The notes beneath the pieces are model-generated. The model searched no databases and was not told the origin of the DNA. It saw only the letters and a list, made by a program, of their open reading frames with translations. Shown piece after piece: positions 1 through 64,000 of a DNA stretch of 64,000 nt; the stretch's first letter is position 1; every line of letters begins with the position of its first letter. A program made the translations under genes and the position numbers. The DNA comes from Rhodocyclaceae bacterium (GTDB lineage: Bacteria > Pseudomonadota > Gammaproteobacteria > Burkholderiales > Rhodocyclaceae): contig JAJVIJ010000014.1 of assembly GCA_022072095.1 (NCBI GenBank), forward strand, positions 1 through 64,000. The letters are read 5' to 3'.

Positions 1-143
1 AAGTGCTGCTCGCCGATCGCCAGGCGCTGGAAGCGGAACTGAATGCCGAACGCGCACGTGTGGAGGCCAATGAGAGCGTGGCCCGGTTGGCGCTGGACAG
101 CCATCAGCTGTGGCTGCCCGAGCCCGACGCCGAACATCGCTGA
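1..143 (+). CDS. C-terminal end of an unidentified protein (5' truncated by window)
   Basis: The frame that begins at base 3 is open from the window edge to a TGA at 141-143, giving about 46 residues. The first half is rich in Glu, Ala and Arg in a heptad-like pattern and is probably coiled coil; the tail is less regular. The family cannot be named from this fragment. It could be the end of a DNA-binding or transposition accessory protein because the next DNA is IS debris, but that is only inferred from position. Confidence 0.4.
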   Translation, partial: VLLADRQALEAELNAERARVEANESVARLALDSHQLWLPEPDAEHR

Positions 144-267
144 TCCGTGTGCTGGTCAGCGCTACCGACCGACGACGTACCGCGGTTCGCGTGATGCAGG
201 GCTGACTCCGAAGCGGCGGTGCTTCGCTGGCGGGTACGGCGTGTGCCGTAGCCTTACACGAGTGAAC

Positions 268-331
268 GGGGTCCGACACGACTATGTTCGGAACTGATGT
301 GAATGCGGAACTGATAATCGTGTCTGACCCC
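268..331. repeat. Imperfect 18-bp inverted repeat (REP-like hairpin)
   Basis: Arms at 268-285 and 314-331 pair with two mismatches around a 28-base loop. The outer part of each arm is GGGGTC-GACACGA and its complement. Inside the loop a GGAACTGAT motif occurs twice as a direct repeat. Such GGGGTCAGACACGA-type palindromes are common interspersed repeats in proteobacteria, often linked to REP-associated transposases. It sits directly beside the IS91-type remnant. Confidence 0.5.
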
Positions 332-348
332 GATGGACCGATGGATGC

Positions 349-905
349 ATGTTCCCGGATGACGCCGCGGTAGAGGTAACGACCGAGGTAGATCAGCGCC
401 TTCTCGCCGCTGCCCACCGATTTGCAGTGCGCCACCCATTGCCGCGGATAGCACGCCGGCAGGGCGCCTCGATCGCCGCGAGCATCTTTGCCCGGAAGAC
501 CTTGGCCATCGCTTTCTCGTTGAACAGGCGCCAGAAGCGGCGCAAAGCTTGATGGGTCGCGTGCGGCAGCGGAACGAAGCGGTCTTTATGGCCCTTGGCG
601 TCACGAATGTGCATGCGAGCGCGCACGGCATCGATATCGCCGACCTGAAGGCGCAGCCCTTCGTCCAGGCGCAGTCCGAGGCTGTAGAGGGTGAAGAAGA
701 ACACCCGGTAGCTCGCCACGCGCGGGGCGGCGATGATCCGCCGGGCTTCCGCGACCGTGACAATGTTGGGCAGCCGCTGTGAGCGCGGCGGCTTGATCAG
801 ACCCGGCGCCACCCACGGCTGGCGCAAGACATGCTCGTAGTAGACCTTCAAGCCGTACAGATCGAGCTTGACCGCGCTCCACGAGTGCACTGCCCCAGCT
901 ACCAC
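349..905 (-). pseudogene. IS91-type element remnant: integrase fragment fused to Y2 transposase fragment
   Basis: On the minus strand, 905 to about 520 encodes a tyrosine-recombinase segment of the kind that accompanies IS91-family elements (YSLGLRLDEGLRLQVGDI, then GHKDRFVPLPHAT). It lacks its N-terminus and the C-terminal catalytic H-x-x-R and Tyr. From about 515 the frame continues as an IS91 transposase piece (NEKAMAKVFRAKMLAAIEA). After a frameshift near 455 the adjacent frame reads PRQWVAHCKSVG and then ALIYLGRYLYRGVIREH down to 349. Both genes are therefore truncated and joined by an internal deletion; the element cannot be active. Confidence 0.75.
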
Positions 906-966
906 TGGTCGTCACTGTCCAAATAGGCTAAATTCAGTACCGAGACGGGTACCTTTGACGAAATCG

Positions 967-1227
967 ATGATGAACACCATACCAGCCCAGGAAATCAAGC
1001 GGCGGGGCATTTCTGCCCTGGACGAGATGCTTAAGAAAGGCCCTGTGCACGTCATCAAGAGTAACCGGCCGCGGTATGTCGTAATGACCGAAGAAGACTA
1101 CGCGCGGCTGGCCGAGCGTCCCGGACTCTGGGACCTGCTCGAGCGGCCGGCGAGGGCAACGCGTTCCAAGAAAGACATCGACGCGCAACTGCGTGCCGAG
1201 CGCGACGCCTGGGGCGCGGCGCGGTGA
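967..1227 (+). CDS. Phd/YefM-type antitoxin
   Basis: This 86-residue protein has the N-terminal pattern of Phd/YefM antitoxins: a short DNA-binding segment (IPAQEIKRRG), then HVIKSNRPRYVVMTEEDYARL, followed by a charged C-terminal tail that would wrap the toxin. It should repress its own promoter and neutralise the downstream PIN toxin. Two in-frame ATGs lie at 967 and 970; the longer frame up to 868 reads into IS debris and was not used. Its stop overlaps the GTG start of the toxin gene, which supports translational coupling. Confidence 0.8.
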   Translation: MMNTIPAQEIKRRGISALDEMLKKGPVHVIKSNRPRYVVMTEEDYARLAERPGLWDLLERPARATRSKKDIDAQLRAERDAWGAAR

Positions 1228-1634
1228 TCCTGTTCCTGGATGCGTGCATCATCATCTACTGGATCGAAGCCTCCGACCCCTTTCACGCCCGCCTGATGGC
1301 GCGCCTGCGTGCCTTCCGGCAGAAGGCGCCCGAGACCACCTTCGCTGTATCCCGCCTGAGCTGGCTGGAGTGCATGGTCAAGCCGCTGCGCGATAAGGAT
1401 CGAGCGCTGGTGGACGAATACCGCGCGTTCTTCGACGCCAAGCAGCTGTCCGTCATTGAGCTCACGGCCCCGATTATCGAGCGCGCAACAGCATTGCGTG
1501 CCGAACATGGATTGAAGACGCCGGATGCTCTCCAGGCCGCCAGTGCCCTCGAACTCGCGGGCGACGTGCTGTTTCTTACCAATGACCAACGTTTCGGGAA
1601 GGTGGCAGGACTGCCGGTGGAGATTCCGGCATGA
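1224..1634 (+). CDS. vapC: PIN-domain toxin, VapC type
   Basis: This 136-residue PIN-domain protein is a probable Mg-dependent RNase toxin. The acidic quartet expected for the fold is visible as Asp6 (FLDAC), Glu49 (SWLEC), Asp101 (TPDALQAA) and Asp121 (TNDQRF). Translation starts at a GTG that overlaps the antitoxin stop codon by four bases. The length is normal and the frame is intact, so the module is probably functional. It stands between IS91 debris and a convergent operon, the usual accessory position for such a pair. The RNA target cannot be predicted. Confidence 0.85.
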   Translation: MILFLDACIIIYWIEASDPFHARLMARLRAFRQKAPETTFAVSRLSWLECMVKPLRDKDRALVDEYRAFFDAKQLSVIELTAPIIERATALRAEHGLKTPDALQAASALELAGDVLFLTNDQRFGKVAGLPVEIPA

Positions 1635-1929
1635 GTAGGCGCTTGGGCAGCAGGACCACCTCAGGCTTCCCAAAGGCAACATGAGTCGTGGAACCCTCCG
1701 CGCTGACACGGCAGACCGGCCAATCTGACCGCGTCGATATCGCCCCGGGTGCTCTCGAATCACTCCTCCGGTATCGGTCGAAGAGGTCCCTACAATACTT
1801 TGTTTTTAATGACACAGTAGGACTAATTGGCGCCGGTCAGCGACGCCGACCGACGGCTTACGATGGCTGGCGCGACGGGGGGCGGAACCCGAAGGGCCGC
1901 GCTCAGTGCTTGCCACGCGGCGAGTGCCC
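1635..1929. other. Intergenic stretch without a credible gene
   Basis: Nothing convincing is coded here between the convergent vapC and PPDK-like genes. An AT-rich patch lies at 1792-1830. The 28 bases at 1836-1863 resemble 152-180 on the other side of the IS91/toxin region (shared GGTCAGCG and CCGACCGACG blocks), which may mark a degenerate direct repeat flanking the accessory DNA. Confidence 0.3.
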
Positions 1930-3570
1930 TTAGCCTGTCTTCGATTCCGGCCCGTTCGCATCACTGATATGGCGCAAGGCATCGAGTCGAGCGATTAGGT
2001 CGCCGGGAACTGTCTCGATGATGCGCGCGCGGCCGGCATAGATCGTGCCGTTATTTCCATCCAGCGTCAGAACATCACCTTCGCGCAGCGTCGTGTCACC
2101 CAAACGTATCGAACGGGCTGCGCTGTCGATCTGCAAGGACTCGCAACCGACGAGGCAGACCTTGCCGAGCTGCCGCGCGACGACCGCGGCATGTGAGGTT
2201 CGCGCCCCCCGCCGTGTGAGCAGACCCTGGGCAAGTTCGAGGGCGCCGAGGTCGCGCGTTTCGGCATCGTGCCGGACGAGCACGATGGCTTCCCCTTGCC
2301 GGTTGCGCGCATGCGCCTCGTCCAGCACGATTTCGCCCCATGCCACGCCGCTGGCCGCGCTGGTCGCTTGGGCCAGTGGCACGAGTTTGGCGCCGTCGGC
2401 GCCCGCAATGTGGTGTTGGGCCAGGGCTCTCGCGTCGAGCCCGGCAGTCCGCTCGCAGGCTGAGCGCGCGCTGATCTTGCCTTCCTGGTATAGATCGAGC
2501 GCGATCCGGGCCGCCGCCAGTGGCGTGCGTTTGCCGTCGCGTGTCTGCAGCAGGTACAGGCAGCCATCCTGGACCGTGAACTCGAAATCCTGCATGTCGC
2601 CGAAGGCGCGCTCGAGCTGATCGGCGCCCCGCAACAACGCTTCCCAGACCTGCGGCGCGACGGCGGTCAGCGCATCGTGGCCGAGCGCGCTGCGGCGTCC
2701 GCTGACTACATCTTCGCCTTGCGCGTTGAACAGGAAGTCGACCCACGGTGTGGGCTCACCGTTGTTCGGATCACGCGTGAAGCCCACCCCCGCACCCGAC
2801 AAACCACCTGCGTTCCCGAAAACCATGGCCTGCACCGTGACCGATGTGCCCATGTCGTGGGACAGGCCATGTCGCTCACGAAAGGTGCGTGCCTTGTCAG
2901 CATTCCACGACGCGAACACGGCGGCGATCGCCTGATCGAGTTGAACCCATGCGTCCTGTGGGAAGGCTACACCCGCTTCGCGCCGATAGGTTTGCAGGTG
3001 CCGGGCCGCGAGCGTGCGCAGGTCCGCGAAATCCAGACTGCGCTCGTCCGCTTCACCACGGACGGCGTCAAGGTCCGCTTCGAAACACTGTCCGTCGATA
3101 CCGGCGACCACCTCACCGTAGCCGCTGATCAGGCGCCGGTAGGCGTCCCACGCCATGCGGGGATGACCGCTGATGCGGACGAGCCCGGGCAAGGTCGCCT
3201 CCGTCAGGCCGATATTCAGCAGGGTTTCCATCATGCCTGGCATCGACACCGGAGCGCCGGAACGCACCGACAGCAGCAATGGATGCCTGACGTCACCAAA
3301 CCGGAGCCGGGTCAGCCGCTCCAGCGCCGATAGTGCCGGGAGCCAGTGTTCCCGGGTCAGCGCATCAGGCGCTGCGCACCAGCCGGTCCCGAGCACGAAG
3401 GCCGCGGGCACCGGCAAGCCCAATGCGGCCATGCGCGCGAGATTCCAGGCCTTGAAACCGAGCTCTTCGGGGCCTGCGGTCGGCCCGAGGGGGTGATCTG
3501 CATGGATGAGGTGTACCGTCCTGCGATCATCGGCGGCGGCGCTCGCCACCTGCCTCGTTTCTTGGCTCAT
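1930..3570 (-). CDS. PPDK-like protein: ATP-binding and phosphohistidine domains only
   Basis: At 546 residues this protein carries the PEP/pyruvate-binding ATP-grasp region of pyruvate phosphate dikinase (SVRSGAPVSMPGMMETLLNIGL near residue 110, GVGFTRDPNNGE near 270, FTVQDGCLYLLQTRDGKRT) and the mobile swivelling domain with the catalytic histidine in GARTSHAAVV near residue 460. The large C-terminal PEP/pyruvate barrel of classical PPDK (about 870 residues) is absent, so a phosphoryl group could be loaded on His but its acceptor must be another protein or molecule. The start at 3570 overlaps the upstream gene by four bases; the longer upstream frame is shadow. Confidence 0.8.
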   Translation of the reverse strand: MSQETRQVASAAADDRRTVHLIHADHPLGPTAGPEELGFKAWNLARMAALGLPVPAAFVLGTGWCAAPDALTREHWLPALSALERLTRLRFGDVRHPLLLSVRSGAPVSMPGMMETLLNIGLTEATLPGLVRISGHPRMAWDAYRRLISGYGEVVAGIDGQCFEADLDAVRGEADERSLDFADLRTLAARHLQTYRREAGVAFPQDAWVQLDQAIAAVFASWNADKARTFRERHGLSHDMGTSVTVQAMVFGNAGGLSGAGVGFTRDPNNGEPTPWVDFLFNAQGEDVVSGRRSALGHDALTAVAPQVWEALLRGADQLERAFGDMQDFEFTVQDGCLYLLQTRDGKRTPLAAARIALDLYQEGKISARSACERTAGLDARALAQHHIAGADGAKLVPLAQATSAASGVAWGEIVLDEAHARNRQGEAIVLVRHDAETRDLGALELAQGLLTRRGARTSHAAVVARQLGKVCLVGCESLQIDSAARSIRLGDTTLREGDVLTLDGNNGTIYAGRARIIETVPGDLIARLDALRHISDANGPESKTG

Positions 3571-5495
3571 TCGCCGGCGCCTGCGCGCGTGAACGCCAGC
3601 CGCCGCAAGCCGTAGCCGGTCGCCAACAGGGCGTCGGTTGCCGATTCCAGTGCCTGTGCGAAATCCGTGCTCAGCTGCAAGGTCGCAGCATCGGCGACGT
3701 GTTCGGCGAGCTTGCGGCGCACCTCGCGCAGCAGGACATCGCTTTGACGCTCGGCGCCGAGCACACGCCAAAGTGCAGCGACGAACTCCTCGTGATCCTC
3801 GGCGCTGCTGCCCTCGCCGAAACCGCGCGCGATCTCGAGCGCCTTGACGTGGTCCTGCACCGCGCCGAGTACGGCATCGGCCAAGCGCCGCATCGCCTGT
3901 TGTACCTCGCCCTGCCAGCCATGATGGTGCCCGGCCGCGATCAGGGACAGCAAGAAAGCCGCCTCTTCGAGCGCGTCGGCGATATCGTCGGCACCCTCGA
4001 CCAGCGAAGCAAAGCGAGCCCAGCGCGGCCTGGCCTCCGCACGGGCGCGCGCGTCCATCACCAGCTGATCGGCGCTGCGCTCCCAGGACTTGGCACGTTC
4101 GGCGAAGATGTCAGCGGCCTCGCGATCGCGTTCGTCGCCATGAGCGAGCGCGTCGCGCAGCCCTTCGGCCAGCGCGTGGCAATATGCCGCGTGCTCGGCA
4201 AGCAGTTCGAACTCGTCGTGGCGGTTTAGGTAGCGGGCGAGCAGCAGGCGGATATCATCGGCGATCAGTGCCGGCGGCTGGTGCTGCTGAACCGCCTTCG
4301 TCGCGAGCGCGAAAGCGTCGAGCAGGAACTCCACCGCCCGTTCGCTGCCCATGATGGCATCGAGTCGATCGCCGAAGTGAAAGTAATCCGAACCGAGCGA
4401 TTCCATCGCACGGAAGATCAGTTTCTCACCCCCGGCGGCGAGCCAGCCCACGTGGCCGGAACGGCGCCGCGCCGCTTCGGTCAGCACGGTCAGCGCGGTG
4501 GCCTTGCCGACGAATTGTTCAAGTCGCTTGCGGGCTCGGTTCCAGTCGATCAGGAAAACTATCCTCGTCCCGATTCCCTCCAGCACGCCCTCAATCTGTT
4601 CTTCGTCCGCGCACGCGAAGGTGGCGGTTCCCACGTAATAGGTGTCGCCGGCATTGAGGCCGGCCGTGCTGCGCGCCTGTGGTTCGGACCAATTTGCCCC
4701 CACTTCTTCGAGCAAGCGGCGAAAAAACGAGAAGCGCTGGAAGTGCAGGTCCGAGTAGGTCAGGCTGACGCTCGACTCTTCGACCTGCATCACCAGCACG
4801 TGTGCGTCACTGGTGCCGATGTCGTTCTGCAACAGCAGTCGCGCGCCATCGCGCGTGGCAGCGGTATCCAAACCCGGATGATCGAGCTTCAGCGCGCGCG
4901 TCTGATTGACGCCACGCATGAAAGCGGCCACGCGCGCTCGGTCGGCGTCGTCGATCCGCCAGACGTGGGCGCCATCGATGTCCTCGCTCGACAGCTCGGT
5001 CGCCATGCGATTGAGCGCCTTGTGCAGGTCCATGATCAACAAATGGACGCTGTCCTCCTTGCCGCGCTTGCCGCTGACCAGGGCGTGCAGCTGCTCAGGC
5101 GTCAACTCGTCCGGCGCCAGCGCCTCGAGCCAGGCGATCCAATGTGCCAGGCGGGGCTCGATGTCTGCGTCACCCCGGAGCGGCAGCGCCATGGTGTTCA
5201 GGTCATCGCGTAGCAGGGCGACGAGGCGTGCAAACTCCGGGCTATGCAGGGTTTTGCCCTCGCGATAGGCGGCGATGGGCAGATTCGCGAGCCACGGCAT
5301 GTTCACGCCAGAGGCGGCGAATTCGCGTGATAGATCGAGTGGCCGAGCGTCGGCCCTGTCGGCACGCTGGTCGACGGACTGAAGCACGCTCAGATAAAGC
5401 TTGAGCCGGTCGTTGGCCGCGAGCGCGGCCTTGATTCGCGCCGGCTTCAGCAGCTCGTTCTGCCCCAAGGTCGCAAGTGCGTCGACTTTGCGCAA
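3567..5495 (-). CDS. Large uncharacterised protein with PhoU/DUF47-like C-terminal region
   Basis: This 642-residue protein is first in a two-gene operon with the PPDK-like gene (four-base ATGA overlap). The N-terminal 400 residues match no family I can name. The C-terminal 200 residues are helical, with an ADDIADALEEAAFLL segment that resembles the PhoU-like DUF47 fold (metal-binding E/D clusters on helices). No signal peptide or membrane segment is visible. The tight coupling suggests the two proteins work together, perhaps in phosphate or phosphoryl sensing; this is inference only. Confidence 0.6.
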   Translation of the reverse strand: MRKVDALATLGQNELLKPARIKAALAANDRLKLYLSVLQSVDQRADRADARPLDLSREFAASGVNMPWLANLPIAAYREGKTLHSPEFARLVALLRDDLNTMALPLRGDADIEPRLAHWIAWLEALAPDELTPEQLHALVSGKRGKEDSVHLLIMDLHKALNRMATELSSEDIDGAHVWRIDDADRARVAAFMRGVNQTRALKLDHPGLDTAATRDGARLLLQNDIGTSDAHVLVMQVEESSVSLTYSDLHFQRFSFFRRLLEEVGANWSEPQARSTAGLNAGDTYYVGTATFACADEEQIEGVLEGIGTRIVFLIDWNRARKRLEQFVGKATALTVLTEAARRRSGHVGWLAAGGEKLIFRAMESLGSDYFHFGDRLDAIMGSERAVEFLLDAFALATKAVQQHQPPALIADDIRLLLARYLNRHDEFELLAEHAAYCHALAEGLRDALAHGDERDREAADIFAERAKSWERSADQLVMDARARAEARPRWARFASLVEGADDIADALEEAAFLLSLIAAGHHHGWQGEVQQAMRRLADAVLGAVQDHVKALEIARGFGEGSSAEDHEEFVAALWRVLGAERQSDVLLREVRRKLAEHVADAATLQLSTDFAQALESATDALLATGYGLRRLAFTRAGAGE

Positions 5496-5710
5496 CCAGA
5501 AACCCTCACATTCCTACGCTGACATATCCAAGCGTAACAAACCAATATGTTGGATCTGCTACGCCCTCATGGTCTGACGCGCGGCTCGACGGTTTGACAT
5601 GACGGGGCATCGATCTTCGAGTGCGACGGGCGGGGCGAGGTCCCGAACCTTGGCCCACGGGCATGTCCCGCGCTCATGCGCCGAATCGGGCCCGTCGCCC
5701 CGGCCGTACG

Positions 5711-6328
5711 CTAGCCCGCCTGCTCGCGGGCGATGGCGGCCTTGAGGGCAGGGCGGCCGGTGCAAAGCCGGCGATAGCTTTCGAGCTTGTCGGCGTAGGG
5801 CAGGGACAGTGACCGGGCCCAGCCCAGCGTCGCGCTGACCAGGATGTCCGCCACCGTGAAGCGCTCACCCAATAGATAGGGGCCGCTGCCGAAGGCGTTC
5901 TCCAATACCTCGGCGACCACGGCGAATTCATGGCGCGCCGTGTCGATCACCGCCGGCACGCGCAGCGCCTCGGGCAAATTGACACGGTGCTTGTTGATCG
6001 TCCACAAGGGTTGCTCCAGCTCGCTCATCGAGAAGAAGCACCATTTGTTCATCAGCGCACGTTCGCGGCTGCCGGCCGGGGGCACGATGCCGGAGTCCGG
6101 GTGGCGATCGCCGACATGGATGATGATCGCTGCCGACTCGGTCAGCACCAGGTCGCCATCGGTCAGCACCGGCACCTTGCCGCCCGGATTGAGCGCCAGG
6201 AACTTTGGTGCGCGATGCGCATGGGTTCCGAAGTCCACTTTCTCGTAGTCGTAGCGGGCGCCGACCTCTTCCAGCGCCCAGGCAACACGCATCGAACGGC
6301 TGTGCGGATAGCCATAGAGTTTGAACAT
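5711..6328 (-). CDS. Glutathione S-transferase family protein
   Basis: The 205 residues begin with a thioredoxin-like domain (LYGYPHSRSMRVAWALEEVG, with Ser10 as the likely catalytic residue and KVPVLTDGDLVLTESAAI as the glutathione-binding cis-Pro and ES motif). An all-helical C-terminal domain follows, including FTVADILVSATLGWA, the usual N-capping motif. It would conjugate or reduce glutathione substrates in the cytosol. It is transcribed alone; the AT-rich upstream region holds an AATGTAATACATT palindrome (6376-6388) that could be an operator. The physiological substrate is unknown. Confidence 0.9.
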   Translation of the reverse strand: MFKLYGYPHSRSMRVAWALEEVGARYDYEKVDFGTHAHRAPKFLALNPGGKVPVLTDGDLVLTESAAIIIHVGDRHPDSGIVPPAGSRERALMNKWCFFSMSELEQPLWTINKHRVNLPEALRVPAVIDTARHEFAVVAEVLENAFGSGPYLLGERFTVADILVSATLGWARSLSLPYADKLESYRRLCTGRPALKAAIAREQAG

Positions 6329-6423
6329 TGCTCGTCTCTCCTAGCTTGTCCCGCCCGAATGGGCGAGTTGTTGTCAATGTAATACATTAATAATATATGT
6401 TATGTTATTGATATTGTAGTTTT
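6329..6423. promoter_or_regulatory. AT-rich control region upstream of the GST gene
   Basis: This 95-base spacer is far more AT-rich than its neighbours. It contains a 6-1-6 perfect palindrome AATGTAATACATT at 6376-6388, a typical size for a TetR- or MarR-type operator. A minus-strand TTGACA lies at about 6371-6376. The CGCCCATTCGGGCG hairpin near 6351-6364 lies between this site and the GST start. No regulator gene is adjacent. Confidence 0.3.
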
Positions 6424-7451
<1,028 letters not shown>

Positions 7452-8162
7452 TCAGCCCAGGTGGCTGCGGAAAAAGGCTTGCGTCAGCGCCCAGGCCTGG
7501 CTGGTCGCCGCCGCGTCGTAGCTCGCGCGCTCGTCGCAGAAGAAACCGTGGTCGGCGCTCGAAAACATGACGTCGACAAAGGGCTTCTTCGCGGCGCGCA
7601 GTGCATCGGCGATGGCGCGCGTGTCCGCGACGCTGATATGCTGGTCACGTCCACCCCAGAACAACAGCATCGGCCCCGCCAGTTGGCCGGCACGCCCGAG
7701 CAGGGTCTGCGCGATACCGCCGCCGTAGTACGACACCGCTGCCTTGAGCGGCAGCGCCGAATTGGCAAGAAAGGCTGCCCGACCGCCCATGCAGTAGCCG
7801 ATCGCACCCACGCGGTCCGCGACCACGCCCGATTGGCTGCGCAGCCAGTCGTAGGCGGCCTTCAGGTCCTGTTCCATGCCCGCATCGGTCATGGCCTGCA
7901 TTTCCTTCAGCGCCGGGCCGATGTCCTGATAGCCCGACTCGAAGCCGGGCGCCGTGCGGTGAAACATGTCCGGGCTGATGGCCACATAGCCGGCTTCGGC
8001 AAAGCGGCGCGTGACCGCGCGGATATGGTTGTTCACGCCGAACGCCTCCTGCACGACGATGAGGCCGGGGTGCGGGTCGCGGTCGTCCGGGCGCGCGACA
8101 TAGGCGGCCATGCGCGTGCCGTCGGCGACCGCCAGCTCGATCTTCTCGGTAACGATGTCCAT
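7452..8162 (-). CDS. Dienelactone hydrolase family protein
   Basis: This 236-residue alpha/beta hydrolase has the dienelactone hydrolase triad Cys124 (GYCMGG), Asp173 (GGRDQHI) and His205 (ADHGFF). The family opens lactone or ester bonds, classically in chloroaromatic degradation. The start at 8162 is preceded by a strong AAGGAGGGA ribosome site; the ATG seven codons upstream lies inside or before that site and is unlikely. It is followed by tadA after four bases, and the OYE and thiolase genes lie upstream on the same strand. No signal peptide is present. Confidence 0.9.
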   Translation of the reverse strand: MDIVTEKIELAVADGTRMAAYVARPDDRDPHPGLIVVQEAFGVNNHIRAVTRRFAEAGYVAISPDMFHRTAPGFESGYQDIGPALKEMQAMTDAGMEQDLKAAYDWLRSQSGVVADRVGAIGYCMGGRAAFLANSALPLKAAVSYYGGGIAQTLLGRAGQLAGPMLLFWGGRDQHISVADTRAIADALRAAKKPFVDVMFSSADHGFFCDERASYDAAATSQAWALTQAFFRSHLG

Positions 8163-8213
8163 CGAAATCCCTCCTTGTTTCAAGTTGTGTGCGATGCGAT
8201 GTCCTGCAAGCAG

Positions 8214-9293
8214 CTAGATTTTCGCGCGCAGATATTGCGGCGGCCAGTCGATCGCGGCGCCCAGTTCACGCGCCGCGGTGAGGGGCCAGTATGGATTGCG
8301 CAGCAGCTCGCGGCCGATCAGGATCGCATCGGCCTGGGACTGGGCAAGGATGTCTTCGGCCTGTCTGGCGGAGGTGATCAAGCCGACCGCGCCGGTGGCC
8401 AGGCCGGCTTCGCTGCGCAGGGTCGCGGCAAAGGGTACCTGATAGCCGGGTGCGGCCGGGACCTTTGCGCTCGCCGAACTGCCGCCGCTCGAACAGTCGA
8501 CGAGATCGACGCCGACCGCCTTCAGTTCCCGGGCGAGCCGAATGGCGTCCGGCAGATCCCAGGCACCGGGCACCCAATCCGTCGCCGAGATACGCACGAA
8601 CAGCGGCAAATGCTCCGGCCACGCCGCACGCACGGCGCGCGCAACCGCAACCGGGAAGCGCATGCGTCCCTCCAGCGAACCGCCGTAGGCGTCGGTGCGC
8701 CGGTTGCTCAACGGGGACAGAAACTCATGCAGCAGGTAGCCATGCGCCATATGGATTTCGACGACGTCGAACCCTGCGCGCGCGGCGCGTGCCGCGGCTT
8801 CGGCGAACGCGGATTCGATGCGTGCAAGTTCGGCGACCGAAAGCACCTCCGGTACGCGATATCCGTCATCGAAAGCGATCGCGCTGGGGGCCACCGGCTG
8901 CCAGCCATCTTGTGCATCGCTCAGAGGGCGCCCGCCACGCCAGGGCAGATCCGTCGCCGCCTTGCGACCGGCGTGCGCAATCTGGATGGCCGCGACGGAT
9001 CCATGGTTTTTGATGAATTGCGTCACATGCTGCCAGGCGTCGGCCTGTGCCTCGTTCCATATGCCAGTATCGCCGAGTGAAATCCGGCCTTCCGGAGACA
9101 CCGCACTCGCTTCGGTCATCACCAGCCCGGCACCGCCCACGGCGCGCGTGCCGAGGTGGACGAGATGCCAGTCATTGGCCAGGCCGTCGACCGCCGAGTA
9201 CTGACACATCGGCGACATGAATACGCGATTCGAGATCGTCAGCTCACGCAGCTTGATGGGCGAAAACAAACAGGGGGAAGAACTCATGGCCAT
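8214..9293 (-). CDS. NADH:flavin oxidoreductase, old yellow enzyme (YqjM-like)
   Basis: At 359 residues this is a YqjM/thermophilic-type old yellow enzyme, an FMN-dependent ene-reductase of activated C=C bonds. Visible signatures are SNRVFMSPMCQYSA near the start (the Cys that tunes FMN in the YqjM class), IQIAHAGRKA, EIHMAHGYLLHEFLSPLSNRRTD carrying the substrate-binding histidines, and the phosphate-binding AILIGRELLRNPYWP at the end. The start at 9293 has GAGGATCGG upstream; an ATG nine codons earlier is possible. The promoter region carries palindromes. Confidence 0.9.
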   Translation of the reverse strand: MAMSSSPCLFSPIKLRELTISNRVFMSPMCQYSAVDGLANDWHLVHLGTRAVGGAGLVMTEASAVSPEGRISLGDTGIWNEAQADAWQHVTQFIKNHGSVAAIQIAHAGRKAATDLPWRGGRPLSDAQDGWQPVAPSAIAFDDGYRVPEVLSVAELARIESAFAEAAARAARAGFDVVEIHMAHGYLLHEFLSPLSNRRTDAYGGSLEGRMRFPVAVARAVRAAWPEHLPLFVRISATDWVPGAWDLPDAIRLARELKAVGVDLVDCSSGGSSASAKVPAAPGYQVPFAATLRSEAGLATGAVGLITSARQAEDILAQSQADAILIGRELLRNPYWPLTAARELGAAIDWPPQYLRAKI

Positions 9294-9317
9294 CCGATCC
9301 TCGATCAAGTTGGTAGC

Positions 9318-9358
9318 CAACCTAGGTTGACATCAAAGTTGACATAACATCCATTATA
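9318..9358 (-). promoter_or_regulatory. Promoter and operator-like palindrome upstream of the OYE gene
   Basis: On the minus strand a perfect TATAAT lies at 9353-9358. Just downstream are two copies of ATGTCAAC (complement of 9326-9333 and 9338-9345), and then a perfect 12-base palindrome CAACCTAGGTTG at 9318-9329. Sites downstream of a -10 box usually bind a repressor. No -35 with good spacing was seen. A control by substrate-responsive repressor is inferred. Confidence 0.4.
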
Positions 9359-9420
9359 CGAATATGAAATGCCTGCTGCGGGCAACCGCCGGCGCCGGAT
9401 CCGGCACCAGCGCGACCTCG

Positions 9421-10623
9421 TCAAACCCGCTCGATGACCACGGCCAGACCTTGGCCGACCCCTATGCACAGGCTGACCACCGCATAGCGGCCGTTGCGAC
9501 GCTTCAGTTCGCGCGCGGCCGTGAGTGCCAGTCGCGTACCGGACGCACCGAGCGGATGGCCAACCGCGATGGCGCCACCGTTCGGATTGACGCGCTCGTC
9601 GTCGAACGGAATCTCGAGCAGTTTCAGACAGGACAATACCTGGGGCGAGAACGCTTCGTTGATCTCGATCACGTCCATGTCCGCCAGCGTCAGGCCGGCT
9701 CGCTGCAAGGCTTTCGGTATCGCCCGCGCCGGACCGATGCCCATGATGCGCGGCTCAACCGCGGCAACCGCCGCCGAAAGAATACGCGCCATCGGCTGAG
9801 CGCCGGCTCTCTGGCCCGCAGCCTGACTGCCGACGATGACCGCCGCGGCACCGTCGTTGATGCCGGACGCGCTGCCCGCCGTGACCACGCCGCCCTCGGC
9901 CAGCGGTTTCAAGGCTGCCAGTGATTCGAAATTGGTATCCGGGCGCGGATGCTCGTCGGCGTCGACGACGCGTGGCGGTGTTTTCCGACCGGTCGGTACC
10001 GAGATCGGGTGAATTTCGCCGGCGAAGAAGCCGTCCTGCCGGGCACGCTCGAATCGGGCCTGAGAACTTGCCGCAAAGCGGTCGGACTGCTCGCGCGTGA
10101 TGCCGAAATCGCGCGCGACGTTGTCGCCGGTCTCGGGCATGGTGTCGTTGCCATGGCGCGTCACCAGTTTCGGATTCGGGAAACGTGCACCGATCGTGGT
10201 GTCGAATACCTTGAAATCGCGGCTATAGGCCGACTCGGCTTTCGCGACCACAAAGGGGGCACGCGACATGCTCTCGACCCCGCCGGCGACGAACAGCTCA
10301 CCCTCGCCACAGGTGACGGCGCGGGCGGCATCGACGATGGCCGCCAGGCCGCTGGCGCACAAGCGGTTCACGGTCTGGCCAGGGAGCGTCACCGGCAAGC
10401 CGGCGGCGAGCAGCGCATTCCGCGCGACATTGCGCGAATCCTCGCCCGCCTGACAGGTGCAGCCGACGATCGCATCCTCGAAAACGTCGGCTTCCCAGGG
10501 CGAGCGCTCGATTAGTACGCGCATCAGCTCGCCGATCAGGTCATCGGGCCGGACGCTGGCCAGGCCGCCTGCATGTCGGCCGAACGCCGTACGGAGTCCA
10601 TCGAAAATGAACGCGTTGAGCAT
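9421..10623 (-). CDS. Acetyl-CoA acyltransferase / thiolase (PcaF-like)
   Basis: The 400-residue protein is a full-length biosynthetic/degradative thiolase. Catalytic Cys89 lies in NRLCASG, the second set in NEAFSPQVLS, His in GHPLGASG and the final acid-base Cys in CIGVGQG. It would cleave 3-oxoacyl-CoA with CoA; the overall pattern and the nearby dienelactone hydrolase fit 3-oxoadipyl-CoA thiolase, but a beta-oxidation role is equally possible. The start at 10623 follows a GAGGAGAAGAC ribosome site; the longer frame has none. Confidence 0.9.
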   Translation of the reverse strand: MLNAFIFDGLRTAFGRHAGGLASVRPDDLIGELMRVLIERSPWEADVFEDAIVGCTCQAGEDSRNVARNALLAAGLPVTLPGQTVNRLCASGLAAIVDAARAVTCGEGELFVAGGVESMSRAPFVVAKAESAYSRDFKVFDTTIGARFPNPKLVTRHGNDTMPETGDNVARDFGITREQSDRFAASSQARFERARQDGFFAGEIHPISVPTGRKTPPRVVDADEHPRPDTNFESLAALKPLAEGGVVTAGSASGINDGAAAVIVGSQAAGQRAGAQPMARILSAAVAAVEPRIMGIGPARAIPKALQRAGLTLADMDVIEINEAFSPQVLSCLKLLEIPFDDERVNPNGGAIAVGHPLGASGTRLALTAARELKRRNGRYAVVSLCIGVGQGLAVVIERV

Positions 10624-10834
10624 TGTCTTCTCCTCATTTCGTTTGATTGCCGCCAAAGGGCCGTGTCATGCCGCCACGACATGCCCTATCCAAGGATGTG
10701 CTACAGGACGAATTGTCCTTCGTTTCGCAGGGATTTTGTCGCACAATAGCGCCCCAATCAGCGGCGCCCCAGTCAACTGACCATGTCCGATGGCGCCGAA
10801 AAAAAAGCTAGGCAGGTGGCTGCACGACGGTCGC

Positions 10835-10912
10835 GTTCCGGAATCCGGAACCTGACCGAGGCAAGACGTGGATATATAACTAAGTAAGCGTAGGGGACTA
10901 GGGAGGATCGGC
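10835..10912 (+). promoter_or_regulatory. Operator palindrome and promoter of the tct operon
   Basis: A perfect 8-1-8 palindrome GTTCCGGAATCCGGAAC occupies 10835-10851. A weak -35 (TGACCG, 10853-10858) and a -10 (TATAAC, 10875-10880) with 16-base spacing follow directly, so the palindrome sits just upstream of the -35, the usual activator position. A second inverted pair, AGGAC/GTCCT, lies at 10705-10719. GGGAGGATCG before the ATG at 10913 is a good ribosome site. Confidence 0.4.
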
Positions 10913-11893
10913 ATGGACATGATCCGCTACATGGCTGCCTTGGTTGCGGCCGGATTTTTGCTCGTCTCGACGGTTGGCCATGCGCAGGACTATCCGGCGC
11001 GCACGATCAGCGTGATCGTGCCGTTTGCAGCCGGCGGCCCGACCGATACCGTGACCCGGCTTGTCGCGCAGAGCATGGCGCGATCGCTGAAACAGACGGT
11101 CATCGTCGAAAACGTCGGTGGCGCGGGCGGCACGCTGGGTGCGGCGCGCGTCGCCAAGGCGGCGGCGGATGGCTACACGCTGCTGCTGCACCACATCGGC
11201 CAGGCCACGGCGCCCGCGCTCTACCGTAAACTTCCTTACGATGTATTGACCGATTTCGAGCCGATCGGGCTGGTGACCGAAGTGCCGATGACGCTGGTGA
11301 CCAGGAAGGATTTTCCGGCACGTGATTTCCAGGAACTGTTGAGCCACGTGCGCAGGAACGCGCAGAAGGTGAGCTATGGCAACGCCGGCCTTGGTTCGGC
11401 CTCCCATCTGTGCGGCATGCTGTTCATGAGCGCGATCCAGACCGATCTGGTCACGGTTCCGTACAAGGGCACCGGCCCGGCCATGAACGACCTGCTCGGC
11501 GGCCAGATCGACCTGATGTGCGACCAGACCACCAATACCACCGGACCGATCCGTTCCGGCAAGATCAAGGTTTATGGCGTCACCACCCATAGCCGCGTGC
11601 CGTCGCTGCCCGAGGTACGGACCTTGAGCGAATCCGGACTGCCGGGCTTCGAAGTCAGCGTCTGGCACGCACTCTATGCCCCCAAGGGGACGCCGCGGCC
11701 CGTCATCGACCGCCTGGTCACCGCCTTGCGCGAAGCGCTCAGGGATCCCCTCGTCAAGTCGCGCTTCGCGGAACTGGGTACCGAGCCGGTCGCAGAGGCC
11801 AAGGTCAGTCCGGATACACTGCGCACCTTTCTCAAATCCGAAGTCGACAGATGGGGACCGATCATACGCAAGGCGGGGGTCTATGCGGACTGA
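10913..11893 (+). CDS. tctC: Tripartite tricarboxylate transporter substrate-binding protein (TctC/Bug)
   Basis: This 326-residue periplasmic receptor has a signal peptide (hydrophobic 6-22, cleavage after GHAQ) and the Bug-family core: YPARTISVIVPFAAGGPTD at the mature N-terminus, VVENVGGAGGT-like phosphate/carboxylate loop and YPKGTGPAMNDLLGGQIDLM. Bug receptors bind carboxylates and hand them to the TctAB permease encoded next. Directly followed by tctB and tctA in one operon. The ligand cannot be predicted from sequence. Confidence 0.92.
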   Translation: MDMIRYMAALVAAGFLLVSTVGHAQDYPARTISVIVPFAAGGPTDTVTRLVAQSMARSLKQTVIVENVGGAGGTLGAARVAKAAADGYTLLLHHIGQATAPALYRKLPYDVLTDFEPIGLVTEVPMTLVTRKDFPARDFQELLSHVRRNAQKVSYGNAGLGSASHLCGMLFMSAIQTDLVTVPYKGTGPAMNDLLGGQIDLMCDQTTNTTGPIRSGKIKVYGVTTHSRVPSLPEVRTLSESGLPGFEVSVWHALYAPKGTPRPVIDRLVTALREALRDPLVKSRFAELGTEPVAEAKVSPDTLRTFLKSEVDRWGPIIRKAGVYAD

Positions 11894-11990
11894 GATCGCC
11901 CTCCATCCATGCATGGAAAAGCGTGCGCCATAGAAAGCACGCCAATACTGTTGTAGCCTCAGATCAACCATGACCTCATAAGGAGACCAA

Positions 11991-12449
11991 GTGAGCAAAC
12001 TGATTCGACACCCGAAGGATTTCTGGTCCGGGGTGATGTTCGTCGTCCTCGGGCTGGCATTCGTGTGGTTCGCGAGAGATTATCCGATGGGTACCTCGAC
12101 GCGCATGGGGCCGGCCTACTTCCCGACGATCTTGGGTTATCTGCTGGCGGCGATCGGGTTCATCGTGCTGATCCGTGGCCTGAGCACACAGGGAGAAGGC
12201 TTCGGCGGCTTCGGCTGGAAGGGATTCTTCCTGATCCCGGGTGCGATCGTCATCTTCGGGCTGCTGCTGCGGCCGGCCGGCCTGGTCATTGCGTTGCCGG
12301 TGTTGATCCTCGTCGGCGCGCGGGCCAGTCACAAATTTTCCTGGCGCGCCTCGATCCTGTTAGCGGTGGGACTGACAATTTTTTCCTACTTCGTATTCAT
12401 TCGAGGCTTGGGTTTGCCCATCCCTGTTCTGCGCGGCATCGGCGGCTGA
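11991..12449 (+). CDS. tctB: Tripartite tricarboxylate transporter small subunit TctB
   Basis: The 152-residue protein has four predicted membrane helices (around 17-32, 50-65, 78-112 and 125-140) and the TctB opening, KDFWSGVMFVVLGLAFVWFA. It is the small permease subunit that partners the large TctA. Translation begins at GTG after a strong AAGGAGACCAA site. It lies between tctC and tctA at short spacing, so the operon is complete and in canonical C-B-A order. Confidence 0.9.
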   Translation: MSKLIRHPKDFWSGVMFVVLGLAFVWFARDYPMGTSTRMGPAYFPTILGYLLAAIGFIVLIRGLSTQGEGFGGFGWKGFFLIPGAIVIFGLLLRPAGLVIALPVLILVGARASHKFSWRASILLAVGLTIFSYFVFIRGLGLPIPVLRGIGG

Positions 12450-12461
12450 GGAGCGTTATTC

Positions 12462-13961
12462 ATGGAACTTGTTGAACATATCGGCATCGGTCTGACCTCT
12501 GCGCTGACCTTTCAGAACCTGCTTTACTGCTTCATCGGTGTCGTGCTCGGCACGATGGTCGGCATCCTGCCCGGTCTGGGTCCGGTGGCGACGATTGCAA
12601 TGCTGCTGCCGGCCACGTTTGCGCTGCCGCCGGTGGCCGCGCTGATCATGCTTGCCGGCATCTACTACGGGGCGCAGTACGGCGGTTCGACCACCGCAAT
12701 CCTGATCAACCTTCCGGGAGAGTCCTCGTCCGTGGTGACGGCACTGGACGGCTATCAGATGGCCAGACAGGGCCGCGCCGGCGTCGCGCTGGCCACCTCG
12801 GCGATCGGCTCGTTCTTTGCCGGTACCGTGGCGACCTTTTTGATCATGTTGTTTGCGCCGCCGCTGGCCGAGCTCGCACTCAAGTTTGGCCCGGCGGAAT
12901 ATTTCTCGCTGATGGTATTGGGCCTGATCGCGTCGGTGGTGCTGGCGCACGGCTCGCTGCTGAAGGCGATCGGCATCATCATCCTGGGACTCTTGATCGG
13001 TCTGATCGGCACCGATGTCACGTCGGGACAACAGCGCTTCACGTTCGGGGTGCCCGAACTGTCGGATGGCCTGGGTTTCGTCACCGTGGCCATGGGCATG
13101 TTCGGCATAGGCGAAATTCTCGCGAACATCGAACACGAGCAGACGCGCACCGCGGTCGTGGCCAAGATCACGAAGCTGATGCCTTCCAAGGAGGACTGGA
13201 AGCGCATCATCGGCCCGATCCTGCGCGGCACGACCTTCGGCTCCATCCTCGGCATCCTGCCCGGCGGCGGCTCGCTGCTGTCGTCGTTCGCGTCCTACGC
13301 GATCGAGAAGAAGATTTCCAAGAACTCGAGCGAGTTCGGCAAGGGTGCGATCGAGGGCGTGGCGGCACCGGAATCGGCGAACAACGCGGGTGCGCAGACC
13401 TCGTTCATCCCCATGTTGACGCTGGGCATCCCGTCGAACCCGGTCATGGCGCTGATGGTGGGCGCGATGATCATACAGGGCATCCAGCCCGGACCGCAGG
13501 TCATGAGCGAGCAGCCGGCGCTGTTCTGGGGGATCGTGGTGTCGATGTGGATCGGCAATCTGTTCCTGTTGGTGCTGAACCTGCCGCTGATCGGCATGTG
13601 GGTGCGCATGCTGACCGTGCCCTACCACCTGCTGTTCCCGGCGGTGCTCGTGTTCTGCGGTATCGGGGTGTTCAGCCTGAACAATTCCGAGTTCGACATT
13701 TACGGCATGGCACTGTTCGGCATCATCGGCTACGTATTCACGAAGCTCGAATGCGAACCCGCGCCGATGATGCTCGGCTTCATCCTCGGACAGATGATGG
13801 AGGAGTATCTGCGGCGGGCGATGACGCTGTCCCGCGGTGATCCGATGGTTTTTCTCACGCGGCCGATCAGCGCCGGCATGCTTATCGTTGCGGCAATCGC
13901 GATCCTGGCTGTCGCGCTGCCGGCATTACGCAAGACCCGCGAGGTGGCATTCCAAGAGTAG
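12462..13961 (+). CDS. tctA: Tripartite tricarboxylate transporter large permease TctA
   Basis: A 499-residue protein with about twelve membrane segments. It has the TctA hallmarks GVVLGTMVGILPGLGPVATIAMLLP-type repeat near residue 30, YYGAQYGGSTTAILINLPGE near 68, and a second related motif around 262-275 (GILPGGGSLLSSFASYA) with the usual internal duplication. It forms the sodium-coupled channel of the tctCBA uptake system. It ends 12 bases past a normal C-terminus and is followed by a GC-rich hairpin region (about 13975-14028) before ndk. Confidence 0.93.
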   Translation: MELVEHIGIGLTSALTFQNLLYCFIGVVLGTMVGILPGLGPVATIAMLLPATFALPPVAALIMLAGIYYGAQYGGSTTAILINLPGESSSVVTALDGYQMARQGRAGVALATSAIGSFFAGTVATFLIMLFAPPLAELALKFGPAEYFSLMVLGLIASVVLAHGSLLKAIGIIILGLLIGLIGTDVTSGQQRFTFGVPELSDGLGFVTVAMGMFGIGEILANIEHEQTRTAVVAKITKLMPSKEDWKRIIGPILRGTTFGSILGILPGGGSLLSSFASYAIEKKISKNSSEFGKGAIEGVAAPESANNAGAQTSFIPMLTLGIPSNPVMALMVGAMIIQGIQPGPQVMSEQPALFWGIVVSMWIGNLFLLVLNLPLIGMWVRMLTVPYHLLFPAVLVFCGIGVFSLNNSEFDIYGMALFGIIGYVFTKLECEPAPMMLGFILGQMMEEYLRRAMTLSRGDPMVFLTRPISAGMLIVAAIAILAVALPALRKTREVAFQE

Positions 13962-14096
13962 TCATCTTCAGCCAGCTCCCCTACCCCGTTGTGCGGCTCC
14001 GACCGCATTGGGGGGTGGCGGGAGGGCGGTGCAGCCTGCTAGACTGCCGAATTTTCGAGAGCAAGCCCCGTCCCCGACGGGCAACGGAGATTCGGC

Positions 14097-14522
14097 ATGA
14101 GCCTGGAAAGAACGCTGTCCATCATCAAGCCCGACGCGGTCAAGAAAAACGTCATCGGGAAAATCTATCAACGCTTCGAAGACGCGGGTCTCAAGATCGT
14201 CGCGGCGAGAATGCACCAGCTGTCGCGTGCAGAGGCCGAAGCCTTCTACGACATTCATCGCGAACGGCCCTTTTTCAAGGACCTGGTCGAATTCATGATT
14301 TCGGGCCCGGTCATGATCCAGGTTCTGGAAGGTACGAATGCGATTGCGAAGAACCGCGATCTGATGGGCGCCACCGACCCCAAGAAAGCCGCAGCCGGCA
14401 CGATACGCGCCGACTTCGCCGACTCGATCGACGCCAATGCCGTACATGGATCCGACGCCGCAGACACGGCGCGCCGTGAAATCGCGTTCTTTTTCGCGGA
14501 ATCGGCGATTCACTCGCGTTGA
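14097..14522 (+). CDS. ndk: Nucleoside diphosphate kinase
   Basis: The 141-residue Ndk transfers the terminal phosphate from ATP to NDPs through a phospho-His intermediate. The active-site motif NAVHGSD is intact, as are [12 protein letters not shown] at the start and [16 protein letters not shown] in the middle. GGAGATTCGGC precedes the ATG. It opens the housekeeping block that leads to rlmN. Confidence 0.97.
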
Positions 14523-14600
14523 CCCGGCCGGCCAGGCCACGCAGCGACGTACAGTGTGCATGCTGACAAGGTGAATCGGTACATAGAGATGCTGGCTCCG

Positions 14601-15698
14601 ATGACCACCAATTTGCTGGACTTCGACCTGGATGCGCTCACGCACTGGTGTGTGGTGCAGGGCGAGAAGCCGTTCCGCGCGCGCCAGTTGTCGCGCTGGA
14701 TCCATCAGCGCGGCGAGACCAGTTTCGCGCGCATGTCCGATCTCGGACGAGGTTTCAGTGAGCGCTTGTCCGGGATCGCCGAGGTTCGCGAACTGCCGCT
14801 GCGCGCCGACCAGATTGCGCCGGACGGGACGCGCAAGATTCTGTTCGATGTCGGGGGCGGCAACGCCGTCGAGAGCGTGTTCATTCCCGAAACCGACCGC
14901 GGCACGCTGTGCATATCGACCCAGGCCGGGTGCGCACTGGACTGTCAATTCTGTTCTACCGGGAAGCAGGGATTCAACCGCAATCTGACGACCGGCGAAA
15001 TCATCGGCCAGCTGTGGTGGGCACGCCGCGCGTTGGGTGACTTTGCACCGGAGGTCCGCGAGCGCCGCATCACCAATGTGGTGCTCATGGGCATGGGCGA
15101 ACCGCTGCTCAATTTCGACGCGACCGTCGCCGCCCTGCGCCTGATGCTGGACGACCATGCTTACGGCCTGTCTCGCCGGCGTGTCACCGTGTCCACCTCG
15201 GGCATCGTGCCCGGCATCGACCGTTTGCGCGAAGCCTGCCCCGTCGCGCTGGCGATCTCGCTGCATGCGCCCAACGACGCATTGCGCGACAGCCTGATGC
15301 CGATCAATCGCAAATACCCCTTGCGGGAACTGCTGGCAGCTTGCCATCGCTACCTCGAGCGGGCACCGCGGGATTTCATCACCTTCGAGTATGTCATGCT
15401 GGACGGGGTGAACGACGGCACGGAACACGCGCGTGAACTCGCCGTACTGCTGCGCGATCTTCCCTGCAAATTCAATCTGATCCCGTTCAATCCTTTTCCT
15501 GGGGCCGCGTTCGGCGGCACGCCGATGGAACGGATACGCCGGTTCCAGGCACGACTGATGGACAGCGGCTACGTCACGACCCTACGCAAGACGCGCGGCC
15601 AGAGCATCGATGCGGCCTGCGGCCAACTCGCCGGCGAGATTCAGGACCGCACGCGGCGCACGCTGCGCTTGCGCCTGGCGGCGGAGGCTTCGTCATGA
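14601..15698 (+). CDS. rlmN: 23S rRNA (adenine-2503-C2)/tRNA methyltransferase
   Basis: RlmN is a radical-SAM enzyme that methylates A2503 of 23S rRNA and A37 of some tRNAs. The cluster-binding CxxxCxxC is Cys111-Cys115-Cys118 (CALDCQFC), and the catalytic C-terminal cysteine is in [10 protein letters not shown] near residue 341. [18 protein letters not shown] is the N-terminal HhH-like domain. The start is ambiguous: ATGs at 14601 and 14589 and a GTG at 14556 share the frame; 14601 gives the family length of 365. It overlaps pilW by four bases. Confidence 0.95.
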
Positions 15699-16513
15699 AC
15701 CGAATCGACCTTGGTGGCCTCAAGGGGCCGGCCGCTTTCGTGTTCGCACTGCTGCTGGCGGCCTGTGCCGGCAATCCTCCGGGAGAAGGCAGCGCCCAAC
15801 AGGCCAGCCAGTACCAGCCGGTCGAACCCATCGTGACCGGCGCCGCGCGCAGCCGTGCGCAGGCGCACGTTGACTTGGGCATGGCTTATCTGACCAGCGG
15901 CAATTTCGCCGTGGCGCTGGAGGAAGCGCGACTCGCGCTGAATTCGGACCCGAACTACGCGCTGGGTTACAACCTGCTCGCGCTCGCGCATATGTCACTG
16001 GGCGAAACCCGCGAGGCGCAGGGATACTTCGAGCGTGCCTCGCAGTTGGGACCGAACGATCCGGATATCGCCAACAACCATGGCTGGTTCCTGTGCCTCA
16101 ATGGCCGCGAACGCGAGGGTCTCGAACGGCTGCGCCTGGCACAGCGCAACCCTTTGTACAGAACGCCGGCGCGCGCCTATATCAATGCCGGTTTGTGCGC
16201 GCTGAAACTGAGCGACGATGTCGCGGCCGAGGCGGCGTTCAATCGCGCGGTGAGCCTGGATCCGGGTAGCGCGCAATCCTATTTTCACCTCGCCGGCATC
16301 GCCTACCGCAAGAACGAACTCGTGCGCGCCCGGCAGTTCATCGAACAATTGCTCAAGGTCGATGCGGCCAGCCCGGAGACGCTCTGGCTCGCCCTGCGCA
16401 TCGAACGCAAGATTGGCGACCGCCAGGCCGAAAACTATTACGCCGGCCAGCTGCGGCGCGATTTCCCGCGTTCGGCCGAATTTCGTTTCTTGCAACAAGG
16501 CCAGTACGATTGA
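15695..16513 (+). CDS. pilW: Type IV pilus biogenesis/stability lipoprotein PilW (PilF)
   Basis: The 272-residue protein starts with a lipoprotein signal (lipobox LAAC, Cys24) and continues with about five tetratricopeptide repeats, e.g. [26 protein letters not shown] and [22 protein letters not shown]. PilW/PilF is the outer-membrane pilotin that assembles the PilQ secretin. Placement between rlmN and rodZ, with overlapping ends at both sides, is the conserved proteobacterial context and supports the name. Confidence 0.88.
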
Positions 16514-17334
16514 CCGATCACGCCGACAAGCCTATCGATGAGCTGACGCAGCCTATTGGCCCGGGCGAGCAACTGAAGTCCCGGCGAGAAGCGCAAGGCA
16601 TGAGCGTGGCGGAAGCGTCGCAGGCACTCAGGTTATCGCCGGCCCAGGTCGAGGCGATCGAACTCGAGCGCTTCGGCGACTTGAAGGGGGCGACCTTCGC
16701 GCGTGGCTTCGTGCGCAACTATGCCCGTCTGCTGGGCATGGATCCGGCCCCGTTGCTGGCGGCGATGGATACGCTGCACGTGGTGCCGACGCCGCATATC
16801 CATGCCGATAGGCAGGCTACGGTGACCTTGCCCCATCAGGGCGGGCGTCGAAACCTCGGGCGATGGCTGGCGGGAGGCGTCCTGGTCGCACTGCTATTCG
16901 GCGTGATGGGCATCCTGTTCGCTTCAGGGTGGTTCGAGGAACTCACCGATTCGATTCCACCTACACCGCAGCAAGTCGCTGTACCGGGAAAGCCCGGCCA
17001 GACCCGACCGCCCGATCCGCCGCCGGTCCAGGGTTCGGCCGTGGTGCCTCTGCTACCCCCCTCCACGGCAGGCACCCCGAACCTCGCGCCGACGACTGAA
17101 CGGGAGCTGCGGTTTTCGTTCGCTCAGGAGGCCTGGCTTGAGGTCACCGATGCGGACGGAACATCGCTCATCGCGGAACTGGTCCCATCGGGCAGAGAGC
17201 GTGTGATCCGCGGGCGCGCGCCGTTCACATTGGTGGTCGGCAATGCGCATGGCGTGACGGTGCAGCTGGATGGGCAAAAGGTCGACCTGGGCCCATCGAC
17301 GCAGACAAATGTCGCTCGCCTGAGACTGCCATGA
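16510..17334 (+). CDS. rodZ: RodZ-like helix-turn-helix membrane protein
   Basis: RodZ links MreB to the cell-wall elongation machinery. This 274-residue version has the cytoplasmic HTH domain (residues 20-80: [21 protein letters not shown]), one membrane helix near 118-137, a proline-rich periplasmic linker and a C-terminal DUF4115 beta domain ([16 protein letters not shown]). Translation starts at TTG overlapping the pilW stop (TTGA), and the stop overlaps the ispG start (ATGA), so the three genes are translationally coupled. Confidence 0.9.
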
Positions 17335-18599
17335 CGGACCACGCACTCGGAATCGCGCCGACCCTTGCCACGCCCGGCGCGCGGCGCAGGAGCCTGCCGG
17401 TCACGGTCGGCGGACTGACCATCGGCGGCGACGCGCCGGTGGTCGTGCAATCCATGACCAACACCGATACCGCGGACGCCATTGCGACGGCCGTGCAGGT
17501 TGCCGCGCTGGCCCGCGCCGGATCGGAACTGGTGCGCATCACGGTCAATACCCGCGAAGCTGCGGCCGCGGTTCCGGCCGTTCGCGAGCAGTTGGCACGG
17601 ATGGGGATGGAGGTCCCGCTCGTCGGCGATTTTCATTTCAATGGCCATAAACTTCTGCGCGAGTTTCCCGACTGTGCCGAAACCCTGGCCAAACTGCGCA
17701 TCAATCCCGGCAACGTCGGACGGGGCGCGAAGCGCGATCATCAGTTCGCGGAAATCATCGACATCGCCTGCCGTTATGACAAACCGGTGCGTATCGGCGT
17801 CAATTGGGGCAGTCTCGACCAGGCACTGCTCGCGCACGTGATGGATGAAAATGCCGCGCGCCCCACGCCATGGGAAACCGGCGCCGTGATGCGCGAAGCC
17901 CTGGTGCGCTCGGCGATCGATAGTGCCGAACAGGCCGTGGCCTGGGGGTTGCCCAGAGATCGCATCGTCCTTTCCTGCAAGGTCAGCGCCGTTCAGGATC
18001 TGGTCGCGATCTATCGCGAGCTGGGGCGCCGTTGTGATTTCGCGCTGCATCTCGGTCTGACCGAAGCGGGCATGGGCTCGAAAGGCATCGTGGCCTCGAC
18101 CGCTGCCCTGGCCATTTTGTTGCAGGAAGGCATCGGCGATACCCTACGCGTCTCGCTGACGCCCGAGCCCGACGGCGATCGTCGTCAGGAAGTGTTCGTC
18201 GCCCAGGAAATCCTGCAGACCATGGGGCTGAGGGCGTTCACACCCATGGTCACCGCCTGCCCTGGCTGCGGACGTACCAGCAGCAGCTATTTTCAACAGC
18301 TTGCCAAGGACATCCAGGATTTCGTGCGCGCACGCATGCCGCAGTGGCGTCTCGATCACGACGGCGTCGAGTCGCTGACGCTGGCGGTGATGGGCTGTGT
18401 GGTCAATGGCCCCGGCGAGAGCCGGCATGCGAACATCGGCATCAGCCTGCCGGGCACCGGTGAAGTTCCCGTGGCGCCGGTCTATGTCGACGGCGAGAAA
18501 ACCGTGACGCTCAAGGGAGACGGGCTGGCCGACGAGTTCAGGGACATCATCGAGCAATACGTCGCCCGCAAGTATCCGCGCAAAAGGCGATCGCCCTAG
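17331..18599 (+). CDS. ispG: 4-hydroxy-3-methylbut-2-enyl diphosphate synthase
   Basis: IspG (GcpE) converts MEcPP to HMBPP in the MEP isoprenoid pathway, using a [4Fe-4S] cluster. At 422 residues it has the bacterial two-domain form: the barrel with [12 protein letters not shown] and [11 protein letters not shown], and the cluster domain with CPGCGRTSS and GCVVNGPGE supplying the cysteines and the iron-ligating Glu. It follows rodZ with a four-base overlap. Confidence 0.97.
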
Positions 18600-18701
18600 T
18601 CGTGTCCACATACTGACCATACCGACCGCCCATAAACCTATTCGAGCCCGGTCCATTCGCGGACGGGTTCGGACGGACCCGCACCGCACAGCAATCAATC
18701 T

Positions 18702-20015
18702 ATGAGTACGATCCTGCAAGCCCTGCGTGGCATGAACGACATCCTGCCGGACGAGGCCGAGCGCTGGGAAGCCTACGAATTCGTGCTCGCGGCCTGGGCC
18801 AAGAGTTATGGCTACCGCCCGCTGCGCACGCCGCTCGTCGAGCCGACCGCGCTGTTCCGGCGCGCCATCGGTGAAGTGACCGACATCGTCGAGAAGGAGA
18901 TGTACAGTTTCACGGACCAGCTCAACGGTGATCACGTCAGCCTGCGGCCGGAGGGCACCGCATCCTGCGTGCGTGCGGTGTTACAGCACAACCTGCTCTA
19001 CGATGGCCCCAAGCGCCTGTACTACCACGGCCCCATGTTCCGGCACGAGCGTCCGCAGAAAGGCCGCTATCGCCAATTCCACCAGTTTGGGGTCGAGGCG
19101 CTAGGATGGCTGGGTCCGGATGTCGATGCCGAGCACATCCTCATGTGTGCGCGCCTGTGGGAAGAGTTGGGCATCGAGGATCTGCGTCTGGAAATCAATT
19201 CCCTTGGAAGCGCAGAGGAGCGCGCGCAACATCGTCACGCCTTGCTGGCCTATTTCGAAAGCCATGCCGGGCAACTGGATCAGGACGCGTCGCGCCGACT
19301 GCACAGCAACCCCTTGCGCATCCTCGATAGCAAGAACCCCGACATGCAGACGCTGATCCGCGGAGCGCCGATGCTGATCGATCATCTGGGGCCGGACTCC
19401 AAAGCACATTTCGACGCGGTACGAGGCCTGCTGACCGAAGCGGGCATCCAGGCCACGGTCAATTCCCGGCTCGTGCGCGGTCTGGACTATTACAACCGCA
19501 CGGTGTTCGAGTGGGTATCGGACCGGCTCGGCGCCCAGGGCACGGTATGCGCCGGCGGCCGTTATGATGGCCTCATCGCGCAACTGGGTGGCAAGCCGGC
19601 GCCGGCCTGCGGATTTGCGATCGGTCTGGAACGCTTGATGGCGCTGGTCGAGGACCATCCCCCGGCACCGACGAGCACCGAGGTCTACGTCATCCATCAG
19701 GGTGACGAGGCCGCCACGGTGGCCTTTGCCGTCGCCGACGAGATGCGTCGCGTGGGCATGTCTGTCATCCTGAACTGCGGCGGTGGCAGCCTGAAGACGC
19801 AGATGAGGCGCGCCGACGCCTCCGGTGCGGTACTGGCCGTGATCGTCGGCGAGGATGAGCTACGCTCGGGAGAGGTGACGCTGAAGCCGTTGCGTGCGCA
19901 GGGAGAGCAATGGCGTACCAGCCGCACGGATTACATCGAACAGGTCGCCGAACTGCTGCTGGGACAGAACGAAGACGAACAGCTTGAGGATGAAAATGGC
20001 CGTACTGGATCATGA
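18702..20015 (+). CDS. hisS: Histidyl-tRNA synthetase
   Basis: The 437-residue class II synthetase has the HisS opening ([11 protein letters not shown]), motif 2 ([23 protein letters not shown]), the histidine-specific [13 protein letters not shown] and motif 3 ([10 protein letters not shown]), followed by the anticodon-binding domain. The 102-base spacer from ispG contains a bulged hairpin near 18646-18670 whose role is unknown. The last 20 bases overlap the start of yfgM. Confidence 0.97.
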
Positions 20016-20646
20016 TGAGCAGGAAAAAGTCGACGAGCTGCGCGCCTTCTGGAACACCTGGGGTAACCGCATCATCTGGGCGCTGGCGCTGGTACTGGCC
20101 ATCGTGGCCGGCTACTACGGCTGGGAGTTCTACCAGCGGCGACAGAGCGAGGAGGCCTCGGCCGTGTTCTTCACGCTGCAGAAAGCCACCGCCGACAAGG
20201 ACCTCGGGAAGGTCCGGCAATTGGCGGGCGAGCTGATCGAACATTACGGCCGCACCGATTATGCGGTTCTGGGCGCGTTCTACTCGGCGCGCGCGCACGC
20301 CGACGCAAAGGACTGGAAATCGGCCAAGGCGGTGCTCGGCTGGGCCGTCGAACACGCCTCGGACCGCGGCTTGGCGAACCTCGCGCGCTTGCGGCTCGCC
20401 TATGTGCTGGTCGAGGAAGGCGCGCTGGACGAGGCGCTGAAGCAGCTCGCCAGCGAACCGGAGCCGGCTTACGCCAGTCGCTTTCTCGATGCGAGGGGCG
20501 ACATCCTGATGATGCAGAACAAGCCCAAGGAGGCACGCGCGGCCTTTGAAGCGGCGCTCGCCAAGCTGGACAGTCAATCGGCGGAGAGTGCCCAGATCCG
20601 GGAAATCATCAAGTTCAAGCTCGATAGCCTCGACGGTGCGAGCTGA
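19996..20646 (+). CDS. yfgM: YfgM-like ancillary SecYEG translocon subunit (TPR protein)
   Basis: A 216-residue inner-membrane protein with a short cytoplasmic N-terminus, a single membrane helix (about 27-46: [21 protein letters not shown]) and periplasmic TPR-like helices. YfgM associates with SecYEG and the PpiD chaperone. The order hisS-yfgM-bamB-der is conserved in beta- and gammaproteobacteria. The start at 19996 has GAGG seven bases upstream; an ATG two codons earlier sits too close to that site. Confidence 0.9.
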
Positions 20647-20647
20647 G

Positions 20648-21802
20648 ATGCCGGCCCGCTCCTTCGCCCTGCTCCTCGCCACCACGCTGCTGTGCGCCTG
20701 TTCGACGCTCAATAGCGCGGTCGATGCACTGAACCCATTCTCCGCCAGCTCGAGCAAGAGCAAGGCCGCGCCGCTCGTGCCGTTTGCACCCAGTGCCGAA
20801 CTGCGCGTGCTGTGGCAGTCAGCGGTCGGCGATTCCGGCGTGCACACGCTGGTCCCGGCCGTGGTCGGCAGCAGTGTCTACGCGGCCGCAAGCAACGGCA
20901 CCCTCACCCGCTTCGATGCCGGCCGTGAGGTCTGGCGGGCTACGGTCGGCAAGGCCATTACCGGCGCCGTCGGTGGCGATGGCGCCCATGTCGCCGTCGG
21001 CGGGCCGCGCGGCGAGGTCTATCTCTATGATGTCAACGGCAAGACACTCTGGAAGAGCCAGCTGTCGTCCGAAGTGCTCGCGCCGCCTCTGGTCACCGCA
21101 GAATCCGTGCTCGTGCGCAGCGGCGACCACCGCCTGCATGCGCTGTCACTGGCCAATGGCGAGCGCCAATGGCTGTATCAACGCCAGACTCCGCCGCTCG
21201 CCTTGCGCGCGACCTCGGGACTCACCCGAGCCAACAACACCGTGCTCGCCGGATTTCCCGGCGGCAAGCTGGTGGCGATCGACCTGAAGACCGGAGCGTT
21301 GCAGTGGGAAACGACCGTTGCACTGCCGCGCGGAGCCACCGAGCTCGAGCGCGTGGCCGACGTCGTCGGCACGCCGGCAGTCATCGGTAACGATGTCTGT
21401 GTCGTCGCGTATCAGGGGCGTGCCGGTTGTTTCGATCTGAGCAATGGTCGCCCGTACTGGTCGCGCGAGATGTCCAGCCTGGTCGGCGTCGCCGTCGATG
21501 GCCGCAACGTGTACATCGCCGACGATCGCGGAAACGTCCATGCGCTGGAGCGCTCCAGCGGCGCGAGCGTCTGGCGTCAGGACGCGCTCGCCTACCGTGG
21601 CCTGTCGCGACCGATCGTGGTCGGTGACCACGTTCTGGTCGGTGATGCCGAGGGGGTCGTGCATCTGCTCAAGCGCAGCAATGGCAGCCTGGCCGCCCGC
21701 CTGAGCCTGGACGGGCCGATCGCCGCGGATCCGCAGCCCTTCGGCGACGCCGTCGTGCTGCAAACGCGCCGCGGCAGCCTGTACGCGCTCGCGGCCCGCT
21801 GA
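20648..21802 (+). CDS. bamB: Outer membrane assembly lipoprotein BamB
   Basis: This 384-residue lipoprotein (signal peptide ending LLCAC, lipidated Cys18) is an eight-bladed PQQ-like propeller, visible as repeats such as [32 protein letters not shown] and [15 protein letters not shown]. BamB supports BamA in beta-barrel insertion. It begins one base after the yfgM stop and is followed by der after 13 bases. Confidence 0.94.
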
Positions 21803-21815
21803 TCGCGTCTGTCCC

Positions 21816-23144
21816 ATGCTTCCAACCGTCGTCATCGTCGGTCGACCCAATGTCGGCAAATCGACACTGTTCAACCGCCTGACCCGCAGCCGGGACGCGC
21901 TGGTCGCCGATTTTCCCGGTCTGACGCGCGATCGGCACTACGGCCGCGGTCGCGGCGGACCGGTTCCCTATCTGGTCGTCGACACCGGCGGCTTCGAGCC
22001 CTCCGCCAAGGACGGCATCGTCAAGCATATGGCCGAGCAGGCCGAGCAGGCCATCGCCGAAGCCGATGTGCTGTTGTTTCTCGTGGACGGACGGGCCGGA
22101 CTCACTCCGCTGGACCAGGACATCGCCTCCCGGCTGCGCCGCACCGGCAAGCGCCTGCTGCTCGTGGTCAACAAGGCCGAGGGCATGCGTCGCGAGCTCG
22201 TCGCGTCCGAATTCCATGCGCTCGGCTGCGGCGATCCGCTGGTCATTTCGTCGGCCCACGGCGATGGCGTTCCTGCCTTGATGGAGGAGGCGCTCGCCGG
22301 ATTTGCGGCGCCCGATGCGAGCGATCAGGCTGATGAAAGAGGTCCGCGCATCGCCATCGTCGGGCGGCCGAACGTCGGCAAGTCGACACTGGTGAATGCG
22401 CTGCTCGGTGAAGAACGCGTCATCGCGTTCGATCAGGCTGGCACCACGCGCGATGCCATCGAAGTGCCGTTCGAACGGGATGGCCGGCCCTATACCCTGA
22501 TCGATACGGCCGGGCTGCGACGACGTGGCCGCGTGTTCGAGTCGATCGAGAAATTTTCGGTGATCAAGACACTGCAAGCGATCGAGCAGGCCAATGTCGT
22601 GGTGCTGGTGCTGGACGCCCGCCAGGACATCTCGGAGCAGGATGCACACATCGGTGCCTTCATCGTCGAAGCGGGTCGGGCGCTGGTGATCGCCGTAAAC
22701 AAGTGGGATGGCCTCGATCCACTGCGACGCGAAGACATCAAGCGCGACGTCTCGCGCAAACTCGCCTTTCTCGCGTTTGCCAACCTGCACCATGTCTCGG
22801 CTCTTCAGGGCTCTGGACTGGGCGCGCTGATGGCTTCCGTCGATCGAGCCTACGCGGCCGCGATGAGTCGGCTGCCGACGCCTCGCCTGACCCGGCTGCT
22901 GCAAGGCTTCGTCACCAAGCAATCGCCACCGCGCCATGGCATTTTTCGCCCCAAGCTGCGCTACGCCCACCAAGGCGGCATGAACCCGCCGCTGATCGTG
23001 ATCCACGGCAATGCGCTGGATCACATCTCGGATAGCTATCGCCGCTACCTCGAGAACAGCTTCATGGATGCGTTCAAGCTGCGCGGCACGCCGCTGCGCA
23101 TCCAGTTCAAGAACAGCCGCAACCCCTACGTCGACAGGCGTTAG
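21816..23144 (+). CDS. der: Ribosome biogenesis GTPase Der (EngA)
   Basis: Der is a tandem-GTPase needed for 50S maturation. The 442 residues show two complete G domains: G1 GRPNVGKST near residue 7 and again near 183, G3 DTGGF and DTAGL, G4 NKAE and NKWD. The C-terminal KH-like domain ends in NPYVDRR. It closes the housekeeping block; a hairpin follows at 23152-23170. Confidence 0.97.
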
Positions 23145-23151
23145 CGAATCC

Positions 23152-23170
23152 GAGCCCCTCGAGGGGGCTC
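23152..23170. terminator. Hairpin between convergent der and PEP-CTERM genes
   Basis: GAGCCCCTCGAGGGGGCTC folds into a 7-bp GC-rich stem directly after the der stop codon. No strong U tract follows on either strand, so it may be a weak bidirectional terminator for the two convergent genes. Confidence 0.5.
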
Positions 23171-23183
23171 CCGTGCAACGACA

Positions 23184-23729
23184 TCAGGATCGCACGCGGC
23201 GCTTGGAGATGACGCCGATCACCAACATGCCGGCCATCAGCAATAGATAGCTGTTTGGCTCGGGTATCAGCGTCAATATGCGCACATGATCGCCCGGGTC
23301 GCTCGCCGACCACAGTAATGCCAGCCGGCTCCCGCTATATCCCAGCTGATCGAGATCCTCCAAACCTGCACGGGCGGCATAGGAATAGGTCGTTCCCGGT
23401 TTTTCGAAGAACGAGGTCCCTTCGAGCCCGGGCTTGGTATCGAGTACCGCGACGATCGGTCTGCCGAAATCGATCAATGCGCCGACGAGTCCTCGCGTCG
23501 GCGGGTCGAAGAACACCAGCCAGCTTTGCAAGCTTCCTACCCGCTTCTCTTCGATCCAATAGAGCGCAGTGCTGTCTACAGCACCACTCCCCACCGGTTC
23601 CGAGAGCCCGTACTCCACGAAACTCAAGGAGTTGGGGAAGAGCAGTTCGGCCGCAGGATCTGCCCGGACGACACTTGACCAAATACCGATCAGTGAAATG
23701 AAAAGCACGCTGGCTAGCTTGCTGAGCAC
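23184..23729 (-). CDS. PEP-CTERM sorting-domain secreted protein
   Basis: The protein has a Sec signal peptide (SVLFISLIGIWSSVVRADP) and a C-terminal PEP-CTERM tail: PEPNSYLLLMAGMLVIGV followed by SKRRVRS, that is the Pro-Glu-Pro motif, one membrane helix and a basic end. Such tails are processed by exosortase (EpsH) and the cargo often goes to the exopolysaccharide surface. The middle region is unfamiliar. I prefer the GTG at 23729, which has AAGGGG seven bases upstream; an in-frame ATG at 23753 is an alternative. No exosortase gene lies in the window. Confidence 0.75.
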   Translation of the reverse strand: MLSKLASVLFISLIGIWSSVVRADPAAELLFPNSLSFVEYGLSEPVGSGAVDSTALYWIEEKRVGSLQSWLVFFDPPTRGLVGALIDFGRPIVAVLDTKPGLEGTSFFEKPGTTYSYAARAGLEDLDQLGYSGSRLALLWSASDPGDHVRILTLIPEPNSYLLLMAGMLVIGVISKRRVRS

Positions 23730-23786
23730 GATAGTCCCCTTCGAAAAGACCATTCGAGAAGGCCACCCGACGCTGCGACGCAACAT

Positions 23787-24079
23787 TCAGGTGGGCCGTT
23801 GCACGTACTTGCGTTTGCAAGCTGTGCTCAGCAGAATCCATGCCAGGAAAGACACGAACCATAATACTATTTATTATTCAATTTACTACGATGACTATAT
23901 CGCGTAACACATGAAGTTATGTGGCAGAGTTTTCGCTGTGCGCGCACCGCATGGGTGGATAGACCGCTTGGGCGCACCAGGTTGACGCACTGCACCATGT
24001 GGCGTTGAAATCTGACTGTGGTGAAAGCGCAGCCAGATTTGACCCGATGACCGCCCGCGATAACCCCGGCACCCTCGGT
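23787..24079. other. Intergenic region, AT-rich promoter patch
   Basis: No gene was recognised. The stretch 23862-23910 is strongly AT-rich and probably holds the minus-strand promoter of the PEP-CTERM gene. The leader contains an inverted pair, GGCCACC near 23761 and GGTGGGCC near 23791, that could form a hairpin in the mRNA. Confidence 0.3.
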
Positions 24080-25240
24080 TCAGCGTCGCTGGTCGAAGCG
24101 CCTGCCGACCAGTTCGGCCGCGATATTGGTCTTCTGGATGTCGATCGTGCCGCCGCCGATACCCCAGGCGAACGAATCACGCAGGCGTTGTTCCATGCCG
24201 TAATCCTTGTTGATGCCGTAACCGCCCATCAACTGCACGCCATTCGCACAAACTTCGCGGGACGTTTCGTTGGCGTAGCACTTGGCGATCGAGATATCGC
24301 GTAGCGAGGGGATGCCCGCGGAGGCATTGGCCGCGGCCCGATAGAGCAGCAGGCGCGCCGCCTCGACGCGCATGGCCATGTCGGCGAGGCGCATCTGCAC
24401 GGCCTGAAATTCGATGATCGGCTTGCCGAACTGCTTGCGTTCCTGGACATACTGCACCGCGTATTCGAGTGCCCCGGCAGCACCGCCCACCGCCATCGTC
24501 GTGTTGCCGCAGCGCTCCACGCTGAACGTCGTCATCAGGTCCTTGAACTTGCCCACCGGCACGACGATGTTCTCGGCCGGGACCTCGACGTTGTCGAAGA
24601 AGATGTCTCGACTCGGCACACCGCGCATGCTCATCAGCCGCTCGCGCTTGCCGAAGCTCATCCCGGGCGTGCCGAGTTCGAGGTAAATCGCACCGACGCC
24701 GGCCGCTCCCGGCTTGTCCGCCATGCGGCAATAGAGCAGATAGCCGCCCGAATGCCCGGCCCCCGAGCACCAGCGCTTCTGGCCATTGATGACGACCTTG
24801 TCGCCGCGGATCTCTCCGCGCGTCGTGAGATCGGTCATCGCACTTCCGGCCTCGGGCTCGGACATCGTCACCGCCACGATCAGCTCACCCGCACAGACGC
24901 GCGGCAACACCCGGCGTTTGATCGCCTCGGACGCGCAGTGCAGAATGCTCTGCGAGGGACCGAAACAGGACTCGAACACCGGAAAGGCCACGGCCGGGGA
25001 AATCTGCGCCAGTTCCTCCAGCACCAGCACCGCATCAAACGTCGTCAGCCCGAGGCCGCCATACTCCTGCGGGATATTCACTCCAAGAAAACCCATCTCC
25101 CCGAGGCGACGCCGACAGGCATCCGACATCGGCTCATCGGTTTCCTCCATCTCCTTCGCGACGGAAACCAGTTCCTGGCGAGCAAATTTTCTGGCGGTCT
25201 CCTTGAGTTGCCGCTGCTCTTCGGTCAGATTGAAATTCAT
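24080..25240 (-). CDS. Acyl-CoA dehydrogenase
   Basis: A full-length (386 residues) FAD-dependent acyl-CoA dehydrogenase. Signatures: VTMSEPEAGSAMTD-type FAD loop near residue 128, RWCSGAGHSGGYLLYC, ERCGNTTMAVGGAAGALEYAVQYVQERKQFGKPI near 235-270, and LMGGYGINKDYGMEQRLRD near 345, close to where most family members carry the catalytic Glu. It would introduce an alpha-beta double bond in an acyl-CoA. It is transcribed alone, beside the catabolic locus to its right, and could act in the same pathway. Confidence 0.9.
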   Translation of the reverse strand: MNFNLTEEQRQLKETARKFARQELVSVAKEMEETDEPMSDACRRRLGEMGFLGVNIPQEYGGLGLTTFDAVLVLEELAQISPAVAFPVFESCFGPSQSILHCASEAIKRRVLPRVCAGELIVAVTMSEPEAGSAMTDLTTRGEIRGDKVVINGQKRWCSGAGHSGGYLLYCRMADKPGAAGVGAIYLELGTPGMSFGKRERLMSMRGVPSRDIFFDNVEVPAENIVVPVGKFKDLMTTFSVERCGNTTMAVGGAAGALEYAVQYVQERKQFGKPIIEFQAVQMRLADMAMRVEAARLLLYRAAANASAGIPSLRDISIAKCYANETSREVCANGVQLMGGYGINKDYGMEQRLRDSFAWGIGGGTIDIQKTNIAAELVGRRFDQRR

Positions 25241-25510
25241 GGGGTCTCCTCTCGTTTTGCATAGTTGACTTTAGGGCCACACGGAGTCTACAGGAACGGC
25301 GCTGCACTGAAATGTGCCCGGCTTCCATGGCCAAGAACAAGAGAGGGAGCGGCCTCTTCTGCGCCTCGTCCATATTGATTAGAACTTCAGATCAATGCTG
25401 CTCAATATTGAAACAATATGTGACGTGTTCCCTGCTAACCTGAAACCAACGTTGACATAGATCAATGAGCTATCCATTGAACCGACTCCGGCCCCGTGGA
25501 GGCCCGTTGG
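25241..25510. promoter_or_regulatory. Upstream region of the acyl-CoA dehydrogenase gene
   Basis: The 270 bases hold no gene. Two CAATAT repeats five bases apart around 25409-25426, the first forming the palindrome CAATATTG, could be regulator-binding sites for the minus-strand dehydrogenase gene. Composition shifts from GC-rich to AT-rich at about 25370, the left margin of the AT-rich island. Confidence 0.3.
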
Positions 25511-25822
25511 TTATGTCGGGCTGGGATGACCTGACACGATGGTAGTTTGCGTCGGCTTTCGACCGGCGGGAATGTATCCGATGGAATCCAGCAACCAATG
25601 ATGCTTGAGCCAAGCCACCCACGCCAGCGTCGCCAGTTCGAACGACCTCCGGGTCTTCCATGGTGTCCGGCGAAGGATCACTTCTGGCTTGTAGACGCTA
25701 TTGATCTTCTTGGCCAACGCACTGTCGTAACAACCTCCGCGGCTACCGACCGACGTTTCGATGTTCGCTTTAGCAAGCTTTCCCCCGTAGCGGACCGACA
25801 CATGCTGCGACCCTCGTTGATC
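25511..25822 (-). pseudogene. IS3-family transposase (OrfB) C-terminal remnant
   Basis: On the minus strand, 25822 downward reads DQRGSQHVSVRYGGKLAKA, then SVGSRGGCYDSALAKKIN, then a WVAWLKHHWLLDSIGYIP end, which is the last 100 or so residues of an IS3-family DDE transposase. The position that should be the catalytic Glu (usually DNALAE) is Lys here, the N-terminal catalytic core is absent, and the very end is out of frame. The piece is dead and marks the left border of the AT-rich island. Confidence 0.8.
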
Positions 25823-25902
25823 TGCGGATATATCAACATCAACACTTATTCAACACTTATCACAAGATTTCCATATGGAATAGGATACTAAGAAAGATAA
25901 CT

Positions 25903-27111
25903 ATGCCACTAGCACCCAAACCGTTGGATGGTATTCTCGTTTTGGACGTTGCGACAATGATTGCTGGCCCGTTTTGCGCAACCATCCTCGGAGAATTTGG
26001 CGCACAAGTAATAAAAATCGAAATGCCCGGCACTGGCGACCCATTACGTAGATATGGAACCATAAGCAATAAAGGGGCTAGTTTTTCATGGCTGAGCGAC
26101 AGCCGAAACAAAAAATCGATAACACTCGACCTTCACAAAGAAAAAGGAAAGGAAATATTAAAAAAGCTAATAGCTAAAACGGATATCATGATCGAAAATT
26201 TTCGCCCCGGAACACTTGAACGATGGGGGCTTGGTTATGATGAAGTCCTAAAAAAAATAAAACACGATCTACTATTAATAAGAATATCCGCTTACGGCCA
26301 GAACGGCCCCTACCGCGATCGCCCTGGCTTCGCGCGCCTCGCCCATGGATTCTCCGGGATATCTCATTTGACTGGCACGCCTGATGGACCGCCACTAGTT
26401 CCCGGTGCGATTGCCTTAGCCGACTACTTATCTGGGTTATATGGGGCGGTCGGCGCCCTGATGTCTTTCATCGCGCGTTCTCGATATGGAATTGGTCAGC
26501 AGGCGGACGTCACACTATATGAGAGCGTCCTGAGAATACTCGATGAAATGATCCCCCTATACTCGGTTGAAGGGCATATTCAGGAGCGAATGGGCATGGA
26601 AGCTCCGAAAATCGTTCCGCATAACCACTATCGAGCACAAGATGGAAAATGGGTAGCGATCGCATGCACTATAGACAAGATGTTTGAGCGCCTCGCCATT
26701 GTGATGAAGAAGCCTGAGCTTCTTAACCCAAATAAATTCGCAACCATGGCACAACGAATTTCAGGTCGTGAAGAAGTCAATCGAATTGTGGGTGAATGGG
26801 TCTCCAGCATGCCTCGAGACAAAATAATTAATCTGTGTTTAGAAGGAGAGGTACCGGCTGGACCGATTTACAATGTTGCCGACATTTTCGAAGACGAACA
26901 TTACAAGGCACGTGAAACCTTACTGAATGTCCAAGACAACACGTTAGGTCATATTACCGTTCCCAATGTATTTCCGAAGCTATCGGAGACACCAGGTTCA
27001 GTAGACACATTGGGACCTCAATTGGGTGAGCACAATTATGAAATATATAGGGACATGCTTGGATACTCAAACCATGAAATCCAGTTGCTTATGGACGATA
27101 AAGTAATCTGA
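25903..27111 (+). CDS. CaiB/BaiF-family CoA-transferase (AT-rich copy)
   Basis: A 402-residue class III CoA-transferase, which moves CoA between carboxylic acids by a mixed-anhydride route. The catalytic aspartate is Asp174 in ALADYLSGLYG; the family opening (VLDVATMIAGPFCATILGEFGAQVIKIE) and ENFRPGTLERWGLGY are intact. It is clearly paralogous to the protein at 35811-37010, even to a shared tail motif (P-LSETPG), but its codon use is much more AT-rich. It heads a plus-strand set with a receptor, a dioxygenase and an amidohydrolase. The acyl substrate is unknown. Confidence 0.9.
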   Translation: MPLAPKPLDGILVLDVATMIAGPFCATILGEFGAQVIKIEMPGTGDPLRRYGTISNKGASFSWLSDSRNKKSITLDLHKEKGKEILKKLIAKTDIMIENFRPGTLERWGLGYDEVLKKIKHDLLLIRISAYGQNGPYRDRPGFARLAHGFSGISHLTGTPDGPPLVPGAIALADYLSGLYGAVGALMSFIARSRYGIGQQADVTLYESVLRILDEMIPLYSVEGHIQERMGMEAPKIVPHNHYRAQDGKWVAIACTIDKMFERLAIVMKKPELLNPNKFATMAQRISGREEVNRIVGEWVSSMPRDKIINLCLEGEVPAGPIYNVADIFEDEHYKARETLLNVQDNTLGHITVPNVFPKLSETPGSVDTLGPQLGEHNYEIYRDMLGYSNHEIQLLMDDKVI

Positions 27112-27176
27112 CTTATGGACATGATGATTTATATAATAATAACAAAATAGAATATTCGATACCAACAGGAGACATT

Positions 27177-28154
27177 ATGGCAACCGATCGTATATTGCGC
27201 ACATTATCTATTTTGTGTGCTGTTATGTTTCACATCGCTCCAGGTAAGGTGAGCGCGCAAACATATCCAAATAAGCCAATTCGCTTCATTGTTACCCAGG
27301 CCGCGGGAGGAACGTCTGATGTGATTGCGCGCGCATTCGCGCAAAAATTAAGCGAGTTTTTAGGGCAACAGGTCGTGGTCGACAATAGGCCCGGGGCAAA
27401 CGGCATTATTGGCGCCGAGGTTGTCCTGAAGTCTCCGCCGGATGGCTATACCTTGCTGTTCGGTAGTAGCCCGATCCTCGCTATTAATCCGGCTTTATAC
27501 AAAAAATTACCTTATGATCCAGTATCCGATTTTAGCCATATAGCGATGATGGGAAAAGCATTTTACGCTGTATTGGCTCCGTTGGGATCTAACGTAAAAT
27601 CAATTGGTGACTTTATTCAATCAGCAAAAACTAAACCATTTCAGCTTAATTATGGATCAGGAAGTAGCGGAGCTCGCGCAAATATCGAAATGTTCCTTGC
27701 AGCGGCTGGGATAAAGGTTACGCATGTTCCATATAAAAGCAATACTCAAGCCCTATCCGATTTGCTCGCGAATCGACTCGATTTGCTTTTTGAGGCGACG
27801 GTTACGGCAGCCCCTCACATAAAATCTGGAAAGGTTAAGGCATTAGCCGTAACCAGTACGAGGCGATTGCCGCAATTCCCGGATTTGCCGACGGTCTCGG
27901 AATCTGGCGTCCCAGGCTATGAATATACAGCATGGGTATCTCTCGCTGCTCCTGCTGGTCTTCCAAAAGACGTACAAAAGCGGCTTTCTGAAGAAACCGA
28001 AAAGGTAATAGGTTCGCCGGAAATCGTTGAGCGTTTCAGAGGGATGGGATTCGAGCCAGAGTATTTGAACGGAGATCAAACATTGAAGCTACTAAGATCA
28101 GATATTGATAATTATAAAAAAGCTGTTCGTGATGCGGGAATTCATCAAGAATAA
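27177..28154 (+). CDS. Bug-family (TctC-like) periplasmic substrate-binding protein
   Basis: The 325 residues begin with a signal peptide (LSILCAVMFHIAPGKVSAQ) and the mature N-terminus TYPNKPIRFIVTQAAGGTSD typical of Bug receptors; VDNRPGANGIIGAE and YKSNTQALSDLLANRLDLLFE follow. It should bind a carboxylate for import. No tctAB permease genes accompany it, so it is an orphan receptor that must use a remote permease, perhaps the tctBA at 12 kb. AGGAGACATT precedes the ATG. AT-rich codon use matches its neighbours. Confidence 0.9.
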   Translation: MATDRILRTLSILCAVMFHIAPGKVSAQTYPNKPIRFIVTQAAGGTSDVIARAFAQKLSEFLGQQVVVDNRPGANGIIGAEVVLKSPPDGYTLLFGSSPILAINPALYKKLPYDPVSDFSHIAMMGKAFYAVLAPLGSNVKSIGDFIQSAKTKPFQLNYGSGSSGARANIEMFLAAAGIKVTHVPYKSNTQALSDLLANRLDLLFEATVTAAPHIKSGKVKALAVTSTRRLPQFPDLPTVSESGVPGYEYTAWVSLAAPAGLPKDVQKRLSEETEKVIGSPEIVERFRGMGFEPEYLNGDQTLKLLRSDIDNYKKAVRDAGIHQE

Positions 28155-28191
28155 TGATTCTTATATTTTGTTGAATTAAACATAATTGGAC

Positions 28192-29103
28192 ATGAAGATG
28201 AATATTAAGCCATTAACCAGTGCTTTAGGTGCAGAAATCACCGATATAGATCTAGCGGTGCCGATGGCAGAGGATGACTGGGCGACCTTGTACAAGGCGT
28301 GGCTCGATCACCTTGTTTTGGTATTCCCGGATCAACATCTAAACCCAGAGCAGCAAATTGCATTTGCTAGAAGATTCGGTCCTTTGGATGACCATCACGA
28401 GGACCCAACCTATCGCCTTCCTGGATATCCAGAAATTTACCAGATCGGGAATTTCATCCATAACGGAGAAATGGCCAAAACAAAGGATACCGGACGAAAA
28501 TGGCACTCTGACCATTCTTATACTACGAGGCCTACGCTCATCAGTATGCTTTATTGTAAGAAAATTCCTCCTGTAGGTGGTAGTACGATGTTCTCAAGCA
28601 CTTACATGGCCTACGACACCTTGTCCGAGAAAATGAAGTCCATGTTGGAAGGACTTGAAGTTGTGCATGATTTCAGAAACTTTTTGTCACCATCATTTTT
28701 CTGGAAACCTAAGGTGAAAGATTTTTCATCTATTAAAGAACGATTTCCTCCTGTAGTTCACCCATTAGTCCGAACTCATCCAGAAACAGGAAAAAAAGTA
28801 TTATATATGAGTGAAGGTAACATGTCGTCCATTGTCGACTTAACTGACGATGAAAGCAGATGTTTGCTCGATTTTCTATTTATGCATGCGAAACGCCCGG
28901 AGTTTACCTACCGCCACTTTTATAAGGTCAATGATCTGGTGTTTTGGGACAATCGCTGCGTACAACACTATGCAACAGCAGATTATTCACATGATGCGAA
29001 CAATCCACGCCATATGTTTCGGTTAACTGTCTTAGGTCAGCGATCAGGGCGGTTATTGGAGGATCTTCGAATAGTCGAGCCGGTTCAAACCGCCGCATCT
29101 TAG
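28192..29103 (+). CDS. TauD/TfdA-family 2-oxoglutarate-dependent dioxygenase
   Basis: At 303 residues the protein has the non-haem iron facial triad of this family: His105 and Asp107 in KWHSDHSY and the distal His259 in CVQHYA, with the 2-oxoglutarate-binding Arg in PRHMFRLTV. Members hydroxylate a carbon next to a heteroatom so that sulfonate, phenoxy or amine bonds break. Starts are possible at 28186 (TTG), 28192 and 28198 (ATG); none has a strong ribosome site. Its substrate is probably the compound imported or processed by the flanking genes. Confidence 0.9.
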   Translation: MKMNIKPLTSALGAEITDIDLAVPMAEDDWATLYKAWLDHLVLVFPDQHLNPEQQIAFARRFGPLDDHHEDPTYRLPGYPEIYQIGNFIHNGEMAKTKDTGRKWHSDHSYTTRPTLISMLYCKKIPPVGGSTMFSSTYMAYDTLSEKMKSMLEGLEVVHDFRNFLSPSFFWKPKVKDFSSIKERFPPVVHPLVRTHPETGKKVLYMSEGNMSSIVDLTDDESRCLLDFLFMHAKRPEFTYRHFYKVNDLVFWDNRCVQHYATADYSHDANNPRHMFRLTVLGQRSGRLLEDLRIVEPVQTAAS

Positions 29104-29161
29104 CGGTGGTAGCCTGGTTGCTACTTGTCAGGTTTGGACATTGACGGTTTATTTGGGGTAT

Positions 29162-30865
29162 ATGATGAAAAATGAATTGGTGATTCGTGATGGTCTAATT
29201 GTGGACGGAACTGGTCAGCCTGGTTACCAAGGTGATATATCCATTCGCGACGGAAAACTTATTCAAGTTGGGGGAAAGGCAGCAAAAGGTCTCAAGGAAA
29301 TTAATGCATCGGGAGCAATTATTACGCCAGGCTTCGTGGATATACACACCCATTATGATGGACAGGTAACCTGGGATCCGATTCTCGCATCATCCTCGTT
29401 GCACGGTGTAACTACGGCAGTGATGGGAAACTGCGGTATTGGATTTGCTCCGGTTCGGGTACAAGACCGTGAGTGGCTCATCGGTTTAATGGAGGCGGTT
29501 GAGGATATTCCTGCTGATACGCTAAAGGCTGGGCTCCCGTGGGAATGGGAGTCCATTACCGAATACATGGCGTTCTTGGAAAAGCAAAGTCGTGTCATCG
29601 ATATTGGGGTTCAAGCAACCCACGCATCTATTCGGACCTATGTGATGGGAGAGAGGGGAGCTGCCAATGAGGCGGCCACCGAGGCCGACATTCGTCAAAT
29701 GGCTCAACTGGTTCGGGAAGCCATGTCTGGCGGAGCTTTAGGATTTACAAGTTCGCGCTCGACGCTTCAGCGTACAAATGAAGGAAAACATACGCCCGGA
29801 TATGGGATTCCGGTAGACGAGTTGTTTGCATTGGGTAGCGTTTTAGGACATATGAATAAGGGGGCTATTGGTTTAAACGTTGACTTTGAGGATATTGATA
29901 AAGAAATAGAATGGCTAAGACAATTGCGAAAAATTACAAATAGGCCTGTGTGGTTCCTGCTTGCCCAGTTCCCAGATGTTCCGGATAAATATAGGACAAT
30001 TCTCGACAGGATTGGGGAGGCTTCAAGACAAGGAGAGCCTTTAACGGCGCAAGTCGCGGGCAGGCCAGTAGGTTTTTTGCTGGGATTGGAGAGTACCAAG
30101 CACCCATTCGTTAGCAGGCCTAGTTATCGCGCCATTGCCAGCCTGCCGTTGAAAGAACGTGTGCAGCGATTGCATGATCCAAAGTTCAGGGAACAATTGC
30201 TTTCCGAAACCGTGCGGCACAATAGCGTAATAATGCGTTCGATAACCGAGCGATTTGATTTGATGTTTCGTCTTGGGGATCCTCCAGATTATGAACCGAG
30301 TAAAGAGAAAAGCATCGCTGCGATCGCCGCTTCACAGGGACGAAATCCCGCAGAAGTCGCATTAGACACACTACTAGAGCGTGATGGGCGTGAGTTACTT
30401 TTTATGCCGGGGGCCAATTACGCGCGAGGGGATTTTTCGGATATTGATGTCATGCTGAGTGATCCGAACACGGTTCTTGGCTTGTCAGATGCGGGAGCAC
30501 ATTGTGGTCTGGTATGCGACTCGTCCATGCCTACATTTATGCTAGCTCATTGGGCAAGAGATCGCTCGCGCGGCCCCAAGCGTAGTCTTGAAAGCGTAGT
30601 TGCCAGTCAAACGTCCAAGACTGCATCATTTATGGGGTTAGGAGACAGAGGAGTTCTCAAGCCGGGCTACAAGGCCGATATCAATGTTATTGATTTTCAG
30701 AAGCTAACATTGCGTGCACCGACTATGGATTACGATCTTCCCGCTGGTGGTCGTCGGCTGATGCAAAAATCTCAAGGGTACATATCCACTGTAGTGTCCG
30801 GTGTCGTCGTCGCAGAGAATGACCAACTGACAGGAGAGCGTCCTGGAAAGCTTATTAGGCAGTGA
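29162..30865 (+). CDS. N-acyl-D-amino-acid deacylase-like amidohydrolase
   Basis: The 567-residue protein is an amidohydrolase-superfamily enzyme of the D-aminoacylase group: metal-binding His62-x-His64 (VDIHTHYDGQ), GNCGIGFAPV, SSRSTLQRTNEGKHTPG and the metal-ligand Asp region LGLSDAGAHCG. It would hydrolyse an amide such as an N-acyl amino acid or a related ring. The GGGGTAT before the ATGs at 29162 and 29165 supports the start; the upstream TTG is unlikely. It closes the AT-rich gene set; the GC content jumps immediately after its stop. Confidence 0.85.
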   Translation: MMKNELVIRDGLIVDGTGQPGYQGDISIRDGKLIQVGGKAAKGLKEINASGAIITPGFVDIHTHYDGQVTWDPILASSSLHGVTTAVMGNCGIGFAPVRVQDREWLIGLMEAVEDIPADTLKAGLPWEWESITEYMAFLEKQSRVIDIGVQATHASIRTYVMGERGAANEAATEADIRQMAQLVREAMSGGALGFTSSRSTLQRTNEGKHTPGYGIPVDELFALGSVLGHMNKGAIGLNVDFEDIDKEIEWLRQLRKITNRPVWFLLAQFPDVPDKYRTILDRIGEASRQGEPLTAQVAGRPVGFLLGLESTKHPFVSRPSYRAIASLPLKERVQRLHDPKFREQLLSETVRHNSVIMRSITERFDLMFRLGDPPDYEPSKEKSIAAIAASQGRNPAEVALDTLLERDGRELLFMPGANYARGDFSDIDVMLSDPNTVLGLSDAGAHCGLVCDSSMPTFMLAHWARDRSRGPKRSLESVVASQTSKTASFMGLGDRGVLKPGYKADINVIDFQKLTLRAPTMDYDLPAGGRRLMQKSQGYISTVVSGVVVAENDQLTGERPGKLIRQ

Positions 30866-30927
30866 TTTTCATGTGATCGAACGCCTCGGACAATGTCCTT
30901 GTTGCGAGCGACACGAAACGCAAGACG

Positions 30928-31548
30928 CTACATCCCGAATGCGACGGATCGGGGGTGGCCGGCTCCGATTACCCCCTGCCGTACCCCACGAAGCGCGTGG
31001 GCATAGAGACCGAGCAGGCGCAACGCATGATCGATGCGTTCGTCGACCTCGGCCAGAGCGCGCTGTGTCGTGGCGATATCGCCCGCCTTGCAGCCGCGCA
31101 CGATGACATGTTCCGGGATCCAGCAGATGCGCGAATTCTTGTAGCTGCTCAGTCGCAGTTCGGCCACCGGATAGGCCCCGCCATGGGTGGCCGAAACGGC
31201 CACGATCAAGCCAGGCTTGTGGGCAAGCTCGTCGGACAAGTACAGAAACAGGTTCTTCACCGCCGCGGGTACCATGCCATGCCATTCCGGTACGACCGCG
31301 ACCAGCGCCTCGGCCGCCGCGAGCGTGCGGCTGATGGGCGCCCAAGCGGGAGACGAACCCGCGCCCTCCTCCGAGGACTCTCCCCAGAAGGGCAAGCGCG
31401 CGGCGGCCAAGTCGATCGCATCGACCCGGACGGCGGGTGCGATCGTCTGCAGGCGTCGGGTCAGCTGCTGCGCAACAAGGCTGGATGCGGAGCCGGCACG
31501 TTGGCTGCCGATCATCAACGCCCACATGGAACTGGAGACCTCGTTCAT
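30928..31548 (-). CDS. NAD(P)H-dependent FMN reductase
   Basis: This 206-residue flavodoxin-like reductase (MIGSQRAGSASSLVAQQL at the start, VPEWHGMVPAAVKNLFLYLS and SATHGGAYPVAELR in the middle) belongs to the NADPH-dependent FMN reductase family. It is the last gene of the minus-strand operon, directly after the flavin-dependent monooxygenase, and would supply it with reduced FMN as the second component. No membrane segment is visible. Confidence 0.88.
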   Translation of the reverse strand: MNEVSSSMWALMIGSQRAGSASSLVAQQLTRRLQTIAPAVRVDAIDLAAARLPFWGESSEEGAGSSPAWAPISRTLAAAEALVAVVPEWHGMVPAAVKNLFLYLSDELAHKPGLIVAVSATHGGAYPVAELRLSSYKNSRICWIPEHVIVRGCKAGDIATTQRALAEVDERIDHALRLLGLYAHALRGVRQGVIGAGHPRSVAFGM

Positions 31549-31584
31549 GTCGAGACGCCGCGGCGAAAAAGGTTTAGTCGGGAT

Positions 31585-32931
31585 TCACGCAGGCAGAGGA
31601 ATGCCGAGGTTCTCGCGCAGCGTGTCGCCCTCGTACTCGGTACGGAACAGGCCCCGCTTCTGCAGTTCGGGCACGACCAGCCGGACGAAATCCTCATAAG
31701 TGCCCGGCACATGCGTGGCCGCCAGCACGAAGCCATCGCAGGCGCGGCCGACGAACCACTCTTCCATGATGTCGGCGACTTCTTTCGGCGTGCCGACGAA
31801 CAGCGGCATCTCGTGGATGGTGCCCCGCCCCGAATACTGTACGAAATCACGCGTGGTCGGGTGCGGATTGCCGCTCAGTTTGACGACGCGATCGCGGATG
31901 GCCTGCAGGCCGCTGATCGATGCCATGTCGGCATCCGTGAAGGGCTCATCCATCGGGTGCAGGCTGAAATCATGATTCAGCACCTCGGACAGCAACGACA
32001 AGGTGTCGAAGGGCTTGGCAAGCTTTTCGATAAGTGCGGCCTTGTCCTCGGCGATCGTGCGCGTTTCGCCGGTGACCGCATACATGCAGGTCGACACGCA
32101 GACCTCGTCGGGATTGCGGCCGGTTTCCCCGATCACGCTCTTGAATTCCGCGTAGCTGCGTTTTGCGAAGTCGAAATTCGGATAGAGCACGAAGATCAAG
32201 TCGCCCCAACGCGCGGCGAAACGCTGGCCACGGCCGCTCTGGCCCGCCTGGATCAGGATGGGGCGGCCCTGTGGCGTCGGCGGGACCGTGAACGGCCCAC
32301 GTGACCGGAACCATGGCCCCGCGTGGTCGAGTCGATGCACCTTGTCGGGGTTGGCGAATACTCCGTTTGCCTTGTCGAGCACGATCGCGTCCGGCTCCCA
32401 GGTCTTCCAGTGCCCGAGGACGACCTCCATGAACTCGTCGGCACGGTCATAGCGGGTATCGTGATCCAGATGGCTGTCGTGGCCGAAGTTCGCCGCCTCG
32501 GAATCGTTCAGCGATGTGACGATATTCCATGCCGCCCGCCCGCCGATCATGTGATCCAGCGTCGCGAAGGCGCGCGCGACATGGTAGGGCTCGTGATATG
32601 TCGTCGAATAGGTGCCGCCTATGCCCAGATGGCGTGTAGCGAGGCCCATCGCGGTCATCAGCGGAATCAGGTCGAGCTTGACCACGCGCACGCCGTGGCG
32701 GACGGACTCACGATAATCGCGCTGGTAGACGTCGGGCATGGCCAGGCGATCATCGAAGAAAGCGAGATGAAACTTCCCCGATTCCAGTATCTGCGCGATG
32801 CGCTGGTAGTACGCCGGGGTCAGGAAATCCGACACCGCAGCCGGATGTCGCCATGATGCCGGATAGTTGGAGCAGTTTTGCGCCTGCATGAAGCCGACCA
32901 GCTTCATTTTTCGATTGGAGGCCGCACTCAT
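31585..32931 (-). CDS. FMN-dependent monooxygenase (NtaA/SnaA/DszA/SoxA family)
   Basis: The 448-residue protein is a bacterial-luciferase-like monooxygenase of the NtaA/DszA group: GGTYSTTYHEPYHVARAFATLDHMIGGRAAWNIVTS-type core near residues 100-135 and FTVPPTPQGRPILIQAGQSGRGQRFAARWGD near 215. These enzymes use reduced FMN and O2 to cleave C-N or C-S bonds (nitrilotriacetate, sulfones, related xenobiotics). The start at 32931 follows GAGGGGACAGAA and overlaps the dctP stop by four bases. The reductase gene follows. Confidence 0.9.
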   Translation of the reverse strand: MSAASNRKMKLVGFMQAQNCSNYPASWRHPAAVSDFLTPAYYQRIAQILESGKFHLAFFDDRLAMPDVYQRDYRESVRHGVRVVKLDLIPLMTAMGLATRHLGIGGTYSTTYHEPYHVARAFATLDHMIGGRAAWNIVTSLNDSEAANFGHDSHLDHDTRYDRADEFMEVVLGHWKTWEPDAIVLDKANGVFANPDKVHRLDHAGPWFRSRGPFTVPPTPQGRPILIQAGQSGRGQRFAARWGDLIFVLYPNFDFAKRSYAEFKSVIGETGRNPDEVCVSTCMYAVTGETRTIAEDKAALIEKLAKPFDTLSLLSEVLNHDFSLHPMDEPFTDADMASISGLQAIRDRVVKLSGNPHPTTRDFVQYSGRGTIHEMPLFVGTPKEVADIMEEWFVGRACDGFVLAATHVPGTYEDFVRLVVPELQKRGLFRTEYEGDTLRENLGIPLPA

Positions 32932-33935
32932 TTCTGTCCCCTCATGATCGCCGAGTAGCGCTTGTACTCGTCGGGGTACTTGCCGATGAATTCGCCATTC
33001 GCCTTTTCGGCAAATTTGCGCAGCTCGGCCAGTGCGGGTTCGGGCAGCGTGCCGTACTTGCCCCCTTTCTTGACCATTTCGTCGATGGTGGCCTGGTCGG
33101 CCGCGATCGCCTCGCGCCACTGTCGCTCGTTCAGTGCGGCCACGGCACCGAGAATGGCTTCGCGATCGCGGGCTTCCAGTTTGTCCATCCAGGCGCGATC
33201 GACCACCACCGAGTAATGCGCGATCAGCATGTCCGGAATGCGCGTGACGCTGACTTTAGGCCCGAACTGCTGCCACACGCCCGGCGACGTGATCGCACCA
33301 TCGATCACGCCTTGCAGCATGGCGGGCACGATCTCGCTTGCGGGCATGGTGACGTAGCTCAATCCGAGCAACTTGCTGAATTCGCGCATCACCGCCCCGC
33401 CCGGAATGCGCGCCTTCATGCCGCGGAAGTCTCCGGCCGACGTCAGCGGTGGCCGGTTGCTCATCATCGCAATTTCGGTGGTGCGATACAGCGCAAGCAC
33501 CCTCATGCCCTTTTTCTCGATGAGCGAGGACAGGAAATCCTTCAGCGGCTCGCGCACGGCGGCGTTCTGCATGTCCCGGTCGCGCAAGCCGAAAAGCAGG
33601 TTCGCGACACCATAGCGAGGCTCGATGGCTTCCAGCCAGAGGCTCGCGGGCCAAGCCATGTGCACCGAGCCGGTGCCCATGGCATTGACCGCGCCCTTGT
33701 CGTCGAACAGCTGCGCCGAATGGAACAAGGCCGGCTTGATGCGGCCGGCGCTGCGCTTGGCGATGTCGGCCGCGAGCGCATCCATTTGCTTGGTCTTCCA
33801 ATGCGTGGGCGCCAGTTCCGAGGTGATGATCATTTCCGTGACGGCGTGGGCGGCGGGCACGGACAGCGCGCCGAAACCGGCCAGAACCAGCGAGCGCAGC
33901 AGGCGAGTGCAACAGCTTCGGTCAATCATTGTCAT
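32928..33935 (-). CDS. dctP: TRAP transporter solute-binding protein DctP
   Basis: A 335-residue periplasmic receptor with a signal peptide (hydrophobic 13-30, cleavage after AHA). DctP signatures include the Arg that grips the carboxylate (FRGMKARIPGG), VLALYRTTEIAMMSNRPP and the ILGAVAALNERQWRE helix. It feeds the DctQM permease encoded just upstream on the minus strand. The stop overlaps the monooxygenase start, placing transport and oxidation of the ligand in one transcript. Confidence 0.92.
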   Translation of the reverse strand: MTMIDRSCCTRLLRSLVLAGFGALSVPAAHAVTEMIITSELAPTHWKTKQMDALAADIAKRSAGRIKPALFHSAQLFDDKGAVNAMGTGSVHMAWPASLWLEAIEPRYGVANLLFGLRDRDMQNAAVREPLKDFLSSLIEKKGMRVLALYRTTEIAMMSNRPPLTSAGDFRGMKARIPGGAVMREFSKLLGLSYVTMPASEIVPAMLQGVIDGAITSPGVWQQFGPKVSVTRIPDMLIAHYSVVVDRAWMDKLEARDREAILGAVAALNERQWREAIAADQATIDEMVKKGGKYGTLPEPALAELRKFAEKANGEFIGKYPDEYKRYSAIMRGQK

Positions 33936-33983
33936 GGGTGTCTCCTCTGTTGGCGTTGCGGTGCATGTGCAGCCTGACGCAGG

Positions 33984-35264
33984 TCACTTCGTCAGCCCGA
34001 CCAGATAGAGCGAAAGCTCCGGGATCAGGGTGATCAGCGCGAGACCGGCGAGCCGTATCCCGTAGAAGGGCAAGACCGCGCGGCTCGTTTCCTCGACGCG
34101 CAGGCGCGCGATGCGGCTCATCACGAAGACATTGAGCCCGACCGGCGGTGTCAGCGTCGCGATCTCGATGTTGGCGGTCATGATCACGGCGAAGTGAATG
34201 GGATCGACCCCGACTGCCTTTGCGATCGGGAACAGGATGGGAGCCGAGATCAGGATCATCGACAGGCCGTCGAACACCGTGCCGAGAACGAGCAGCAGCA
34301 CATTCACGAACAGCAGAAATGCCAGCGGCGAGGGGTCGATACGATTGGTGATCTCGAGGATGTCCCGAGCCAGACCCAGACGCGTGAGCACGAAGGTCAG
34401 CAGGCTTGCGCTCACCAGCAGCATGAAGATCATCGCCGTCTGCAACACCGTCTCCCGGGCGCAACCGCAGATGTCGCGGAAGCCGACGTTGCGATAGATC
34501 AGGCCGACCAGCACGGCGGCGTACAGTGCCGCGACCGCGGCGACTTCGGTCGGCGTGAACAATCCGGCGTAGATGGTGCCGATGATCACCACCGGCATCG
34601 CCAGCGCGGCCAGCGCTGGCGGCAGGCGCCTGCCGAATTCGCGCACATCGATGGGCTGTGGTGGCAGCCCGTACTGATGGCGATGGGCCATCCACAAGGT
34701 CGCGACGCCGAGCAACAGCGATTCGACCAGGCCGGGAACGATCCCGGCCACGAATAGATCGACGATCGACAACTCCATCAACGAGCCGATCAGGATGAAG
34801 CTCAGCGAGGGCGGGATCATCAGGCCCACGGTGCTGGCGACAGCGGTCAGCGCCGCGACGAAGCGTTTCGGGTAGCCCTGGGCCGGCAAGGTCGTCATCA
34901 GCGAAGGGCCGAGCGCCACCGCGCCGGCTATGCTGGAACCGTTGACCGCAGCAAAGAACACGCCGCCGATGATCGCGGTCAGCGCCATCGCGCCACGTAC
35001 CGGGCGCACCAGCGTTTCCACCAAGGCGATGATGCGCGCCGCGACATCGCCCTTGGTCACCACCGTACCGGCAAAGATGAACAGCGGGATGGCCAATAGC
35101 ACATACTTGTCGATCGCGCCGATCGCGACGTCCGCAAGGACGGCGGCCGGTATCGCGGGGTGAAACGCGATCAGCATGGCCGAGACCAGACCCAGCGCCA
35201 CCGCGATCTGCACCCCGCAGGACAACAGGATCAGCAGCAGCACGAGCGCGATCAGCGTCGCCAT
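33984..35264 (-). CDS. dctM: TRAP transporter large permease DctM
   Basis: The 426-residue integral membrane protein has about twelve helices and the DctM features LLAIPLFIFAGTVV, GSSIAGAVALGPSLM, PPSLSFILIGSLMELSI and TPPVGLNVFVMSRIA. It forms the sodium-coupled transport subunit. The start at 35264 overlaps the dctQ stop by one base; upstream in-frame codons are shadow. dctP follows after 48 bases. Confidence 0.92.
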   Translation of the reverse strand: MATLIALVLLLILLSCGVQIAVALGLVSAMLIAFHPAIPAAVLADVAIGAIDKYVLLAIPLFIFAGTVVTKGDVAARIIALVETLVRPVRGAMALTAIIGGVFFAAVNGSSIAGAVALGPSLMTTLPAQGYPKRFVAALTAVASTVGLMIPPSLSFILIGSLMELSIVDLFVAGIVPGLVESLLLGVATLWMAHRHQYGLPPQPIDVREFGRRLPPALAALAMPVVIIGTIYAGLFTPTEVAAVAALYAAVLVGLIYRNVGFRDICGCARETVLQTAMIFMLLVSASLLTFVLTRLGLARDILEITNRIDPSPLAFLLFVNVLLLVLGTVFDGLSMILISAPILFPIAKAVGVDPIHFAVIMTANIEIATLTPPVGLNVFVMSRIARLRVEETSRAVLPFYGIRLAGLALITLIPELSLYLVGLTK

Positions 35265-35809
35265 TACAGCAGCTCGCCGTCGCTCTGTTCGAACGGATGT
35301 GCGCCCGCGAGCGAGCGCCGCAAGGCGCCGATGAAATAGATCAGCAGCGCACAGGCACCGATCGGCAGCAGCAGTCCGATCAGCCAGACCGGTGTTTCGA
35401 GAGACGACTCGGTGACCGTGCCCAGGCGATGCAGGCGCAGCACGCGCGCGATGCCGGTCACCAGCAGCGTCAGGCTGAAGGCGACCCCGCACAGCGCGCC
35501 GAGCCGATCGAAAATTCTGCGTGCACGCGGGGAAAGCCGATCGACAAACATGCCCGAACGAATGAAATGGGCATGACGGTGCGCACAGCCCATGGACAGG
35601 AAGAACGCGAACAACATCGCTTCGCGCGAGACCTCGTCGGCCCAGCCCATGCTCACGTCGAACGCGGACCGGGCGATCATTTCCACGAGCATGATCGCCC
35701 CGCACACGATCAGGGCCAGTGTCGACAGATTGAGCAGCACGACATCCTCGAAGCGCGCCCAGCCTGAGCGTCCTTGCGCGCTGCTTGGCGTCATCGCCGG
35801 ATCGGCCAT
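35264..35809 (-). CDS. dctQ: TRAP transporter small permease DctQ
   Basis: This 181-residue protein has four membrane helices (about 24-47, 62-78, 104-126, 140-163) and the DctQ pattern WADEVSREAMLFAFFLSMGCAHRHAHFIRSGM. It is the small permease subunit that partners DctM. It begins one base before the CoA-transferase stop region and runs straight into dctM. Confidence 0.92.
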   Translation of the reverse strand: MADPAMTPSSAQGRSGWARFEDVVLLNLSTLALIVCGAIMLVEMIARSAFDVSMGWADEVSREAMLFAFFLSMGCAHRHAHFIRSGMFVDRLSPRARRIFDRLGALCGVAFSLTLLVTGIARVLRLHRLGTVTESSLETPVWLIGLLLPIGACALLIYFIGALRRSLAGAHPFEQSDGELL

Positions 35810-35810
35810 C

Positions 35811-37010
35811 TCAGATCACGTTGTCCGCGCGCAGCTGGGCGATATCCTCGGTGCTCAGACCGAGCAGCTCCCGATACACCTCTTCCGTATGCTCGCCGAG
35901 TGCCGGCCCGACCCAGGCGACCTCGCCGGGCGTCTCCGACAGCCGCGGCACCACATTCGGCAGTACGAAGCCCGGCACACGGCCGCCCGCCATGCGCAGG
36001 ATGTTCGCGCGCTCGGCGTAATGCGGGTCTTCGAAGATGTCCTTGATGCTGTAGATCAGGCTGCAAGGCACACTTTTTTCTTCACAGATGCGCAGCACCT
36101 CGTCGGCCGGCAGGCTGCGCGTCCAATCGGAAACGAGCTGGTTCACCTCCTCGCGACGCGCGAGCCTTGCAGCCATCACGCTATAGCGCGGATCCGAGCA
36201 CAACGCGGGCGCACCCATGGCATCGGCGAGCCGATAGAACATCTTGTCATTGGAACAGGCGATCGCGACCCACTTGCCATCCTGTGTCTCGTAATGGCTG
36301 TGCGGAACGATGTTGATCGTGTCGGCCCCCAGGCGTTCACGTATGAAGCCCTTGCGGTCGTACGCTGGCGCGATCTCGTCCAGAAACCGGAAAATCGATT
36401 CGTACAGGCCGATATCGATATATTGGCCGCGGCCGCTGCGGTCGCGCTCGCGCAAGGCCATCAGCGCGCCCAGCGCCGCCCACACGCCGGACATGTAATC
36501 GGCGAGCGATGTGGACCCGGGCATCACCGGCGGGCGCCCCGGCTCGCCGGCGAGATACACCAAGCCGCTGAAGGCATGCGCGACACGTGCGAAGCCGGGG
36601 CGCGAGCGGTATGGGCCGGTCTGGCCGTAACCGCTGATGCGCACCATGATCACGCGCGGATTGGCGGCCTTGATCTGTTCGTAACCCAGCCCCCAGCCTT
36701 CGAGGATGCCGGGCCGGAAATTCTCGATGACGATATCCGACTGCGCGACGAGCTTGAGCAGGATCTCGACCCCCCTGGGCTTGCGCAGATCGAGCGTGAC
36801 GCACTTCTTGTTGCGCGATTCGCTCAACCAGACCATGGTGTCGCCAACCTCGGTCATGGTACCGAAGCGGCGCAGCGGATCGCCCTCGCCGGGTTCCTCG
36901 ATCTTGATGACCTCGGCGCCGAACTCGGCCATCACCGTGCCGCAAAATGGCCCCGCCAGAAAGCTGCCGATGTCCAGCACGCGAATCCCGCGCAATGGCC
37001 CCTGTGTCAA
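35811..37010 (-). CDS. CaiB/BaiF-family CoA-transferase (GC-rich copy)
   Basis: A 399-residue class III CoA-transferase with catalytic Asp171 in SLADYMSGVWA and the usual IDIGSFLAGPFCG-type opening and ENFRPGILEGWGLGY. It begins at TTG with an AAGGAGATCC ribosome site six bases upstream. It is closely similar along its whole length to the AT-rich protein at 25903-27111. In the operon it lies between a CoA-ester lyase and the TRAP transporter, so it likely activates the imported acid with CoA, succinyl-CoA being the usual donor. Confidence 0.92.
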   Translation of the reverse strand: MTQGPLRGIRVLDIGSFLAGPFCGTVMAEFGAEVIKIEEPGEGDPLRRFGTMTEVGDTMVWLSESRNKKCVTLDLRKPRGVEILLKLVAQSDIVIENFRPGILEGWGLGYEQIKAANPRVIMVRISGYGQTGPYRSRPGFARVAHAFSGLVYLAGEPGRPPVMPGSTSLADYMSGVWAALGALMALRERDRSGRGQYIDIGLYESIFRFLDEIAPAYDRKGFIRERLGADTINIVPHSHYETQDGKWVAIACSNDKMFYRLADAMGAPALCSDPRYSVMAARLARREEVNQLVSDWTRSLPADEVLRICEEKSVPCSLIYSIKDIFEDPHYAERANILRMAGGRVPGFVLPNVVPRLSETPGEVAWVGPALGEHTEEVYRELLGLSTEDIAQLRADNVI

Positions 37011-37091
37011 TTGGATCTCCTTCGGAATCGATCGGGCCGAGCGGCCCGGTGAAGCGCGCGCTGCATACGAGCGAATCTACGAACGCTTCCT

Positions 37092-38066
37092 TCAGCCGCG
37101 TTCGTTGATCAGTTGCATGCGTCGCGTGATGCGGTCGGCGAGCTTCAGCATCGCCATGTCTACGAGCTTGCCGTCGACACTGACGGCGCCGACGCCGCGC
37201 GCCTGCGCGTCGGCCACGGCATCGATCATCTTCCGTGCGCTCGCGATGACTTCGGCGCTGGGCGTGAACACCTCGTTGGCGATCGGCGCCTGAGACGGAT
37301 GAATGGCCCACTTGCCTTCGAAACCGAGCGCCAGCCCGCGCAGCGCCGCATTGCGGTAGCCCTCGGGATCGCCGATATCCACGTAGGGGCCGTCTATCGG
37401 ACGCAAGCCGTAGGCGCGACAGGCATTGGCGATGCGCGCCTTGGCGAAATGCCAGTGATCGTTCCAGTGCAGCGCCCGCCCGCCCGATTCGTCCGCATCG
37501 CCGAGCACCCGATAATTCGGCGAGGGCGCGCCGATCCTGGCATCGAATATGCCCATCGAGATCGAATAGTCGCCCACGCCGAAAATCATCGCCTCCAGCC
37601 GCGGCGATGACGCTGCAATATCCTCGGCGTTGGCGACGCCCATCGCCGTTTCGATCAATACCTCGATACCGATGCGCTTGCCGTCGCCCCGGTTCTGCTC
37701 GACCGAGGCAAGGATGGTTTCGACGAAGCGCACATCGAATGCCGAACCGGCCTTGGGCAACAGAATCATGTCCAGGCGCGGGCAGGCTTCGGCGACGTCG
37801 ACGATGTCGTGCAGGGCCCAGGGCGTGTCCAGGCCATTGACGCGCACTGCGACGGTCTTGTTGCCCCAGTCGATCTCGTTGAGCCCGGCAATGGCGAGCG
37901 CGCGCGCCTTGAGCTTCAATTCCGGCGGCACCGCGTCTTCCAGGTCGAGGAAGATCGTATCCGCCGGCCCCCTGGCGGCCTTCTCGAGGAAGTCTTCGCG
38001 TATGGCCGGGACCGCCAGCTCCGAACGCTGCAAACGGACCGGGCGATCCGGCGTGATCGCCGTCAT
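37092..38066 (-). CDS. HpcH/HpaI-type CoA-ester lyase (malyl/citramalyl-CoA lyase-like)
   Basis: The 324 residues form the CitE/Mcl-type barrel: LAVPAIREDFLEKAARGPADTIFLDLEDAVPP near residue 16 carrying metal-binding acids, IEVLIETAMGVANAEDIA near 155 and FEGKWAIHPSQ near 260. Family members cleave (S)-malyl-, citramalyl- or beta-methylmalyl-CoA into acetyl-CoA plus a 2-oxo acid. As first gene of the operon with a CoA-transferase behind it, it fits CoA activation then aldol cleavage of a hydroxy-diacid. The start at 38066 has no strong ribosome site. Confidence 0.85.
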   Translation of the reverse strand: MTAITPDRPVRLQRSELAVPAIREDFLEKAARGPADTIFLDLEDAVPPELKLKARALAIAGLNEIDWGNKTVAVRVNGLDTPWALHDIVDVAEACPRLDMILLPKAGSAFDVRFVETILASVEQNRGDGKRIGIEVLIETAMGVANAEDIAASSPRLEAMIFGVGDYSISMGIFDARIGAPSPNYRVLGDADESGGRALHWNDHWHFAKARIANACRAYGLRPIDGPYVDIGDPEGYRNAALRGLALGFEGKWAIHPSQAPIANEVFTPSAEVIASARKMIDAVADAQARGVGAVSVDGKLVDMAMLKLADRITRRMQLINERG

Positions 38067-38392
38067 GGGGTTGTCTCTGCTGTCAAGGTTGGTCTCCTCC
38101 ACCTCTATTGTTTGCGTCTGGTCTTGCCTGCGTTCGCACAGCTTCGCAAGCAAGCCATCCCTATCTGATATGGGCCCGTCGCTCAGGGATAGGCATACGG
38201 GCCGCAAGTGGATGGCGTGAAGCATAGCCGGGCGTCGATCGGACAACAAACAAATTTATCTGGACGATTAATCTGAAAAAATGATCAAATGGGCTGGCGA
38301 CAGCGCCACGAAGCGTGTTCCGCTCCTCTCCTCGGCTTTGGTGACTGGCGCGCCGAAGGCTTGCTGCAGACTTGATGGGACCGAGTGCGCAC
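38067..38392. promoter_or_regulatory. Divergent control region between the lyase operon and the LysR gene
   Basis: No gene lies in these 326 bases. The AT-rich core at about 38242-38290 contains interrupted dyads of the T-N11-A type expected for a LysR regulator, including ATTTATCTGGACGATTAAT at about 38253-38271. Both the minus-strand operon and the plus-strand regulator gene probably start here. Confidence 0.4.
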
Positions 38393-39298
38393 ATGGCGAA
38401 CAAGATCACGCTCAAGCAGATCCAGACCTTCCTGGCCATCGCCGAAACAGGCGGGTTCCGGCGTGCGGGCGAGCGCTTGTTTCGGTCCCAGTCCTCCATC
38501 AGCGCGCAGTTGCAGCAGCTGGAATCGGCCCTGGGTGTGCGTCTGTTCGATCGCACCACGCGGCAATTGCGCCTGACCACTTATGGTCGCGATCTGATGG
38601 CGCGATCGCGCAAGGCGCTCGACGAAATCGATTTCGCGATCAACGAGATTCGCGACGAAGTCCAGCTGCGCAAGGGGCGGGTTTCGATTGCCTCATCACC
38701 CAGCATCGCCGGCAGCCGGCTGCCCTCGGTGATCGCCGAGTTCGAGCAGCGCTATCCTGACGTCGTCGTGCGCATACGCGAGGCCTATTCGGGTGACATG
38801 CTCGATCTGCTGCATCGACGTGAAATCGACTTCGCCATCGGTCCGTCGACGTTGCAGGTCGGAGATCTGGTCTTTGACCCGATCTTCAGCGAGGACTACA
38901 AGGTCATCATCCCCGATGCGTACGGGCTGCGCGAACGGCCGTCGGTCGACTGCGCGGAAATTGCCGAATACGGGCTGATCGGCGTGCCGACCGCGGCCGA
39001 AATGCGCCGCGCGCTGGCCGAGCTGTTCGCGGCACAGGGTGTCACGCTGCGATTCAAGTACGAGGTGCTGCACAACTCGACCGTCCTGCAAATGGCCGAG
39101 GCCGGGCTGGGTATCGCGATCCTGCCGGACATCAACATCGATGCGAGCCGGCTGACACGCTGTCATGTCGCCAGTCTGTCGCGCCCTTCGCTACGGCGCA
39201 CGGTCTGCCTGATCTCGCACAAGCATCAGGCCATGACCCCGGTCGCCGAGCGCTTCGCTGACATGGTGCGCGAACAGCTGCCGCCGGTAGGACGCTGA
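38393..39298 (+). CDS. LysR-family transcriptional regulator
   Basis: The 301-residue regulator has the N-terminal winged HTH (KQIQTFLAIAETGGFRRAGERL-type helix pair, then SSISAQLQQLESALGVRLFDR) and a C-terminal periplasmic-binding-like effector domain (AEAGLGIAILPDI). Divergence from the lyase/CoA-transferase/TRAP/monooxygenase operon is the classical arrangement for a LysR activator of that operon, with an acid or CoA ester as likely coinducer. An in-frame ATG at 38375 could also start it. Confidence 0.92.
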   Translation: MANKITLKQIQTFLAIAETGGFRRAGERLFRSQSSISAQLQQLESALGVRLFDRTTRQLRLTTYGRDLMARSRKALDEIDFAINEIRDEVQLRKGRVSIASSPSIAGSRLPSVIAEFEQRYPDVVVRIREAYSGDMLDLLHRREIDFAIGPSTLQVGDLVFDPIFSEDYKVIIPDAYGLRERPSVDCAEIAEYGLIGVPTAAEMRRALAELFAAQGVTLRFKYEVLHNSTVLQMAEAGLGIAILPDINIDASRLTRCHVASLSRPSLRRTVCLISHKHQAMTPVAERFADMVREQLPPVGR

Positions 39299-39344
39299 GA
39301 CCGCAATCGGGCGCCTGCAATGTCAGCCGGCGCTCTCCAACAGC

Positions 39345-40079
39345 CTAGCCCGGCCCCCCGCCCCAGCTCACGCGCTCGCGCATCAGGCGCGCGACGGCTT
39401 CCGTCACGCCGGGGGTGTCGGCGACGACGATCCACTGCACGCCCGAGCCGCTGGGCTCGGACCAGGCACTGTAGCCGGCGAAGCGCGCCTGCGAGGGCCC
39501 CGCCTGCGGTTGCGCATACGGCGGCGGCACCAGGATCACCGTCGCGCGCCCGGCCTCGGTGTCGAGCACGAAATGCCAGCCGGTGCCCCCGCCCGGAAGC
39601 GGGCACCGATGGATATACAGGATCTCGCCCAGCCTGCCCTGCACGCGTGCGCCCAGCCCGGCAAGGATGGACTGGAATTGACGCGGATCGGCGCCCGCCT
39701 CGCCGTGAGGGGCGGCAAGTGCGCGGCGTGCGCCGGGCTCGTCGTGCGTGGCGACATGCTCGATGCCCACGCTGGCGTATTCCAACGCGGGCGGTGGCGA
39801 CCAGTCCGGCCAGATCGCGAGCGCCGCGATCAGCACCGAGGCGGCGAGTGCCCAGGCTCGCAACGAGCGCGCGCGCAGCTTGCGGGCACCGAGCAGCGCA
39901 CGCTCGGCCAGACCGTCCGGAACCGGCACCAGCACGGCCGCGGCCAGCCGCTCCTCGAAAACACCGAGCCGCTGCGTGAATGCGCGGCAGGCGGGACAGG
40001 CGTTCTCGTGCGCGCACGAGGCATCGGTGCGCCGCCGTGGATCGGCGAGTTTCTCGCGTCGATACTGCAAGCAGTTCAT
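39345..40079 (-). CDS. Anti-sigma factor with zinc-binding motif (DUF3379-like)
   Basis: This 244-residue protein has an N-terminal H-x3-C-x2-C segment (CAHENACPACRAF), the ZAS anti-sigma signature, a membrane helix around residues 76-91 and a periplasmic C-terminal domain with LYIHRCPLPGGGTGWHFVLD. It overlaps the sigma-factor gene by four bases. It would hold that sigma factor at the membrane until an unknown envelope signal releases it. The DUF3379 assignment is from memory of the family pattern. Confidence 0.8.
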   Translation of the reverse strand: MNCLQYRREKLADPRRRTDASCAHENACPACRAFTQRLGVFEERLAAAVLVPVPDGLAERALLGARKLRARSLRAWALAASVLIAALAIWPDWSPPPALEYASVGIEHVATHDEPGARRALAAPHGEAGADPRQFQSILAGLGARVQGRLGEILYIHRCPLPGGGTGWHFVLDTEAGRATVILVPPPYAQPQAGPSQARFAGYSAWSEPSGSGVQWIVVADTPGVTEAVARLMRERVSWGGGPG

Positions 40080-40606
40080 GCCCTCTTACCTCCGCGTTCC
40101 GTGATGTCCGCGAGCACACCGCGCAACGATTGCCGTGCGCGCGTGAGCCGGGTCATCACCGCGCCTTCGGTGGTCTCCAGCAGCGCCGCGATCTCGGCGC
40201 AGGAATAGCCGCCCAGTACCTGCAACACCAGCGGCTCGCGCAGGCTCTCCGGCAATTGCTCCAGCAACTGGGCGAGCTCATGCAGGCTCTGCGGGCCGTC
40301 GCGATCCGCGATCTCCAGTTCGTCGAGCTCGACGTCGGCCAGCTCCACCTGCCGGCGCTCGTACAGGCGCGCATGTTCGTTTCTCAGGATCGTCATCAGC
40401 CAGGCCTTCAGCGAGCCGTCATTCTTCAGGCTGCCCCAGGCGCGCCAGGCGCGCGCGAACACCTCCTGCACCAGGTCTTCGGCCACGAAGCGGTCACGGC
40501 ACAGCCAGTAGGCGTAGCGGTACAGCTCCGCGCTGTACGCGCGCACCGTCTGCTCGAAGCGGCGTTGGCCGTGCCCGCGGCCCAGAGCGAACAAATCCAG
40601 CAGCAT
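40076..40606 (-). CDS. ECF-type RNA polymerase sigma factor
   Basis: The 176 residues comprise sigma region 2 (YRYAYWLCRDRFVAEDLVQEVFARAWRAW, residues about 28-57) and region 4 (LQVLGGYSCAEIAALLETTEGAVMTRLTRAR, about 128-160), without region 3, as in ECF sigma factors. The paired membrane anti-sigma gene follows with a four-base overlap. The start at 40606 was chosen from family length. The regulon is not evident from the window. Confidence 0.92.
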   Translation of the reverse strand: MLLDLFALGRGHGQRRFEQTVRAYSAELYRYAYWLCRDRFVAEDLVQEVFARAWRAWGSLKNDGSLKAWLMTILRNEHARLYERRQVELADVELDELEIADRDGPQSLHELAQLLEQLPESLREPLVLQVLGGYSCAEIAALLETTEGAVMTRLTRARQSLRGVLADITERGGKRA

Positions 40607-40815
40607 GGTCGAAGCCCTCGTCAGGCCTTGGTCGGTCTCAATGGATGAATACCGGGCGGCGCGCACAAAGCTTACATGCCACGTACGGCAGGCCGGTCCT
40701 CGCTCCCCTCCCCTGATCGCCCGGTTCCCGCCAGGTGCCCGTGTGGCGACGGCATCCCGGTCGGGGTTTGTCGGGGTTTACAATCCGCGCCGCCCGCTAT
40801 CCTGCCTACGGACCC

Positions 40816-43800
40816 TTGACCACGCTGCTCGATCCGCCGCCGACGTCCCTGCTCGACGACTGCCAGACGCGCGATGTGCCCGGACTCCGGCATGCGCTCG
40901 CGCGCCTGCCCGCCGCCGAGCGTGTGCCCGAACGGCTGCCCGAGGCGCTCGCCGAGCGCTTCCGCGCCTCGCGCGCGGCCACCGCGCAGCGGCGCGCCAG
41001 CCGACCGCGGCCGAGCTTCCCCGAGGACTTGCCCATCGTCGCCGAGTGCGCCGCACTGGTCGAGGCGATCGCCGAGCACCCGGTCACCATCGTCTGCGGC
41101 GAGACCGGATCGGGCAAGACCACGCAGTTGCCGAAAATCTGCCTCGAAGCCGGCCGCGGCGTGCGCGGACTGATCGGCCACACGCAGCCGCGGCGCATCG
41201 CCGCGCGCGCCACCGCCGAGCGCATCGCCTTCGAGCTCGCCAGCCCGCTCGGCGACCTGGTCGGCTACAAGATCCGGTTCACCGATCGCACCCGGCCCGG
41301 CGCCTACATCAAGGTCATGACCGACGGCATGCTGCTCGCCGAAATCCAGGGCGACCCGGAGCTGTCGGCCTACGACACGCTGATCATCGACGAGGCGCAC
41401 GAGCGCTCTGTCAACATCGATTTCCTGCTCGGCTATCTTTGCCGTCTGCTCCGGCGCCGGCCCGATCTGCGCCTGATCGTCACCTCGGCGACGCTGGACG
41501 CCGGGCATTACGCGCGCTTCTTCGGCGAACGCGCGGGCTGTGCACCGGTACCGGTGTTCGAAGTATCCGGCCGACTCCATCCGATCGAGATCCGCTGGCG
41601 GCCGCCCGACACCGACACCGAGCTTGCCGACGCCATCGTCGACGCCGTGCACGAGCTCACGCTCGCCGGGCCCGGCGACGTGCTCGTCTTCCTGCCCGGC
41701 GAACGCGAAATCCGCGAAACCGAGCGTGCACTGAGGCAGGCCCATGCGGCCGCCAGCGGACCGCGCCCCGAGATCCTGCCGCTGTACGCCCGCCAGTCGG
41801 CGCGCGAGCAGGCACACGTGTTCAACCCCGGCCGGACACCGCGCGTGGTGCTGGCCACGAATGTCGCCGAGACCTCGCTCACGGTCCCCGGCATCCGCTA
41901 CGTGATCGACACCGGGCTCGCGCGCATCAAGCGCTACTCGCCGCGCAACAAGGTCGAGCAACTGCATGTCGAGCCGATCGCTCAGTCCGCGGCCAGACAG
42001 CGCGCCGGCCGCTGCGGCCGGGTGGCGGCCGGAATCTGCATCCGCCTCTACGCCGAGGACGATTTCCTGAACCGGCCGATGCAGACCGACCCGGAAATCC
42101 TGCGCTGCTCGCTGGCCGGCGTCATCCTGCGCATGAAGGCGCTGGGGCTGGGCCGCATCGAGGATTTCGCGCTGCTCGACCCGCCGTCGCCGCGTCAGGT
42201 CCAGGACGGCCATCGCCTGCTGGCCGAGCTGGGCGCGATCGACGACAGCCATGCGCTGACGCCGCTGGGCCGCGAGCTGGCGCGGCTGCCGCTGGACCCC
42301 AAGATCGGCCGCATGCTGCTCGCTGCCAGGGCCGAAGGCTGCCTGAGCGAGATGCTCGCCATCGTCAGCGCACTCGCGGCCGGCGATGCGCGCGAACGCG
42401 CCGACGAGAGCCGTCGCGCGGACGGCGAATGGGCAGCCTTGCAGGACGAGCGCTCCGAGTTTCTCGCCTACTGCAAGCTGTGGAATGCCTTCGATCAGGT
42501 CTGGCGCGAACGCTCGTCGCGCCAGCAACGCGACTGGTGCCGGCAGCTGGGGCTCAGCCATCGCCGCATGCGCGAATGGCGCGATCTGCACGCGCAGCTC
42601 GGCGCCCAGGTGGCCGAGTTCGGCTGGCGCCCGAACGTGGCGCCGGCCGACTACGGCGCCGTCCACCGCGCGCTGCTCGCCGGCCTGCTCGGCCACATCG
42701 GGGTGAAGAGCGAGGACGGCGGCCATTATCTGGGCGCGAACGGCATCAGGTTCCTGCCGCACCCCGGTTCGGCACTGGCGCGCAAGGCCGGACGCTGGAT
42801 CATGGCGGCCGAACTGGTGGAGACCTCGCGCCTGTACGCGCGCACGCTCGCGCGCATCGAGCCGGACTGGATCGAGCAGGTCGGCGCCCACCTCGTGCGC
42901 CGGACCGTCGAAGCGCCCCATTGGGAAAAGCGCTCCGGCCAGGCGATAGGGCTCGAACGCGGCGTGCTCTACGGCCTCACCCTGTATGCGCGTCGGCCGG
43001 TCGCCTATGCGCGCATCGATCGCGCGCTCGCGCGCACGCTGCTGCTGCGCGAAGCGCTGGTGGCCGGCGAGGTCACGGCCGAGGTGCTGAAACAGCTACC
43101 CTTTCTGCGCCACAATCTCGCGCTCGTCGCCGAAATCCGCGAGCTGGAAGAGCGCCGCCGCCGTCCCGACCTGCTCGTCGATGAAGAGCAGATCTTCGAT
43201 TTTTACGATCGCCACATCCCGGAATCGGTGTTCGACGTGCGCAGCCTGATCCACTGGTGCCGCAGCGCGGCGCCCGATGGGCCGGGGCTGGAGCTGACGC
43301 GCGCGCAATTGCTGCGTCACGAGGTGGCCGGCACGATGAGCCGGCGCTTTCCGCCCGCATTCGTCTGGAACGGCCAGTCGCTGCCGCTGAGCTATCGTCA
43401 CGAGCCCGGCGCCAGCGATGACGGTGTCACGCTCGATGTGCCGCTCGCACTGCTGAACCAGATTCCCGAAGCGCGCTGTGCGTGGCTGGTGCCGGGCATG
43501 CTCGAAGACAAGGTGCAGGCGCTGGTGCGCACGCTGTCGCCCTCGCTGCGCCAGCGCCTGCAGGCGCTGCCCGCCTTTGCCGCCGAATTCGTGCGCGAAT
43601 TTGTATCCGACCGCGTGTCCGAGGCCGACGCCACCGGGCCGGACAGCGACCTGCTCACCGCACTGGCCGAAGCGGTCCGGCAGCGCACGCAGCAGCCGCT
43701 CACGCGCGAGAGCTTCCGCGAGGAGCGCCTGCCGGATCATCTGCGCATGAATTTCCGCGTGCTCGCGCCGGACGGCCGCGTGCTCGGCCAGGGCCGCGCG

Positions 43801-44772
43801 CTGTCGGCGCTGCGCGCGCGCCTGGGCAAGACCGCGAGCGCGTCGTTTTCGGCCCGGGCGGCGGCGGCACCGGCCGCGCCGCGCACCGCACCGACGACCG
43901 CCACCGATGAGAAGCGCTTCGACCAGGACACGCGCCATACCGGCTGGACCTTCGGCCCGCTGCCCGAGACACTGGCGCTGAACATCGACGGCGTCGTCAC
44001 CACCGGTTTTCCGGCGATCGAGGACGTCGGCGACGGCGTGCGCATCGTGCTCTGCGAGTCAGCGGAGCGCGCGCGGCGCCTGCAGCGGCTGGGGCTGCTG
44101 CGCCTGTTCCGCATCGCCTTGAAGGAGGCCGTGCGCCAGCTCGAAAAATCGCTGACCTCGGACCGCGAGTTCGCGCTCGCGACCGCGCTGCCGGGCGGCG
44201 TCGACCGCCTGAGCGCGGATGTCGTCGCCTGCGCGCTCGCACGCACCTGCCTGGGCGAACCCTGGCCGGACGACGCCGAGCGCTTCGCGGCGCGCGTCGC
44301 CGAGGCGCGCGGCCGCATCGTGCTCGTCGGCCAGGAGCTGATCCGCCTCGTTCGCGGCCTGCTCGCGGAGCACGCCCAGTTGCGCCGCCGGCTGGTCGAA
44401 CTGAAGGCGTTCGGCGAGGCTGTCCGCGACATCGACCAGCAACTGCGCGGCCTGTTCGCGGAAGGCTTCCTGGTCGAACACGGTTACGAACATGTGCAGC
44501 ACTATGCGCGCTATCTGCGCGCCATGGCCGAGCGCCTGGACAAGCTCGCGCGCGACCCGGCACGCGACGCCCGGCTCATGGCGCAATGGCAGGCGCTCGC
44601 GCGGCCCTGGGAGCGCGCCTGTGCAGAGCTTACCGTTGCCGATGCATCGCTCGTGCGTTTCCGCTGGATGCTGGAGGAGCTGCGCGTGCACCTGTTTGCC
44701 CAGGCGCTGCGCACACCCTATCCGGTATCGGCCAAACGCCTGAGCGAATTCTGGGAGAAGCGACCACGATGA
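40816..44772 (+). CDS. hrpA: ATP-dependent RNA helicase HrpA
   Basis: HrpA is a DEAH-box helicase that resolves stalled or collided ribosomes and acts on mRNA. About 1318 residues are coded, the usual size. Motifs in order: Walker A GETGSGKTT (about 95-103), TQPRRIAA, DEAH in IIDEAHERS, SAT, TNVAETSLT and QRAGRCGR, followed by the OB-like and long C-terminal DUF3418 region. The start is uncertain: TTG at 40816 begins family-like sequence and lies downstream of a TACAAT box (40779-40784), while an ATG at 40735 extends the frame by 27 unlikely residues. Confidence 0.93.
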   Translation: MTTLLDPPPTSLLDDCQTRDVPGLRHALARLPAAERVPERLPEALAERFRASRAATAQRRASRPRPSFPEDLPIVAECAALVEAIAEHPVTIVCGETGSGKTTQLPKICLEAGRGVRGLIGHTQPRRIAARATAERIAFELASPLGDLVGYKIRFTDRTRPGAYIKVMTDGMLLAEIQGDPELSAYDTLIIDEAHERSVNIDFLLGYLCRLLRRRPDLRLIVTSATLDAGHYARFFGERAGCAPVPVFEVSGRLHPIEIRWRPPDTDTELADAIVDAVHELTLAGPGDVLVFLPGEREIRETERALRQAHAAASGPRPEILPLYARQSAREQAHVFNPGRTPRVVLATNVAETSLTVPGIRYVIDTGLARIKRYSPRNKVEQLHVEPIAQSAARQRAGRCGRVAAGICIRLYAEDDFLNRPMQTDPEILRCSLAGVILRMKALGLGRIEDFALLDPPSPRQVQDGHRLLAELGAIDDSHALTPLGRELARLPLDPKIGRMLLAARAEGCLSEMLAIVSALAAGDARERADESRRADGEWAALQDERSEFLAYCKLWNAFDQVWRERSSRQQRDWCRQLGLSHRRMREWRDLHAQLGAQVAEFGWRPNVAPADYGAVHRALLAGLLGHIGVKSEDGGHYLGANGIRFLPHPGSALARKAGRWIMAAELVETSRLYARTLARIEPDWIEQVGAHLVRRTVEAPHWEKRSGQAIGLERGVLYGLTLYARRPVAYARIDRALARTLLLREALVAGEVTAEVLKQLPFLRHNLALVAEIRELEERRRRPDLLVDEEQIFDFYDRHIPESVFDVRSLIHWCRSAAPDGPGLELTRAQLLRHEVAGTMSRRFPPAFVWNGQSLPLSYRHEPGASDDGVTLDVPLALLNQIPEARCAWLVPGMLEDKVQALVRTLSPSLRQRLQALPAFAAEFVREFVSDRVSEADATGPDSDLLTALAEAVRQRTQQPLTRESFREERLPDHLRMNFRVLAPDGRVLGQGRALSALRARLGKTASASFSARAAAAPAAPRTAPTTATDEKRFDQDTRHTGWTFGPLPETLALNIDGVVTTGFPAIEDVGDGVRIVLCESAERARRLQRLGLLRLFRIALKEAVRQLEKSLTSDREFALATALPGGVDRLSADVVACALARTCLGEPWPDDAERFAARVAEARGRIVLVGQELIRLVRGLLAEHAQLRRRLVELKAFGEAVRDIDQQLRGLFAEGFLVEHGYEHVQHYARYLRAMAERLDKLARDPARDARLMAQWQALARPWERACAELTVADASLVRFRWMLEELRVHLFAQALRTPYPVSAKRLSEFWEKRPR

Positions 44773-44782
44773 AGGTGAGATC

Positions 44783-45559
44783 ATGAATCGGATATTCCGT
44801 GCCTACGGCCGTGCGCTCGGCAGCCTGCGCCATAGCTGGGTTTGGTGGCATCTGCTCTGGCCGATGCTGATCGCCGTGCTGCTCTGGGGGGCTGCGGCAC
44901 TGTTTCTCTGGCACGACGCCAGCAATCTGATCGGCGCCTGGATCGGCCACTGGTTCGGCCTGCTGGACCGCTGGCTGGGCGCCGACGTGCGCGACACCGC
45001 GGCGCGCGTCGCCGGCGGCCTGCTCGCGGCACTGATGTTTCTGCCGCTGCTGTTCGTCGCGATATCGGTGGCCACCGCCGTGTTCGGCATTCCCGCCGTG
45101 CTCGAACGCCTGGCCGCGGCCGACTACCCCGGCCTGGTGCGCGCACGCGCGGGCTCGCAATGGGTGTCGGCCGGCATCGCGCTTGCCGCCGGCGCGGTCT
45201 ATCTCGTCGCGCTGCTGTGCCTGCTGCCGCTGTGGTTCGTACCGGGGCTGTGGCCGCTGTTGCCGCTGCTGCTCACCGCCGAACTCAACCGGCGCACCTA
45301 CGGCTACGACGTGCTCATCGATCACGCCAGCGCCAGCGAGCGTCGCACGCTGCTGGCCGAGCACCGCAGCCGGCTGTTCGGTGTCGGCCTGATCGGCGCG
45401 CTGCTGGCGCTGATCCCGCCGATCGCGCTGTTCGCGCCCTTGCTCACCGGTCTGGCTTACCTGCACTATTGCCTGTCTGCGCTCGGCGCCCAGCGCGCCG
45501 CACACGAAGGAGGAACGACATGGGATGGGGTCTATACATCATCGGCGACGAAATCCTGA
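44783..45559 (+). CDS. EI24/CysZ-like membrane protein
   Basis: A 258-residue protein with about five or six membrane helices, opening MNRIFRAYGRALGSL and with long hydrophobic stretches near 22-42, 74-96, 127-150, 152-168 and 198-222. It matches the EI24-domain family, to which the sulfate permease CysZ belongs, but the substrate is not evident. It starts ten bases after hrpA and its last 40 bases overlap the start of the next gene. Confidence 0.8.
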   Translation: MNRIFRAYGRALGSLRHSWVWWHLLWPMLIAVLLWGAAALFLWHDASNLIGAWIGHWFGLLDRWLGADVRDTAARVAGGLLAALMFLPLLFVAISVATAVFGIPAVLERLAAADYPGLVRARAGSQWVSAGIALAAGAVYLVALLCLLPLWFVPGLWPLLPLLLTAELNRRTYGYDVLIDHASASERRTLLAEHRSRLFGVGLIGALLALIPPIALFAPLLTGLAYLHYCLSALGAQRAAHEGGTTWDGVYTSSATKS

Positions 45560-46293
45560 GCGGTCGGCGTCGCGACAAACATTTCGAGCGCGTGCAGCAA
45601 CTGTTGGCCGCGCGGGGCGAGGTGCTCGCCTGGTGCCAATATCTGGGCGATGAGCGCGAGCGGCTGATCGCAGCCTTCCGCGCCAGCCTGGGCGGCGACG
45701 ACATCGTTTTCAGTTGCGGCGGCATCGGCGTCACGCCCGACGACCACACCCGGCAGGCGGCCGCCGCCGCGCTCGGCACCGATCTCGTGCTGCACCCCGA
45801 GGCCGAACGCGAGATTCGCGCCCGCTTCGGCGACGAGGTGACTGCGGCCCGGCTCGAACTGGGCACCTTTCCGCGCGGCGCCGACATCATCCCGAACCCG
45901 GTCAATCGCGTGCCCGGCTTCTCGCTCGGCCACCACCACTTCGTTCCCGGCTTCCCGGAAATGGCCTGGCCGATGATCGAATGGCTGCTGGACCAGCGCT
46001 ATGCCGCGCAGCGCTCATCGGGCTACCACGAATCCGCCGTGCGCTTGCCCGGCGTGCGCGAGAGCGACCTGATCCCGCTGATGCAGGCGCTCGAAACCCG
46101 CTATCCCGACATCAAGGTGTTCAGCCTGCCCAGCTTCGGCGGCGAAGGCATGCCGCCCCATGTCGAGCTGGGCGCGAAAGGTCCGCCCGAGCAGGTGCGC
46201 GCCGCCTTCCAGAGCATGCAGGAGGGCCTGCGCGCGGCGGGTCATGCCTTCGAATTGCTGCCCGAGCGCCCGCTGGGCAAGGCCGGCGGCTGA
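45520..46293 (+). CDS. Molybdopterin-binding (MoCF/CinA-like) domain protein
   Basis: This 257-residue protein begins GLYIIGDEILSGRRRDKHF and has FSCGGIGVTPDDHTRQA near residue 66, the molybdopterin-binding fold shared by MoaB, MogA and the N-terminus of CinA. It lacks the C-terminal nicotinamide-nucleotide amidohydrolase domain of full CinA. GAAGGAGGAACGAC before the ATG is a strong ribosome site. It is probably cotranscribed with the EI24 gene. Its physiological role is unclear. Confidence 0.85.
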   Translation: MGWGLYIIGDEILSGRRRDKHFERVQQLLAARGEVLAWCQYLGDERERLIAAFRASLGGDDIVFSCGGIGVTPDDHTRQAAAAALGTDLVLHPEAEREIRARFGDEVTAARLELGTFPRGADIIPNPVNRVPGFSLGHHHFVPGFPEMAWPMIEWLLDQRYAAQRSSGYHESAVRLPGVRESDLIPLMQALETRYPDIKVFSLPSFGGEGMPPHVELGAKGPPEQVRAAFQSMQEGLRAAGHAFELLPERPLGKAGG

Positions 46294-46322
46294 CCCTCGA
46301 CACGAGTTCCGAGTTCACGCGC

Positions 46323-47957
46323 ATGCCCACACTCAACTGGATCGGCAAGGAAGCCGTCGTCAAGCATCACAAGGACGTGCCGTTCCGGCTGCTGGAGCCG
46401 GTGCCGGAGCTGTCCCTCCCCTCTCCCGCCGGGAGAGGGGCCGGGGGTGAGGGCGACCACGACAGCAACCTGATCGTGCAGGGTGACAACCTGCACGCGC
46501 TCAAGGCGCTGCTGCCGCGCTATGCCGGCCAAGTGAAGTGCATCTACATCGACCCGCCCTACAACACCGGCAACGAGGGCTGGGTCTACAACGACAACGT
46601 CAACAGCCCGGAGATTCGCCGCTGGCTCGGCGAGGTGGTCGGCCGCGAGGGCGAGACGCTCGACCGCCACGACCGCTGGCTCTGCATGATGTATCCGCGG
46701 CTGGTGCTGCTGAAGCAGTTTCTGCGCGAGGACGGCGCGATCTTCGTCTCGATCGACGACAACGAAGTGGCAACGCTGCGGCTGTTGATGGATGAGATTT
46801 TCGGGGCGCAGAACTTCGTCACGACGGTGCTGTGGCAGAAGGTCTACTCGCCCAAGAACTCCGCGCGACATCTTTCGGAGGATCACGATTACGTCGTCAT
46901 CTATGCCGCCAATGCGGAGACGTGGAAACCCAATCTTTTGCCGCGCACCGAAGAACAGAATGCGGCCTACAAGAATCCTGACAAGGATTCGCGCGGCGTG
47001 TGGAAAACCAGCGATCTTTCAGCGCGCAATTACTACTCAGCAGGAACTTATTCGATCACTTGTCCATCTGGCCGCATCATCGACGGCCCGCCCAAAGGCA
47101 TGTATTGGCGTGTATCCAAAGAGCGCTTCGCCGAACTCGACCGCGACAAGCGCATCTGGTGGGGCAAGGACGGCAATGCCATTCCGCAGATCAAGCGCTT
47201 TCTGCACGAGGTCAAAGACGGTCGCGTTCCGCAGACTCTGTGGTTCTACAACGAAGTCGGCCACACCCAGGAAGCCAAGAAAGAGCTGCTCGAACTGGTC
47301 GATTTCGCCACCTCCGACGACGTCTTCATCACCCCCAAGCCCACGCGCCTGATCCAGCGCATCCTGCAAATCGCCACCGATAAAGACTCGCTGGTACTCG
47401 ACAGCTTCGCCGGCTCCGGCACCACCGGCCACGCAGTGTTGAAGCAGAACGCCGAAGATGGCGGCCACCGCCGCTTCATCCTGGTCGAGATGGACGAAAA
47501 CATTGCCCAGAACGTCACCGCCGAGCGCGTGCGCCGCGTGGCGCAGGGCTACACCAACGCCAAGGGTGAGCCGGTGCCGGGCCTGGGCGGCGGCTTCCAG
47601 TTCTGCCGGCTGTCGGCCGAACCGCTGTTCGACGCCGACGGGCAGATTCGCCGCGACGTGAGCTTTGCGCAGCTCGCCGAGTTCGTCTGGTTTGCCGAGA
47701 CCGGCAGCGGTTTCACCGGCACCGCCGCTTCGCCGCTGCTGGGCGTGCACGACGGCCGGGCGATCTATCTGCTCTACAACGGCATCCTCAAGGACCGCTC
47801 GATCGCCGGCGGCAACGTGCTCACCGGCCCGGTGTACAACCTGCTGCCGCCGTTCGCCGGCCCGAAGGTGATCTACGCCGCCGCCAACCGCGTCGGCAGC
47901 CGCGCGGCGCGCGAGGGCATCACCTTCAAGCAGACGCCGTATGCGCTGGAGGTGTGA
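46323..47957 (+). CDS. mod: Type III restriction-modification DNA methyltransferase (Mod)
   Basis: The 544-residue enzyme is a beta-class N6-adenine methyltransferase: catalytic motif IV DPPY at residues 77-80 precedes the SAM-binding motif I (DSFAGSGTTGHAVL, about 359-372). A variable target-recognition region lies between. The first 60 residues (NWIGKEAVVKHHKDVPFRLL, NLIVQGDNLHALKALLP) are typical of type III Mod. Residues 32-44 are encoded by a REP-like palindrome inserted in frame. The stop overlaps the Zeta-like gene; the restriction subunit follows downstream. Confidence 0.93.
   Translation: MPTLNWIGKEAVVKHHKDVPFRLLEPVPELSLPSPAGRGAGGEGDHDSNLIVQGDNLHALKALLPRYAGQVKCIYIDPPYNTGNEGWVYNDNVNSPEIRRWLGEVVGREGETLDRHDRWLCMMYPRLVLLKQFLREDGAIFVSIDDNEVATLRLLMDEIFGAQNFVTTVLWQKVYSPKNSARHLSEDHDYVVIYAANAETWKPNLLPRTEEQNAAYKNPDKDSRGVWKTSDLSARNYYSAGTYSITCPSGRIIDGPPKGMYWRVSKERFAELDRDKRIWWGKDGNAIPQIKRFLHEVKDGRVPQTLWFYNEVGHTQEAKKELLELVDFATSDDVFITPKPTRLIQRILQIATDKDSLVLDSFAGSGTTGHAVLKQNAEDGGHRRFILVEMDENIAQNVTAERVRRVAQGYTNAKGEPVPGLGGGFQFCRLSAEPLFDADGQIRRDVSFAQLAEFVWFAETGSGFTGTAASPLLGVHDGRAIYLLYNGILKDRSIAGGNVLTGPVYNLLPPFAGPKVIYAAANRVGSRAAREGITFKQTPYALEV
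46418..46456. repeat. REP-like palindromic repeat inside mod
   Basis: Two perfect 10-base arms, CCCCTCTCCC and GGGAGAGGGG, surround a three-base loop at 46418-46440, followed by GCCGGGGGTGAGGG. This is the well-known interspersed CCCTCTCCC...GGGAGAGGG-CCGGGGGTGAGGG repeat, normally intergenic in proteobacteria. Here it is read through in frame and adds a Pro/Gly-rich patch to Mod. Confidence 0.75.
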
Positions 47958-48484
47958 GGGTGGCGAGCGGGCGCAAGGTCATCATCATTGCCGGACCGAA
48001 CGGCGCCGGAAAAACCACGTTTGCGCGCGAGTTTCTGCCCAACGAAGCGGGTTGCCCGCAGTTCGTGAATGCCGATCTGATTGCCGCTGGACTCGCCCCT
48101 TTCGCACCCGAGACCGCTGCCGTGCAGGCCGGGCGGCTGATGCTGGCGGAAATGGATCGCCACTTTGCGGCCGGGCACAGCTTTGCTTTCGAAACCACCC
48201 TGGCGGGGCGCGGCTATCTGCGCCACATCCGCCGCTGGCAGCAGGCGGGCTATCGGGTGAAGCTGATCTTTCTGCGCCTGGACAGTCCGGATGAGGCAAT
48301 CGCGCGCGTTGCGCAGCGCGTGCGTCAGGGTGGTCACGATGTGCCCGAGGCCACCATTCGGCGCCGTTTTGGGGCGGGATTGAAAAACTTCGTGCATCTG
48401 TATGCGCCAGCGGTGAACGCTTGGATGCTGTATGACAACGCCGGTCCCGTGCCGGTGCTGCTGGACAGGAGCGACAAGCCATGA
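47954..48484 (+). CDS. Zeta-toxin-like P-loop kinase
   Basis: The 176-residue protein has the Zeta toxin family layout: Walker A GPNGAGKTT near residue 14, VNADLIAAGLAPF, and the diagnostic FAFETTLAGRGYLRHI followed by VKLIFLRLDSPDEAI and a VPEATIRRRFGAGLKNF arginine-rich lid. Zeta toxins phosphorylate UDP-activated sugars, blocking cell-wall synthesis; related proteins have unknown targets. Translation starts at GTG 47954, overlapping the mod stop, or at GTG 47960, which has GGAGGTGTGA upstream. The stop overlaps the next gene. Location inside a type III R-M operon is unusual. Confidence 0.85.
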   Translation: MRVASGRKVIIIAGPNGAGKTTFAREFLPNEAGCPQFVNADLIAAGLAPFAPETAAVQAGRLMLAEMDRHFAAGHSFAFETTLAGRGYLRHIRRWQQAGYRVKLIFLRLDSPDEAIARVAQRVRQGGHDVPEATIRRRFGAGLKNFVHLYAPAVNAWMLYDNAGPVPVLLDRSDKP

Positions 48485-48747
48485 GTGAACCGGATCGCGA
48501 TGAAACCCAGGACGCCGATCTGCGGCTGTCCGAACGGGCCTTGCTGCGCGCCGCGCAGCGTGCCCGCGAGTTGGCGATGCAGACTGGCACCGAGTTGGTG
48601 GTGAGCCGCAACGGCGTGATCGAGCGCATCCGGCCCGATCAGGAGATCGACGCGCTCTGGGTCGAGGAGGCGAAGCGCCGGTTGGCCGCCTACCGGGCCG
48701 GCAAGGTTCATGGCATCCCCGCCGAGGATGTGGTGGGCGAGCTGTGA
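48481..48747 (+). CDS. Small putative antitoxin paired with the Zeta-like protein
   Basis: The 88 residues start four bases before the zeta stop (ATGA). The middle part (RAAQRARELAMQTGTELVVSRNG) resembles small proteins encoded beside single-domain Zeta-like kinases in proteobacteria. The C-terminal 30 residues (WVEEAKRRLAAYRAG followed by GIPAEDVV) recall the unstable-antitoxin family (addiction module component). The functional link to the toxin is inferred from coupling and size; I do not recognise the whole protein as one known family. Confidence 0.65.
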   Translation: MSEPDRDETQDADLRLSERALLRAAQRARELAMQTGTELVVSRNGVIERIRPDQEIDALWVEEAKRRLAAYRAGKVHGIPAEDVVGEL

Positions 48748-48778
48748 TGCGTCGTTCATGCGCGCAGCCGGGGACGCC

Positions 48779-51502
48779 ATGACCCCCTTCACCCCCAAAC
48801 AGTACCAGCAGCAGGTGCTGGACAGCGTCGAGGCCTACTTTCGCGCCTGCCACGAGCTGCTGTCGCCGTCGATCGCCTTCACCGCCACCACCGAGCGGCT
48901 GTGGGGGCGCGGCAATCCATACAACCCGCTGACCGGCTTCCCGCCTGACATGCCGTACTTCTGCCTGCGCGTGCCGACCGGCGGTGGCAAGACCTGGCTT
49001 GCGGCGAAGAGCGTTCAGCTTGCCAACACGCATCTGCTGCGCACCGAACACAGCGTGATCCTGTGGCTGGTGCCGAGCAAGCCGATCCGCGAACAGACCC
49101 TGCGCGCGCTGCGCGACCGGCTGCATCCGTATCACGCGGCACTTCGCGAAGCCGGCCCGATCACGGTGATGGACCTCGACGAGGCCAAGAGTGTGACCCG
49201 CGCGGCGCTGGACACCTCCACCACCGTCATCGTCGCCACCCGACAGGCGTTTCAGGTGGAGGACGAGGAGTGCCGCAAGGTGTATCAGAGCAGCGGCGCG
49301 CTGATGCACCACTTCGACAACCTCTCGCCCACCCAGCGCGACGGCTTGTTGAGCGAGGGCGCAGGTGCAGAGCGCACGACGCCCTGTTCGTTGGCCAACG
49401 TGCTGCGGCTGCGCCGGCCGTTCGTGGTGGTGGACGAGGCGCACAACAACCGCACCGAACTGGCCTTCGACATGCTGGCGCGCTTTTGCCCCAGCGGCGT
49501 GCTGGAACTCACCGCCACGCCCGATCTGGAACGCACGCCCAGCAACGTGCTGCACAGCGTCTGCGCCGCCGAGCTGAAGGCGGAGGAGATGATCAAGCTG
49601 CCGGTGGTGCTGGAGACCGAGCCGAGCTGGCAGCAGTGTCTGGCCGACGCGATCGGCCGCCGCGAGGCGCTGCACAGGCTGGCCGATGAGGCGCGCCGCG
49701 CCGGCGCCGATTACCTGCGGCCCATCGTATTGATTCAATCCGAGCCGCGCCGTGCCGGCATCGAAACCCTGGATTTCGAGCGGGTGCGCCAGGAGCTGAT
49801 CACCAATCACGGCATTCCGGCCCGCGAGATCGTCGTCGCCACCGGCGAGGAACGCGGCCTGGAGCAGATCGACACCAACTACAAGCTGGGCATTGCCGAT
49901 CCAGACTGTCCGGTCAAGTTCGTCATCACCCAGAAGGCGCTGGCCGAAGGCTGGGACTGCCCGTTCGCCTACATCCTGGTGAGCATGGCTTCATTGTCGT
50001 CGGCGACGGCCGTCGAGCAGTTGCTGGGCCGGGTGCTGCGCCAGCCGAACGCACGCCACTTCGCCGATCCGCTGCTGAACCGCTCCTACGCCTTCGTGGT
50101 GTCGCGCAACTTCGCCGAAACGGCGGGCGCGCTGCGCGATCGGCTGGTGGCCGGCGCCGGCTTCGAGCGGCGCGAGGTGGCGCAGTTCGTCACCGCCGCC
50201 AAGGCCGAGCAGGCAAGGCTGGATCTGGAGGGCCACGCCGGCCGCGCGGTGATGCGCCCGGTGGTGGTGGCACTGCCCGAGAAACCGGACCTCAAGCGCC
50301 TGCCCAAGCCGGTGCGCGACAAGCTGAGCTGGGACGGGAAGCTCAATGCCTTGACCATCAGCACGCCGCTGACCGAGGACGAGACCGGCACGCTCACGGC
50401 GGCGGTGACCTCAGAGGCCGCGGCCACGGCGATTGCCGAAGCCGCCGAAACCAGCCGCACCACGGCGATCGAGTTCTTCCAGACGCCGGCCGAACGCGGC
50501 GAGCGCTTTGCGGTGCCGCAGCTTGCGTTGCGTGTGCAGGGCGCGCTGCAACTGTTCGACGACCCGGAGCTGCTCGACTACCCCTGGGCGCTGTCGACCT
50601 ACGATGCCGCGCCGACCACCGCAGAGCTGGCCATGCTCGGGGCGTCGATGAAGGTCTCCGAAGGCGGCGAGATCGATGTCGACGACGGCGGCCGGCTGGT
50701 GTCGCGCTTTCTGCCCGAGCTGCAACGCGATCTCGGGCTGGTCTGCCCGCCCGAGCGGTGGGACGAACTGCGACTGGCCACCTGGCTGTGCCGCAACCTG
50801 CCGGAGCCGTCGCTCACCCATGCCAGCAAGCAGGCTTTCGTTGTCCGGTGGCTGACCGAACTGCTGCGCCGCGACGATTTCCCGCTGGCGCGGGCCAATC
50901 TGCAGAAATTCCTGATTCGCAACCTGCTGGAGGCGCGCATTCGACAGTTGCGCCGGCAGGCAGTGGGCCGGGCCTTCCAGCAGACGCTGTTCGGTGACGC
51001 TGCTGGGCAGCGGGTGGCGGTGAGCGACAGCCACGCTTTCGAGTTTGCGCCCCAGGCCTATGCGCCGAGCCGCGATTACGACGGCCGCTTCGGCCACTTC
51101 GACTTCCGCAAGCATTTTTATGGCCGCATCGGCGACTTCGACAGCCACGAGGAGTTCGACTGCGCCTGCTGGCTGGACATGCAGGCGCAGCGGGGGCGCA
51201 TCCGCTTCTGGCTGCGCAATCTCGTTCGGCGCGAGGGGAGTTCGTTCTTCCTGCAGAAGGCCGATGGTCGTTTCTATCCGGATTTTCTTTGTCAGTTACC
51301 CGGTTCAGCAGACCAGCCCGGTACGATCCTGGCCGTGGAATACAAGGGCGCCGACCGCTGGAGCGCCGCCGACGATGACCGGCTGATCGGCGGCCTGTGG
51401 GCGAACCTGTCCGAGGGGCGCTGCCGCTTCGTGATGGTGACCGACAGAGGCTGGGAGCGGATCGAGGCGCAGTTGAACCAGCACGACGCCGGCGCGCGAT
51501 AA
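48779..51502 (+). CDS. res: Type III restriction enzyme, helicase-nuclease subunit (Res)
   Basis: The 907-residue subunit has an SF2 motor: Walker A PTGGGKT (66-72), DEAH at 219-222 (VVVDEAHNN), LTATPD and QLLGRVLRQP (motif VI). Its C-terminus carries a PD-(D/E)XK nuclease site, Asp835 (YPDFLC) with Glu854-x-Lys856 (VEYKG). With Mod it would cut DNA between two inversely oriented unmodified sites after ATP-driven motion. The start at 48779 has GGGGAC upstream. It is 31 bases behind the small antitoxin-like gene, so the whole locus is probably one transcript. Confidence 0.93.
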   Translation: MTPFTPKQYQQQVLDSVEAYFRACHELLSPSIAFTATTERLWGRGNPYNPLTGFPPDMPYFCLRVPTGGGKTWLAAKSVQLANTHLLRTEHSVILWLVPSKPIREQTLRALRDRLHPYHAALREAGPITVMDLDEAKSVTRAALDTSTTVIVATRQAFQVEDEECRKVYQSSGALMHHFDNLSPTQRDGLLSEGAGAERTTPCSLANVLRLRRPFVVVDEAHNNRTELAFDMLARFCPSGVLELTATPDLERTPSNVLHSVCAAELKAEEMIKLPVVLETEPSWQQCLADAIGRREALHRLADEARRAGADYLRPIVLIQSEPRRAGIETLDFERVRQELITNHGIPAREIVVATGEERGLEQIDTNYKLGIADPDCPVKFVITQKALAEGWDCPFAYILVSMASLSSATAVEQLLGRVLRQPNARHFADPLLNRSYAFVVSRNFAETAGALRDRLVAGAGFERREVAQFVTAAKAEQARLDLEGHAGRAVMRPVVVALPEKPDLKRLPKPVRDKLSWDGKLNALTISTPLTEDETGTLTAAVTSEAAATAIAEAAETSRTTAIEFFQTPAERGERFAVPQLALRVQGALQLFDDPELLDYPWALSTYDAAPTTAELAMLGASMKVSEGGEIDVDDGGRLVSRFLPELQRDLGLVCPPERWDELRLATWLCRNLPEPSLTHASKQAFVVRWLTELLRRDDFPLARANLQKFLIRNLLEARIRQLRRQAVGRAFQQTLFGDAAGQRVAVSDSHAFEFAPQAYAPSRDYDGRFGHFDFRKHFYGRIGDFDSHEEFDCACWLDMQAQRGRIRFWLRNLVRREGSSFFLQKADGRFYPDFLCQLPGSADQPGTILAVEYKGADRWSAADDDRLIGGLWANLSEGRCRFVMVTDRGWERIEAQLNQHDAGAR

Positions 51503-51615
51503 TCCGGCACGGCTCGTGCTGCGTGGCGTCCACACGTCGCCCATCGCCCTTGCACCGATCAGCGTTGCCGACGCCTTGCCCGCCCCTACCCCATCCTTTC
51601 CCTTCGAAAGACTGC

Positions 51616-52776
<1,161 letters not shown>

Positions 52777-52807
52777 TCGGCGAGCGGTGGTCACCACGCC
52801 GATGGGC

Positions 52808-52844
52808 TTGAAAATGGTTCAACAATTCTTGTATTATTGAACCA
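52808..52844 (+). promoter_or_regulatory. ars promoter with ArsR operator dyad
   Basis: TTGAAA (52808-52813) and TATTAT (52832-52837), 18 bases apart, form a good promoter. An inverted repeat TGGTTCAA (52815-52822) / TTGAACCA (52837-52844) brackets the -10 region, the expected site for ArsR repression. The predicted transcription start falls on or next to the arsR ATG at 52844. Confidence 0.7.
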
Positions 52845-53224
52845 TGAACCACCCCGAAGCCGAATCTCGAGCCGCCGCTCAGGCAGACCCCCAGGCCGAG
52901 TCCCGAGCCCTTGCCGCACTGGGTGCGCTGGCACACGCTCAGCGGCTGCGGCTGTTCCGTGCCCTGGTCGTTGCCGGCCTGGACGGACTGACGCCCGGTG
53001 TGCTGGCCGAGCGACTCGAAATCGCGCGCAACACGCTGTCCTTCCACCTCAAGGAATTGGCCCACGCCGGCCTGGTCACGATCGAGCAGCAGGGCCGCAA
53101 CCTGGTCTATCGCGCCGATTTCGCGCGGATGAACGAGCTGCTCGGCTATCTGAGCGAGCACTGCTGCCAGGGTGGTGTCTGCGAAATCGGCCCAGGCTCA
53201 TGCGTCACCGGCTCATCCTGTTGA
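52844..53224 (+). CDS. arsR: ArsR-family arsenic-responsive repressor
   Basis: The 126-residue winged-helix repressor (HAQRLRLFRALVVAG, then RNTLSFHLKELAHAGLV for recognition) has a C-terminal cysteine cluster: Cys107-Cys108, Cys113, Cys120 and Cys126 (EHCCQGGVCEIG). Binding of As(III) to C-terminal cysteine pairs is known for the Acidithiobacillus-type ArsR, which this resembles, rather than for the helix-located site of plasmid R773. It overlies its own operator and has no Shine-Dalgarno sequence. arsI and acr3 follow. Confidence 0.93.
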   Translation: MNHPEAESRAAAQADPQAESRALAALGALAHAQRLRLFRALVVAGLDGLTPGVLAERLEIARNTLSFHLKELAHAGLVTIEQQGRNLVYRADFARMNELLGYLSEHCCQGGVCEIGPGSCVTGSSC

Positions 53225-53240
53225 AAGAAAGGAACCTCCC

Positions 53241-53720
53241 ATGAAACGCTTCCATGTCCACCTGCATGTCGAGGATTTGAACCGCAGCATCGCCTTCTAT
53301 TCGGCGCTGTTTGCGGCGCGGCCCGTGCGCGTCGAGGCCGATTACGCCAAATGGATGGTGGATGACCCGGCGCTCAACTTTGCCATTTCCACGCGTGGCG
53401 AGCGGCCCGGGATCGACCATCTGGGCATCCAGACCGAGGACGCGGCCGAGCTCGCGGCCCTGAAGGCGCGCGCGCTGGCCGCCGACCGCGCCTGCCTGGA
53501 CGAAGGCAGCACGAGCTGCTGCTATGCGCGCAGCGACAAGCACTGGGTCACGGATCCGCAAGGCGTGGCCTGGGAGCATTTCCACACGCTCGCCGACATC
53601 CCGGTGTTCCGTGAGGCGCCGACGACGGCGGTCCAGGCGGCCTGCTGCGCGCCACGGCACGCGCCGACCGTGGCGACCGGTTCCACCCCGCCCGCTCACG
53701 AATCCCCTTGCTGCGGCTGA
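53241..53720 (+). CDS. arsI: ArsI-type organoarsenical C-As lyase (glyoxalase fold)
   Basis: This 159-residue vicinal-oxygen-chelate protein fits ArsI, a non-haem iron dioxygenase that removes the methyl group from trivalent methylarsenic. Visible ligands match the known enzyme: a His in FHVHLHV near the start, His60 (IDHLGI), Glu112 (WEHF), and the vicinal Cys93-Cys94 in SCCYARSDKHWV that bind As(III). The cadmium-induced CadI proteins share the fold. The tail adds two more Cys pairs (ACCAP, PCCG). It lies between arsR and acr3. Confidence 0.9.
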   Translation: MKRFHVHLHVEDLNRSIAFYSALFAARPVRVEADYAKWMVDDPALNFAISTRGERPGIDHLGIQTEDAAELAALKARALAADRACLDEGSTSCCYARSDKHWVTDPQGVAWEHFHTLADIPVFREAPTTAVQAACCAPRHAPTVATGSTPPAHESPCCG

Positions 53721-53738
53721 GCCGGCGGCATTGCATCG

Positions 53739-54785
53739 ATGAGCGTCTTCGAGCGTTACCTGACGGTGTGGGTGCTGTTGTGCATCGTGGCCGGCATCGC
53801 ACTGGGACAGTTCGCGCCGGCCACCTTCCAGGCGATCGCGCGCATGGAGCTGGCGCGCGTGAACCTGCCGGTCGGCCTGCTGATCTGGGTCATGGTGATT
53901 CCGATGCTGCTGAAGGTGGACTTCGCCGCGCTCGGTCAGGTCCGGCGGCACTGGCGCGGCATTGGTGTGACAGTGTTCGTCAACTGGGCCGTGAAGCCCT
54001 TCTCGATGGCGCTGCTCGCCTGGCTGTTCGTGCGTCACGTGTTCGCCGAATGGCTGCCCGCTGCGCAGCTCGACAGCTACGTCGCCGGCCTGATCCTGCT
54101 GGCGGCAGCACCGTGCACGGCGATGGTGTTCGTCTGGAGCCGGCTCAGCGGCGGCGACCCGATGTTCACGCTGTCGCAGGTCGCGCTCAACGACCTCATC
54201 ATGGTGTTCGCCTTCGCGCCGCTGGTCGGCCTGCTGCTCGGACTGTCGTCGATCACGGTGCCCTGGGACACGCTGCTGATCTCGGTCTTGCTCTACCTCG
54301 TCATCCCGGCACTCGTCGCGCAGGCATGGCGCCATGCGCTGCGCCGGCGCGGCGACGGTGCGTTCGAGCGCGCGCTGGCGCGCATCGGTCCGTTGTCGAT
54401 CGCCGCCCTGCTGCTGACGCTGGTGCTGCTGTTCGCATTCCAGGGCCAGGCGATCCTGCGCCAGCCACTGGTGATCGCGATGCTGGCGGTCCCCATCCTG
54501 ATCCAGGTGCTGTTCAACGCCGGCCTCGCTTACTGGCTCAACCGCCGGGTCGGCGAGCGCCACGACATCGCCTGCCCGTCGGCGCTGATCGGCGCGAGCA
54601 ATTTCTTCGAACTGGCCGTGGCCGCCGCCATCAGCCTGTTCGGTTTCGATTCGGGCGCGGCACTGGCCACCGTGGTCGGCGTCCTGATCGAGGTGCCGGT
54701 GATGCTGGGGGTGGTCAGCCTGGTCCAGCGCTCCCGCGCCTGGTACGAACACACCCCGTCTCAAGCTGCGAGGTCGACCCGATGA
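53739..54785 (+). CDS. acr3: Arsenite efflux permease ACR3
   Basis: The 348-residue, ten-helix ACR3 permease expels As(OH)3. The essential residues are present: Cys126 in the helix LAAAPCTAMVFVWSRL and Glu291 in GASNFFELAVAAAISLFG. The end of the gene overlaps the first codons of a broken arsC copy (ATG at 54782). The last 160 bases are duplicated downstream at 57809-57969. Confidence 0.95.
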   Translation: MSVFERYLTVWVLLCIVAGIALGQFAPATFQAIARMELARVNLPVGLLIWVMVIPMLLKVDFAALGQVRRHWRGIGVTVFVNWAVKPFSMALLAWLFVRHVFAEWLPAAQLDSYVAGLILLAAAPCTAMVFVWSRLSGGDPMFTLSQVALNDLIMVFAFAPLVGLLLGLSSITVPWDTLLISVLLYLVIPALVAQAWRHALRRRGDGAFERALARIGPLSIAALLLTLVLLFAFQGQAILRQPLVIAMLAVPILIQVLFNAGLAYWLNRRVGERHDIACPSALIGASNFFELAVAAAISLFGFDSGAALATVVGVLIEVPVMLGVVSLVQRSRAWYEHTPSQAARSTR

Positions 54786-54963
54786 ACGCCGTCACCATCT
54801 ATCAGTGTCAAAGGAGAAAGTCCTACGCCAAGCGGGCGAGGGGTTTGTTGCGGCCACACGGCCACACAAGTTCGGAGTGTTCGCGAACCGAGTCCGATTT
54901 CCATCAAGCATGCGTAGGGTTCTTGGGCGAGTTACTCGGCTCTGGGGCGAAGCGTTGCAGCAC
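54625..54963. repeat. Direct repeat copy 1: acr3 3' end, arsC start, kef 3' end
   Basis: This 339-base segment is nearly identical to 57809-58139. It contains the end of acr3, the first 23 bases of arsC (54782-54804), about 96 bases of foreign sequence and the last about 63 bases of the kef gene. Copy 1 has an extra 8-base tandem unit (GGCCACAC). The acr3 part is almost unchanged; mismatches concentrate downstream of it. Confidence 0.9.
54782..54804 (+). pseudogene. 5' stub of arsC
   Basis: The first 23 bases of arsC, coding MNAVTIY and two more bases, are intact here and then switch abruptly to unrelated DNA at 54805. The same 23 bases recur at 57966-57988 (again a stub) and at 59971-59993, where the intact gene continues. 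It marks the original acr3-arsC junction. Confidence 0.85.
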
Positions 54964-55008
54964 GTGTGGAGTTGGAGTTGCCTCGCCTGCGCCCTTTGCG
55001 GCATTGGA

Positions 55009-55200
55009 CTAGCCGCCACCTGCCCTTCGGCTCAAATCCGCCGCGTCGCGCTTGCATGCTTCAATCAATTGCTCTGGATCGGTTCCTGCTTTTGTGATGG
55101 TGCGGCCTTTCGCGTCCCTGGCCACGACTTCATACACACCGGCAGACTTCTCGTCGATATCAAAGGTCCACCCCGGAAGCTCTGGATACTTGCGGATCAT
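55009..55200 (-). CDS. Small hypothetical protein, 63 residues
   Basis: The minus-strand frame encodes a 63-residue acidic/basic protein (PELPGWTFDIDEKSAGVYEVVARDAKGRTI) with a plausible beta-then-helix pattern ending in EACKRDAADL. The composition looks like real coding DNA, unlike shadow frames here. No function is recognised; it lies between the copy-1 repeat and the 103-bp repeat. Confidence 0.5.
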   Translation of the reverse strand: MIRKYPELPGWTFDIDEKSAGVYEVVARDAKGRTITKAGTDPEQLIEACKRDAADLSRRAGGG

Positions 55201-55250
55201 CGGGGGAGATGAACCCGGCGTGACGGGAGTGTGAAAGGACGAAGCGGATT

Positions 55251-55353
55251 CGATGAAGCCGCGCTGACGGGCGGATTACTGGGCGGTTAAACGAGAAGAA
55301 AATCCGCTGCGCCGGAAGGCGAAAAGGTACGGCGGACAGGCGGACGGGACACC
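55251..55353. repeat. 103-bp direct repeat, left copy
   Basis: Bases 55251-55353 match 56991-57093 with two visible differences (AAAAGGTAC against AATAGGTAT). The two copies flank the HTH/antitoxin/PIN toxin module at 55469-56557, spaced exactly 1740 bases apart. Confidence 0.9.
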
Positions 55354-55468
55354 TGTCAATACGCGGATGAGCTGTTTTTTATTTAGCGTGTATGCTAACG
55401 TCTGGCCTGCATCTTTGCAACCGGGGGTTAAAGTGCTTGCCACTATCGATTTGGTTGGGTGGCTCACC

Positions 55469-55870
55469 ATGGGTTTTCCGCAACGACTGGCCGCACTGCG
55501 CAAGGAACGCGGGCTGACCCAGCAAGCGCTGGCGGACCGCGTGTCGGTGCATATCACGCAGATCAACCGCTACGAGACCGGCGACAGCCAGCCCACCCTG
55601 GACGTGATCCGGCGGCTGGCCGTGGCGTTGTCGGTGTCTGCGGATGCGCTAATTTTCGGGAAGGATGAACGCGGGCCGGACGAGGATCTGCGCTTGCAGT
55701 TCGAGGCCATCAGCCAGTTCGACGAAGAGGACAAGGAACTGGCGCGCGGTGTCCTGGAAGGCCTGATCCTCAAGCACCAGGCCAAGCAGTCGGTGTTGCG
55801 GCAGGCGGCGCGCAACGCGCAGCCGGCCAAGGCCAAGGCGCCGACCAAGCGTGCGGCGGCCCGTGCATGA
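55469..55870 (+). CDS. XRE-family helix-turn-helix regulator
   Basis: The 133-residue protein has a standard XRE domain in the first 60 residues (RLAALRKERGLTQQALADRV, then HITQINRYETGDSQPTLDVIRRLAVAL). An acidic region and a basic, Ala/Lys-rich tail follow. It lies directly upstream of the antitoxin/toxin pair, 17 bases away, and may regulate it or serve as an extra antitoxin. The start at 55469 was chosen because the domain begins there; the longer frame is unlikely. Confidence 0.85.
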   Translation: MGFPQRLAALRKERGLTQQALADRVSVHITQINRYETGDSQPTLDVIRRLAVALSVSADALIFGKDERGPDEDLRLQFEAISQFDEEDKELARGVLEGLILKHQAKQSVLRQAARNAQPAKAKAPTKRAAARA

Positions 55871-55887
55871 ACAAGGAGTAAACAGCG

Positions 55888-56151
55888 ATGACGGAACTGG
55901 TGGTGAAGCTGCCCGATGAGCTGGCGCAGCGGGCGAAGAGTGCAGGACTGCTCTCCGACAGCGCGATTCAGCAGCTACTGGAGGAGGCCATGCGCCGGCA
56001 GGCGGGCCGCAGGCTGCTGGAGGTGGCCGAGCGCATCCAGGCGGCAGGGATTGCGCCCATGAGCGAGGAAGAGATCGTGGCCGAGGTCAAGGCGGTGCGC
56101 GCCGAGCGCCGCGCCCGTCCGGCCAAGGCCGACGATGCGGGTCGTTCTTGA
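55888..56151 (+). CDS. Antitoxin of a PIN toxin pair
   Basis: The 87-residue protein starts with a ribbon-helix-helix-like segment (TELVVKLPDELAQRAKSAGLL, DSAIQQLLEEAMRRQAG) and ends in a long charged helix. It follows AACAAGGAGTAAACAGCG and overlaps the PIN toxin gene by 17 bases. It should bind both its promoter and the toxin. Confidence 0.78.
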   Translation: MTELVVKLPDELAQRAKSAGLLSDSAIQQLLEEAMRRQAGRRLLEVAERIQAAGIAPMSEEEIVAEVKAVRAERRARPAKADDAGRS

Positions 56152-56557
56152 TACCAATGTGGTGGTCTCGGCGCTGATCTGGGGCGGCACGCCCTTCAGG
56201 CTGATTCAGGCGGCCACCGCCGGGGAGATCGAGTTGTTCACCTCGCCGGTGTTGCTGGCGGAACTGCGCGAGGTGCTCTCGCGTGAGCATCTGGCCGCCA
56301 GGCTCGTCGAGCAGCGCTCTTCGGTCGAGGAGGCCATCGCGTTGTATGGCGAGCTGGCCATCCGCGTGTCGCCCTTGGCCACGCCCCGCGCCGTGCCCAA
56401 TGACGCCGACGACGATCACGTGGTCGCCGTGGCCGTCGCCGCCCGCGCCGATCTGATTGTCTCTGGCGACAAGGCACATTTGATCCCGCTCGGCTCCGTC
56501 GAGGGCATTCCCATCGTCTCGCCGGCCCAGGCCGTCGCCATCATCGCCGGCGGCTGA
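56135..56557 (+). CDS. PIN-domain toxin (TIGR00305-like)
   Basis: The 140-residue protein is a single PIN domain with acidic residues Asp6 (VLDTNVVVSALIWGG), Glu43 (LLAELREVL), Asp94 (DADDDHVV) and Asp112 (VSGDKAHL). The opening is typical of the 'putative toxin component, PIN family' group. It overlaps the antitoxin gene and is followed by a GC hairpin. The module sits between the 103-bp repeats, so it probably travelled as a unit. Confidence 0.85.
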   Translation: MRVVLDTNVVVSALIWGGTPFRLIQAATAGEIELFTSPVLLAELREVLSREHLAARLVEQRSSVEEAIALYGELAIRVSPLATPRAVPNDADDDHVVAVAVAARADLIVSGDKAHLIPLGSVEGIPIVSPAQAVAIIAGG

Positions 56558-56564
56558 TACGGCA

Positions 56565-56587
56565 ACGCCCGCTCGAAGGGCGGGCGT
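56565..56587 (+). terminator. Hairpin after the PIN toxin gene
   Basis: ACGCCCGC and GCGGGCGT, separated by a short TCGAAG-type loop, form a stem directly downstream of the toxin stop. No long U tract follows. Confidence 0.5.
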
Positions 56588-56610
56588 CGTCAAGGTCAAG
56601 TCAAACCGGA

Positions 56611-56771
56611 TTACGTGTGCGGCGAGTCCATCTTGTCGAGCAGCAAGCCGATCTCTTTCAGCAACGCAGCCACGCGCTCACCATCCGCCCCGATCCGCGT
56701 CTCAAACTCGAACACTTCGATCCCGTTGCAAACCTCATTGAGGGCGGCGTTCACGATCAGGAGTTCATCTC
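56611..56771 (-). pseudogene. C-terminal fragment of a small hypothetical protein
   Basis: On the minus strand the reading frame DELLIVNAALNEVC, then GIEVFEFETRIGAD and LLKEIGLLLDKMDSP, ends in TAA at 56611. A TGA immediately precedes DELL in frame, and no ATG is left, so the gene is cut or mutated at its start. The amino-acid pattern is coding-like and recalls a small helical protein common in proteobacteria, but no function is known. Confidence 0.45.
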
Positions 56772-57224
56772 AGCTAATGCCGATGTGTGACCGCGAAATC
56801 GCTTCGCGGTCACGCGGACGGGACACCAGGCGCCGGCGCCGTACGAGGAGTCGGATTGTGAAAGAGCTGGGGCGGAGCCACCGCGCCGATCATGCGGCGC
56901 AATGCGCTGCGCTTATTGGCGCCCTACGGGTGCGCCCTACGCGCGTTGCGCTTGCTTACCTTCAATCCGCCTCGGCGATCCCCGCTTGCACGATGAAGCC
57001 GCGCTGACGGGCGGATTACTGGGCGGTTAAACGAGAAGAAAATCCGCTGCGCCGGAAGGCGAATAGGTATGGCGGACAGGCGGACGGGACACCGCGCAGA
57101 CGGGCGGGCATGGGGCTCCCTGGATGGAGGTTTGCCGGCCAGCTTGGCGGGCTTGTATGACGGACGTTCGTGTCGACGTCATGGTGGATCGCTACGCTCC
57201 GTAGCATCATGGGGAGGGGCCGCC
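56772..57224. other. Rearranged intergenic DNA with 103-bp repeat copy 2
   Basis: The stretch contains partial copies of the GCGGACGGGACACC motif (56812-56826) and the right 103-bp repeat at 56991-57093, then about 130 bases before the transposase start. No credible gene was seen; apparent frames are shadows. Confidence 0.4.
56991..57093. repeat. 103-bp direct repeat, right copy
   Basis: Right partner of 55251-55353, 101 of 103 bases by eye. Both copies encode the same short minus-strand peptide pattern ending FRRSGFSSRLTAQ, evidence that the repeat itself may derive from a gene end or a transposon end. Confidence 0.9.
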
Positions 57225-57808
57225 ATGTCGTTGTTCGTCTTGTTCCTTTGGCTGGCCGGTTTGTGGCGCAGGGGGTCGGGGCAGCCCGCCGCTTTCGGCC
57301 GCTCGCGGGTGGCGCCGCGTACCAGGCGCCGTTCCCGCGCCAAGCCGGCCTGGGTAAATAGCGAGATCATCAAACTGAAGGCCCGGATGCCCAAGGCGGG
57401 CTGCCGGGCCATCGCGGATGTCTTCAACCGCCGCCACGGGCCAGACCTGACGGTGGGCAAATCCTTCGTGGCAGATACCCTGAAACGCCATGCCCATGAG
57501 GTTTGGGCGGAGCGGCGACGGATGCGCAACCGCAAACCCGGCCCAACGCCCCGCAACCAGGTCTGGGGCCTGGACATGACCGGCAAGACGGATAGCCAAG
57601 GCAAACTGCACCTGATCATGGGGCTGGTGGACCATGGCTCGCGCCTGGCCGTGGAACTGGCGCGGCTCCCGGACAAGCGGGCGGTGACCCTGCTTGCCTA
57701 CCTGGCCCGCGCGATGCGCCGGCATGGCCGGCCGCGTTTCGTGCGCACCGACAACGAGCCGGTCTTCTCGTCCCCCCTCCTCCGCCTGGGGCTGATGCTG
57801 CTGGGCAT
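57225..57808 (+). pseudogene. Truncated DDE (rve-type) transposase
   Basis: About 194 residues of an integrase-core transposase: an N-terminal helical region (MPKAGCRAIADVFNRRHG), then catalytic Asp in WGLDMTGK, and a second in FVRTDNEPVF. The third catalytic residue, a Glu in the missing C-terminal part, is absent because the gene stops at GIRHQ, where acr3 sequence begins. GGGGAGGGGCCGCC before the ATG shows the true start. The join has microhomology CCGCCATCAG. The family (IS481-like) is a guess. Confidence 0.75.
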
Positions 57809-58139
57809 CCGCCATCAGCCTGTTCGGTTTCGATTCGGGCGCGGCACTGGCCACCGTGGTCGGCGTCCTGATCGAGTTGCCGGTGATGCTGGGGGTGGTC
57901 AGCCTGGTCCAGCGCTCCCGCGCCTGGTACGAACACACCCCGTCTCAAGCTGCGAGGTCGACCCGATGAACGCCGTCACCATCTATCAGTGTCAAAGGAG
58001 AAAGTCCTACGCCAAGCGGGCGAGGGGTTTGTTGCGGCCACACAAGTTTGGTGTGTTCGCGAGCCGAGACCGATTTCCATCAAGCATGCGTAGGGTTCTT
58101 GGGCGAGTTACTCGGCTCTGGGGCGAAACGTTGCAGCAC
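57809..58139. repeat. Direct repeat copy 2: acr3 3' end, arsC start, kef 3' end
   Basis: This 331-base segment repeats 54625-54963 and includes a second arsC stub at 57966-57988. Its right end continues into the full kef gene, so copy 2 is at the original kef end and copy 1 is the one detached from it. Confidence 0.9.
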
Positions 58140-59810
58140 ATACCCGGCCATTCCCTTGGCCAGTTCCTCTTCGCCGAAGAAGAGCGTGCCGATGCCTTCC
58201 TTGCGCAGCATCAGCGACTCGTCCTCGCCGTGGGTGCGCAGAACGATCTCGATATCCGGATTGAGCTTCCGCGCCGTTTCGGCTACCTGCCGGACATTCA
58301 ACGGATCGGGCGTCGCTACCACGAGCATGGCCGCTTCTGCGATATGAGCCTGGATCAGCGCCGCAGGATCGGCGGCGTTGCCTGAAACCGCCGCTATCCC
58401 TTGCTTGCGCAGTTTTTCCACCAGCTCACGATTCTGTTCGACCACCACGTAGGGAATGCCGCGTGCCTCCAGCGCGCCAGCGATCCGCTTGCCTACGCGG
58501 CCATAGCCGACCAGCACCACCTGCCCCTCCAGGTACTTGCGCTCCGTGCTCATCGGCAGTTCGGCATAGGGGTCGCTTCGCCGATCCAAGCTGCGAGCCT
58601 TTTCCGAGCGCCGAAGAATCCACCTCCGCACGGGCTCGACGGTAGCGAACAGCACAGGGTTCAGCGCAATGGAGATGAGTGCGCCTGCCAGGACGAGACT
58701 CATGCCTTCGGCCGGCAGCAGTCCCAGCGACAGACCCAACCCAGCCAGAATGAATGAGAACTCGCCAATCTGCGCCAGACTGGCGGAAACGATCAGCGCC
58801 GTATTGAGCGGATAGCGGAAGGCCAACACCAGAGCCAGTGCCGCGGCGGATTTGCCGAAAATGATGATCGCCAGCACACCCAGCACTTGCCAGGGTTGTT
58901 CCACCAGGATCGCGGGGTCGAACAGCATGCCCACCGATACGAAGAAGAGCACGGAGAACGCGTCGCGTAGAGGCAAGGACTCTTCCGCCGTGCGATGACT
59001 GAATTCCGACTCGCGCATGACCATGCCGGCGAAGAAGGCCCCCAGGGCAAACGAGACGCTGAACAACGCAGCCGCCCCGTAGGCAATGCCAATGGCGCTG
59101 GCGACGACCGCGAGCGTAAACAACTCGCGCGAACCGGTGCGCGACACCTGCCACAGCATCCAGGGCAGCAAACGTCGGCCGGCGATCAGCATCAGGGCCA
59201 GGAAGGCACCGACTTGCAGCAGCGTTTGCCCGATGGTGATCCACAAGGGCTTGGCAGCTGCCGCGTGGGCGGCTTCTGAGCCGCCCAGGACGCCGGCCAG
59301 CGGCGGCAGCAAGACCAAGACCAGCACCGTGGCGAGGTCTTCGACGACCAGCCAGCCCACGGCAATGCGTCCATTCATGCTTTCCAGCACGCCACGGCTC
59401 TCCAGTGCCTTGAGCAGCACCACGGTGCTGGCGCACGACAGCGACAAGCCGAAGATCAAGCCGCTGCCCCAACTCCAGTCCCATCCCCACGCAACCGCCA
59501 TGCCCAGCAACGTGGCCAGTCCCATTTGCACCACTGCGCCCGGCACGGCGATGCGCTTGACTGCCAACAGGTCGTCGAGTGAAAAATGCAGCCCGACGCC
59601 GAACATCAGCAGCATGACGCCGATCTCCGACAGTTGGGAGGCCAGATGCACATCGGCCACGAAGCCCGGGGTTGCGGGCCCGATGAGTATCCCGGCCACC
59701 AGGTAGCCCACCAGCGCCGGCACCTTGATTCGCTCGGCCAGAAAACCGAGGATCAGGGCGATACCGAAGCCGGCGGCGAGGGTCGTGATGAGCGAGATGT
59801 TGTGATCCAT
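58080..59810 (-). CDS. Kef/YbaL-type monovalent cation:proton antiporter (CPA2)
   Basis: The 576-residue protein has twelve or thirteen membrane helices (residues about 5-385, with ALVGYLVAGILIGPATPGF and FFAGMVMRESEFSHRTAEE) and a C-terminal TrkA-N nucleotide-binding domain (VVLVGYGRVGKRIAGALEARGIPYVVVEQ near residue 410). It is a CPA2 antiporter close to KefB/YbaL, probably moving K+ or Na+ against protons. The start at 59810 is chosen because the longer frame has no membrane logic. It lies antisense inside the interrupted ars operon. Confidence 0.93.
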   Translation of the reverse strand: MDHNISLITTLAAGFGIALILGFLAERIKVPALVGYLVAGILIGPATPGFVADVHLASQLSEIGVMLLMFGVGLHFSLDDLLAVKRIAVPGAVVQMGLATLLGMAVAWGWDWSWGSGLIFGLSLSCASTVVLLKALESRGVLESMNGRIAVGWLVVEDLATVLVLVLLPPLAGVLGGSEAAHAAAAKPLWITIGQTLLQVGAFLALMLIAGRRLLPWMLWQVSRTGSRELFTLAVVASAIGIAYGAAALFSVSFALGAFFAGMVMRESEFSHRTAEESLPLRDAFSVLFFVSVGMLFDPAILVEQPWQVLGVLAIIIFGKSAAALALVLAFRYPLNTALIVSASLAQIGEFSFILAGLGLSLGLLPAEGMSLVLAGALISIALNPVLFATVEPVRRWILRRSEKARSLDRRSDPYAELPMSTERKYLEGQVVLVGYGRVGKRIAGALEARGIPYVVVEQNRELVEKLRKQGIAAVSGNAADPAALIQAHIAEAAMLVVATPDPLNVRQVAETARKLNPDIEIVLRTHGEDESLMLRKEGIGTLFFGEEELAKGMAGYVLQRFAPEPSNSPKNPTHA

Positions 59811-59970
59811 GCGGTGGCCCGTGAAGAGAAATGGATGAAAGCGGACTAGGCACGAGCCGACGCCGGCCCGCAGCCTCTCGGCCGGCTCGATCTTGCTGTC
59901 CGTTATCCTCGGTTTGGTATTGCGCCCTGTCAATCGCTACCGTAGTCCCCTAAAATGCGCCGCAGACCCC
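59811..59970. other. Junction between kef promoter side and arsC
   Basis: The 160 bases hold the divergent upstream regions of kef and arsC. A weak plus-strand -10 might lie near 59918, but no clear ArsR dyad was seen, so the relocated arsC-arsN gene may not be arsenic-controlled. The GACCC before the arsC ATG matches the old acr3-arsC junction for a few more bases. Confidence 0.4.
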
Positions 59971-60801
59971 ATGAACGCCGTCACCATCTATCACAACCCG
60001 GACTGCGGCACGTCGCGCAACGTGCTGGGGCTGATCCGCGCCAACGGCATCGAGCCCACGGTCATCGAATACCTGAAAGCACCACCCGACCGTGACACCC
60101 TGCGGGCACTGATCGCGCGCATGGGCATGCGTGTGCGCGATGTGCTGCGCGTCAAGGGCACGCCCTACCAGGAACTGGATCTGGGTGCGGCGCACTGGAG
60201 TGACGACGCGCTGCTCGAGCAGATGCACGCTCACCCCATCCTGATCAACCGGCCCATCGTCGCGAGCGATCGGGGCGTGCGCCTGTGCCGCCCTTCGGAC
60301 ATGGTGATCGAGCTGTTGCCACGACGGCCCGGCGGCGATCATCGCAAGGCGGACGGCACGCCATTCCTGGTCGATACGCCGATCGCCGGCACTGATCCGG
60401 AACTGGCCGCGGCACTGCGCGACACTGGCCTGGTGGACGCTGATCTGGCCGAGCCGGGGCTACGCTTTTTCGCCTACGACACGTTGTCCGGCGCACGCGT
60501 GGGCTACGGCGGCTTCCAGTGCCTGGGCGAGGACGTGCTGCTGCGCTCGCTCGTGGCATTGCCCCCCTTTCGCGGGCAGCGTCTCGGCGAGGGCATGCTC
60601 GCACTGCTGCAACGCCGCGCCTTCGACGAGGGCGCGCGCACGGCCTGGCTGCTGACCACCACGGCCGCGCCCTTCTTCGAACGCGCCGGCTTCAAACCGG
60701 TCGAGCGCAGCGCAGCACCCGCGGCCATTCTCGCCACGCAGCAGGCCGCGACGCGATGCCCCGCCGATGCCGCGCTGCTGACACGTCGCATCAGCCTGTA
60801 G
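59971..60801 (+). CDS. Fused arsenate reductase (ArsC) and ArsN-type N-acetyltransferase
   Basis: The 276-residue protein joins two arsenic enzymes. Residues 1 to about 135 are a glutaredoxin-type ArsC: catalytic Cys12 in HNPDCGTSR, then PYQELDLGAAHWSDDALLEQM and ILINRPIVASDRGVRLCRPS. Residues about 138-276 are a GNAT acetyltransferase with the acetyl-CoA loop RGQRLGEGML and an ArsN2-like end (FFERAGFKPV, CPADAALL). The second half may detoxify arsinothricin-like organoarsenicals. No stop or frameshift separates the halves. The gene begins 5.2 kb from acr3. Confidence 0.88.
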   Translation: MNAVTIYHNPDCGTSRNVLGLIRANGIEPTVIEYLKAPPDRDTLRALIARMGMRVRDVLRVKGTPYQELDLGAAHWSDDALLEQMHAHPILINRPIVASDRGVRLCRPSDMVIELLPRRPGGDHRKADGTPFLVDTPIAGTDPELAAALRDTGLVDADLAEPGLRFFAYDTLSGARVGYGGFQCLGEDVLLRSLVALPPFRGQRLGEGMLALLQRRAFDEGARTAWLLTTTAAPFFERAGFKPVERSAAPAAILATQQAATRCPADAALLTRRISL

Positions 60802-61055
60802 CCGACTACGGCGGCCGTATTCGTGGGCGATGTCCATCGCACCGGTGATGAGCTTGAATTCGGCCGGCTCGCCCGGGGGCACGAAGGCGGCGGCGGAGGT
60901 CGTGACCGGGATGTCGCGGATGCGCATCAGCGCGCGCTCGGCCTCGGCCAGGCGCAGTGTCACCGAAAAGCGCTGCTCGCGCGCCGCGCCCGGACACATT
61001 GACCCTCAAGGTGATCGCGGCTAGCATCCGCCCCCAGAAACGAGGGAGTGAAATC

Positions 61056-62474
61056 ATGATGCCTAGCATTCGTGCCTGCAAGGCCCTGCTGGCTGCCCCG
61101 CTGTCTGCGCTGTTGATCGGTGTTTCGGTGAGCAACGCGGCCGAGTACCGCGACGAGAACACCCATCTGGCCCGCCTCGACGAAGAGCGCTCGCGCTCGA
61201 TATCGAGCGAGCCCGCGGCGCACGGTATCAAGGCCGTGGACCTGACCCTGCCCGCCGACGATGTCTGGCAGAGAATGCGTCGTGGTTTTGCGATGCCGGA
61301 TCTGCAGGATCCGCTGGTCACCGAAAAGCAGGCCTGGTACCTGAATCGGCCGCAGGTGCTGGTGCGCACGCTCGAGCGCGCGCGCCGCTATCTGTATCAC
61401 ATCGTCGACGAAATCGAAAAGCGCGGGCTGCCCATGGAGCTGGCCTTGCTGCCGATGGTGGAGAGCGCCTACAACCCGGTGGCCCTGTCGCCCGCACAGG
61501 CAGCAGGACTTTGGCAGTTCATTCCCGCTACCGGGCTGCGCTACGGCCTGGCACAGAATGTATGGCTGGACGAGCGGCGCGATATCCGTGCGTCCACGGC
61601 CGCTGCACTCGACTACCTGCAAACCATCTATGAGATGCACGGCGACTGGCACTTGGCGCTGGCCTCGTACAACTGGGGCGAAGGTGCGGTTGCCCGCGCC
61701 ATCGAAAGGAATCGCGCGGCCGGCCTGCCGACCGACTACCTGAACCTGACGCTGCCTGCAGAAACGCGTCAGTACGTGCCCAAGCTGCAGGCGATCAAGA
61801 ACATCATCGCCAACAGCAGCCTGTTCGGCCTGAGTCTGCCGACCATCCCCAACGAGCCCTATTTCGTCGCCTTCGCGCCGCCCCGGAACATGGATCTTTC
61901 GGCCGCCGCGCGCCTGGCCGACGTCCCGATCGAGGAACTGCGGGCGTTGAATCCGGGCATCAAGCGCCCGCTGATCCGCGCCGACCATTCCGAGCTGGTG
62001 CTGCCGATCAAACAGCTCGAAACCTACCTCACCAACCTGAGCCGGGCGCCCGAGCCGGCGGGCGCGAGCTGGACGAGCCATGTGCTGAAGCCCGGCGAGC
62101 GTCTGCGCGACATCGCGCGGCGTGCCAGAGTTTCACTGAGCGCGTTGCTGGAAGCGAACGGCCTGACGAAAAACGCGCAGCCGAAGAGCGGCACCGAGAT
62201 CGTGATCCCGGCGAGCACTGTGGCGGCAAGTGCGGGGGGATCCCGGGAGGCGGATGAAGCGGTCGCGACGAAGGCGACCGTGTCGAAACCGGCGACGACT
62301 GCCAGGCCCGGCACGCGACGCGTGTCCGTCACCATAGCCCCGGCCGCGTCACGAGCTGCATCGGCCAAGGCGGTAGCGGCCAAACCTGCGCGCCCACACG
62401 CCAAGCGAGTCGCGAAGAAGCAGCCATCGAATCCCAGCCGTGTCGCCGAACGACCGATCGGACGCAAGGGTTGA
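61056..62474 (+). CDS. mltD: Membrane-bound lytic murein transglycosylase D-like (MltD)
   Basis: The 472-residue protein has a signal peptide (hydrophobic 10-26), an SLT domain with catalytic Glu136 (LLPMVESAYNP) and AAGLWQFIPATGLRYGL, ASYNWGEGAVARAI, and one clear LysM motif near residues 335-375 (HVLKPGERLRDIARRARVSLSALLEANG), followed by a basic Ala/Lys/Arg tail. It cleaves peptidoglycan glycan strands. GAGGGAGTGAAATC precedes the ATG pair at 61056/61059. The tail is longer and more basic than usual. Confidence 0.9.
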   Translation: MMPSIRACKALLAAPLSALLIGVSVSNAAEYRDENTHLARLDEERSRSISSEPAAHGIKAVDLTLPADDVWQRMRRGFAMPDLQDPLVTEKQAWYLNRPQVLVRTLERARRYLYHIVDEIEKRGLPMELALLPMVESAYNPVALSPAQAAGLWQFIPATGLRYGLAQNVWLDERRDIRASTAAALDYLQTIYEMHGDWHLALASYNWGEGAVARAIERNRAAGLPTDYLNLTLPAETRQYVPKLQAIKNIIANSSLFGLSLPTIPNEPYFVAFAPPRNMDLSAAARLADVPIEELRALNPGIKRPLIRADHSELVLPIKQLETYLTNLSRAPEPAGASWTSHVLKPGERLRDIARRARVSLSALLEANGLTKNAQPKSGTEIVIPASTVAASAGGSREADEAVATKATVSKPATTARPGTRRVSVTIAPAASRAASAKAVAAKPARPHAKRVAKKQPSNPSRVAERPIGRKG

Positions 62475-62506
62475 TCGTGCGCCGGGTACAGCGGGTACAG
62501 TGACGG

Positions 62507-62524
62507 GAGCCGGGCGCCCGGCTC
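62507..62524. terminator. Perfect palindrome between convergent mltD and regA
   Basis: GAGCCGGGCGCCCGGCTC is an uninterrupted 9-9 palindrome 32 bases after the mltD stop, overlapping the first bases of the regA stop region. It can act as a shared bidirectional terminator hairpin, although U tracts are absent. Confidence 0.55.
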
Positions 62525-63107
62525 AACGCCGAACCGGGTGTTTGGCCAGCTTGCGCTGAAGGGTGCGCCTGTGCATGTTGAGTGCTCGCGCGGTCGCCGA
62601 GATGTTGCCGCCGTGCGCATGCAGCACGCGCTGAATGTGTTCCCACTCCAGGCGACTCACGGACAAGGTCGTGGCCGGCAATGCGGCATCCCCCTCGTCA
62701 AGGGATGAGACCCCTGACGCCGCCGCTTCCAGCGCGGCCTGGACCTCATCGGCATTGACCGGTTTCGCCAGATAGTCGAGTGCGCCGAGCTTGATCGCCT
62801 GCACCGCCGTGGCGATGCTCGCATAGCCGGACAAGACCACGATGCGGCAGTCCGGGTAGATCGCAAGCAGTTCGCGTACCAGTGTCAGACCCGACTCACC
62901 CGGCATGCGCAGGTCGACCACGGCCCGTGCGAAAGACGCCCGCCGGGCGAGTTCGAGCGCGGAGGTAACATCCGCGGCGAGCTGCACACAGTAGCCTCGC
63001 CGCGCCAGCGCCCGACCCATGATGCGGCGAAAGGATTCGTCGTCGTCGGCGAACAACAGGCCGAGCCCGGCCGTCGCCTCGTCCGCTGCCGTGTGCTGCA
63101 TGCTCAT
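62523..63107 (-). CDS. regA: Response regulator, RegA/PrrA/ActR family
   Basis: The 194 residues contain a receiver domain with phospho-acceptor Asp65 (AVVDLRMPGESG) and Lys115 (YLAKPVNAD), plus a C-terminal Fis-type HTH (GGNISATARALNMHRRTLQRKL) with the Arg/Asn pattern of RegA/PrrA. These proteins act as global redox regulators of respiration, CO2 and nitrogen metabolism. The start at 63107 overlaps the kinase gene by four bases. An ATG two codons later is also possible. Confidence 0.92.
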   Translation of the reverse strand: MSMQHTAADEATAGLGLLFADDDESFRRIMGRALARRGYCVQLAADVTSALELARRASFARAVVDLRMPGESGLTLVRELLAIYPDCRIVVLSGYASIATAVQAIKLGALDYLAKPVNADEVQAALEAAASGVSSLDEGDAALPATTLSVSRLEWEHIQRVLHAHGGNISATARALNMHRRTLQRKLAKHPVRR

Positions 63108-64000
63108 GCCGAAGTGCGCGCGCGTGGCAGGCTGACCCGCACCTGCAGGCCACCACGCGGCCGATCGAACAGCTCGACCTTGCCGCCGGCGCGCTCGACG
63201 GTGGCGTTCGACAGGAACACGCCCAGCCCCAGTCCGTTCGTCTTGCTGCTGGTGGTCGGTTCGCCGACGGCCAGGCGCGACGCCGACACCATCCCGGGCC
63301 CGCGATCGCCGATATCGATGCGTACCTGCTCGGCATCCCATGAGACGGCGATGTCAACCTCCTCCGGCGAGGCATCGACGGCGTTGTCCAGCAGATTGAG
63401 CAGCGCGTGCGCCAGCGTCGGCTCGGCCGTAATGGTTGGCACCACCCCCTCGACCGGCGCACGGCGTATGCGCGCGTCCGGCCTCAGCAGCGCGAGCTGG
63501 TCGAGGAGCTGATCCAGGTAGTCATCCACGGCGTAGTCCCGCACGCGGCCGTCGCGCTGGCACTGCGCATCTTCGACCAGGCTGGAGAGCACCCTCTTGC
63601 AGAGCTCGATTTGCTGTGCAAGCTCGGTGACGAGCTCGTCGACCTCGGCATCCGTCGATGCGCCCGCCGGCTGCGCCCTGGTCAGATCCAGTTCGCGCAC
63701 GAGTACCGAGATGCTCGACAAGGGCGTACCCAGACGATGGGCGACATGCGCGGCCTGCGTGCCCAGTGCAAGCAGGCGCTCGTCCCGCATCGCCGCTTCG
63801 CGCGCTGCCGCCAGCGCACGGTCACGGCGCGCAATTTCGGCGGTCAGTCGGGTGATGAACCAGGTCATTACCGCGGCCGATACGACGAAGGTCCCCCACA
63901 TGCCCGCCAGATGCCAGGCGATCGCGGCATCGGCATCCTCCACCGGCAGGACCGCATGCAGTCGCCAAAGCAGTGAATACGCCAGCACGGCCACCCCGGC
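63104..64000 (-). CDS. regB: Redox-type sensor histidine kinase RegB/PrrB (5' end beyond window)
   Basis: The frame stays open to the right edge, so the N-terminal membrane region is incomplete; only the last one or two helices (about residues 1-45 as seen here) are present. The H box is AAHVAHRLGTPLSSISVLVREL, with an Arg after the His instead of the common Glu. A cysteine 46 residues later (IELCKRVL) is close to where RegB has its redox-active Cys. The ATPase domain has LLDNAVDASPEEVDI and GLGLGVFLSN. It precedes regA. Confidence 0.88.
   Translation of the reverse strand, partial: AGVAVLAYSLLWRLHAVLPVEDADAAIAWHLAGMWGTFVVSAAVMTWFITRLTAEIARRDRALAAAREAAMRDERLLALGTQAAHVAHRLGTPLSSISVLVRELDLTRAQPAGASTDAEVDELVTELAQQIELCKRVLSSLVEDAQCQRDGRVRDYAVDDYLDQLLDQLALLRPDARIRRAPVEGVVPTITAEPTLAHALLNLLDNAVDASPEEVDIAVSWDAEQVRIDIGDRGPGMVSASRLAVGEPTTSSKTNGLGLGVFLSNATVERAGGKVELFDRPRGGLQVRVSLPRARTSA

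Follow-up and report, generated by a model that had tools for sequence, protein, structure and literature searches.

Within the 64,000-nucleotide stretch of Rhodocyclaceae DNA analysed here (the window), genes for a transporter, a flavin-dependent monooxygenase, a CoA-transferase and a CoA-ester lyase lie side by side. The question raised by this locus is whether they form one pathway and, if so, for what kind of compound. The features concerned are given below by position in the window and strand.

25903..27111 (+), second Smt-like CoA-transferase, convergent low-GC cluster; 54% identity to the operon copy
27177..28154 (+), TctC/Bug solute receptor, convergent cluster; Pfam TctC, 227 bits
28186..29103 (+), TauD/TfdA Fe(II)/2-oxoglutarate dioxygenase, convergent cluster; Pfam TauD, 237 bits
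29141..30865 (+), amidohydrolase of the D-aminoacylase group, convergent cluster; Pfam Amidohydro_3
30928..31548 (-), NAD(P)H-dependent FMN reductase, presumed reductant supply for the monooxygenase; Pfam FMN_red, 77.7 bits
31585..32931 (-), FMNH2-dependent monooxygenase (MOX), NtaA/DmoA (DszA-like) family; TIGR03860
32928..33935 (-), TRAP solute receptor DctP; NF037995, 112 bits (cut-off 50)
33984..35267 (-), TRAP large permease DctM; TIGR00786, 336 bits (cut-off 268)
35264..35809 (-), TRAP small permease DctQ; Pfam DctQ, 80.8 bits
35811..37010 (-), family III CoA-transferase, putatively of the Smt-like subfamily (succinyl-CoA:malate/citramalate type); Pfam CoA_transf_3, 403 bits
37092..38066 (-), lyase of the malyl-CoA/beta-methylmalyl-CoA/citramalyl-CoA type (HpcH/HpaI, CitE-like), at the head of the operon; best PDB matches 5UGR and 4L9Y
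38067..38371, region between operon and LysR gene, presumed divergent promoter region by position only
38372..39298 (+), divergent LysR-type regulator, presumed regulator of the operon; LysR family matches

The seven genes from 30928 to 38066 were found on a single strand (-) in the order lyase, family III CoA-transferase, DctQ, DctM, DctP, MOX and FMN reductase, with a GC content of 61-67%. The ATG of MOX lies on the DctP stop codon (ATGA overlap), DctQ and DctM share a TAATG overlap, one base separates the CoA-transferase stop from the DctQ start, and the remaining junctions are gaps of 36-82 bp. The original prediction of nearly contiguous, partly overlapping genes divergent from a LysR gene thus held in full, with every gene at its claimed position and strand and with tight junctions. 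No MaoC-type hydratase was present among the operon genes in the gene list or profile matches. A MaoC-like gene, recognised by eye, lies elsewhere in the same genome (locus C1).

MOX, CoA-transferase and lyase occurred together in eight genera (the source genus and seven others) of the alpha- and beta/gamma-proteobacteria and the Actinomycetes, where the transport genes vary (TRAP; TAXI-TRAP, as in Pseudosulfitobacter; or Bug/TTT, with a Bug receptor in Variovorax) and the flavin reductases differ. Because this core recurs in seven further genera, the grouping is no chance neighbourhood. The lyase-to-FMN-reductase operon is confirmed as real; it, its enzyme families, the catalytic residues of lyase and CoA-transferase and the recurrence of the core are all shown by computation. 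The recurrence also supports the earlier idea that a single operon serves import, oxygenation, activation with CoA and C-C cleavage. Reyranella, Roseomonas and Variovorax likewise have a divergent LysR gene flanking their modules. Cultivable carriers include Variovorax paradoxus VAI-C and Roseomonas nepalensis. When MOX was used as the only query, 17 genera were returned; Smt-like or related CoA-transferase and lyase genes adjoined it in five, and 12 had no such partners at the locus. Likewise, 10 of the 12 loci of the close CoA-transferase were without the other partner. Since most loci of both kinds stand without the other partner, MOX may yield different products in different hosts. Hydroxy-acid genes adjoin some other MOX loci, encoding an Ldh_2 malate/lactate dehydrogenase with an FAA hydrolase, a tartrate dehydrogenase, or MmgE/PrpD. 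One copy of the core sits on a conjugative plasmid.

The catalytic Asp of family III CoA-transferases, at about position 169 in Frc, is present in the operon enzyme: its D171 aligns with an Asp of 9BR7, a succinate-hydroxymethylglutarate CoA-transferase chain. The operon enzyme was 50-55% identical to tandem pairs that adjoin TIGR04253 Mct and Mcl in genus g19 of the same family; with a hydratase-like gene besides Mct and Mcl, the genes around such pairs make up the 3-hydroxypropionate bi-cycle set. Members of the subfamily also occur with MaoC and CitE. Because the g19 members are paired in tandem next to genes for mesaconyl-CoA transferase and malyl-CoA lyase, the operon enzyme is probably of the malate/citramalate CoA-transferase (Smt) type, an assignment drawn from the g19 neighbours only. 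The two subunits of SmtAB are homologous and come from tandem genes; here the operon has one gene, and a second Smt-like copy lies about 8.7 kb away on the opposite strand (54% identical, the next paralogue in the genome being 39%), and we therefore class the enzyme as Smt-like, not SmtAB. The best PDB matches of the lyase were MclA1 (5UGR, E 3.5e-108) and Rhodobacter sphaeroides Mcl (4L9Y). In R. sphaeroides malyl-CoA lyase, Glu141 and Asp168 bind Mg, Glu44 and Asp45 bind water, and Arg76 and Asp299 are catalytic (PMC3832036); all six are retained in the operon lyase (E139, D166, E43, D44, R75 and D303). The lyase reaches 178 bits where the RipC/Ccl cut-off is 375; by sequence it is of the Mcl type, not Ccl, and is predicted to cleave malyl-, beta-methylmalyl- or citramalyl-CoA. 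The lyase genes beside MOX in five of the 17 genera contrast with only three homologues of the operon lyase in the 2.8 Mb of its own genome. The malyl/citramalyl-CoA chemistry first proposed for the locus is backed by these conserved residues and by the Smt-like subfamily of the CoA-transferase.

MOX scored 489.2 bits against TIGR03860 (cut-off 279.7), which places it in this family, and its closest solved structure was DszA (5TLC, E 6e-115). It belongs to a DszA-related clade (55-72% identity) and retains the FMN-contact residues. Of the set conserved in DszA and BdsA (H20, F56, V137, S139, R159, Y160, F246 and H316; PMC5819316), MOX keeps F, V, S, R, Y and F, whereas H20 is replaced by Asn and H316 by Val, so that two histidines reported to bind substrate in DBT-sulfone monooxygenases are lost, in MOX as in its clade. 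This loss, together with the lack of any DszB- or DszC-like gene in the operon, leaves dibenzothiophene-type desulfurization practically no chance despite the nearest structure being DszA, and we discarded it. Instead, R61, R81, K84 and R368 are invariant across the MOX clade, at positions where DszA has Gly60, Gln80, Ala84 and Thr370. The modelled DszA active site includes the Gly60 backbone and Gln80 (PMC11134501), which puts two of the four basic residues at active-site positions, where they would suit an anionic substrate. All four are common to the whole clade and not limited to operons with CoA-transferase and lyase. The N- or S-containing precursor of the original prediction was not borne out, its sole footing being the chemistry of the DszA and NtaA relatives. 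Breakdown of NTA or EDTA found no support past the family level, and a literature search on the pyridine-monooxygenase analogy yielded no usable paper.

On these grounds we propose that the operon has spread horizontally and serves to catabolise an organic anion, a reading to which we give about even chances. The complete TRAP transporter (DctP, DctQ and DctM; DctP has only remote matches among solved receptors) would bring the anion into the cell. MOX, supplied with FMNH2 by the FMN reductase, would oxygenate it, most likely by breaking or substituting a bond between carbon and a heteroatom, and the product would be a 2-hydroxydicarboxylate of the malate or citramalate type. The Smt-like CoA-transferase would then shift CoA, presumably from succinyl-CoA, to this hydroxy-acid, and the Mcl-type lyase would cut the resulting ester, releasing glyoxylate or pyruvate along with acetyl-CoA (or propionyl-CoA). 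LysR is the likely sensor of the compound. We infer the order of the steps, the nature of the MOX product, the CoA donor and the role of the regulator. Counting against a hydroxy-acid product, NtaA-like members of the family usually give a 2-oxo acid.

Every part of the operon is a known kind of enzyme; what sets them apart is their fixed combination in eight genera of several classes. As originally stated, the pathway is not a recognised one: no description of a MOX/CoA-transferase/lyase pathway was found in the papers searched, which also contained nothing on DUF4387. The second cycle of the 3-hydroxypropionate bi-cycle (Smt, Mct, Mcl, Mch and Meh in Chloroflexus and Ca. Accumulibacter; PMC6593406) likewise sets an Smt-like CoA-transferase by a malyl-CoA-lyase-type enzyme, but the operon has a single CoA-transferase gene, lacks Mct, Mch and Meh, and adds a TRAP transporter and a flavin monooxygenase in a layout that is catabolic, not assimilatory. 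With the two-component monooxygenases acting on NTA, EDTA or DBT sulfone, MOX shares its family, a flavin reductase gene and the FMN contacts, yet it differs in the histidines lost, the basic residues gained and its partners, CoA-transferase and lyase. The proposal for SAR202, in which expanded FMN monooxygenases and CaiB/BaiF CoA-transferases feed a 3HP-type cycle (PMC5395668), likewise combines oxygenation and CoA transfer with enzymes of the 3HP type; it was, however, inferred from separate expanded families, mostly type II Baeyer-Villiger-like, whereas here the genes form one physical operon and MOX is DszA-like. The eight-genus combination and the plasmid copy mark an orphan pathway whose compound is common enough for the genes to merit carrying. 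Knowledge of its substrate would annotate the MOX clade, carried by 10 of the 385 alphaproteobacterial genomes sampled, and would link flavin oxygenases with malyl-CoA-type cleavage, and the operon is a small, testable gene set.

The itaconate operon (Ict/RipA, Ich/RipB and Ccl/RipC) also pairs a CoA-transferase with a CoA-ester lyase, and a Paraburkholderia relative has a locus of CoA-transferase, MaoC, CitE and a second MaoC. Degradation of itaconate or mesaconate through CoA-transferase, hydratase and citramalyl-CoA lyase is nevertheless very improbable here, because the operon has no hydratase; its lyase is Mcl and not Ccl, and the extra monooxygenase would be left unexplained. The plain itaconate or mesaconate route suggested earlier was accordingly given up as the main reading. 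A rather unlikely alternative is that CoA-transferase, lyase and TRAP transporter suffice to import and cleave malate, citramalate or a related C4/C5 hydroxy-acid, with MOX and FMN reductase an added branch feeding in a second precursor. Lyase and a close CoA-transferase occur without MOX in G101, G121 (with DctP and a divergent LysR) and Roseomonas RYN_444, and the genome itself holds another CoA-transferase, lyase and TRAP operon without MOX. Against this, MOX lies here between DctP and the reductase with its start overlapping, and directly follows the CoA-transferase in Reyranella, Roseomonas, Pseudosulfitobacter and g551. It is unlikely that MOX instead cuts a larger molecule, on which the cluster amidohydrolase and TauD act earlier, and that CoA-transferase and lyase handle a fragment not hydroxylated by MOX. 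Such a molecule could be, for example, an aminopolycarboxylate or a thioether, cut into a 2-oxo acid and a second acid. NtaA- and YtnJ-type precedents exist within the family, an amidohydrolase 50% identical to the cluster copy lies directly upstream of MOX in G1204, and hydantoinase A/B-like, amidase and hydantoin-racemase-like genes (recognised by eye, except the amidase) occur at other MOX loci; but these genomes have multiple copies of both D-aminoacylase and TauD genes, most of them distant from MOX.

A bolder reading, possible but on balance doubtful, is an undescribed O2-dependent route in which the DszA-like MOX, possibly through a flavin-N5-peroxide, would release malate or citramalate, for CoA transfer and cleavage, from a dicarboxylate that is ring-bound or linked through a heteroatom, and the TauD/amidohydrolase cluster would prepare related precursors. 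This cluster is on the opposite strand, convergent to the operon, with a GC content of about 41-50%, and is an acquisition separate from it. Its CoA-transferase groups with those from MOX operons of another order (support 100/99), and because of this sister relation a shared role of cluster and operon is plausible. The suggestion that dioxygenase and D-aminoacylase process the same compound is weakly supported: the sister CoA-transferase and a D-aminoacylase gene abutting MOX in one other genome favour it, but the multicopy nature of both gene families counts against it. TauD was dropped as evidence of a specific partner, as the genome has at least five additional TauD genes, several adjoining Bug receptors. 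The closest solved structures are (R)-phenoxypropionate and taurine dioxygenases for the cluster TauD and D-aminoacylase 1M7J, in the N-terminal part, for the amidohydrolase.

The seven minus-strand genes of the original prediction and the divergent LysR gene were all present, and a convergent cluster lay on the opposite strand:

25903-30865, plus strand: CoA-transferase, TctC/Bug receptor, TauD dioxygenase and D-aminoacylase-like amidohydrolase
30928-38066, minus strand: lyase, CoA-transferase, dctQ, dctM, dctP, NtaA/DszA-type FMNH2-dependent monooxygenase (MOX) and FMN reductase, in that order
38372-39298, divergent from the operon: LysR gene

The predicted single operon was borne out by overlapping or tight junctions: the dctP stop was overlapped by the MOX start (ATGA), dctQ and dctM overlapped at TAATG, dctQ began one base past the CoA-transferase stop codon, and the remaining gaps were 36-82 bp. 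Judged by these junctions, typical of one transcription unit, the seven genes are assigned to a single unit. By eye, housekeeping genes were recognised on both flanks of the whole insertion (rlmN, ispG, hisS and der on the left, a sigma factor and an HrpA-like helicase on the right); no tRNA genes were found across the 64,000-nt window. Away from the operon, 10913-13961 held an apparently complete tripartite tricarboxylate transporter (receptor, small and large membrane proteins).

Among solved structures, the best relative of the operon lyase was the malyl-CoA/beta-methylmalyl-CoA lyase 5UGR, MclA1 of Methylobacterium (E 3.5e-108); the R. sphaeroides malyl-CoA lyase 4L9Y was also among the best. 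Enzymes of this kind cleave malyl-CoA, beta-methylmalyl-CoA and, in several cases, citramalyl-CoA. All six catalytic or metal-site residues of malyl-CoA lyase (Zarzycki and Kerfeld 2013, PMC3832036) were kept (E43, D44, R75, E139, D166, D303), seemingly along with the glyoxylate/pyruvate-site proline and tryptophan. The protein is classed as a malyl-/beta-methylmalyl-/citramalyl-CoA lyase-type enzyme, a type within which sequence alone cannot pick.

The operon CoA-transferase belonged to family III, with the catalytic aspartate (D171) present; its nearest PDB relative was succinate-hydroxymethylglutarate CoA-transferase. A genus of the window's own family (g19) carried two adjacent members of its subfamily (51-55% identical), followed by a mesaconyl-CoA C1-C4 transferase (TIGR04253, 840 bits; cut-off 725), a lyase of the malyl-CoA type and a hydratase-like gene. 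The same set makes up the 3-hydroxypropionate bi-cycle genes of Chloroflexus and is also reported for Ca. Accumulibacter (PMC6593406). From this gene order we infer that the g19 pair is succinyl-CoA:malate/citramalate CoA-transferase (Smt). Since its subfamily sits in the bi-cycle set there, we term the window enzyme Smt-like, although the window operon lacks the tandem two-subunit arrangement of Smt.

MOX easily cleared the NtaA/DmoA family profile (TIGR03860), and DszA was the closest solved enzyme. MOX-led searches returned relatives at 55-67% identity, then a gap down to about 45% or less, and the close relatives held together in the tree (support 98/96). Within this clade the BdsA/DszA FMN contacts (V137, S139, H156, R159, Y160, F246) were invariant, and the residues reported to bind DBT sulfone in DszA, His20 and His316 (PMC5819316), were mostly Asn and Val/Ala/Thr. 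R61, R81, K84 and R368 were also invariant; their DszA counterparts are Gly, Gln, Ala and Thr, and the modelled DszA active site includes Gln80 and the Gly60 backbone (PMC11134501). Because basic residues replace DszA active-site positions, the alignment suggests an acidic substrate. Membership of the DBT-sulfone group was disfavoured by the mostly replaced histidines and the four basic residues gained. RutA, DszA and HcbA1 catalyse through a flavin-N5-oxide (PMC7662398).

The most economical account runs in the order import, oxygenation, CoA transfer and cleavage. DctPQM would import a compound that MOX, with FMNH2 from the reductase, would oxygenate to a malate- or citramalate-type acid; CoA would be moved onto this acid from succinyl-CoA, and C-C cleavage would release acetyl-CoA, or else propionyl-CoA, along with glyoxylate or pyruvate. 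A hydroxy-acid product would fit, indirectly, several other MOX neighbours, whose substrates are hydroxy-di- or tricarboxylates (malate/lactate dehydrogenase, tartrate dehydrogenase, MmgE/PrpD). As the main rival, the CoA-transferase, lyase and TRAP transporter may already serve imported malate or citramalate, with MOX adding a second precursor. The itaconate or mesaconate routes named in the original prediction are disfavoured, as a hydratase is missing from the operon.

The operon is real, and represents a recurrent unnamed pathway built of known enzyme kinds. MOX, CoA-transferase and lyase occurred together in eight genera, the window's counted. With MOX as query, the trio was found in Pseudosulfitobacter on a conjugative plasmid (lyase 59%, CoA-transferase 59%, MOX 63%), beside TAXI-TRAP, flavin reductase, ribB and IclR genes; in Variovorax paradoxus VAI-C (59%, 57%, 63%), beside LysR, flavin reductase, Bug, a second CoA-ester lyase and IclR; in Rhodococcus opacus (48%, 39%, 55%), with an alpha/beta hydrolase; and in two genera of another gammaproteobacterial order, g185 and g551 (47-48%, 57-59%, 64-66%). 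The CoA-transferase query added Roseomonas nepalensis (LysR; 59%, 58%, 65%) and Reyranella (LysR, Bug; 63%, 65%, and 72% over the on-contig part of MOX only). The Reyranella operon gave the highest identity for all three window proteins, as joint inheritance would. Across loci the trio was constant; transporter and flavin reductase types differed. The Pseudosulfitobacter module occupied 1039-10199 of the 35.8-kb plasmid NZ_CP086937.1 (L103), and its ribB may boost flavin supply. In genome G1161 (L131, 7991-8293), only a CoA-transferase fragment of about 100 residues lay between lyase and MOX, either a broken gene or an assembly error.

Among genera found by MOX alone, CoA-transferase and lyase adjoined it in 5 of 17. 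Neighbours in the other 12 included AtuA/DUF4387, with or without MmgE/PrpD, Ldh_2 with FAA hydrolase (genus g447), and hydantoinase-like and aminotransferase genes; some loci had no clear partner. Conversely, MOX was present at 2 of the 12 loci of the closest CoA-transferases (56-65%) from the CoA-transferase searches. This partial co-occurrence indicates that MOX is one module and CoA-transferase plus lyase another, repeatedly joined. AtuA/DUF4387 pairs adjoined MOX-clade genes at L105, L106, L107, L154 and L165, the last two with hydantoinase A/B-like genes as well; a literature search found no paper on DUF4387.

The convergent cluster ended 62 bp from the operon. Because its GC content (about 41-50%) differed from that of the operon (61-67%), it probably came from another source, as a separate horizontal acquisition; the low-GC segment spanned 25500-30900 within a 64-70% GC region. 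The proposal that its dioxygenase and D-aminoacylase could process the same compound is weakly supported. In its favour, the cluster CoA-transferase shared 54% identity with its operon counterpart (against 39% for the next-ranked of the genome's roughly 30 paralogues) and grouped with those of the g185/g551 MOX operons (support 100/99), and in genome G1204 an amidohydrolase 50% identical to the window's preceded MOX by some 90 bp in the same orientation. Against it, G1204 carried five such amidohydrolase genes and the window's genome six TauD copies, several beside Bug receptors and CoA-transferases, so TauD presence is non-specific. A shared pathway is plausible, if a little short of probable. 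The G1204 gene, D-aminoacylase-like, lay at about 7430-9135 of L159 (G1204:C77:12433-14133).

The window's genome (G000) held its roughly 30 family III CoA-transferases in only 2.8 Mb. Its five further TauD genes, only several of them next to CoA-transferase and Bug genes, were noted on contigs C18, C31, C39 and C52 (L186-L189). A second operon there (G000:C1:1-12000, L191) combined CoA-transferase, lyase (45%) and DctPQM with acyl-CoA dehydrogenase and MaoC-like genes, without a monooxygenase.
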